Origin: a virus
IMG/VR virus record: IMGVR_UViG_3300042389_000218
Span: 1-24,728 of that record
Strand: one strand, 5' to 3'
DNA: 24,728 nt
Shown: piece after piece, positions 1 to 24,728 of the stretch
Position numbering within the stretch: position 1 is the stretch's first letter
How the letters are laid out: every line of letters starts with the position of its first letter
Position numbers and translations under genes: made by a program
The notes under the pieces: model-generated
The model's input: the letters and a program-made list of their open reading frames with translations, nothing else
Databases searched by the model: none
Told to the model about the DNA's origin: nothing

Positions 1-2238
1 CATACAGACGAATTCTCATGTTGGGAATGTTGCTGCCCCATGACGATACCTGTTTCCAAGCAAAAATCTTGCTTGCGGTGGAGGACTTGGACAAGGATGG
101 CTGGTAGTGCGAATCCTGATTGGTGTCCTCGTACAGACAGGTGATGGAATAGATGCGGGTTGGGGTGCAGATTTCGCCCATGATATCAAACGCAATCTTG
201 AACTGAATGTAATCAGATACAGCAGCGGCTTCCAAATCCGCTGCTGTAGCAATTTCTGTCCATGCACCACTATTATCGTCTATGCCACTTGTGCGATACC
301 ACTTCTTGTAGGACTCAACAGGAAATCCGAGTCCGTAGTCTCCTACATATTCCATATGGTCAACATACACATGGTAAAGTTTGCTTGCGTTCGTGGTTGC
401 GAGTTTAGGAGTAATGACTGCCTGTCTGCTTGTAGATTCGTAATACGCATCTACGCCGAACGGGAACACATACAGCCAGTTTTGTCCTGATGTTGATGTG
501 TTTGGAATTGCAAACATCCAACCGTCTTCTGTCCAAACGGTCAATGCTGACTGTGGAAATAATCCGTCACTTGCACCTGATGGGGTAGTAGTAAGTTTCA
601 ATCGGCTAAGGTTTGCTCCAATATACTTCTCAAACTGCTCTCCTGCTGTAACATACGGAGTCACATAAGTTCCCAATCTTCCGCCTGTGTTTGTTATGAA
701 TAGACGATCAATAGTAGAAGAGTAGTCTACTTGAGACATTGTTGAAAGTGTGGTATATGTTACCGAACCGCCTGGTGGAACTTCCAACATGGCATCCTGA
801 AGCCACGATGTGCCTGCATTTGTAAGGGTTGACACGGGGCATCGGTAAACTCTGGTATTAGTAACAAAATACAGACTCTTGACACCAGATGCAGAACCGT
901 GATTCACGGTGAAGATTCTTCCGCTGTTGACCTGTGAAATAGTTCCTGTCGTGGCAACTGTTCCTGTTTTGTGGACAAATGCACTTACGCTTGTTCCGCT
1001 TGCAGGGCCACCCGTGAGCGCACCAACAGTCAATGCTGCCCTCATGTTGTATTTTACAATTTGGCAGGGTGAGGATGCGCCTGAGCCGTTTACAAGATAC
1101 AAATCGTGACTTGTGGCACTACGACCATCATTATCTACCGCAATTGTTGCTGCAAGTTTACTACTGGCAGAGTGAACCGTGTGTGTTCCCGAACCCGCAG
1201 CAGTAATAGATGTTATGGAGCCATTGAAAGATGTGGAAACAGAAAACTGATTGGCTCCAAGATTTGTGGCAATAACATAGTAAATGGTTCCCGCAGCCAA
1301 TCCTGTTGGTAGGGTTGTTGTAGTAGTGAACTGAACAGGATCACCCACATTGAGTCCGTGACCAGTTAAACTCAATATATTTGTAGTGCTGTATGACACG
1401 GTTGCTGTTGCTGTTCCCAAAGTTCCTACCGCATCAGTAAGCAGATACGATGCACGGATATTGTCAACGGTTGTGGCTTCAGTAATGGTGGTTCCGCCGC
1501 TTGTGAATGCGCCGTAGTTCAATCCCTTGATTAGATGCACACCGCCGTTAAGAACTGTTGCATTTGTGCAGGCAACCGCAATACGAATTTCTTCAATCAC
1601 ATACGATGTGCCTCCACTCAGATTTACGGGTGCGCTGATTGTGAGCGAAGTGTCGCTTGCAATAGCGGTAATCTCATACCATGTGGTGACTGCGGTTGGG
1701 TCTGTGGTTCCAAATCCAATTCTTGCTCCAACTGCAATACGGTCGGTGGTGAACTGTGTGCTTGAACCTGTGATGGTGGTGGAAGAACCGCTTGTGGAAA
1801 CTGTTCCCGATGTATGCTCATACACGATTCCACGAATCGAACGAACTGTTTTGCTTCCTGATACCGTGGTTCCTGATAGCGTGATGAATCCCTTGTAGGT
1901 CAAGGTAAATGTACTTGAATCAAATTCTGTAAGAGAAATAGTTCTTGTTGCGCCAGCACTAGCATTAGTCGCTGTAAAAATCCAGTAGATGTTGTTCGAC
2001 CACTTGTAGACATGGGGTATATACTGTGAGCCAGAAGAAAACACTTCGGGAATGTTTACGATGGCTGCGGGATCGGGAGAAATGTACTTGTCTTCGGGGT
2101 TTGATCCCGTGGCTTGGCGAATGAGCGAGGAGAGCAGAGTCTTGGTGGAATCATAACCACCCGCAGTTGAACCAACGGCAGGAAGACCGCCAGTAAAACC
2201 AAGTGTTGCGCCTGTGAAATGATGTTCTACCGCTGATT

Positions 2239-2242
<4 letters not shown>
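1..2242 (-). CDS. Large fibre-like virion structural protein, 3' end beyond the window
   Basis: An open frame of 747 codons starts at the ATG at 2242 and stays open to base 1, so the C terminus is missing. I translated it by hand and found no stop. The start overlaps the stop of the collagen-like gene as ATGA (2239-2242), implying translational coupling. The protein is rich in Thr, Ser, Gly and Val. It has beta-type modules such as [18 protein letters not shown] followed by IGFGTT and DTSLTIS, and [20 protein letters not shown] followed by YYVIATN, module types common in long fibre or tail proteins of marine T4-like phages. A later part has aromatic-rich repeats that could be propeller-like. 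No enzymatic motif is visible. Its place next to the collagen-like fibre suggests a host-recognition or baseplate-attached fibre. The structural role is likely; the exact component is unknown. Confidence 0.8.
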
Positions 2243-5307
<3,065 letters not shown>

Positions 5308-5333
5308 CGTAAACCCAAGTGGGGCAGTTTACG
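5308..5333 (-). promoter_or_regulatory. Hairpin abutting the collagen-fibre start codon
   Basis: Perfect 7-bp inverted repeat arms (CGTAAAC at 5308-5314, GTTTACG at 5327-5333, plus strand) flank a 12-base loop. In the mRNA the stem ends directly at the ATG. The late-type promoter box at 5337-5344 would start transcripts at or very near the hairpin. It may stabilise the mRNA 5' end or control translation; there is no obvious Shine-Dalgarno. Structure is seen, role inferred. Confidence 0.5.
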
Positions 5334-5336
5334 AGG

Positions 5337-5344
5337 TATTTAGG
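5337..5344 (-). promoter_or_regulatory. T4-late-type promoter box (CCTAAATA) before the collagen fibre
   Basis: The minus strand reads CCTAAATA, 30 bases upstream of the fibre ATG. The T4 late promoter consensus is TATAAATA. The same octamer occurs before the ligase-like gene at 15524-15531. Confidence 0.5.
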
Positions 5345-5350
5345 GATGCC

Positions 5351-6031
5351 TCATTTGGCTGTTAGTGCCTTCCACGATACTGGATACAAAGGTTCAATAA
5401 GAGTGGAAATGGCATTTGCATATTCCCGAACCTCCCATTGGGCATGCGGATCCGACCGCAAGGCGTAAACTCTCGCATACGCAGCAAGCGATCCCGTCCA
5501 CCACCATTCGGTATAGGTTCCTTGGGGGAGAATGAAACGAGCCTGTTCAGGCGCAACCCCCGACCCGATCAGGAAGTTGTAGTAGCCATGGGCTTTTGCT
5601 ACCGATTCCTCATACATCTGCGTCAGGTGTTCAGTCAGGGCATCATGGTCGATGAAGTCCTCGCTCCCCTGCTTGGCACCGTTTGTCGGCTTCGATCTCC
5701 ATTGAGGAATGTAGAACTCAGGCTCATCGGTCACATATCGACGCGACACCTCGTTCTCGACAAACCCCTGCTTGTGCTTGAAGAGTTGTGTTCGAATTGA
5801 GATCGGTGCCTTAATCCGCAGCGTGATCTGCGGGTGTGCGAACGGAGTCCAATGGTTGTGCTTCGCCAAGTAGTTGATCAACTTCTCGTCGCGGTCAGCG
5901 AACTCTTCGCTTTCCTTGTTGAAGGAGACACGCGCTGCGTTGACAACTGTAAGGTCGTTTCCCATGTGGGAGACATATTGAACAAATCCCACCCCGTCCA
6001 AGACGGGGATCGACTCACGAACTGCTTCCAT
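5351..6031 (-). CDS. thyX: Flavin-dependent thymidylate synthase ThyX
   Basis: ThyX makes dTMP from dUMP using methylene-tetrahydrofolate and FAD with NADPH, supplying thymidylate for phage DNA synthesis. The 226-residue length fits the family. Visible signatures are an HWTPFAH segment (60-66), the ThyX motif in the variant form KHKQGFVENEVSRRY (85-99) and the C-terminal RFILPQGTYTE with LRSDPHAQWEVRE (about 165-203). The motif has one residue more between its basic start and the NE pair than the textbook RHRxxSxNExSxRY, a form I associate with marine T4-like phages. The ATG at 6031 has an AGAGGA ribosome-binding site. It lies just behind a small acidic gene that has a late-type box, so it may also be transcribed late or by read-through from the primase promoter. 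Confidence 0.95.
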   Translation of the reverse strand: MEAVRESIPVLDGVGFVQYVSHMGNDLTVVNAARVSFNKESEEFADRDEKLINYLAKHNHWTPFAHPQITLRIKAPISIRTQLFKHKQGFVENEVSRRYVTDEPEFYIPQWRSKPTNGAKQGSEDFIDHDALTEHLTQMYEESVAKAHGYYNFLIGSGVAPEQARFILPQGTYTEWWWTGSLAAYARVYALRSDPHAQWEVREYANAISTLIEPLYPVSWKALTAK

Positions 6032-6034
6032 TGT

Positions 6035-6277
6035 TTATTCCTCTGTCGGGGTTTCGGTCTTGCTGATGCTGTTGCGAATCTCAGGCTTCAGAACATCGAT
6101 CCGCTCTCCGACCTTCTGATACAAGGAGGCATAGATTGCTTGCTTGGCTTCGCTTGCCTTGCCATCCATGACCAAGTCAATGATCGTCGGAACATCACCA
6201 ACGATCTCGTCTGTATCGGTATCAATCGCGGTATCAACTTCTGTTTCCATGATCTCGTCATTCTCTTCGGGGTTCAT
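6035..6277 (-). CDS. Small acidic protein, possibly prohead-core-like
   Basis: 80 residues with a very acidic N-terminal third (residues 4-30, Asp/Glu/Thr rich) and then a helical segment (about 31-70, containing DGKASEAKQAIYASLYQKVG). Size, acidity and the helix resemble T4 gp67, an 80-residue prohead core protein, but the acidic and helical halves are in the opposite order, so this is only a suggestion. The ATG has a strong GGAGGA site. A late-type box (GCTAAATA) lies 18 bases upstream, which suits a head-assembly role. It sits between the primase and thyX. Confidence 0.7.
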   Translation of the reverse strand: MNPEENDEIMETEVDTAIDTDTDEIVGDVPTIIDLVMDGKASEAKQAIYASLYQKVGERIDVLKPEIRNSISKTETPTEE

Positions 6278-6293
6278 TCAGAGTCCTCCATGA

Positions 6294-7325
6294 CTATTTA
6301 GCCCACCTCTTGAGGGCAATGTGCCCCGCAAGTCCTGAAAATGAGTTGCGGATGATATCATATTGAATGTTGGTTCTTCCGTTCCCTGCAAGAACCATGT
6401 CATTGATGTCCTTCAATCCGCGAAATTTCTCAGACCAAACACATACCTTATGACCGTCTTCCAAAAGACGCTCCATTGCCTCTCCAACCTGTTTGTTGCG
6501 AGGCTCGTTGTCCAAGGCATAGATCAGGTCAGAATCCTTCAGTTCTTCGGGGATATTCGTGGCATCAGACAGTCCGACCATGGCTACGCAGTTGTCCAAG
6601 AACAGACTATCCAAAGGCCCCTCCACGACTATCACTTGTTTCTTTGGATCACAACGATCCAAGCCATACCATGTCTTTCCTGCATCCTTGTCTGCCTTAA
6701 CGGTCAGATATCGAATGGTGCTTCGATCAGGCTTACTGTTACCGATGATTCGTCCTTGTGCCCCCACTACCTTGCCGTCCATGTCTAAGATAGGAATGAC
6801 GATCCGTTCATCATCTCCCGCCTGTACATCGGGGTCGATGTTCTTCGCCCATTCCCCGTAGTTCTCGGAGTAGTAAAGGCGGCTCAGGCTTTCCTTGGGC
6901 AAACGCCGCTTGGTCGCCCACACAACAGCAGGGTGATCATTGGGGAGGGAGTCTAGCCGTGGCAGCAGAGAGAGGATCTTGTCCTCCCTTCGCACGGGTG
7001 CGTGGGTGTGCGCGTCCGCGTGTGCGTGTGTGCGCCCGTGCGAGACTCCTGTTTCCTTGAGTACTTCAAATGTGTACTGCTTGTACAGGTTGGGGTCGAG
7101 CGTTTTCAGCAGCCAACTCAGGGTCGCGCTGTAGTCGCAGTTGTGGCACTTGCATGAGAACGATCCCTTCTTCTCGTACAGATAGAATCGTGCCTTGCTC
7201 TTGCTTTTCTGACTGTCCCCACACATGGGACATCGACACACCGCAAGACTCTGCTTCTTCCATTGAAAGCGGTCTAGGCGAGGTGACAGCAAGTTGATGT
7301 ACTTGGTGTCAATGTGGATCGGCAT
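6294..7325 (-). CDS. 61: DNA primase, T4 gp61 type
   Basis: Makes RNA primers for lagging-strand synthesis together with the gp41 helicase. The protein has 343 residues from the ATG at 7325, close to the 342 of T4 gp61. A zinc site is formed by CPMC (32-35) and C60/C63, followed by a TOPRIM domain with VIVVEGPLDS (231-240, catalytic E235) and ALDNEP (270-275, D272). KDINDM (305-310) is typical of the family. I chose the ATG at 7325 over an in-frame GTG at 7349 because the GTG lies inside a near-consensus sigma70 promoter whose transcripts would start downstream of it. The resulting leader is very short. An unusual alternating His-Ala segment (97-110) separates the zinc and TOPRIM domains. Confidence 0.93.
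   Translation of the reverse strand: MPIHIDTKYINLLSPRLDRFQWKKQSLAVCRCPMCGDSQKSKSKARFYLYEKKGSFSCKCHNCDYSATLSWLLKTLDPNLYKQYTFEVLKETGVSHGRTHAHADAHTHAPVRREDKILSLLPRLDSLPNDHPAVVWATKRRLPKESLSRLYYSENYGEWAKNIDPDVQAGDDERIVIPILDMDGKVVGAQGRIIGNSKPDRSTIRYLTVKADKDAGKTWYGLDRCDPKKQVIVVEGPLDSLFLDNCVAMVGLSDATNIPEELKDSDLIYALDNEPRNKQVGEAMERLLEDGHKVCVWSEKFRGLKDINDMVLAGNGRTNIQYDIIRNSFSGLAGHIALKRWAK
6295..6302 (-). promoter_or_regulatory. T4-late-type promoter box (GCTAAATA) before the small acidic gene
   Basis: The minus strand reads GCTAAATA, 6 of 8 matches to TATAAATA, 18 bases upstream of the ATG at 6277. It overlaps the last codons of the primase gene. Confidence 0.45.
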
Positions 7326-7337
7326 TTGATTTGAGGT

Positions 7338-7366
7338 ACTATACCCCACGATCTGCGGGGTGTCAA
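7338..7366 (-). promoter_or_regulatory. Sigma70-type promoter for the primase
   Basis: On the minus strand, TTGACA (7361-7366) and TATAGT (7338-7343) are separated by exactly 17 bases. Transcription should start near 7331, only about six bases before the ATG at 7325. The spacer begins with CCCC and ends with GGGG, an inverted repeat that could be an operator. This marks the primase as host-polymerase transcribed, hence early or middle. Confidence 0.75.
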
Positions 7367-7389
7367 GATGAATCTACCAATCGAAACGA

Positions 7390-7411
7390 AAGTTATAGGA
7401 TCTTATAACTT
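7390..7411. promoter_or_regulatory. 22-bp near-perfect dyad in the primase upstream region
   Basis: AAGTTATAGGA (7390-7400) followed by TCTTATAACTT (7401-7411) forms a palindrome with one mismatch per half-site. It lies about 25 bp upstream of the primase -35 box within 7326-7498, the longest non-coding gap I see apart from RNA genes. This gap is AT-rich and I see no gene in it. The dyad has no U tract after it, so an operator or a protein-binding site fits better than a terminator. Confidence 0.5.
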
Positions 7412-7498
7412 AGCGGACATTGGAAATCGGGGAATAGAGAATCTTATCAATTTGCTTAAAAGTCAGCAGAATTTTATTGACAAGAACATAGATAGCGA

Positions 7499-8098
7499 TC
7501 AAAGTTTACGCTTCAACTTCTTGTTGAGGTCTTTGGTCTTCTTCAGGTTACGGGCGAAGTACATGCCACGCTTCCCTGGCGGTTCTTGTCCAGGGGAGAC
7601 ACCCGCGATGTTGCCACCACCGACATTGTTGACGGGCGCGTCTTCCATACGAACGGACTCTATTGTGAATGCCATGCCTTCATGGCGATAGATGGGATGT
7701 CCCAAGAACTCATCGCATGGAAGCAACTCTTCTTCCAATACGAGTTGCTTGTTCATTCCCGAGACGGCGTAGATTCCCGATGGGATGGCAACAGGCTCTG
7801 CTGCTTCCATGATCGTGCTGTGTGCCAATCCCCGCTTGGTCAACTCTTCGATCAGGAGTCTTTCAATCACACCTTCCGATAGATCGTTGCTGCAATACTC
7901 CCGCAGTCGATATCCATATTCAACCGCCTGAGACGGAACATATGGATACGACCAAATCGTAAACGGATCACCCGCCTCCATCACCTTTCGCAGTTTGTGA
8001 ATGTAGGCTTCGAACATGTTCTTTCGCTCAGGAAAATCTTTCCATGAGCAATTCATGAGGTGCTTGAAACGCTGCGTGATGAGGTGTTCGATGTCCAT
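7499..8098 (-). CDS. Conserved-looking phage protein of unknown function (199 aa)
   Basis: Not recognised with confidence. Residues 1-100 look helical and charged. A segment near 165-180 (APVNNVGGGNIAGVSPGQEP) resembles a linker seen in uncharacterised proteins of marine T4-like phages, and the tail is strongly basic (KKTKDLNKKLKRKL), which suggests nucleic acid binding or virion placement. The ATG overlaps the stop of the preceding gene by one base (TGATG), so they are probably translated together. It is the last gene before the primase control region. No catalytic motif is visible. Confidence 0.75.
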   Translation of the reverse strand: MDIEHLITQRFKHLMNCSWKDFPERKNMFEAYIHKLRKVMEAGDPFTIWSYPYVPSQAVEYGYRLREYCSNDLSEGVIERLLIEELTKRGLAHSTIMEAAEPVAIPSGIYAVSGMNKQLVLEEELLPCDEFLGHPIYRHEGMAFTIESVRMEDAPVNNVGGGNIAGVSPGQEPPGKRGMYFARNLKKTKDLNKKLKRKL

Positions 8099-8487
8099 CA
8101 GATGCTCCGCAATCTCTTTATGATCTCGTTGTCCATCGTTATCTTGACCGTATCCACTTCAAGATGAAACTTGGGTTGGTTGTCGGGCAAGTACTCCAAG
8201 AACACAAGGAATGTCTTCAGTATGTAGTGCAAGTCCGCATCTATCTTAAAGAAGAGAAGACGAGTACCCGCCTCTACTCCAAAGACATTGCAGAATGTAA
8301 TGATGTGATTGAGTATCAGACGATCCCGAAGGACACCCGACTTCTTGTAGCGTCTGAAGAGACGCTTTAGGTACACGATACGGGCAAGATCCTCTTCGAA
8401 CTCCTTGATCCCCGTACAATGGGGATTGTCGTAGTTCCGCATCGCATACCGAACATAGTTCTCATCGGTCAGGCTGTCGCCTCTCAT
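8098..8487 (-). CDS. Small conserved T4-like phage protein (DUF7207-like)
   Basis: 129 residues. The pattern DLARIVYLKRLFRRYKKSG (about 30-48) followed by LRDRLILNHIITFCNVFG and then LLFFKID matches from memory a small protein family (DUF7207) widespread in T4-like and marine phages. Its function is unknown. The protein is helical and basic in the middle. The start at 8487 lacks a strong ribosome-binding site and follows the previous stop by 18 bases. It overlaps the next gene by one base. The family name is a recollection, not a search result. Confidence 0.8.
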   Translation of the reverse strand: MRGDSLTDENYVRYAMRNYDNPHCTGIKEFEEDLARIVYLKRLFRRYKKSGVLRDRLILNHIITFCNVFGVEAGTRLLFFKIDADLHYILKTFLVFLEYLPDNQPKFHLEVDTVKITMDNEIIKRLRSI

Positions 8488-8505
8488 TACAAAGAACCAT
8501 GGCTA

Positions 8506-8997
8506 TTAGCCGTTGGGCACGATCATCGCATGGACTTGAGTGAGTCCGTTTGGCAACTTGTTTGTCTCCACGCGCAGGGCGAGACCATGACCGAGCATGG
8601 GGGTGATTCCGTCATCATGAGATGTGCCATAGGTGGTTCCATCCGAACCAAAGACTCCACCAAAGCGAACAAGAGGAAGCATTTCCTCTGTCTGTGTGGA
8701 AAGCCGCATTGCACAATCACGATCCATGTGGAAGTCAAGACCGATCATCTGAAGCCGACCCTGTGCCTGCTTTAGGGCAGACACAGGGTCGATGTATGGC
8801 TTCGCAGATAGGGCACCAAGATAGGTGTTGATACGAGCAATCGCTGCATCGGACAGAGAAGACAGGTTGATGTCAGTCCCGTCAAGGGCATTGTCGCCAT
8901 CTTGCGGGCCTACGCGACCGCGAGTACCCACCGTATCAAACGGAGCATATGCTGCGGTTTCGTTGATTGTCTTTCTCAGTTCCTTGTAAGACTTCAT
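8506..8997 (-). CDS. Uncharacterised protein with an internal-head-protein-like N terminus
   Basis: 163 residues, function not recognised. The N terminus MKSYKELRKTINET resembles the capsid-targeting peptides of T4 internal proteins (MKTYQEFIAE|A), with a possible prohead-protease site INE|T; the P1' residue is not the usual Ala or Gly. A Gly/Asp-rich stretch (about 25-45) is followed by SLSDAAIARINTYLGALSAK and a compact domain containing IGLDFHMDRDC. It lies in a late cluster, 12 bases after the 312-residue virion-type gene. A packaged or decoration protein is possible. Neighbour context is better evidence here than sequence. Confidence 0.75.
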   Translation of the reverse strand: MKSYKELRKTINETAAYAPFDTVGTRGRVGPQDGDNALDGTDINLSSLSDAAIARINTYLGALSAKPYIDPVSALKQAQGRLQMIGLDFHMDRDCAMRLSTQTEEMLPLVRFGGVFGSDGTTYGTSHDDGITPMLGHGLALRVETNKLPNGLTQVHAMIVPNG

Positions 8998-9008
8998 GAC
9001 TTCTCCGT

Positions 9009-9947
9009 TTAGCGAGTGGATGTGGTTGAATAGAAGTACTGATTGATAGATGGTGGATTTGCTCCACCCGCAGTTGCACCACCTGTAGTCAAGCCCGCAT
9101 TACGGTCGAAGCAGAGTTTGAACGAGACGAAACCTGATGCACCGACTGCTCCTGACAGAGAATCCTGAACCTTAAGGTTGACATTGAGTCTGCCACTTGT
9201 TGCCGTTGCACCCACACGGAGAACTGCAATGTTGTCATAACGATATGCAGAGGCCTTGTCATCAGTCGAAGTCGCACCGAAGAAGGCGTTGAATACCTGA
9301 GCAGGAACCTTGGTCGAATCATTCAGATCAACTGGGCCTGTATACAGGGTCATGTTTGAGTTTACACCCGAAAGACCAATAGTCAGGGTATTGGTGAAGT
9401 TGCTGTCATTTGCACAGACCTTGATGTATGCAGTAGCACCTGACAGTCCACCAAGCGAGGAGACTCCGTATGTGTTCACTCCATACTGATAGCCTGCAAA
9501 AGCACTTGGAGTCAGACCGCTTCCCCATGAACCTCCGTTCATAGGTACGAATGTGATGTTATCGTGAGATACTCCCGACCCATCAAAACCACCCGCCGTC
9601 ACGGAGTCGTTGCCGAATGGGCAAGTAAAGTATGGAGCAAAATTGGGAGTATCCGAACCAGCCGTAACGCCATTGTTATTGTAGTTTGAGGAACCCGAGT
9701 TTCCTCTTGCCGTGTATGAAGACAAAGACGAATCATCGATTGGGGTTGCAACCAAGAGTTCCGTATACACGACACCTCTATTAACATTGTCGTTTGCGGA
9801 GGTATATCCCGTTGCACCATAGCCAAAGAAAGATCCCATGAGAGGCATTTCCCAACCACGGAGGGTGCGGGTGCAAAGTCTCTTCTCAATCTTATTGAGC
9901 CATGATGGCTTAGATTCTTCGCGGTCGTTTGTGTTCCAAAGTGCCAT
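9009..9947 (-). CDS. Putative virion protein with a beta-rich, Gly/Ser/Asn-rich body
   Basis: 312 residues. The N terminus contains NTNDREESKPSWLNKIEK and a TLRGWEMPL segment, a start I associate with structural proteins of marine T4-like phages, but I cannot name the component. The rest is rich in Gly, Ser, Asn and Thr with short beta-type patterns and no enzymatic motif, as in decoration or fibre proteins. The ATG at 9947 has a strong AGAGGAGAA site, and a late-type box (GATAAATA) lies 26 bases upstream. Both support high late expression, as expected for a virion protein. Confidence 0.8.
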   Translation of the reverse strand: MALWNTNDREESKPSWLNKIEKRLCTRTLRGWEMPLMGSFFGYGATGYTSANDNVNRGVVYTELLVATPIDDSSLSSYTARGNSGSSNYNNNGVTAGSDTPNFAPYFTCPFGNDSVTAGGFDGSGVSHDNITFVPMNGGSWGSGLTPSAFAGYQYGVNTYGVSSLGGLSGATAYIKVCANDSNFTNTLTIGLSGVNSNMTLYTGPVDLNDSTKVPAQVFNAFFGATSTDDKASAYRYDNIAVLRVGATATSGRLNVNLKVQDSLSGAVGASGFVSFKLCFDRNAGLTTGGATAGGANPPSINQYFYSTTSTR

Positions 9948-9972
9948 TTTAGTGGTTCTCCTCTGTGCTTTC

Positions 9973-9980
9973 TATTTATC
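9973..9980 (-). promoter_or_regulatory. T4-late-type promoter box (GATAAATA) before the 312-aa gene
   Basis: Seven of eight matches to TATAAATA on the minus strand, 26 bases before the ATG at 9947. It overlaps the stop codon of the upstream gene at 9976-9978. Confidence 0.65.
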
Positions 9981-10413
9981 CGCCGATTTTCGGTGGGTTC
10001 TTGCCCTTGCCTGCTAGACCATCATTGCTGCCCAAGTTCGACTTGGAGGTCGGCTTGGCGGTCTTACTAGCAACAGAGGCGGGTGTCTCTAGTTCGTTTG
10101 CCTTATGGGATGGGTTGGTTACCTTCCCTGCGGGTACAACTGCGGTCTTTCCCTCAAGGTGAAGTTGAACTGCCTTGGAGAAGTCATTTGCTTCCTTTGT
10201 GGTACCACGGCAACCACAATCCTTTACAGCCTCATTGAAGAGACCGACGAGGGTGTTGCGACGATCCTCAAGGACGGTCTTCTCAGCAACGATCTTGGCG
10301 GCTTCTGCTGCCTTCTCGCCCAAGCAGGGGAGAATATCGACATCGTTGCGATGCTCGTTTAGGAACTTGGTGATGTCAGCGACCACCTTAGAGTTGAATG
10401 GGTTATGGAACAT
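9976..10413 (-). CDS. Uncharacterised late protein with a Lys/Pro/Gly-rich tail (145 aa)
   Basis: Not recognised. Residues 1-80 look alpha-helical and include LPCLGEKAAEAAK and a CGCRG cluster near 67. Residues about 100-145 are low-complexity (Ala, Lys, Pro, Ser, Gly), probably disordered. It has a perfect late box (TATAAATA) and an AGGAGA ribosome-binding site before the ATG at 10413, so it is likely abundant late in infection. A virion or scaffold role fits but is not shown. Confidence 0.75.
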   Translation of the reverse strand: MFHNPFNSKVVADITKFLNEHRNDVDILPCLGEKAAEAAKIVAEKTVLEDRRNTLVGLFNEAVKDCGCRGTTKEANDFSKAVQLHLEGKTAVVPAGKVTNPSHKANELETPASVASKTAKPTSKSNLGSNDGLAGKGKNPPKIGG

Positions 10414-10435
10414 GGTATCTCCTGTTGATACTGGT

Positions 10436-10443
10436 TATTTATA
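10436..10443 (-). promoter_or_regulatory. T4 late promoter box (TATAAATA)
   Basis: An exact match to the T4 late consensus on the minus strand, 23 bases upstream of the ATG at 10413. This is the best-matching of five such boxes in the window and anchors the interpretation of the others. Confidence 0.75.
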
Positions 10444-10451
10444 GATGTTCG

Positions 10452-10712
10452 TTAGCCGCCCTTTGCTTTCTTCCAAAGATCAGCATCTGCGGTCTTGCGT
10501 GTCTTACCACCAACGATGAAAGAGTTGACTCTAGCAAACGCCCATTGGTGGCTCGTAGCACCAGGGCGGTGACCGCCCTTCCATGCCGCCATGCCACGGT
10601 CATAGACCTTCTTGAGGATGCCGTATGGAATGCCGCTAGCCTTTGCTTTCTTTTCAAGGGCTGCGATGCGGGCTTCTGAGATGTCCTGCTTGAGCGATTT
10701 ATAGTTCTTCAT
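10452..10712 (-). CDS. DUF5824-like protein with a capsid-targeting-type N terminus
   Basis: 86 residues from the ATG at 10712, which overlaps the stop of the 1198-residue gene as ATGA; a longer in-frame version from 10739 would extend into that gene and is less likely. The body (AKASGIPYGILKKVYDRGMA, then AWKGGHRPGATSHQWAFARV) matches the DUF5824 pattern found in many marine phages, function unknown. The N terminus MKNYKSLKQDISE|A is like T4 internal-protein leaders and ends in the prohead-protease consensus (L/I)xE|A. I infer a head-packaged small protein made from the same late mRNA as the two genes before it. Confidence 0.85.
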   Translation of the reverse strand: MKNYKSLKQDISEARIAALEKKAKASGIPYGILKKVYDRGMAAWKGGHRPGATSHQWAFARVNSFIVGGKTRKTADADLWKKAKGG

Positions 10713-13700
10713 GACTTCTTCTCGGGATTGTAGCCCCATACCTTGAGTGCGAGCAGTTTGCGTGTTGGGCGACCCTTCTCGTCTCGCATGGCACCCTTGG
10801 CACCCTTCATACGATTGATGAAGTTGACTTGCTTACCCGCCCATTTCCAATCGTTGGGTGTCCACTTTTCCTTGGGGGTATCAAGCATGCGAATGATGGC
10901 TCTCGCGGAATCGCGTCCGCTTGTGATCTTTTCACCGCTTGCTCCTGCCTTACCCGCTTCTTTGCGAGAAAGTCCTGCTTCCTTGCCCTCGTCTGAATCT
11001 AGGAAAGATTCAATTTCTTTTCCTGACATGTTTACGAGTTTCTGCCATTCTTTGTAGAGCGCAGACTTCTCCTCTTCAGACTTGTCCTCACCAAGACGCT
11101 CCCGCTCACCAGGGGTGTCCTTTTTGTAGGTCTTGACGATCTCGTCAGAACCGATCAGGAGAGGGCCTCTCTTGCCAATAGCCGTCCATTGCATGGTGGC
11201 ATTGATCTTCTTCGATTCATCAAGCCATCGGGTGGACTCTACTTCCTCTCCGTGCATCTTCCATGCGGTGGCGTAGAAAACATCCTTCCACCGATTGCCA
11301 TATCGCTTTTGGAATTCCTTCTTGATCTTCTCCTTCTTGGAGAAACGACGAGCGGGGCCGCTAGGAGGACTGACTTCCAACATCAGATAGTCGAAGTCCT
11401 CATTAATGTCCGTCTTCGGCTGATCCTTACCCTGCTCATCTCGGATCTCCTTCAAAAGATCGATGTACAAACGGGCGATGTTTGCGGCTTCGGTCATCTT
11501 GCGGAGAATGCAACGCTCCTCGTATGCAATCGACATACGCAACTTTGCACCATTGGTCTCATCGGAAGCATCAATCGCAGCGAGTTTTTCCATGACTTCA
11601 TCATGCTCGTACTGGTTCTTAAGAGCCTTCAACTTGCCCTTCTTCTCCAGTTTCTTGTACAGGCTGCTATACTTCGATGGCTTTGTCTTGATGTCCTTCT
11701 CGTCAGGATTGACGAATTCCCATGTCTGTGGATCATCGTCCGACATGGTCTTTCGCTTCTCCAATCGCTTCTTTCGAAGTTCTGCGTCCTTCTTGGAGAT
11801 ACCCGCGACATACTTCTTTGGAAGACCCGATGTCTTGTCCTTGGGGCTTTCCTTCGTCTTGCCCGACTTGGTCTTGAATTCCTTGCCCTTGGTTACATCG
11901 GCTTCGATGAGGGGATCGCCCTCCATCTCATCGCCCATGCCCAAGACATGAAGCATCGGGTAAAGAAGAGACGCAGCCTTTGAAAGGTATGTGCTTACAT
12001 CAACTCCACCGCTAACAAACAACTTGTCCATCAACTTTACGATGATCTTGCCCACCTTATTGTCGGTAGCAAACGCAGTAAGAGTCATACCCGATACAGC
12101 AGCCTTGTGTGCTTGAACCAAGATTTCGGTTTTGGTCTTCTGCACTTCTTTCTTGAACTCTTCGGGGGGTAGCACCTTTTTCTTGTTCGCTAGAGTGAAC
12201 AACTTGGTGCTGACTGCGGGGGTCTTGATCAGTTCGACCACCGCCTTGGCAGCATCCTTGGTTGCCATCTCCGAAAGTTCTTCCTCTTCCTCCTCGTCGC
12301 CCTTGCGCTTGGAGTTAACATCAGGCTGAGGATAGATCGCTTCTGTGGGGTCTACTACCATTCCCGTCTTGCTGAGGAACTGCAACCCGATCAGAACCTT
12401 CGTAGACATGTGACTGCGATCACCAAGACTGAACTTGATGTTCGCGTACTTCTTGCCGTGGAACTCAATGTCCATCAGAACGACAAGTCGCTTCTTCTCG
12501 CCAATGCCACTCTTGACCGTGATGCGACTGACGATCTTCTTGGTAACCTTCTTGCCGTTGGGCAACTTGAAGGTGACGGTGTGATCGCCATTGTCCTTGA
12601 TGTCTTCGGCATGGATCATGTTGTAGCCGCTGTTGCCTGTGTCGATCTTGGCGGTGTACTCCACGCCATCGATCTTCACCTCTTCGCGCACGGCTAGATT
12701 GGAGAACAACTTCCAATGTGCCTTGTTGAGAATGTAGTCAACAAAGTCTTCGACCAGTTCCTCGCCCTTGACATTGTTCTTGCCCTTGCCATCTTCGTAA
12801 TAGCGGTAGTAGATGTTACCGCTGCCTGGGCTTGCATTCATCTCAATGATGTATGGCTTGCCGTCATTGATGACATGGTCGATTCCGACATAGTAGCACT
12901 TACTAACCCTTGCAGCCCGCTCCACCAACTTTATTTCCTCGTCAGAAAGTTGGAAAGACCCACCCTTTGAACCACGGGCGATGTTGGTACGGAAATCCTT
13001 TGGTGCCTTGTCGCGCTTGGCGCAAGCGAAGATCTTTCCGTTGAGGACGATACTGCGGACATCGTTCTTGAAGTTCGGCAGGAACTCCTGAAGAATAACT
13101 TCCGCACCATACTTCCATAGAGTCTGTAGCACGGACTTGAGGCTTTCCATGCTTTCGATCTTCGAAACGCCGATACCCTCTGCCCCCGTGAGGGTCTTGC
13201 AGATGATCGGGAACTTGCCGCCGACTTCCTTTACGGCAGATTCGATGTTCTCTTCATTGACAACGAAAGCGGTACGGGGATGTGGCAACTCATGCTTCTT
13301 GAGAGCAATTGCCGTCTCCAACTTGTTGGCGCACAGTTCCATGCCGCCACGCTCGTTGATCATGAACACCCCGTTGTTCTGTAGGATGGTCATGATTGCA
13401 ACACCGATCTCGCTGTTCATTACGCCGCCGCGAACAATTGCAACGGTGTTTGCGGGATCGACCACGGCATCTTTGCCTTCACCATCATAGTTCTTGATTG
13501 TGATCTTCTTAGAGGCAACATTGGAAATCTCCACCTGTGCCTTGCTCGTCTTAACAGCATAGAACTCAATCTTGCGCCGCTTGCAAATGGCTTCCATCTT
13601 CTCAATCGTATCGCTGAGATCTTTCTCAGAGGATGTCAGGGCAAGAATGGTGACTTTGTCTTCCCCATCCTTTGCTTCGAAGATGTACTCCTCCTTGAGA

Positions 13701-14305
13701 TTCATGCCCTTGCGGACATCGTTGTACATCTTCTTCTTGATTGCAACATCGTTTCCTGCGATGCCTGTAGAGAACTTCTTGAAGTCTCCATCAAACGCCG
13801 CTGCTCTCATTTTGGATGCGGACATTCCCTGAACGCCCTGTGCATCATCGTCGCGGGCTTCACCCGCCTGAACTACCTCAAAGGTATCGAATGAATACTT
13901 GCGCTTCTTAGGATCGCGCTCGGCAGTCTTGCCCTTGTACTTGGCGATGTTCTTGAAGTTCTCTACCTGATCGCTACCCGCGACCATGATGATGTTCTTG
14001 TAGCCCAAATCGCAGACATACAGAACCGCAGAATATGGATCTCCCGCCTTGTTCAGGGGGAACTTCGCCTTGGGGAAGAACTTCTTTAGATACTCAACCT
14101 TTTGCTTGTGCGTCAGAGGGTTCTTCTTCGGATCCTGTGAGGTAGATGCAAAGATGAAGTGATCCGCATTACGCTTCGATGCTTCGGAAAGAACCTTGTC
14201 AACGAGAACACCGTGACCGATTGTCGGTGGGTTCATGCGACCGAATGCAATAACAACCGTGTCCTTCTTCGGTGCTTCGGTGATGTGCTGTGCGAAGTTC
14301 TTCAC
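10709..14305 (-). CDS. Giant multidomain protein: nucleotidyltransferase, RimK-like ATP-grasp, retropepsin-like protease, packaged-module tail
   Basis: 1198 residues from a GTG start that overlaps the previous stop as GTGA. Residues 15-200 are an NMNAT/cytidylyltransferase-like domain (GRMNPPTIGH at 22-31, MSASKMR at 161-167). Residues 215-530 are RimK-like ATP-grasp, with K370 and a glycine loop (GAEGIG), FRTNIARGSKGG (438-449) and the metal-binding IEMNASPG (487-494). Residues 535-655 match the RimK-associated retropepsin-like protease family, with IDTG (554-557) and VLIGLQFL (637-644). Residues 666-800 are acidic then helical and unrecognised. Residues 824-880 are DUF5872-like (GLPKKYVAG, TKPSKY). 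Small Lys-rich modules follow (979-1020 and 1084-1195). The N terminus MKNFAQHITE|A and further (I/L)xE|A sites at 210 and 801 suggest prohead-protease processing at domain borders. Domain functions are family inference; substrates are unknown. Confidence 0.88.
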   Translation of the reverse strand: MKNFAQHITEAPKKDTVVIAFGRMNPPTIGHGVLVDKVLSEASKRNADHFIFASTSQDPKKNPLTHKQKVEYLKKFFPKAKFPLNKAGDPYSAVLYVCDLGYKNIIMVAGSDQVENFKNIAKYKGKTAERDPKKRKYSFDTFEVVQAGEARDDDAQGVQGMSASKMRAAAFDGDFKKFSTGIAGNDVAIKKKMYNDVRKGMNLKEEYIFEAKDGEDKVTILALTSSEKDLSDTIEKMEAICKRRKIEFYAVKTSKAQVEISNVASKKITIKNYDGEGKDAVVDPANTVAIVRGGVMNSEIGVAIMTILQNNGVFMINERGGMELCANKLETAIALKKHELPHPRTAFVVNEENIESAVKEVGGKFPIICKTLTGAEGIGVSKIESMESLKSVLQTLWKYGAEVILQEFLPNFKNDVRSIVLNGKIFACAKRDKAPKDFRTNIARGSKGGSFQLSDEEIKLVERAARVSKCYYVGIDHVINDGKPYIIEMNASPGSGNIYYRYYEDGKGKNNVKGEELVEDFVDYILNKAHWKLFSNLAVREEVKIDGVEYTAKIDTGNSGYNMIHAEDIKDNGDHTVTFKLPNGKKVTKKIVSRITVKSGIGEKKRLVVLMDIEFHGKKYANIKFSLGDRSHMSTKVLIGLQFLSKTGMVVDPTEAIYPQPDVNSKRKGDEEEEEELSEMATKDAAKAVVELIKTPAVSTKLFTLANKKKVLPPEEFKKEVQKTKTEILVQAHKAAVSGMTLTAFATDNKVGKIIVKLMDKLFVSGGVDVSTYLSKAASLLYPMLHVLGMGDEMEGDPLIEADVTKGKEFKTKSGKTKESPKDKTSGLPKKYVAGISKKDAELRKKRLEKRKTMSDDDPQTWEFVNPDEKDIKTKPSKYSSLYKKLEKKGKLKALKNQYEHDEVMEKLAAIDASDETNGAKLRMSIAYEERCILRKMTEAANIARLYIDLLKEIRDEQGKDQPKTDINEDFDYLMLEVSPPSGPARRFSKKEKIKKEFQKRYGNRWKDVFYATAWKMHGEEVESTRWLDESKKINATMQWTAIGKRGPLLIGSDEIVKTYKKDTPGERERLGEDKSEEEKSALYKEWQKLVNMSGKEIESFLDSDEGKEAGLSRKEAGKAGASGEKITSGRDSARAIIRMLDTPKEKWTPNDWKWAGKQVNFINRMKGAKGAMRDEKGRPTRKLLALKVWGYNPEKKS

Positions 14306-15504
14306 GACTCGTTTACCTTTCTATTCTGTCTGCTGAAGCGCAAACGATTGACCAACTTGACTGCCGTGCCCGTGCGAACGATTACGATCCCCTCGGGATC
14401 TGTGGGACGAATGCCGTCAGCATCTACAAAGAAGTGACCAAGAGCAGACACCGCATACATCTTTCCAAGAATCATTTCCTTGACTTTGGCGATCTTATTG
14501 TGCAACTCAAACATAGCGGTGAACTGACCCTCATACGCATCGATGAACGCGAGAATGTCATTCATGGCGGCTTCCTTCGCCTGTCTGCCCTTCTCGGTCT
14601 TCAACTTATTTAGTTCCTTTTCCAACTTAGTCTTAACATACAATTTCAGACCATTTGTGCTGAAACTGGTCATACCACCATTGATCGTGCTATTAATGTA
14701 GGGGAGCATCAGCGGCATGAGGTCTTTACGGGCAAGCAGCGGCTTCAGGAAGGGCTTTACCTTCTTCGCTAGGGCTTCGCACTCGGTAATGCTCCTGAGA
14801 GCCATATCGCCTTCTCCACCCTTCATAAGGGCAGGGGTGAGGTCGTAGATGTTTGGATCGGTGAACCAAACATCGGGATTCTGCTTGAGTTTGCTAGCGT
14901 TGAAATTGAAGGTGGTTGCCTTCAGATCGGCAAGAGTCTTGCCTGAGTATTCGGTATGGAATGTGATTCCAATCTTTGCGGCGGCGATGCGCTTACCGAT
15001 CTCGCCCTCAGTCGGAACGGTGTAAAGAATCGTATTTGGTTGGAAGCCGATGTGTGGCTTGCCGCCAATCGTGAGGTTCTTCTTGCCGTCTGCGGTGAAC
15101 ATCAGGTCTCCCTGTAGCACCGTCTTGATTCCGATCTTTGGAAGATGCTTTAAGCATTCGACCAACTTGTCAGCCAAGTCCTTGATGTCGAATCCCTTGC
15201 GAATCTCTTGCTCGGTATGAAAGACCTTTTGGACTTGCTTTCCAAAGACACCCTTGATGGCGACGAAGAACTTCTTGTTCTCGGGATTGATACCACAGAT
15301 GACAGCAGGCTTGCCGTCCCACTTGGTGGACATCCCCATGGTAGTGCTGCCTGTCTTGAGGCTCTGAACAATGTCCTTCATGAAGGCAATAGCATTGTCC
15401 AATCCGCTGCCACCACGAAGAAGCATAAGATCTTCGATGTGATCTAGGTGCTTGTTCTGCTCAGTTTGCTCTATCAGGGGGAGCATTTGCTTAAATGACA
15501 GCAT
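14302..15504 (-). CDS. DUF6267-like protein with polynucleotide-ligase nucleotidyltransferase motifs
   Basis: 400 residues. It carries a KWDG motif (61-64), which matches the nucleotide-accepting KxDG motif I of DNA/RNA ligases and capping enzymes. QGDLMF (131-136) resembles motif III, EGIVIV (371-376) motif IV, and VKLVNR (382-387) motif V. The order is correct, but about 230 residues lie between motifs III and IV, more than in ordinary ligases, so an inserted helical domain is likely (about 225-345). I recall the family as DUF6267 of marine T4-like phages. It has a late-type promoter and an AGGAGA site, and heads the operon with the 1198-residue protein. The N terminus MLSFKQMLPLIE|Q weakly resembles a capsid-targeting peptide. 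Ligase or RNA-end-modifying activity is inferred. Confidence 0.85.
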   Translation of the reverse strand: MLSFKQMLPLIEQTEQNKHLDHIEDLMLLRGGSGLDNAIAFMKDIVQSLKTGSTTMGMSTKWDGKPAVICGINPENKKFFVAIKGVFGKQVQKVFHTEQEIRKGFDIKDLADKLVECLKHLPKIGIKTVLQGDLMFTADGKKNLTIGGKPHIGFQPNTILYTVPTEGEIGKRIAAAKIGITFHTEYSGKTLADLKATTFNFNASKLKQNPDVWFTDPNIYDLTPALMKGGEGDMALRSITECEALAKKVKPFLKPLLARKDLMPLMLPYINSTINGGMTSFSTNGLKLYVKTKLEKELNKLKTEKGRQAKEAAMNDILAFIDAYEGQFTAMFELHNKIAKVKEMILGKMYAVSALGHFFVDADGIRPTDPEGIVIVRTGTAVKLVNRLRFSRQNRKVNES

Positions 15505-15523
15505 AGGGAGTCTCCTGTGCGGT

Positions 15524-15531
15524 TATTTAGG
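15524..15531 (-). promoter_or_regulatory. T4-late-type promoter box (CCTAAATA) heading the ligase-like/polyprotein operon
   Basis: Six of eight matches to TATAAATA on the minus strand, 20 bases before the ATG at 15504. It lies between the tRNA and the ligase-like gene and is identical to the box before the collagen fibre. Confidence 0.5.
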
Positions 15532-15542
15532 CATATGTCGAA

Positions 15543-15617
15543 TAGGCGGGGCGGGAGTCGAACCCGCATGAGGGCGATTATAAGTCACCACCTTTTACCA
15601 CTATCAGGCACCCGCCC
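15543..15617 (-). tRNA. tRNA-Ile with anticodon UAU (reads AUA)
   Basis: 75 nt folding as a cloverleaf. The acceptor stem GGGCGGG pairs with CCCGCCT (first pair G-U), and the discriminator is A. The D arm has a 3-bp stem and GG in the loop. The anticodon stem GGTGA/TCGCC holds the loop CTTATAA, giving anticodon TAT after U33 and before A37, and the variable loop has 5 nt. The T arm GCGGG-TTCGACT-CCCGC is canonical. No CCA is encoded. It starts five bases after the helicase stop, so it is probably cut from the helicase mRNA. Bacteria usually read AUA with a lysidine-modified CAU tRNA, so a UAU tRNA would be a phage supplement. Confidence 0.88.
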
Positions 15618-15622
15618 GTAGA

Positions 15623-17068
15623 TTAAGACCAACCCTTTATGGCGGGTTTCTCGCGCCCGTACCCGCCCGTGCGCCTGTACGCGCCCCCGCCCCCGTGCGC
15701 GTGACCATTGTCTTCATCGTCTTGGTCTTCGGCAGCGTTGCCTTGAATCAACTGCTGCTGAGATTCATCCACATCAAACAACTTCATCTTTGCACGGTCG
15801 ATGCCAATCACGAACTTACGGTTCGTGGCGACATCGTTGTATCGATTCTTCAACTGCTTCACCATCACCTGTCCCAACTCGTCCAACTGCTCGGTTGCAA
15901 TGAGTGCAAACATGAAGTCTGCGGTGGCAGGAAGACCGAATGATTCCGATGTATCCGTGAGTTCGACATCGGTGTTGCCAAAGCCCGAACGGTTGGTCTG
16001 TGTTGCAGTAAAGATCGGAACACCGATCTCCACAGCCAAGCCACGAAGTTCCTCGGCAATCGCCTTCACATAGGTGTACGAGTTGACATTCCCATTTGCC
16101 TTGAAGCGGGAGGATGCACAGATGTTGAGATAGTCAATGAAGATGACATCGGGCTTGAAGTTCTTCTTCAGTCGAAGTTCGTCCAACAGGTGACGAAAGT
16201 GGTTGACATTCGCAGATGCGGTTGGGTATTCCTTGATCAGGAGTTTTCCTGTGATGCCCATGGTCACCTTGGCTAGACGCTTGGCATAGATCTCCATCGG
16301 CAACTTCTTGAGATCGTCAAGCGTGATGTCCATCAGGTTGGCATCGATGCGTTCTGCGATCCGCTCCTCAGCCATCTCGCATGTGATGTATAGCACATTC
16401 TTGCTTTGGGTCAGGCAGTTGGCGGCATGGTGGCACATGAACAGGGACTTGCCCACACCAGTACCCGCTAGAATGACATTCAGAGTCTTGTCGGGCACCC
16501 CGCCGTTAGTGATCTTGTTGAAGTAGTCAAGGTCAAACGCCGTCTTCTTCTCCACGCGGTGGTAGAAGTCATAGCGTTTCTCTGCGTCTTCGATGAAGTC
16601 GTGTCCGATATGCTCATCGAAAGATACGCTGAGAGCCTTGGTCAGGATCTCGGGGATCGCGTTCTTTGAGCGACCCTTCGCCTTCTTCTCGTCTAGCAGT
16701 TCAACGGACTCCATGAGAGCGTTGTAGACAGCCTTGTCCTTGCAGAACTTCTCGGTCTGATCGACAAGCCATTGCTCATCAGGCTCCTCGCCCGACTTCT
16801 CCAAGCACTCCACCAACTTGACACACTCATCGAACTCGCCCTGAGACAGACCATCCTGCTGATTGAGGATGATCTTTAGGGCTTCGCGGGTGGGTGCGGT
16901 AGCATACTTCTCAATGAAATCAGATACCGTATTGAACAGCCGCTTCTCGCAGGGGTCATGAAAGTATTCCTGCTTGAGAAACGGCTGAACACGGCGTGTG
17001 AATTCAGGACGGTGAAGAAGGCTGCGAAGAATGATGAGTTCGATGTTGTCCGTCATGGATTCGGACAT
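15623..17068 (-). CDS. 41: Replicative DNA helicase, T4 gp41 / DnaB type
   Basis: Unwinds DNA 5'-3' at the fork as a hexamer and works with the gp61 primase. 481 residues: an N-terminal helical domain (1-130), a linker and a RecA-like ATPase. Walker A is AGTGVGKS (201-208), Walker B is VIFIDYLN (308-315), and TATQTNRSG (354-362) and KNRYND (407-412) are the later helicase motifs. It is close in length to T4 gp41 (475). The C-terminal tail (450-481) is odd: acidic and then Gly/His/Arg-rich, encoded by very GC-rich DNA sharing the octamer CCCGTGCG with the primase insert. The ATG at 17068 has only a weak GAAAG site; Met5 is an alternative. The tRNA follows directly. Confidence 0.95.
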   Translation of the reverse strand: MSESMTDNIELIILRSLLHRPEFTRRVQPFLKQEYFHDPCEKRLFNTVSDFIEKYATAPTREALKIILNQQDGLSQGEFDECVKLVECLEKSGEEPDEQWLVDQTEKFCKDKAVYNALMESVELLDEKKAKGRSKNAIPEILTKALSVSFDEHIGHDFIEDAEKRYDFYHRVEKKTAFDLDYFNKITNGGVPDKTLNVILAGTGVGKSLFMCHHAANCLTQSKNVLYITCEMAEERIAERIDANLMDITLDDLKKLPMEIYAKRLAKVTMGITGKLLIKEYPTASANVNHFRHLLDELRLKKNFKPDVIFIDYLNICASSRFKANGNVNSYTYVKAIAEELRGLAVEIGVPIFTATQTNRSGFGNTDVELTDTSESFGLPATADFMFALIATEQLDELGQVMVKQLKNRYNDVATNRKFVIGIDRAKMKLFDVDESQQQLIQGNAAEDQDDEDNGHAHGGGGAYRRTGGYGREKPAIKGWS

Positions 17069-17097
17069 AGTACCACACTTTCAGCGAAATACAAGCC

Positions 17098-18021
17098 TCA
17101 GATCAACCAATTCATCAATGAAACCTTTGGAGACCAACCCAATAGTTCTTTTGCTTTTTGCCAGTTGCAAAGCGTATGTCTTGCCTCGCCTGACCGTGGG
17201 GGCAGGAATCGAATTGTTCCATCGTCACCCGCGATCACCTTGGCAATCTCAATCACGGAGTGGGAAGTTCCCGTACCGATGTTGATGATGTCACCATTGA
17301 ACTTTTTGATTGAATTCGCAGCAGCGATGTTGGCAGACACAATGTCAGAGACATGGATGTAGTCCCGTGTCTGCATTCCATCTCCGACTACTGTGAGGGG
17401 GACACCCTCTGCCTTCTGTCGCTTGAACACAGCCACAACGGGGCAATACTGACCTTTGTTGGATTGTCCTTCTCCGTACACATTGAAGTAACGCAGAGAA
17501 ACGGTGTCCATGTAATGAACGCCGTTATCGGTAACCAAAGGCTTACTGTAGAGTTTGCACAACTCCTCACACATCAACTTGCTTGTCGAATAGATGTTGA
17601 GGCAGTCAGTCTTGCCCATCTCATTCTGACTTCCGTACAAACCGAAAGAAGCATCGCCCATCCCATAGATTGCGGATGTCGATGAGAACACAAAGCGAGA
17701 GACCCCCGCCTTTCTCGCACAGTCCAGTACATTAAAAGTACCAGTAACATTAGAGTTGGAGGTCTTTTGTGGATTGGCAATGCAACGGGGAATACTAACT
17801 TCCGCTGCCATGTGAAAAACCATATCGACTTGTTCAAAGTCGGAAACTGTAAGGTCATTGATATCGCAGTTCATATTGACTGCGCGATCATCCCATTTGA
17901 ATTTTTCGTGTCCCTCGGAACTTTCGTTATCGACACAGATAACGGTGTTTCCGTTGTCTAGCAGAGCCTTTACCAAATGAGAACCTATGAACCCTGCGCC
18001 GCCCGTCACCATGTACCGCAT
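17098..18021 (-). CDS. NAD-dependent nucleotide-sugar epimerase/dehydratase (GalE-like SDR)
   Basis: 307 residues of the extended short-chain dehydrogenase family. The Rossmann motif GGAGFIG is at 7-13, followed by CVDNES and the CDINDL acidic segment. A FSSTSAIYG strand is followed by the catalytic YSTSK. NVTGTFNVLDCARKAG and RDYIHVSDIV are typical of UDP-glucose/UDP-GlcNAc 4-epimerases. The exact substrate cannot be told. The ATG at 18021 has an AAGGA site. It follows a methyltransferase and ends the sugar block just before the helicase. The C terminus is slightly short but the fold looks complete. Confidence 0.9.
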   Translation of the reverse strand: MRYMVTGGAGFIGSHLVKALLDNGNTVICVDNESSEGHEKFKWDDRAVNMNCDINDLTVSDFEQVDMVFHMAAEVSIPRCIANPQKTSNSNVTGTFNVLDCARKAGVSRFVFSSTSAIYGMGDASFGLYGSQNEMGKTDCLNIYSTSKLMCEELCKLYSKPLVTDNGVHYMDTVSLRYFNVYGEGQSNKGQYCPVVAVFKRQKAEGVPLTVVGDGMQTRDYIHVSDIVSANIAAANSIKKFNGDIINIGTGTSHSVIEIAKVIAGDDGTIRFLPPRSGEARHTLCNWQKAKELLGWSPKVSLMNWLI

Positions 18022-18024
18022 GTA

Positions 18025-18588
18025 TTAGTCCTTTTTTAGATAAACCCAACAGCCCTCAGTTTCAGTCACGGGACGAACAGATTCATCTACTGCTCGTCTT
18101 ACCGATTCACTCCAAGAGTAATCATGGCCTGCTAAGTATCCACCGACCTTTACCTTTGGCAACCATGCCGCAATGTCTTGTTTTACACAAGCATAATCGT
18201 GACACGCATCGATGAACACCACATCCAAAGAGTTGTCGCTATATGTTGCCGCAGCCTCAATGGAAGAGAGTCTAACGGCTTTTACAACCTTTGAAACAGG
18301 GGAGATGTTCGAACAGAACAATTGATAGAGAGTATTTGTCTTCACATAGGTGTCATTTTTGTGATACGACTCTGTTGACATTTCCGCCCATGTGTCTACT
18401 GCATCAACTGCGATGTCCTTCCCCGAGTTGATGATTTCTACCCCCAAGTAAGCAATGCTCTTTCCTTTCCAACAACCAACCTCAACGATTTTTGAACCAT
18501 TGGGGAGTTGCTTCACGAACGAAGAGTATAGATTTGGGTATGTGAACCAGTTTTCCCCAAATTGGGGCTGTTGGTATATGTGTTCCAT
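18025..18588 (-). CDS. SAM-dependent class I methyltransferase
   Basis: 187 residues. The SAM-binding motif I is IVEVGCWKGKS, followed by AVDAVDTW (motif II region), DVVFIDACHDYACVKQDI and GGYLAGHDYSW, the pattern of the Methyltransf_24 family often found in polysaccharide clusters. It may methylate a sugar or an intermediate made by the neighbouring enzymes; the substrate is unknown. It lies between the RmlB-like dehydratase (21 bases upstream) and the epimerase (3-base gap), likely in one operon with both. Confidence 0.88.
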   Translation of the reverse strand: MEHIYQQPQFGENWFTYPNLYSSFVKQLPNGSKIVEVGCWKGKSIAYLGVEIINSGKDIAVDAVDTWAEMSTESYHKNDTYVKTNTLYQLFCSNISPVSKVVKAVRLSSIEAAATYSDNSLDVVFIDACHDYACVKQDIAAWLPKVKVGGYLAGHDYSWSESVRRAVDESVRPVTETEGCWVYLKKD

Positions 18589-18609
18589 ATAGAAGTGTTC
18601 CGTTCCCTA

Positions 18610-19650
18610 TCAGATCGAATGATGAAGAACAGGTCGTGAACCAACTTCAGATGGCTTCATCCCGATCCATTGTGGGTTCGACAGAGACCACTTTACAACA
18701 GCCTCCATCGATTGACTGAGGTTCATCGGAAGATCCCAGCCCATTTCCTTCATCTTGCTTCCGTCCAATGCATATCGAAGGTCGTGCCCAGGTCTGCTGC
18801 TGTGGAAGTCAACCAACTCGTAGTTCAGCGGCTTGTCCATGATGTTTGCAATCATCTTTGCGAGAGAAAGATTGTCGATCTCTCGTTCGCCCACGATGTT
18901 GAACTTATCACCGTTCTTACCGTTCTTGAGGATGAAGTCTACAGCAGAGCAGACATTCTGAGCGTGAATGTAGAACCGACTTCCTGCAAGGGTGAGGCTC
19001 TTGTTGGCGTGAATGATGACCTTTTCGCCTTTGTAGATCTTGCGGATACAGGACGGAATGAACTTCTCTGGGTGCTGACGCTCACCAAAGATGTTCATGC
19101 AATGCGAGATTTTGATGGGCATCTTGTAAGTGTTTTCAAAGGCAAGACAGAGTTCTTCGCCGCCCGCCTTTGTAGCAGAGTATGGATTGCCCGACTGATA
19201 CCGATCCCATTCCTTGTAGTTTACACCCTCGGGTGCTGGGCCAAACACTTCGTCTGTTGAGAAGTATACAAAGTTGTCGAGGTTGTCGAGGTGACGGGCA
19301 TAGTTGAGGATATTGCAAGTGCCTACAACATTGTCCATGACAAACGACAGCGGGTCTTCGATGCTTCGATCCACATGGGATCCTGCGCCAATGTGAAGAA
19401 CCGTATCAGGTTCGCCCAACAGGGAGCAAAGAATCTCGTTGTTGTACAACTCGGCACGGAGATCGTGCCATACGAACTTCACTCTGTTGCTGTTATTCTT
19501 CCAAGATGGAAGTTCGGTGAGACGATTGAGATTGCCCGACACATCCAATCTGTCAATGATGGTGATGTTTGCGTCCGTATTACGGAGCAAGTAATCGACC
19601 ATATGATGACCAACGAATCCAACGCCACCCGTGATGAGAACATTCTTCAT
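18610..19650 (-). CDS. dTDP-glucose 4,6-dehydratase-like protein (RmlB family)
   Basis: 346 residues, similar to RmlB. The NAD motif is ITGGVGFVG (5-13). The catalytic signature STDEVFG carries the Thr-Asp-Glu typical of 4,6-dehydratases, and YSATK supplies the Tyr/Lys pair. NIFGERQHPEKFIPSCIRKI and SRFYIHAQNVCSAVDF match the sugar-binding C-terminal part. It would form a 4-keto-6-deoxy sugar nucleotide, the entry point to rhamnose and other deoxy sugars. It has its own sigma70-type promoter (19675-19703) and an AAAGG site, so it and the two downstream genes can be expressed apart from the rest of the block. Confidence 0.9.
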   Translation of the reverse strand: MKNVLITGGVGFVGHHMVDYLLRNTDANITIIDRLDVSGNLNRLTELPSWKNNSNRVKFVWHDLRAELYNNEILCSLLGEPDTVLHIGAGSHVDRSIEDPLSFVMDNVVGTCNILNYARHLDNLDNFVYFSTDEVFGPAPEGVNYKEWDRYQSGNPYSATKAGGEELCLAFENTYKMPIKISHCMNIFGERQHPEKFIPSCIRKIYKGEKVIIHANKSLTLAGSRFYIHAQNVCSAVDFILKNGKNGDKFNIVGEREIDNLSLAKMIANIMDKPLNYELVDFHSSRPGHDLRYALDGSKMKEMGWDLPMNLSQSMEAVVKWSLSNPQWIGMKPSEVGSRPVLHHSI

Positions 19651-19674
19651 AGTGTAGACCTTTCGATTTGTCTG

Positions 19675-19703
19675 ATTCTAACAGTACTTATGCTTGATGT
19701 CAA
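19675..19703 (-). promoter_or_regulatory. Sigma70-type promoter before the RmlB-like gene
   Basis: TTGACA (19698-19703) and TAGAAT (19675-19680) on the minus strand are separated by 17 bases. The start is expected near 19668, giving a leader of about 18 bases. The -35 box sits inside a 6-bp inverted repeat (GCTTGA at 19692-19697, TCAAGC at 19700-19705). It overlaps the end of the GDPD-like gene. Confidence 0.75.
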
Positions 19704-20179
19704 GCCCTAGTATTTTGCTTTCCGAACTTCTCTACACAATCGTAGATGTAATCGGAACAAACTCCAACAAAACCTGTTTGATTGTACGACATCACAGATT
19801 CCCGAGAGAGTAAAGGAATGATGCACTTGTCGTTCATTTGATTTTCCAAATCATGCGACCAAATCAGACCGTTGCTGATGAGGGTGTAGCGATCCGATTC
19901 ATGGCAGAAGTAGTTTGTCCCTGGACAGTTTTTCATCAACCAAATCAGGGCTTGATACTCTTTGACATGAATCCAAAGATAATACCAACGCTTTCGTATC
20001 CACTCAGCAGAAACTGGGTAGTCAGGTGTGTCGTGTCCCAAATGAGGGACACCATCTTTCATGCGAAGATCAATCTCACAATGAAATCCCTTGCTTAGGC
20101 ATTCCTCTATGTAAGCGGGTTCGTTTTCCCTTTGTGTATTGACTCCGTCAAGATTTCCACGGTGCGAAATGAAGATCAT
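19700..20179 (-). CDS. Short glycerophosphodiester phosphodiesterase-like (GDPD) protein
   Basis: 159 residues from the ATG at 20179, which overlaps the previous stop as ATGA; a longer in-frame start at 20236 would extend into that gene and is less likely. The GDPD active-site pattern is present: SHRGN (5-9), then CEIDLRMKDGVPHLGHD (34-50), giving the His-Arg, Glu/Asp and His-Asp residues for metal binding and catalysis. The family is normally about 230-250 residues, so part of the barrel is missing. Such short versions may act on a nucleotide-linked or phosphodiester-linked sugar intermediate, fitting the neighbouring nucleotidyltransferase. Activity is uncertain. Confidence 0.82.
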   Translation of the reverse strand: MIFISHRGNLDGVNTQRENEPAYIEECLSKGFHCEIDLRMKDGVPHLGHDTPDYPVSAEWIRKRWYYLWIHVKEYQALIWLMKNCPGTNYFCHESDRYTLISNGLIWSHDLENQMNDKCIIPLLSRESVMSYNQTGFVGVCSDYIYDCVEKFGKQNTRA

Positions 20180-21033
20180 CTGATTACCGTCTCCTTTAGT
20201 AGATCTTGCTTTGCTGCAAGATGGTATTTCTTCCAATAGTCAAATGCCGCAGCAGCGTCTGTTGCTGTCTTACATTGACCCCCATTCAGGATAGTCACCC
20301 ATGCCTCAAAATTCTGTACCTCTTCGGGGGTTCCAAAAACGGTGACGAATGGGGTGTCGTAGTACCCCACTTTCAATCCATCACGGACAAGAAGATTGTA
20401 GACGAGCGTAACATAGAACTCGCCGTTGTACTGGATATTCTCCTTGACTGCTTGGTCGAAGTATTTCTTGATGTAAGAACCCTTCTTGAAGTAGTAGACC
20501 CCCGTAGAAGCATGCTCATTTAGCGGGTTGTTTGTGTAGCAAGCCTTCTCCTTGATCTCGTCAAGCACCCCATCAGAACCTTTGACGAACGCCATCTTGG
20601 TGTGTGCCAAGGTGTGGGGGTGAAACCCAGTATGAGTGAGAACACAGCCATCGAAATCACCATTCGTCATCTTTGCATGGAAATCATCCCGATTCCACAG
20701 ATGAGGGTTGTCACAATACGAAATAATGACCTCCTCATCATCGTCAATCATGTCATAGACTGTTTGCACCGTGTATACGGGGCCCAACTTGTGTTGTGGC
20801 ATCGAAACGATTGTTGCGTTTGGCACCAGTTCCTCAAGAACACTCCTCATGTTTGTCGTTTCTAAATGCACAGAGTTGCAGATGAAGACGAACTCGTCAT
20901 TCTTGCGGTCGAACATATCCAAGATGTATTCGATTATTCGCTTGCCATTTACTTTGATGAGTGGCTTGGGGTCTTTATACCCCCGCTCAACAAATCGATT
21001 GCCAGTACCCGCCATAGGAATCACAATCTTCAT
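20176..21033 (-). CDS. Sugar-phosphate/phosphoalcohol nucleotidyltransferase
   Basis: 285 residues. The N terminus IPMAGTGNRFVERGYKDPKP is the nucleotide-binding signature of the NTP_transferase family (GxGxRF...PKP), followed by LIKVNGKRIIEY. EEVIISYCDNPHLW includes the metal-binding aspartate region, and GCVLTHTG and TGVYYFKKGSYIKKYF are typical later blocks. It activates a phosphorylated small molecule by attaching NMP; the base and substrate are not readable. It overlaps both neighbours by ATGA, so it is tightly coupled to the kinase/aldolase fusion and the GDPD-like protein, suggesting a three-gene pathway. Confidence 0.9.
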   Translation of the reverse strand: MKIVIPMAGTGNRFVERGYKDPKPLIKVNGKRIIEYILDMFDRKNDEFVFICNSVHLETTNMRSVLEELVPNATIVSMPQHKLGPVYTVQTVYDMIDDDEEVIISYCDNPHLWNRDDFHAKMTNGDFDGCVLTHTGFHPHTLAHTKMAFVKGSDGVLDEIKEKACYTNNPLNEHASTGVYYFKKGSYIKKYFDQAVKENIQYNGEFYVTLVYNLLVRDGLKVGYYDTPFVTVFGTPEEVQNFEAWVTILNGGQCKTATDAAAAFDYWKKYHLAAKQDLLKETVIR

Positions 21034-22430
21034 ACTAAAGCCTTCCTGTATTTCTCTGACTGCATGTTGTTTAACTGCTGCACTTCAGAACTATCCAAAA
21101 ACTTGGGGTTCAGACAGGCACCCATCATCAACCGAAGTATGTAGTTGTTCGTCTCTCCCATCTCATCGGGAAGAACAGCGGCATCGGGGAAAAGCGGGGC
21201 ATGTGCGATAGCGTCCTCAATATCAACAAACGATTCGACATGATTGCCTAACCATTTCTTGCATCGACGGTTGATGTCTTCCGTCATGACCATCGCACTC
21301 TCTGCTGTTTTCGCACTCACGATTAGTCCGTGGTTCTCTAAGAAGATCACTCCACGAAGATCTCTGATCCTATTCGTGAGTCTCGCACCTGGGGTGGTGT
21401 ATTCTACGAACTCATATGAGAGATCCTGAAATAGACCTCGAACGATAGCCCGTGCCTCTTTGCTACAAAGAATGACATTCAAATGGATTGGGTGAGTATG
21501 TACAACAACTTGATCGGAAATGGATGCATGAAACCCTGTTTCCATAGAGGGTCTTTGCGTACCCGCGATCTTTGATTGGTTGATGAACTGGTTGTATTCA
21601 TCCTCTCTTTCGAAGCGAGGTATTGACTCACCATCGATGTTGCATAGGCAGAATCCATGATGGAGATTAATGTCTGCCATGTTCGATCCTGATGCTTTGA
21701 TGATCAACCCGCTATTGGACTTTACGGATACATTCCCGCCCCTGCCTTGTGTCAGAGATGGCTCAAGAGACAGCCATTTACAGATATCCATGAACTCAGT
21801 CAGGCTTTCGTAGAAGCCCTTCACTTTAGACATTAGCGATTCGCCAGTTCCCGTGACAGAGACATACTCTAAAGAGATGTCCCCGTCTTTTGACTTGGTG
21901 AACTTTACGATGATGTCTGCGCGGTTCTTTTGTGGGGTAATATAGATCTCTTCATCGCGCTTGCGTCTTCGCATTGTGTCTAAGACTTGCGACTCGGTAT
22001 ATCCCCTCTTCTTGGTGTCGCGTTTGACTTTCCACTCGGTCTTGAGTGCATGATCAGTATCAACGAATATCTTGATGTCTGCCAATGACATAGTGGGATC
22101 ATGATAAAGAGCATGAAGACCCTCATAGACAATGTACTTTTTGGGTTCTATTGTGATCGCAGGGTCAAACTTCCCTGTATCGTGATTATAGATCCTTCGA
22201 CTGACGGGTCTCTGCTGCTTCAGGGAAACGATATGATCGTATCCCATCTCCAAATCATTCGCCTCGGGGTTCAAGTGAGTCAAGTTGTTCCAAACTGGAT
22301 CACTTCTTTCCCACTTATGCAGATCATCACCACTAACAAGCACAGTATCGCTATCTCCCAATACAGATCGGATGAGATGTGCGATGGTGGTTTTTCCAAC
22401 GCCCGAACTACCAGAAATACAAATGTTCAT
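21030..22430 (-). CDS. Kinase / class II aldolase fusion
   Basis: 466 residues with two catalytic domains. Residues 1-195 form a uridine kinase/phosphoribulokinase-like P-loop kinase: GSSGVGKT (7-14), RRIYNHDTG (78-86) and YEGLHAL (102-108), the last two close to phosphoribulokinase motifs. Residues 205-466 form a class II aldolase/adducin domain: GRGGNVSVK (229-237), the zinc-binding HTH (311-313) and ENHG (365-368, third His). Aldolases of this type split or form phosphorylated ketoses such as fuculose-1-P and rhamnulose-1-P. A kinase making the phosphosugar and an aldolase acting on it in one chain is plausible. Overlaps both neighbours by ATGA. Confidence 0.88.
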   Translation of the reverse strand: MNICISGSSGVGKTTIAHLIRSVLGDSDTVLVSGDDLHKWERSDPVWNNLTHLNPEANDLEMGYDHIVSLKQQRPVSRRIYNHDTGKFDPAITIEPKKYIVYEGLHALYHDPTMSLADIKIFVDTDHALKTEWKVKRDTKKRGYTESQVLDTMRRRKRDEEIYITPQKNRADIIVKFTKSKDGDISLEYVSVTGTGESLMSKVKGFYESLTEFMDICKWLSLEPSLTQGRGGNVSVKSNSGLIIKASGSNMADINLHHGFCLCNIDGESIPRFEREDEYNQFINQSKIAGTQRPSMETGFHASISDQVVVHTHPIHLNVILCSKEARAIVRGLFQDLSYEFVEYTTPGARLTNRIRDLRGVIFLENHGLIVSAKTAESAMVMTEDINRRCKKWLGNHVESFVDIEDAIAHAPLFPDAAVLPDEMGETNNYILRLMMGACLNPKFLDSSEVQQLNNMQSEKYRKALV

Positions 22431-23329
22431 GGATACATCTTTGCTTCGGTGAGTAGTTGCAGCAACGCCTTTTCGTGTGGTTCATACGGGAGTGGGCAAT
22501 GTATCTCAACCAACATCCCATCCTGAAGTCTATTGGGGCATCTACGGTCGGCATCATGTCTAAACCGCACTCCATCCCAAACAGGGGGATAGTAGTTTGG
22601 GTTATACGCATGTTGATACTTCGCCTCAAGCCGTTGGAATTGCGCCAAATACTCTCGCACAAACATTCCTTGGAAGTTTTTGGGTCGGAAGTAATCCCAT
22701 ACCTTTTCCGATGTGTAGTGTTCTTCAGCCATCCAATGGTCTCCCCTCTGTTCGCGCATGTGCGGGGGATCGCCTTCGCGGATGTCCTTGTATTTTCCTG
22801 AGTCTATGATTTCTTTCTTCAGGAATGTTGAGTAATCCTCATAGTCAGCGAAGAATAGTTGCTTCAGAACTTTGCCTTTGGCGCAATGATAATGCCCTGG
22901 GAGGTCGTAACCGCCCATCTTTAATGCACCTTTTTCGAAATATGTTTTGGGATTTAGTCCCATCTCCCTACCAATGATGGAGTAATTCAAGTGGCAGTAT
23001 GAATCATCGGGGATCGATTCCATGCCTGCAAGGAAATACTCTTTCTGTAGTGGGATAAGATCGATGTCACCGATGAGCCATGTAGTCTCAGGTTCAAGGT
23101 GAGGATACCAAAATCTGCTGAATTGCAGTTGAAGAACAGAAGGAACTGTCGGGTCGGGCTTAAGTTCTACTACCTCGCCGTATTCTTCCGACATACCACA
23201 CTTCCGCTTATCTCCATACAGGAAGCAGACGGGATGGATGCCCAACTTGGTTTTCCACACCCTAGATTGGATGTTCCAAAATGGGCTGAACAATTCAGAG
23301 CAGGGGAATGCAATCTTGTCGATCTTCAT
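22427..23329 (-). CDS. Putative glycosyltransferase
   Basis: 300 residues. A WLIGDIDLIPL segment (84-94) carries a DxD-type metal/nucleotide-sugar motif on a strand, the clearest sign of a GT-A fold. The N-terminal region has alternating strands (IAFPCSELF, HPVCFLYGD), and conserved-looking aromatic blocks follow (HMREQRGDHWMAEEHYTSEK). I cannot assign a family or sugar. It is coupled by ATGA overlap to the FkbM methyltransferase before it and to the kinase/aldolase after it. Confidence 0.72.
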   Translation of the reverse strand: MKIDKIAFPCSELFSPFWNIQSRVWKTKLGIHPVCFLYGDKRKCGMSEEYGEVVELKPDPTVPSVLQLQFSRFWYPHLEPETTWLIGDIDLIPLQKEYFLAGMESIPDDSYCHLNYSIIGREMGLNPKTYFEKGALKMGGYDLPGHYHCAKGKVLKQLFFADYEDYSTFLKKEIIDSGKYKDIREGDPPHMREQRGDHWMAEEHYTSEKVWDYFRPKNFQGMFVREYLAQFQRLEAKYQHAYNPNYYPPVWDGVRFRHDADRRCPNRLQDGMLVEIHCPLPYEPHEKALLQLLTEAKMYP

Positions 23330-23955
23330 GTGTTATCCTTAATGTAAATCGCCTCGCCCGAACCCGAATAGGAAATCCAAGTCTCTTTTCTGTTCAGGTT
23401 ATACCTATTGAGTTGGTAGTCTAGGTAATTCATGTGTGTGTTCTCATGGTAGAGATCCTGTACGCTTACCTCAGAATACACAACATCCATGCGCTTCAGC
23501 GTTTCAGTCGCTCCTAGAACAATCTTTCCCTCGTACCCCTGCGCGTCTAATACCATGCAGGAAAAATCATTCATTGAAAGAGCAAACTCATTGGTTTCAA
23601 ACCAATCGTCCAATCTTTTTACAGAAACAGACTCCTCACCAACAAACTTTACATCGGGATGTGCTACCAAATGATGACTTGGTTTTAGAATCGAAGACGA
23701 TTCAAAGTTGTCGGCAACATTCATCACAAGAGTTTCGTTGGTAGAACCCAAAGCGCAGTTGACTTTGTAAACGCCTTCACACACGGGAATTTTTCCAAAC
23801 GGCTCGGTCAGCGGTTCGAACAGAAGTATCTTCGCAAAGCCAAGTTCTTTGTAAAAGCCTATTTCTTCACCAATATGGGCACCAACATGAATAATACCGT
23901 CTCTCTTTGTCTTGCCATACTTTGCCAACAGTTTTTTGAAGTCCATATGAAGCAT
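23326..23955 (-). CDS. FkbM-family SAM-dependent methyltransferase
   Basis: 209 residues. Family signatures are DGIIHVGAHIGEE (SAM-binding glycine motif), ILLFEPL, YKVNCALGS, SVKRLDDWF and MVLDAQGYEGKIVLGA, the standard FkbM order. FkbM proteins O-methylate sugars and are frequent in capsule and phage glycan clusters. The ATG at 23955 has a GGAT site; Met4 is a possible alternative start. The gene sits between two glycosyltransferases, so methylation of a glycan that they build is likely. Confidence 0.93.
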   Translation of the reverse strand: MLHMDFKKLLAKYGKTKRDGIIHVGAHIGEEIGFYKELGFAKILLFEPLTEPFGKIPVCEGVYKVNCALGSTNETLVMNVADNFESSSILKPSHHLVAHPDVKFVGEESVSVKRLDDWFETNEFALSMNDFSCMVLDAQGYEGKIVLGATETLKRMDVVYSEVSVQDLYHENTHMNYLDYQLNRYNLNRKETWISYSGSGEAIYIKDNT

Positions 23956-23966
23956 GAGTTATCCAA

Positions 23967-24728
23967 TCAGATTGAGTTGATGTTGTCTCTGTACCACTTC
24001 TCTGCGGGATAGTATGAAAGAGTCTCCACACCGACACGCCTCTGTGCGGGGCGACCATAGAGACCCACATGAACAGGTCGAGCAGGATCGGGAGTCTGTG
24101 GAAACTCGTACATGTGGTTGAGTATGAGGTTTCGATTGAAAGCAGAGTATTTCCCACCACCCTCGTTGTGCTTAATCATGTTCTCGGCGTTTGTTGGTGC
24201 CATGTCAATACAGTTATGAATTTTGTTCGTCATATAGCACGGAAGTGAACGCTGCTTTTTAACTTCCCACCTCCAAAGCCAATCACCATCTTCCTCACCA
24301 AACCCCAAGAGCCGTTCATCGAAGTATCCCACATCGAAGAGATCCTGACGATTGACGCTGAAGTGAGAAAAACTGTAGTTGATTCGGAATGATTCGTTCT
24401 TTGATTCGCGCAGCATTCCCTCATAGTCATCAAAGAACCCGCTAGCAAGAATCACATCATCGTTCAGATTGAGGATGTAATCTGTGTTCGTGAAGTTGAA
24501 ACAACTATTCCACATGAAAGAACAACCACGAACGATTGGGGACATGATGAGATATGTGCGAGGACACAGAGAGCAGAATCGCATAATCTCCTTGCGATAC
24601 TCCTGATCGAATCCTTTCTTGTGCTGTCCATTGACAAATACAACCTTGTCAACATCAGGACGCATCGCACAAATAGAGTTCATCAAAGGCTTGAAATACT
24701 TGTCGAGCCTGTATACAAATGTCGATAT
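23967..24728 (-). CDS. Glycosyltransferase (GT-A, family 2-like), 5' end beyond the window
   Basis: The frame is open through the right edge. Residues before the internal Met (STFVYRLDKYFKPL) look like a genuine part of a GT2-type domain, so the start lies outside. Motifs are NLNDDVILASGFFDDY, with the metal-binding Asp pair, and FDERLLGFGEEDGDWLWRW, the acidic ED motif seen in family 2 and chondroitin-synthase-type enzymes. At least 253 residues are present. Sugar donor and acceptor are unknown; context suggests building of a surface or virion glycan. Confidence 0.85.
   Translation of the reverse strand: MSTFVYRLDKYFKPLMNSICAMRPDVDKVVFVNGQHKKGFDQEYRKEIMRFCSLCPRTYLIMSPIVRGCSFMWNSCFNFTNTDYILNLNDDVILASGFFDDYEGMLRESKNESFRINYSFSHFSVNRQDLFDVGYFDERLLGFGEEDGDWLWRWEVKKQRSLPCYMTNKIHNCIDMAPTNAENMIKHNEGGGKYSAFNRNLILNHMYEFPQTPDPARPVHVGLYGRPAQRRVGVETLSYYPAEKWYRDNINSI

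What the first reader, a model, noticed from the sequence alone, without database searches (positions are those of the whole stretch)
10709..14305. Late polyprotein that may be packaged in the head and cut into several injected enzymes
The 1198-residue protein starts with MKNFAQHITE|A, like T4 internal head proteins (MKTYQEFIAE|A), which are packaged and trimmed by the gp21 protease at (L/I)xE|(A/G). More sites of the same form occur at IFE210|A and LIE801|A, between predicted domains. Cutting there would release a nucleotidyltransferase, a RimK-like ligase with protease domain plus helical segment, and a Lys-rich module string. This would be a virion effector polyprotein, analogous in delivery to T4 Alt but with different chemistry. 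Seen: sites and domains. Inferred: packaging and cleavage.
Basis: partly seen in the sequence, partly recalled or inferred. Interest (0 to 1): 0.87.

Follow-up and report, generated by a model that had tools for sequence, protein, structure and literature searches.

The report
Head-packaged multi-enzyme phage polyprotein
A T4-like phage gene encodes a string of enzymes that starts with the short tag T4 uses to load proteins into its head and has likely protease cut sites at its domain joints, so the phage probably packs this protein, cuts it up and injects the pieces to reprogram the host at once; relatives of its first enzyme have already been found inside phage particles.

Summary
ORF 10709-14305(-) (GTG start, 1198 aa) begins MKNFAQHITE|A and joins a HIGH-type nucleotidyltransferase (NTase), a RimK-like ATP-grasp ligase, a retropepsin-like (RimB/RloA, PF05618) protease, a helical segment and Lys-rich modules. 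Packaging is well supported by homology. Three relatives of the NTase detected in virions by mass spectrometry start with the same tag (S-CREM2 MKNFSSFLTE|A, S-SCSM1 MKSFLQFLKE|A, S-SZBM1 MRFRQFIIE|A). The tag occurs in 52 of 64 dereplicated NTase-family proteins, whichever domain comes first. The gene lies in a late-promoter operon, and close relatives encode the gp21 protease. The internal junctions carry [LIVMF]xE in 22/22 dereplicated homologues, both between NTase and RimK and after the retropepsin. Standalone RimK-retropepsin proteins elsewhere have their own tag, so the internal site looks like a fused-in tag. Cleavage, virion presence of this protein and injection are not shown. Virion NMNAT-like proteins were already reported; the tag, junction sites and RimK-retropepsin-polyE architecture appear new. 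New variant of a known kind; interest 0.7.

The parts
15524..15529 (-). late-promoter core TAAATA (CCTAAATAA) 25 nt upstream of the DUF6267 start; likely drives the DUF6267-polyprotein-DUF5824 operon
   Evidence: The same core lies upstream of 31 of 193 ORFs in the 168-kb relative (1.4 expected), including the scaffold, tail tube and tail sheath genes; in the window 5 of 7 copies lie 23-35 nt upstream of a gene and none is on the + strand.
14302..15504 (-). DUF6267 protein (400 aa), first gene of the operon; N-terminus MLSFKQMLPLIE|Q is tag-like; KWDG, EGIV and KLV motifs resemble covalent nucleotidyltransferases (ligases)
   Evidence: PF19782 E=1.4e-92. The KxDG reading is from inspecting the homologues printed; no PDB match.
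10709..14305 (-). 1198-aa multi-enzyme protein, GTG start
14276..14305 (-). residues 1-10 MKNFAQHITE: T4-type capsid-targeting sequence; predicted gp21 cut E10|A11
   Evidence: T4 rules in PMC9026906
13682..14275 (-). residues 11-208: HIGH-type nucleotidyltransferase with TIGH and SASKMR motifs
13676..13684 (-). residues 208-210 IFE: candidate gp21 site E210|A211 at the NTase/RimK junction
   Evidence: [LIVMF]xE in 22/22; residues 202-216 and 206-214 of low confidence; standalone RimK-protease proteins carry a tag here.
12728..13651 (-). residues 219-526: RimK-like ATP-grasp ligase fold
   Evidence: best fold match 5zk6, RimK with RpsF
12350..12694 (-). residues 538-652: retropepsin-like protease domain (PF05618) with DTG motif at 555-557
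   Evidence: 9g58; RloA3/RimB
12278..12295 (-). residues 671-676 EEEEEE: conserved run of 6-8 Glu, possible self-cleavage substrate of the retropepsin
   Evidence: substrate rule (six or more contiguous Glu, internal runs cut) in PMC11957791.
   Evidence: [LIVMF]xE in 22/22
11903..12268 (-). residues 680-801: helical segment; absent in some homologues
11903..11911 (-). residues 799-801 LIE: candidate gp21 site E801|A802
   Evidence: xEAD kept in nearly all homologues that have the following module; L016 has ETD; inserted modules in L025, L029 and L041 are also preceded by [IL]xEAD.
10712..11902 (-). residues 802-1198: Lys-rich module string (net charge +22), with further candidate sites at E939, E977 and E1030; DUF3140/DUF6321-like end
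10452..10712 (-). 86-aa DUF5824-like protein MKNYKSLKQDISE|ARIA: own tag; the same module is fused at the end of the NTase protein in phage Melnitz
8506..8997 (-). 163-aa protein MKSYKELRKTINE|T with a tag-like N-terminus; candidate fellow packaged protein
   Evidence: no family

Best explanation
This is a late, head-packaged multi-enzyme precursor of a T4-like phage. Its first 10 residues act as a T4-type capsid-targeting sequence that binds the prohead core. The phage's gp21-like prohead protease removes that tag (E10|A11) and cuts at the [LI]xE sites between domains (E210, E679, E801 and probably more). The mature head then carries an NTase, a RimK-retropepsin ligase/protease, a helical piece and basic peptides. 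These enter the cell with the DNA and act before any phage gene is expressed: the NTase on nucleotide or NAD-type substrates, the RimK-retropepsin pair on a host protein tail, with ribosomal protein S6 the likeliest target. Shown by sequence: domains, tag, junction-site conservation, late promoter, gp21 in relatives. Shown by others: virion presence of tagged relatives of the NTase. Inferred: packaging of this protein (about 0.85), trimming of the tag (about 0.85), at least one internal cut (about 0.6), injection and host targets (about 0.5).
For: (1) The tag matches T4 IPIII rules in register: aromatic at position 4, I/L at 8, E at 10 (PMC9026906). (2) Virion-MS-detected NTase relatives carry it: S-CREM2 gp154, S-SCSM1 ORF91, S-SZBM1_140; in S-SCSM1, as in the window, the gene follows the helicase. 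(3) 52 of 64 dereplicated NTase-family members have a tag-like N-terminus; of 11 with a long stretch before the NTase domain, 10 carry the tag at the very start. (4) Junction sites are conserved in 22/22 homologues, and an E at the border persists in relatives 34-46% identical. (5) RimK-retropepsin occurs as separate proteins with their own tag: Mosig MQVQPFKNYLEE|A, L222 MKSLKEFGSFLNE|A. The DUF5824 module is fused in Melnitz but separate and tagged here. (6) In the 168-kb relative, gp21 is present, gp23 has LRE|SAPTN at the place where cyanophages have LxE|APT, and 9 ORFs carry MK[STNKR][FY]..[LIVMF]xE against 0.2 expected. (7) The operon has a late promoter. (8) T4 Alt is itself cut at both ends by gp21 (PMC5694885).
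Against: No cleavage was observed, and this protein has not been seen in a virion. Residue 7 of the tag is His, whereas position 7 (Phe in IPIII) matters for targeting in T4. The raw number of sites is within chance. Several junction sites have V, F or M at P3, outside strict L/I. The tag is lost or altered in a few homologues (L022; L009 has E|Q). In S-SCSM1 the strict tag pattern does not predict virion detection genome-wide (2/48 detected proteins, 2/234 others). Virion detection of enzymes can be carry-over, as the S-CREM2 authors note. The homologues are not phylogenetically independent.
Confidence: 0.65

Rival explanations
1. Packaged and tag-trimmed, but otherwise injected as one intact multi-domain (polyvalent) protein; the internal [LI]xE motifs are linker residues that are not cut, or are remnants of fused tags.
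For: Polyvalent phage proteins with 2-15 domains in one chain are an established class (PMC5512222). T4 can deliver large fused proteins, such as beta-galactosidase, with a CTS (PMC9026906). Several junction sites have non-canonical P3 or P1' residues.
Against: E is kept at the junctions in 22/22 homologues although the surrounding linker varies. T4 Alt is cut internally at LTE619. The domains exist as separate tagged proteins.
Confidence: 0.2
2. Self-processing: the embedded retropepsin cuts the conserved hexa- to octa-glutamate run just behind it, releasing the helical and Lys-rich part; gp21 only trims the tag.
For: 16 of 22 dereplicated homologues have 6-8 contiguous Glu there. Such runs are very rare in the proteome: one other in the 168-kb relative, in the scaffold protein, and none of six or more in S-SCSM1. 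Pseudomonas RimB cuts six or more contiguous Glu, also internally (PMC11957791). The run is absent in relatives that end at the retropepsin. The model puts it in a disordered tail right after the fold.
Against: Six homologues have a run shorter than six but keep [LIVMF]xE. The domain scores better as RloA3 than as RimB and is below both cut-offs, so its specificity is unknown. The run could be a substrate mimic or an acidic core-binding stretch.
Confidence: 0.25
3. An ordinary late cytosolic enzyme, not packaged; virion detection of relatives is carry-over and the N-terminus is coincidental.
For: The YerA41 particle list also holds many replication enzymes (PMC7354516), so the 'structural protein' label of its RimK-retropepsin homologue is weak. 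The S-CREM2 authors mention incomplete separation as a possibility.
Against: NTase relatives are found in CsCl-purified virions in at least three studies, all with the tag. The tag pattern is about 45-fold enriched at starts in the relative and sits at the start whichever domain comes first.
Confidence: 0.1

Closest known systems
Virion NMNAT-like / cytidylyltransferase proteins of cyanophages (S-CREM2 gp154, S-SCSM1 ORF91, S-SZBM1_140)
   Same: Homologous NTase domain, same N-terminal tag, similar gene neighbourhood in S-SCSM1 and S-SZBM1; seen in virions, and injection proposed by the authors.
   Different: Those proteins are 286-409 aa and lack the RimK, retropepsin, helical and poly-Glu parts; the tag and cut sites were not described in the passages read.
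T4 internal proteins IPI-IPIII and Alt
   Same: 10-residue targeting sequence, L/I-x-E cut, late synthesis, injected effector; Alt is also cut near its C-terminus (PMC5694885).
   Different: No ADP-ribosyltransferase or IP fold; many domains in one chain; candidate sites at every junction.
Polyvalent proteins (Iyer et al. 2017, PMC5512222)
   Same: Many enzymatic domains in one late phage protein; embedded peptidases predicted to self-process, as in P1 DdrB.
   Different: T4-type tag with gp21-type junction sites and a retropepsin with a poly-Glu run. The paper's text has no occurrence of RimK.
Bacterial RimABK / RimBK hybrid (PMC11957791)
   Same: RimK-type ligase plus retropepsin-like protease in one protein; best fold match is RimK with RpsF.
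   Different: Order is RimK then protease, the reverse of the bacterial RimBK hybrid; carried in a probably packaged phage protein; specificity untested.

Membership tests
T4 CTS-bearing internal head proteins | N-terminal ~10-residue CTS: residues 4 and 7 for targeting, I/L at 8 and E at 10 for processing | tested here: inconclusive
   F4, I8 and E10 match; residue 7 is His. Virion-detected S-CREM2 and S-SCSM1 homologues have F at both 4 and 7, L8 and E10.
T4 CTS-bearing internal head proteins | Encoded by a phage with a gp21 (S77) prohead protease | tested here: met
   Met in relatives G001 and G003 and in Melnitz, HTVC008M, S-SZBM1 and syn9. The window itself is a 24.7-kb fragment without the head region.
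T4 CTS-bearing internal head proteins | Late expression | tested here: met
   TAAATA core upstream of the operon, matching the late genes of the relative.
T4 CTS-bearing internal head proteins | Present in virion, trimmed and injected | not testable with these tools
   Only relatives of the NTase have published virion MS; termini not reported in the text read.
T4 Alt family | ADP-ribosyltransferase domain | tested here: not met
   No ART hit in Pfam, PHROGs or NCBIfam.
RimK alpha-L-glutamate ligase | RimK ATP-grasp family score and fold | tested here: met
   PF08443 100.2 bits (cut-off 21); PDB RimK 7qyr E=1e-42; fold match 5zk6 E=3e-19. TIGR00768 142.2 is just under its cut-off of 143.4, and the S6-ligase equivalog is far below, so the S6 substrate is not established.
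RimB retropepsin-like endopeptidase | DTG catalytic motif in a retropepsin-like fold | tested here: met
   IDTGNS at 554-559, conserved; match to 9g58 and PF05618.
RimB retropepsin-like endopeptidase | RimB equivalog score (NF052261) | tested here: not met
   28.4 bits against a cut-off of 200; RloA3 scores higher, 37.9. Not filed as RimB.
NMN adenylyltransferase | HIGH superfamily motifs and NMNAT-specific profile | tested here: inconclusive
   TIGH and SASKMR motifs present; PF01467 below its cut-off; no NMNAT structure matched by profile.
Polyvalent proteins | Several unrelated enzymatic domains in one late, packaged phage protein | tested here: inconclusive
   Domains and late operon shown; packaging inferred.

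The most novel reading that the evidence does not exclude
A phage counterpart of a self-maturing Gag-Pol: a head-packaged polyprotein whose embedded retropepsin cuts its own conserved poly-glutamate linker, working beside gp21 cuts at the other joints. The released RimK-retropepsin is injected as a preformed regulator of host ribosome S6 glutamylation, together with an NTase.
Probability: 0.22. Interest if true: 0.92.

Novelty: new variant of a known kind. Interest (0 to 1): 0.7.

Why it matters
It gives a mechanism (a T4-type targeting tag plus prohead-protease sites) for the unexplained enzymes repeatedly found in virions of marine T4-like phages. It predicts, from an N-terminal signature, which unknown genes of these abundant phages encode injected proteins. 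If the junctions are cut, one gene delivers several host-modifying activities in fixed ratio at the moment of infection, including a possible ribosome-modifying ligase/protease pair that acts before any phage gene is read.

Tried and rejected
Counting [LI]xE[AG] sites against shuffles: not significant, so position and conservation were tested instead. Full T4 late promoter TATAAATA with one mismatch: not enriched; the shorter core TAAATA is. Using the strict tag pattern to predict virion proteins genome-wide in S-SCSM1: too few cases to be useful, since most virion proteins are tail and shell proteins. A looser tag pattern in the relative gave 21 observed against 10-11 expected, with column shuffles reaching 21, so it is not usable. 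Phage CBB virion paper: no cytidyltransferase mentioned. The full-length structure model was poor (pLDDT 54.8); three of the four strict sites fall in low-confidence stretches, but 44% of residues do, so this is weak evidence alone. DUF6267 had no PDB match by sequence. PDB profile search gave no NMNAT match for the NTase. The windows used for the N-terminal junction test were too short for homologues with MKTFSE|A or MKTFLE|A tags (L161, L187, L201), so 17/21 is a low count. The Rfam and padloc libraries were not searched.
Full report
What is there. The window is a complete IMG/VR virus record of 24,728 bases from a T4-like phage; it carries a gp41-like helicase, a primase and ThyX (ThyX by reading). 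ORF 10709-14305(-) encodes 1198 aa from a GTG start and is translationally coupled to a DUF6267 gene upstream and a DUF5824-like gene downstream. Profile searches give an NTase at 4-208 (phrog_3041 E=3e-54), a RimK-like ATP-grasp ligase at 327-497 (E=1.5e-28), a PF05618 retropepsin-like protease at 540-656 (E=1.6e-9) and DUF3140/DUF6321-like modules at the end. A model of residues 206-690 from 15 homologues (pLDDT 77) shows a ligase fold at 219-526 and a beta-rich protease domain at 538-652 followed by a disordered tail. Its best solved match is RimK with RpsF, 5zk6, E=3e-19. The NTase keeps TIGH and SASKMR, and the protease keeps IDTGNS.

The N-terminal tag. MKNFAQHITE|A was compared with published T4 rules: the first 10 residues of IPIII suffice for capsid targeting, residues 4 and 7 matter for targeting and 8 and 10 for processing, and gp21 cuts after L/I-x-E (PMC9026906). 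F4, I8 and E10 match; position 7 is His. In the close relatives [IL]xE|A is kept, with rare exceptions, while the spacing before it changes. Across 64 dereplicated NTase-family proteins (under 80% identity), 52 have a tag-like start; of 11 with a long stretch before the NTase domain, 10 carry the tag at the very start, such as MKSFSEFKE|S or MLTYINFLTE|S.

Experimental support from relatives. NTase relatives have been found in CsCl-purified virions of S-CREM2 (gp154; PMC10665884), S-SCSM1 (ORF91; PMC9602691) and S-SZBM1 (S-SZBM1_140; PMC9146016). Their N-termini read MKNFSSFLTE|A, MKSFLQFLKE|A and MRFRQFIIE|A. In S-SCSM1 the order helicase region, virion ORF, tRNA, virion ORF, NMNAT, virion ORF resembles the window's helicase, tRNA-Ile, DUF6267, polyprotein. 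The S-CREM2 authors already propose that such proteins may be carried and injected, so packaging of the NTase is known; the tag is the mechanism added here.

Protease and timing. A gp21 (Peptidase_S77) gene is present in the 168-kb relative whose homologue is 88% identical, in a 119-kb relative, and in Melnitz, HTVC008M, S-SZBM1 and syn9. The major capsid protein has FLAE|APTNAV in S-SCSM1, LLTE|APTQAV in S-CREM2 and LRE|SAPTN in the relative, at the place where gp23 is expected to be trimmed (the assignment of the trimming site is inference). The core TAAATA occurs upstream of 31 of 193 ORFs in the relative (1.4 expected), including scaffold, tail tube and sheath genes, and 25 nt upstream of the DUF6267-polyprotein operon in both phages. 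This is a late operon.

The internal sites. Counting motifs proves nothing (4 against 1.9 expected). The junctions do. In 22 homologues under 90% identity, [LIVMF]xE is present at the NTase/RimK border in 22/22 (random windows mean 5.5, max 12) and after the retropepsin in 22/22 (mean 10.2, max 18). Before the Lys-rich module the xEAD sequence is kept in nearly all homologues that have the module (L016 has ETD), and modules inserted in L025, L029 and L041 also start after [IL]xEAD. The one strict motif inside a fold (LSE41|A) lies in a confident helix, whereas E10, E210 and E801 lie in low-confidence linkers. Relatives at 37-46% identity keep E at both borders and end right after the retropepsin.

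Fusion and fission. The RimK-retropepsin pair exists as a separate protein in pelagiphage Mosig (MQVQPFKNYLEE|A) and in L221/L222 (MKSLKEFGSFLNE|A in L222), each with its own tag. The fused border (NLKEEYIFE|AK) resembles that tag, so internal site 2 may be a fused-in targeting sequence. The DUF5824 module is a separate tagged protein in the window (MKNYKSLKQDISE|A) but fused at the end of the NTase protein in Melnitz.

Poly-glutamate. Directly after the retropepsin lies a run of 6-8 Glu in 16 of 22 dereplicated homologues. Runs of six or more occur once elsewhere in the relative's proteome (the scaffold protein) and not at all in S-SCSM1. Pseudomonas RimB cuts runs of six or more contiguous Glu, including an internal eight-Glu linker (PMC11957791). 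The run is absent from relatives that have nothing after the retropepsin. This makes self-cleavage a real possibility, but the domain scores closer to RloA3 than RimB and six homologues have shorter runs while keeping [LIVMF]xE.

A cohort. In the 168-kb relative, 9 ORFs start with MK[STNKR][FY]..[LIVMF]xE against about 0.2 expected; seven of them lie between 144 and 166 kb, away from the polyprotein locus. Melnitz has 4 (0.2 expected); HTVC008M and the cyanophages have 1-2.

Judgement. Packaging and tag removal are well supported by homology (about 0.85). At least one internal cut is more likely than not (about 0.6). Injection and host targets are inference. It works like T4 Alt and the internal proteins in delivery, and is not an Alt. 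It is a new variant of head-packaged polyvalent effectors. No paper found in the library joins capsid-targeting sequences with cyanophages, or retropepsins with phage polyproteins; the library lacks many subscription papers.

Noticed in passing
window 14302-15504 (-): DUF6267 carries KWDG, EGIVIV and KLV motifs that are kept in Melnitz, HTVC008M, S-SZBM1 and syn9 homologues (as KxDG, EGxV, KLV/KIV); it looks like an undescribed covalent nucleotidyltransferase (RNA/DNA ligase type), possibly packaged too.
   Followed up: partly
L143 and L144 (relative G001, about 144.8-165.5 kb): A cluster of tagged ORFs (e.g. MKSFSQHITE|A, MKTYFDLLQSIQE|A with a Lys/Ala-rich basic stretch, MMNEFQRRILAE|A 1067 aa, MRDFKNFIMNE|S with a P-loop) that may be the phage's further packaged proteins.
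   Followed up: partly
window 8506-8997 (-): 163-aa protein of no known family with a tag-like start MKSYKELRKTINE|T.
   Followed up: no
window 11903-12268 (-), residues 680-801 of the protein: Helical segment with a hydrophobic amphipathic stretch ending LGMGDE; tagged proteins of HTVC008M and Melnitz (L146 1508-2566, L047 2290-3375) end in similar helices; could be membrane-active.
   Followed up: no
S-SCSM1 44215-44535 and S-SZBM1 122311-122628: Small proteins MKTFKQFMSE|SVNISGDFNGNLY and MKSFKSFLSE|SVNISGDFNGNLY share the tag; candidate small internal head proteins of cyanophages.
   Followed up: no
syn9 gp185 (L148 4941-6530): Acidic N-terminal part, then MLAE|DYYDSAVKASK leading into a long Lys/Ala-rich basic tail; looks like a cuttable precursor of a DNA-binding internal protein.
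   Followed up: no
window 2239-5307 (-): 1022-aa collagen-like protein (long Gly-X-Y runs) with a late-promoter core upstream; probably a fibre.
   Followed up: no

What the first reader, a model, noticed from the sequence alone, without database searches (positions are those of the whole stretch)
12341..13663. Phage RimK-like ATP-grasp ligase joined to a retropepsin-like protease
Residues 215-530 have the RimK nucleotide and metal motifs, and 535-655 the IDTG and VLIG motifs of the RimK-associated protease family. In bacteria RimK adds glutamate to ribosomal protein S6, and these protease genes neighbour RimK-like ligases. One phage chain carrying a peptide-adding enzyme and a possible peptide-removing enzyme, next to a nucleotidyltransferase, suggests modification of a host protein early in infection.
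Basis: partly seen in the sequence, partly recalled or inferred. Interest (0 to 1): 0.72.

Follow-up and report, generated by a model that had tools for sequence, protein, structure and literature searches.

The report
Phage-packaged glutamate ligase fused to protease
A phage makes one long protein that joins a tail-adding enzyme of the RimK kind to an HIV-protease-like cutter, and its sequence carries what look like the address label and cutting sites of proteins that T4-type phages pack into their heads and inject, so it may act on the host at the first moment of infection.

Summary
The 1198-aa minus-strand ORF (10709-14305) contains an intact RimK-like ATP-grasp ligase followed by a retropepsin-like domain; both folds are supported by sequence profiles and by predicted structures matching RimK (including RimK with RpsF) and RloA/DUF785/HIV proteases. 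The pair also occurs as a stand-alone gene (Pelagibacter phage Mosig, Yersinia phages YerA41 and GN1, many IMG/VR contigs); in the window's clade it is fused to a cytidyltransferase-like domain. Bacterial RimBK hybrids are known, protease first; the phage order is reversed. The first ten residues (MKNFAQHITE|A) match the T4 capsid-targeting geometry. Prohead-protease-type sites ([hydrophobic]-x-E) lie at the nucleotidyltransferase|ligase junction in 34 of 34 distinct relatives (Ala or Ser next in 28) and directly after the poly-Glu run in 30 of 30 that have one. The homologous cytidyltransferase of cyanophage S-SM1 carries the same tag and was found in virions in print; YerA41's ligase-protease was too. 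Best reading: a head-packaged polyprotein whose ligase/protease pair enters with the DNA. Substrate, glutamate specificity and activity are untested. The poly-Glu run (RimB's known target) also occurs in scaffold gp22 of two relatives and is unexplained.

The parts
10709..14305 (-). 1198-aa polyprotein: tag, cytidyltransferase-like domain, RimK-like ligase, retropepsin, poly-Glu linker, C-terminal modules; GTG start
   Evidence: the GTG start overlaps the stop of the upstream DUF6267 gene (14302); the same GTG start and tag are read in several relatives
14276..14305 (-). Residues 1-10 MKNFAQHITE, capsid-targeting-sequence-like tag, predicted cut before A11
   Evidence: same spacing as T4 IPII/IPIII MKTYQEFIAE|A read from X04567; census; PMC9026906
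13685..14272 (-). Residues 12-207, cytidyltransferase-like domain (TIGHG at 28-32, SASKMR at 162-167)
   Evidence: phrog_3041 3e-54, phrog_395 2.3e-38; Pfam CTP_transf_like 0.0026, below cut-off; motif positions
13673..13684 (-). IFE|A, predicted prohead-protease site between nucleotidyltransferase and ligase (cut after residue 210)
   Evidence: phi-x-E in 34 of 34 distinct relatives, next residue Ala in 27 and Ser in 1
12815..13642 (-). Residues 222-497, RimK-like ATP-grasp ligase; metal motifs GIDHV (474-478) and IIEMNASPG (486-494)
12338..12688 (-). Residues 540-656, retropepsin-like protease; IDTGNS at 12629-12646
12269..12295 (-). Residues 671-679 EEEEEELSE: poly-Glu run followed by a phi-x-E site
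   Evidence: E-run of 6 or more in 24 of 42 distinct junctions, 4-5 in 6, 3 or fewer in 12, mixed GAA/GAG codons; phi-x-E within 2 residues after the run in 30 of 30 with a run of 4 or more
10709..12268 (-). Residues 680-1198, variable C-terminal modules (DUF3140 1086-1169; DUF6321 1159-1190 below cut-off); site LIE|ADV at 11894-11911
   Evidence: in relatives read to their stop codon 283-666 aa follow the matched part, apart from 3 stand-alone ones (18-26 aa) and L066 (118 aa)
10452..10712 (-). DUF5824 gene read from its second Met (MKNYKSLKQDISE|A), start overlapping the polyprotein stop; second tagged gene
14302..15504 (-). DUF6267 gene upstream (MLSFKQMLPLIE|Q), tag-like N-terminus judged by eye, ligase-like motifs (recalled pattern)
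   Evidence: PF19782 1.4e-92; motif positions; neighbours in phages Melnitz and C48C1 begin alike

Best explanation
The ORF is a head-internal polyprotein of a T4-type phage. A ten-residue N-terminal tag takes it into the prohead core; the prohead protease (gp21) removes the tag and cuts at [hydrophobic]-x-E sites between the domains, releasing a cytidyltransferase-like protein, a RimK-like ligase joined to a retropepsin-like protease, and C-terminal pieces. These leave the head with the DNA. In the new host the ligase adds an acidic amino acid, most likely glutamate, to the C-terminus of a host protein (S6 is the best guess by homology, not shown), and the retropepsin, as a dimer, trims or resets the tail or stimulates the ligase as RimB does for RimK. 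It would be a peptide-adding counterpart of the injected T4 Alt enzyme. Shown here: domains, folds, conserved catalytic motifs, tag, sites and their conservation. Shown in print for relatives: the tagged cytidyltransferase of S-SM1 and the ligase-protease of YerA41 are in virions. Inferred: packaging of this protein, cleavage, injection, activity, substrate.
For: Tag: M1-F4-H7-I8-E10|A11 matches T4 IPII/IPIII, where residues 4 and 7 direct targeting and 8 and 10 processing (PMC9026906). A tight tag pattern occurs at 11 of 615 called gene starts in four related contigs and at 0 of 6777 internal start-like codons, Fisher 1.2e-12; in T4 it finds exactly IPII and IPIII among 248 called genes and 0 of 1317 internal codons. 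Sites: at the nucleotidyltransferase|ligase junction 34 of 34 distinct sequences have phi-x-E, followed by Ala or Ser in 28, with 11 kinds of middle residue; a stretch of that length inside the ligase-protease domains has phi-x-E in 32% and phi-x-E[AGS] in 2.5% of cases. After the protease, phi-x-E begins within 2 residues of the Glu run in 30 of 30. Two relatives encode gp21 (1.3e-33, 4.1e-38) and gp23; their gp23 has a phi-x-E|A/S site. S-SM1 cytidyltransferase GC190, detected in purified virions (PMC3037559), is 38.6% identical to residues 16-207 and begins MKKFSAFLNE|A. YerA41 ligase-protease (g112) is middle-expressed and virion-associated (PMC7354516; L003). The stand-alone clade keeps T4 tag geometry in 60 of 76 readable N-termini. 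Ligase and protease folds.
Against: The tag pattern was written after seeing the window protein; a looser one is less clean (18 of 615 gene starts against 8 of 6777 internal codons in the contigs; 7 of 248 against 4 of 1317 in T4, only two of the seven being IPs), and the tight one misses T4 IPI and Alt and finds none in G003. 12 of 36 distinct N-termini of the fused clade miss a looser pattern with A/G/S after the cut (three of these differ only after the cut). The next residue after the protease-side site is Ala in only 13 of 41, and where there is no Glu run (11 of 12 with a site) the search stretch was so long that chance gives a site in about 73% of cases. Related sequences are not independent. 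5 of 7 related records show no gp21 or gp23 (possibly fragments), nor do the 20 window ORFs scanned with Pfam. YerA41 has no T4-like tag, and its virion list holds helicases, polymerases and a DNA ligase, so carry-over is possible. The S-SM1 evidence is for the nucleotidyltransferase part only. RimK-only proteins of S-RIM8/12/32 lack the tag, so phage RimK can exist unpackaged. No activity or substrate evidence; bacterial RimBK was not seen to glutamylate RpsF (PMC11957791).
Confidence: 0.6

Rival explanations
1. The retropepsin is a processing enzyme of head assembly: inside the prohead it cuts poly-Glu runs in its own chain and in the scaffold protein gp22, as a second maturation protease beside gp21, and the ligase is its partner or regulator.
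For: RimB cuts runs of six or more Glu, also internal ones (PMC11957791 sections 7 and 11). Among the genes called in G001 and in G003 the only two proteins with five or more consecutive Glu are this polyprotein and gp22. gp22 of 31 of 38 relatives examined (of 40 returned) has a run of seven or more. No run of four or more in gp22 of S-IOM18, S-RIM2, ACG-2014d, S-RIM44, T6, AG-345-L05 and S-SM1.
Against: Phage Mosig and the stand-alone clade have the retropepsin but no poly-Glu: Mosig gp22 has none, 0 of 76 stand-alone proteins has five or more. 12 of 42 fused junctions have three or fewer. Only two contigs carry both genes; 10 gp22-bearing records searched gave no retropepsin (fragments). 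Melnitz gp22 has four Glu in a row and no retropepsin was found in that phage at the sensitivity used.
Confidence: 0.15
2. The protein is an ordinary intracellular enzyme made during infection, with a RimK-like role on the ribosome, and the N-terminal similarity to head proteins is incidental.
For: The operon sits among replication genes (helicase 15623-17068, primase 6294-7349). YerA41 g112 is middle-expressed. S-RIM RimK proteins have no tag.
Against: Tag enrichment at gene starts and its precision in T4, sites at the nucleotidyltransferase|ligase junction, virion detection of the tagged S-SM1 homologue.
Confidence: 0.15
3. The ligase makes free poly-glutamate or another small peptide, or modifies its own cut C-terminus (EEEEEELSE after gp21 cleavage), rather than a host protein.
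For: RimK makes free poly-alpha-glutamate and RimB stimulates it (PMC11957791); the predicted cut end is acidic and ends in Glu.
Against: The small-molecule genes seen in the window are of the sugar-nucleotide kind, none plainly tied to peptides; the 76 readable stand-alone forms have no run of five Glu.
Confidence: 0.1

Closest known systems
RimBK hybrid of Desulfotalea psychrophila and rimB-rimK operons (Little et al. 2025, PMC11957791)
   Same: RimK-type ATP-grasp joined to a RimB-type retropepsin; same two folds
   Different: Bacterial order is protease first (7 of 7 loci read, out of 80 returned, have rimB just upstream of rimK as separate ORFs); phage order is ligase first, with a head tag and, here, extra domains
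T4 internal head proteins IPII/IPIII and Alt
   Same: Short N-terminal tag ending in phi-x-E (IPs); Alt is a host-modifying enzyme that enters with the DNA
   Different: Different enzymes (peptide ligase and aspartic protease instead of ADP-ribosyltransferase); several modules in one chain with predicted internal cuts
Cyanophage virion cytidyltransferase (T4-GC190, S-SM1 SSM1_190)
   Same: Homologous nucleotidyltransferase domain and tag
   Different: 387 aa; its only BLAST match to the window protein is the nucleotidyltransferase part
Phage ligase-retropepsin proteins Mosig_00005, YerA41_066, GN1 ORF105
   Same: Same ligase-protease unit, 29-30% identical
   Different: Stand-alone genes annotated as glutathione synthetase or structural protein; no nucleotidyltransferase, no poly-Glu
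RloA/RloC of Pseudomonas (PMC12239564, passages)
   Same: Retropepsin with an ATP-grasp partner gene; RloA2 and RloA are among the top structure matches
   Different: Secreted proteases with a membrane partner RloB
Polyvalent proteins (PMC5512222, passages) and R2K ATP-grasp ligases of phages (PMC4431377, PMC7824862, passages)
   Same: Multi-domain phage proteins predicted to be injected; phage ATP-grasp peptide ligases predicted to modify host proteins
   Different: The polyvalent-protein text has no RimK or retropepsin and mentions ATP-grasp only for RNA ligases; R2K is a distinct ATP-grasp clade; predicted packaging here is by a T4-type tag

Membership tests
RimK-like ATP-grasp ligases | Sequence and fold similarity over the ATP-grasp module | tested here: met
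   PF08443 1.5e-28; Foldseek and VIA top matches RimK
RimK-like ATP-grasp ligases | Metal and nucleotide motifs intact | tested here: met
   D272, E284, N286, K166, R227, R235 (A2 numbering) invariant in 18 of 18; EMNASPG aligned to E. coli RimK EVNASPG
S6:glutamate ligase RimK proper | Equivalog score | tested here: not met
   NF007764 67.1 bits against a cut-off of 331; TIGR00768 142.2 against 143.4
S6:glutamate ligase RimK proper | Adds glutamate to S6 | not testable with these tools
   no biochemistry
Retropepsin-like peptidases (PF05618, RimB/RloA) | DTG motif and single-lobe retropepsin fold | tested here: met
   above cut-off; D and G invariant, T or S between, in 20 of 20
Retropepsin-like peptidases (PF05618, RimB/RloA) | Catalytic dimer | not testable with these tools
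   only single chains could be modelled
RimB endopeptidase proper | Equivalog score | tested here: not met
   NF052261 28.4 bits against 200
Bacterial RimBK hybrid | Protease N-terminal to ligase | tested here: not met
   phage order reversed
T4-type internal head proteins | 10-19 residue N-terminal propeptide with targeting residues and phi-x-E cut | tested here: met
   by sequence only
T4-type internal head proteins | Presence in the virion | not testable with these tools
   only homologues: S-SM1, YerA41
T4-type internal head proteins | gp21-type protease in the same phage | tested here: inconclusive
   window is a 24.7-kb fragment; found in 2 of 7 related records

The most novel reading that the evidence does not exclude
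A retropepsin works inside a phage head: it and the poly-Glu tracts it recognises (in its own polyprotein and in scaffold gp22) form a second maturation system beside gp21, while the cut ligase, whose new C-terminus ends in EEEEEELSE, can extend or read such acidic tails. A poly-glutamate writer and eraser would then serve both head assembly and, after injection, host takeover.
Probability: 0.12. Interest if true: 0.92.

Novelty: new variant of a known kind. Interest (0 to 1): 0.72.

Why it matters
T4 Alt is the prototype of an enzyme injected with phage DNA to rewire the host before any phage gene is read. A packaged peptide ligase with its own protease would add C-terminal tail writing and erasing to that strategy, in a phage group with hundreds of relatives in IMG/VR (517 matching stretches in one scan). 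It also gives a simple sequence rule (tag plus phi-x-E at domain joints) to list likely head-packaged proteins in uncultured T4-type phages, and a testable link between poly-glutamate and phage heads.

Tried and rejected
Phage-encoded bS21 as an acceptor: PF01165 matched 0 of 7 related records (Mosig has a gene annotated so). Defence-system reading: no PADLOC match for the 3 sequences given. Role in YerA41 DNA hypermodification: the NAR paper (passages) describes a thymidine substitution of oligosaccharide character and the search terms ATP-grasp, RimK and glutathione have no hit in it; not pursued. Poly-Glu as DNA slippage: thought unlikely, codons are mixed GAA/GAG. Poly-Glu as a general gp22 trait: 7 gp22 proteins outside the clade have no run of four Glu (for AG-345-L05 the longest ORF was taken as gp22); Mosig and HTVC008M have none, Melnitz has one run of four. 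Search for the retropepsin on 10 gp22-bearing records found 0 of 10, uninformative because they may be fragments. One search aligned a wrongly cut piece and was discarded. The C-terminal modules were not folded. Papers: the listings (2 papers; 2; 19, 15 listed; 1) gave none on a phage RimK-retropepsin by title and abstract; I looked inside PMC11957791, PMC12239564, PMC4431377, PMC7824862, PMC9503650 and PMC5512222 only. 'Capsid targeting sequence' with 'cyanophage' gave one review.

Full report
Observation. Profiles give a RimK-like ATP-grasp module (PF08443 1.5e-28, residues 327-497) and the PF05618 'Zn_protease' family, whose characterised members are retropepsin-like (1.6e-9, residues 540-656; PMC11957791, PMC12239564), with RimK and RloA/RimB family models in support though below their curated cut-offs. 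The nucleotidyltransferase is residues 4-208 of the same chain (phrog_3041 3e-54). An AlphaFold2 model of residues 205-665 (pLDDT 78.6) has RimK structures as best matches. The protease alone (pLDDT 85.5) matches the DUF785 protein 2pma, RloA and RloA2, and then HIV and EIAV proteases. ATP-grasp metal residues and the DTG motif are invariant in 18 of 18 aligned relatives; in a wider set of 20 the protease motif is DTG or DSG.

Distribution. In 50,697 phage records, tblastn with the ligase-protease part finds 28 records; 3 of them cover at least 80% of the query: Pelagibacter phage Mosig and Yersinia phages YerA41 and GN1. All three are stand-alone genes. Melnitz phages and cyanophages S-RIM8, S-RIM12 and S-RIM32 match in the ligase only. 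In IMG/VR a first scan gave 517 relatives, 78 loci kept: 3 (L079, L081, L082) are stand-alone; the other 75 belong to the fused clade, some as fragments. A second, row-capped scan kept 80 loci; I examined 79, leaving out L081 as already read. They encode the stand-alone form; those complete at the 3' end are 472-496 aa. In bacteria, among the best 80 loci returned from genome contigs, I read the 7 whose match ran past the ligase: all 7 have rimB just upstream of rimK as separate ORFs. The published RimBK hybrid also has the protease first (PMC11957791, section 5). The phage order is the reverse.

A head-targeting tag. The protein begins MKNFAQHITE|A. T4 IPII and IPIII, read from X04567, begin MKTYQEFIAE|A, with a ten-residue propeptide annotated there. 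A review states that the first ten residues of IPIII suffice for packaging, that residues 4 and 7 matter for targeting and 8 and 10 for processing, that gp21 cuts after L/I-x-E, and that T4-like phages may use such tags to package diverse proteins (PMC9026906, passages and section 10). The window protein has F4, H7, I8 and E10. I wrote a tight pattern after seeing this protein. In four related contigs it occurs at 11 of 615 called gene starts (G001 6, G002 2, G003 0, G004 3) and at 0 of 6777 internal start-like codons (Fisher 1.2e-12). In T4 it picks exactly IPII and IPIII from 248 called genes and 0 of 1317 internal codons, and misses IPI and Alt. A looser pattern gives 18 of 615 against 8 of 6777 in the contigs and 7 of 248 against 4 of 1317 in T4, where only two of the seven are IPs. 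Ten tagged or tag-like proteins scanned with Pfam gave 2 matches above cut-off (an NT5C-like nucleotidase and an AAA_33 kinase), 1 weak match and 7 without any, so the leader is shared by proteins of different kinds. The neighbouring DUF5824 gene has a similar leader, and genes beside the nucleotidyltransferase in phages Melnitz and C48C1 begin alike (judged by eye).

Sites between domains. In the 16 residues before the ligase, 34 of 34 distinct sequences (from 67) have [ILVF]-x-E, followed by Ala in 27 (Glu 4, Gln 2, Ser 1), while the middle residue takes 11 values. Stretches of that length inside the ligase-protease domains of 44 distinct proteins contain phi-x-E in 32% and phi-x-E[AGS] in 2.5% of cases. 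After the protease, 30 of 42 distinct junctions have a run of four or more Glu, and in 30 of 30 a phi-x-E site begins within two residues of its end; of the 12 without a run, 11 have a site, but the stretch searched there is long enough for chance to give one in about 73% of cases, and one (L066) has none. The next residue on this side is mixed (Ala 13, Met 10, Asp 7, others). A further site, LIE|ADV, lies at residue 801. These sequences are related, so the counts are not independent. Two related contigs, G001 and G003, encode gp21 and gp23; the other 5 of 7 records show neither and may be fragments. Their gp23 has YLRE|S or YLKE|A where Mosig and Melnitz have FLSE|A. Tag, internal sites and protease fit a polyprotein cut in the prohead.

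Evidence from virions in print. Sullivan et al. 2010 (PMC3037559, passages) report a putative citidylyltransferase, T4-GC190, among 41 proteins detected in purified S-SM1 virions. In the S-SM1 record this is SSM1_190; it is 38.6% identical to window residues 16-207 (1.4e-33) and begins MKKFSAFLNE|A. In YerA41, g112, 'Ribosomal protein modification protein', is middle-expressed and marked virion-associated (PMC7354516, Table 3); I equate it with YerA41_066 by gene order beside the ribonucleotide reductase genes and by its 'structural protein' annotation. YerA41 has no T4-like tag, and its list contains many replication enzymes, so this support is moderate. In the stand-alone clade 60 of 76 readable N-termini keep the T4 geometry; 12 lack a tag under the looser pattern. 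In the fused clade 24 of 36 distinct N-termini fit a looser pattern with A/G/S after the cut; three others differ only after the cut and nine do not fit (some starts are uncertain).

Poly-glutamate. Just after the protease lies EEEEEELSE. Runs of six or more Glu occur in 24 of 42 distinct junctions, four or five in 6, three or fewer in 12. Codons are mixed GAA/GAG. RimB cuts runs of six or more contiguous Glu, also inside proteins (PMC11957791, sections 7 and 11). Among the genes called in G001 and in G003 the only two proteins with five or more Glu in a row are this polyprotein and the scaffold gp22; of 40 gp22 relatives returned I examined 38, and 31 have a run of seven or more. Seven gp22 proteins of phages outside the clade have no run of four. 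Against a simple link: Mosig has the retropepsin but no run in gp22, and none of the 76 stand-alone proteins has five in a row. I leave this open; it is the basis of the most novel reading.

Mechanism and verdict. Best supported: a packaged polyprotein that is cut in the prohead and delivers a RimK-like ligase with its retropepsin at the start of infection. Homology suggests glutamate and an acidic C-terminal acceptor such as S6, but nothing here tests that; the bacterial RimBK hybrid was not seen to modify RpsF (PMC11957791, discussion). That phage ATP-grasp ligases may modify host proteins has been proposed in print for the R2K clade (PMC4431377, PMC7824862, passages). I rate packaging as likely, the host-modifying role as reasonable, the target as a guess. 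The parts are known kinds; this combination, order and delivery route did not appear in the listings and passages seen.

Noticed in passing
window 14302-15504 (-): DUF6267 has KWDGKP, QGDLMF, PEGIVI and AVKLVNR in order, which recall RNA/DNA-ligase nucleotidyltransferase motifs (recalled pattern, positions); with a tag-like N-terminus it may be a packaged nucleic-acid ligase.
   Followed up: partly
L094:3152-3778, L095:4238-4705, L095:3139-4218 and others (contig G001): Proteins of different kinds share an MK(S/N)F..HI.E|A-like leader: an NT5C-like nucleotidase, an AAA_33 kinase (looser pattern) and unknowns. With DUF6267 they could form an injected RNA- or nucleotide-repair set.
   Followed up: partly
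L087:15176-16273 (-), L210-L245: Scaffold gp22 of this phage clade mostly has a run of 7-11 Glu near residue 50; L235, L236, L238 and L239 do not.
   Followed up: partly
L061-L070: A 59-63% identical branch has no poly-Glu run after the protease but in most members a phi-x-E there; L066 lacks the site.
   Followed up: no
window 2239-5307 (-): 1022-aa protein with collagen triple-helix repeats (PF01391 1.3e-64), perhaps a fibre.
   Followed up: no
window 17098-22430 (-): Sugar-nucleotide and small-molecule genes: two epimerase/dehydratases, a methyltransferase, an NTP transferase and a uridine-kinase-like/aldolase II fusion.
   Followed up: no
L120:82-1131: Melnitz RimK without protease also carries a tag-like start (TQKFSQFITE|E).
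   Followed up: no

Follow-up and report, generated by a model that had tools for sequence, protein, structure and literature searches.

The DUF6267 locus and its neighbors

The window, the whole stretch of DNA that was analyzed, is a 24,728-base virus record. The gene under study lies on its minus strand between a polyprotein gene and a replicative helicase gene, in a module that also includes a DNA primase:

6294..7349, minus strand: DNA primase, part of the same module
10709..14305, minus strand: next gene (polyprotein), 1198 amino acids, with cytidylyltransferase-like, RimK-type ATP-grasp and retropepsin-like regions
14302..15504, minus strand: DUF6267 gene, 400 amino acids, ATG start; predicted covalent nucleotidyltransferase of the ligase superfamily
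15543-15617: tRNA-Ile, upstream of the DUF6267 gene
15623..17068, minus strand: gp41/DnaB-type replicative helicase, upstream neighbor

The preliminary description of this DNA had placed a DUF6267-like open reading frame at 14302-15504. The frame is real, although it runs on the minus strand; frame 1 of the plus strand is broken by stops in this interval. The protein matched Pfam DUF6267 (PF19782) with an E-value of 1.4e-92 and 311.4 bits against a cut-off of 27, covering profile positions 1-373 of 376, and was assigned to phrog_455, function unknown, in PHROGs. A search of NCBIfam with the same protein returned no family. PF19782, phrog_455 and T4-GC 71 denote the family to which the window protein belongs. 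The preliminary description had noted it as labeled only of unknown function, and Pfam and PHROGs give it none. No paper naming the family under any of these labels (DUF6267, PF19782, phrog_455 or T4-GC 71) was found in the literature searched.

The DUF6267 gene was also proposed to lead a late polyprotein operon. Its leading position is borne out, as the DUF6267 gene runs into the 1198-amino acid gene, which overlaps its stop by 4 nt on the downstream side; ThyX and the primase are encoded further downstream, beyond that gene. The word "late" found no support, since the recurrent neighbors of the family are replication genes and promoter-like motifs gave no clear answer on late expression. 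CTAAATA, which we take to be a cyanophage late motif, occurs four times in the window, always on the minus strand (expected, 1.24; four of 100 shuffles reach four), and one copy lies about 20 nt upstream of the DUF6267 gene. Sites resembling TATAAATA were at chance level in the window.

Conserved residues of the DUF6267 family

The preliminary description read KWDG, GDLMF, EGIVIV and KLVNR in ligase order, and these were recovered in agreement with its numbering at residues 61, 132 (132-136), 371 (371-376) and 383. The marks of the ligase superfamily (KxDG, an acidic motif III, the EG of motif IV and the lysine of motif V) are thus present in sequence. The motifs and other conserved positions, all on the minus strand, are as follows:

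15439..15441: H22, invariant
15313..15324: motif I, KWDG, residues 61-64; K61 is the predicted nucleophile
15253..15255: K84, invariant; possible basic residue of motif Ia
15106..15114: motif III, QGD, residues 131-133; Glu replaces D133 in Synechococcus phage S-T4
15022..15036: candidate motif IIIa, NTILY, residues 157-161, tentatively placed by strand order
14947..14958: HTEY, residues 183-186; H183 and Y186 invariant
14449..14814: helical insert, residues 231-352; N271 and K342 invariant
14383..14394: motif IV, EGIV, residues 371-374
14344..14358: motif V, KLVNR, residues 383-387; V385 takes the place of the second lysine of other ligases

Conservation was evaluated in an 85-row alignment consisting of the window protein and 84 of 191 loci, hand-picked for spread with near-duplicates and truncated loci omitted. 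Twenty-one columns of the 400 residues were invariant, among them H22, K61, D63, G64, P66, K84, G132, D133, N157, H183, Y186, N271, K342, E371, G372, V374 and K383. A random draw of columns would place all seven of K61, D63, G64, D133, E371, G372 and K383 in the invariant set with a probability of about 4e-10, and the conservation of the ligase motif residues exceeds chance.

Some relatives in this alignment had been found by patterns containing motif I, which favors K61, D63 and G64 in those rows, and the residue count was therefore repeated on 14 isolate phages that tblastn had retrieved without motif patterns and on 80 loci encoding a compact form of the protein. K61, D63, G64, E371, G372 and K383 were present in 14 of 14 isolates, so that K61 and the EG of motif IV, whose conservation among homologues the preliminary description had singled out, are invariant in both sets. 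D133 was present in 13 isolates and was replaced in the remaining one, Synechococcus phage S-T4, by Glu, the residue used in motif III by the ligases compared. Elsewhere in the 14 isolates, N157 was Gln in one and V385 was Ile in one. The equivalents of K61, D63 and G64 were found in 80 of 80 compact loci and those of E371, G372 and K383 in all 79 that reach this region. The patterns that retrieved the compact loci avoid motifs I, IV and V, but one of them covers motif III and another the N-terminal histidines; conservation at these sites is therefore not independent evidence in the compact set.

Predicted fold and structural neighbors

The AlphaFold2 model of the window protein, built from the 85-row alignment, had a mean pLDDT of 92.7 and a pTM of 0.88. 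A separate model of a compact relative of 302 amino acids, a cyanophage-type form, had a pLDDT of 92.0. Its alignment was made of 24 of the 80 compact loci, the window protein and 50 others, and 51 rows are common to both alignments, so that each model is only partly independent of the other as a test.

Foldseek searches of the PDB gave no significant match. None was found at E ≤ 0.001 with the window model (best E, 0.46), and ligases were interspersed with unrelated, mostly helical proteins. The first 17 rows obtained with the compact model were all ligase or capping entries, one of them a capping complex, with a best E of only 0.073. A second aligner, VIA-align, was run with the window model over the top 1000 Foldseek chains, of which 992 were aligned and 50 entries listed; all 50 were DNA or RNA ligases or ligation complexes. 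Among the matches listed, the Naegleria RNA ligase was best with a Z of 9.1, followed by T4 Rnl2 (7.8), a tRNA ligase (7.7), T4 Rnl1 (7.0) and DNA ligases (up to 6.7), values to be read with the aligner's caveat that models without a match commonly reach a best Z of 7 to 8; a Z of about 8 to 9 is only just above this. The 50 matches listed for the compact model were likewise all ligases, with the Naegleria RNA ligase again best (Z 8.7). RNA ligases exceeded the best listed DNA ligase rows by 2.4 Z for the long form and by about 2.7 Z for the compact form.

The unanimity of the neighbors, their recurrence with the compact model and the catalytic residues together support a ligase nucleotidyltransferase fold for DUF6267 as predicted. 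The structural comparison with DNA and RNA ligases that the preliminary description called for thus returned this fold rather than an unrelated one, and its proposal of a ligase-superfamily nucleotidyltransferase gains support from both the predicted fold and the conserved catalytic residues. K61, D63, D133, E371 and K383 match, in order, K170, D172, E227, E312 and K326 of the Naegleria enzyme, whose catalytic residues are given in PMC9931718. A count from the ends of the alignments puts E371 and K383 no more than one residue away from E312 and K326, and by the same kind of count H22 would lie near R149.

Sequence-based comparisons gave no corresponding signal. A phmmer and profile search of PDB sequences produced coiled-coil-like matches only (E of 0.52 or worse), and the DUF6267 profile showed no similarity to that of the T4 Rnl2 family, whether or not the insert columns were included. 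The window protein had no Pfam match to PF09414 (T4 Rnl2 family) or PF01653 (NAD+-dependent LigA), and PF01068 (ATP-dependent DNA ligase) was absent from its matches at E ≤ 1. An annotated RNA ligase of Agrobacterium phage Atu_ph07 was row 21 among viral structural neighbors (E 2.7e-3, rmsd 15.3), and this phage gave no match to the compact-form alignment profile in a search run without a positive control.

Domain architecture and comparison with known ligases

The models point to a protein made of one nucleotidyltransferase domain and a helical insert, without an OB domain. One long helix, and no separate Ia-type domain, precedes motif I in the window model, and only helix follows motif V, which argues that an OB domain is absent there. 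The insert, residues 231-352 in the AlphaFold2 model, accounts for the unusually wide spacing of motifs III and IV to which the preliminary description drew attention (237 residues separate D133 and E371). The length of the insert region, which lies between the third motif and motif IV, ranges from 107 to 135 residues across the 85 rows, with a median of 127, and from 76 to 80 residues across 24 compact rows. Its mean net charge is +8.7 in the 85 rows (range, -3 to 16) and +5.5 in the compact rows. Motif V has a single lysine (K383-L-V385), the second motif-V lysine being absent.

These features set DUF6267 apart from each of its neighbors. The best listed one, the Naegleria gruberi RNA ligase (NgrRnl; PDB 5cot and mutants), aligned over 183 residues with an rmsd of 3.8 and about 12% identity, and its catalytic Lys, Asp, acidic residue, Glu and Lys all have counterparts in DUF6267. 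NgrRnl carries an OB domain at its N-terminus, and nothing like the helical insert is seen in its aligned part, whereas the predicted architecture of DUF6267 is the opposite on both counts; DUF6267 also has Asp in motif III and is without the second motif-V lysine. The nucleotidyltransferase domains of T4 RNA ligase 2 (1s68) and T4 RNA ligase 1 (2c5u) align with DUF6267, and the FS after motif V resembles that of Rnl2. In contrast to these enzymes, DUF6267 lacks a C-terminal domain and profile similarity to the Rnl2 family, and it has one lysine in motif V where K225 and K227 are both invariant in the Rnl2 alignment. With T4 gp30 DNA ligase DUF6267 shares the predicted superfamily fold and membership in a phage replication module, but not the marks of ATP-dependent DNA ligases, KxDGxR and a following OB domain; P66 is invariant at the position where gp30 has Arg (KADGAR).

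The closest precedent for a one-domain ligase without an OB domain is human C12orf29/RLIG1 which, as described in its papers, consists of one nucleotidyltransferase domain with KxDG and no OB domain, the build predicted for DUF6267. According to those papers, RLIG1 was recognized through AlphaFold and DALI with the Naegleria ligase as top match (Z 7.4), auto-AMPylates K57 and ligates RNA, including tRNA (PMC11494293), with no nick sealing (PMC9931718, PMC11494293). Motif III of RLIG1 has Glu and that of DUF6267 has Asp, and RLIG1 entries were not among the structural matches listed for either model. Ligation of the RLIG1 type requires no kinase where the ends are already 5'-phosphate and 3'-hydroxyl.

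Distribution and genomic setting

A tblastn search of 50,697 phage records detected DUF6267 in 464 with the window protein as query and in 469 with the protein of locus L074. Most were cyanomyoviruses, and phages of Pelagibacter, Methylophilales, Vibrio, Pseudoalteromonas and Stenotrophomonas were also found. By organism name, 454 Synechococcus, Cyanophage or Prochlorococcus records were positive with the L074 query, compared with 459 for S-PM2 UvsX (E ≤ 1e-60; totals compared by name and not record by record). From these name counts the gene appears to be near-universal in T4-like cyanomyoviruses. It is annotated T4-GC 71 in P-HM2, S-PM2, S-SM1 and Syn1.

Replication genes were the recurrent neighbors. 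Where at least 3.5 kb of upstream sequence was available, a helicase gene preceded DUF6267 in the same orientation in 58 of 83 long-group loci and in 16 of 24 loci on genome contigs, the long group comprising 159 loci including two from isolates (L082 and L083). Among loci with room, a cytidylyltransferase region followed DUF6267 within 1.5 kb in all 57 compact loci, in 61 of 119 long-group loci and in 13 of 27 genome-contig loci, and in S-PM2 and L074 a cytidylyltransferase-like domain and DUF6267 form a single fused protein. A tRNA occurred within 1 kb in 16 of 273 loci, the adjacent tRNA-Ile being specific to a lineage. T4-GC190, a neighbor of the DUF6267 gene, was detected in S-SM1 virions in an earlier study (PMC3037559), and a virion role for DUF6267 is thus conceivable.

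DNA ligases in DUF6267 phages

A 2010 review stated that gp30 DNA ligase homologues were not found in T4-like cyanophages, and considered either that distant homologues had escaped identification or that the gene was absent and the host substituted for it, the latter being thought more probable (PMC2984593). The DUF6267 profile was present in 11 of 11 isolate genomes and PF01068 exceeded its cut-off in none of them by HMM search. Nor did PF01068 exceed it in 13 virus contigs, where one 10-bit scrap fell below the cut-off; several of these contigs may be fragments, so ligase absence there says little. One of the contigs (168 kb) encodes a DUF6267 protein 93% identical to that of the window. PF09414 and PF01653 were not found over cut-off in these 24 records (DLP6, S-CRM01 and Syn1 lay outside this set), and PF09511 was found in none of 15 DUF6267 records. 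The T4 control was positive for PF01068, PF09414 and PF09511, negative for PF01653 and had no DUF6267.

PF01068 exceeded its cut-off in two of three further DUF6267 phages, Stenotrophomonas phage DLP6 and the freshwater cyanophage S-CRM01, each of which also has a gene annotated as DNA ligase. DUF6267 and a PF01068 DNA ligase therefore occur together in two of 27 records, which weakens strict replacement of gp30 by DUF6267 and suggests that DUF6267 is not simply a stand-in for gp30. A T4-type polynucleotide kinase was found in none of 15 DUF6267 records, with T4 as the positive control. A tRNA repair module of the T4 Rnl1/PNK type was set aside, as there was no PNK relative and the tRNA adjacency is lineage-specific.

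Proposed function of DUF6267 proteins

Computation supports three things about DUF6267: the predicted fold, the invariant catalytic residues and the genomic setting. Lysyl-nucleotide chemistry is very probable, given this fold and the complete catalytic set, and polynucleotide ligation is the most likely use of that chemistry. Our preferred reading, to which we give a probability of about 0.55, is that DUF6267 is an unrecognized family of covalent nucleotidyltransferases (DNA/RNA ligases) that works as a polynucleotide ligase within the replication module of the phage. The cleft would bind an NTP (most likely ATP), and K61 would accept AMP to form lysyl-AMP, with a metal held by D63, D133 and E371 and phosphate by K383. 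AMP would then be transferred to a 5'-phosphate end, and attack by a 3'-OH would seal the break. The helical insert probably provides the nucleic-acid contacts, as the OB domain is absent. The enzyme would most likely seal nicks or breaks arising in replication or recombination, perhaps at RNA-containing ends, given that the nearest structures are RNA ligases. The replication setting favors nicks in phage DNA as the substrate, whereas the closest structures, the lack of nick sealing by RLIG1 and the two phages that have a DNA ligase as well favor RNA or hybrid ends. Counting against a ligase are the lack of sequence or profile similarity to solved ligases, the insignificant Foldseek scores and the absence of the OB domain and the second lysine. 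More specifically, DUF6267 could be the ligase that is missing from the replication machinery of T4-like cyanophages and related phages: encoded in the gp43-uvsX-gp41-gp61 cluster and shaped like an RNA ligase, with a single domain, it would do the work of gp30 at Okazaki or recombination nicks. We make this suggestion only tentatively.

T4 Rnl1 joins tRNA cut by host defense nucleases, and DUF6267 might similarly join broken RNA, with its replication setting incidental. The ranking of RNA ligases above DNA ligases by both models, a motif I without the Arg of DNA ligases, the presence of both DUF6267 and a DNA ligase in two phages and the tRNA ligation by RLIG1 all favor this reading, which we nevertheless consider rather unlikely because the T4-type polynucleotide kinase was absent from 15 of 15 records and a nearby tRNA was so infrequent. 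Alternatively, the lysyl-nucleotide chemistry may serve a covalent nucleotidyltransferase that is not a ligase and that caps RNA 5' ends or has a protein or small molecule as its target, perhaps with a cytidylyltransferase partner. The fusions in S-PM2 and L074, the frequent proximity of a cytidylyltransferase region and the single capping-complex entry are consistent with such an enzyme, but the matches listed by VIA-align were all ligases and DUF6267 lacks the OB domain of capping enzymes, making this improbable. Capping and AMP transfer to protein, both raised in the preliminary description, are possible uses to which nothing found here points.

The same cytidylyltransferase-like (CTP_transf-like) domain, fused or adjacent, could instead act like an NMN adenylyltransferase and make NAD+, from which DUF6267 would be adenylated, with H19 and H22 replacing the NMN-binding part of LigA. 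Invariant histidines do lie upstream of motif I; PF01653, however, was unmatched, the upstream region is one long helix and not an Ia-type domain, and the partner is only a putative NMN adenylyltransferase, so we consider an NAD+-fueled ligase very improbable. Equally little probability attaches to a catalytically dead relative of ligases that serves as a structural or virion protein. No activity of DUF6267 is known and a neighboring gene product is virion-associated, but every sequence examined that extends far enough retains the full catalytic set, the sole change being D133 to Glu.

Implications for T4-like cyanophages

The predicted membership of DUF6267 in the ligase superfamily is supported by these results and is new for a family without an assigned function in Pfam or PHROGs. 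The DUF would become an enzyme family of unusual build, without an OB domain and with a helical insert and one motif-V lysine. Because a gene with a predicted ligase fold and an intact active site appears to be near-universal in T4-like cyanophages, the question of the missing gp30 can now be tested directly.

Conserved residues and genomic setting of DUF6267

Alignments showed that four DUF6267 residues outside the catalytic motifs were as invariant as the motifs themselves, in the long and compact forms of the protein alike. A tRNA gene lies between the DUF6267 gene and the helicase gene, and a multidomain protein recognized by its domain matches is encoded downstream.

within 14302-15504, residues 183-186, 271 and 342 of DUF6267: invariant H183, Y186, N271 and K342
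15543-15617 (-), tRNA-Ile, whose anticodon ARAGORN prints as tat
10709-14305 (-), 1198-aa protein with cytidylyltransferase-like, RimK-type ATP-grasp and retropepsin/RimB-like regions

Among 273 loci, 16 tRNAs were found within 1 kb of DUF6267, every one a tRNA-Ile, and this proximity was confined to close relatives of the window. T4-GC190, a cyanophage cluster related to the 1198-aa protein, is reported from S-SM1 virions (PMC3037559). A canonical DNA ligase gene accompanies DUF6267 in the freshwater cyanophage S-CRM01 and the Stenotrophomonas phage DLP6 (positions 1305-2168 of locus L329 and 987-2339 of locus L330).

Other genes of the window

A run of genes of sugar-nucleotide type (approximately 17098-24686) includes two SDR epimerase/dehydratases, methyltransferases, an NTP transferase and a kinase-aldolase fusion. 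At the opposite end, the gene for a collagen-repeat protein, which is probably a fibre, lies next to a further long open reading frame.

21030-22430 (-), fusion of a PRK/uridine-kinase-family domain with a class II aldolase domain
2239-5307 (-), 1022-aa protein with eight collagen-repeat stretches
2-2242, second long open reading frame, open at the window's left end

Close relative and wider family

The 168-kb contig G001 (L009) carries a close relative of the window's module, with a DUF6267 protein 93% identical, and would give access to the remainder of the window's phage type. Remoter structural relatives were detected in a viral structure library, including a protein of Pseudomonas phage PA5oct and, from uncultured Caudovirales, proteins 825-915 aa long that bear the name cytidyltransferase-like; these suggest that the DUF6267 family is broader than sequence searches reveal.
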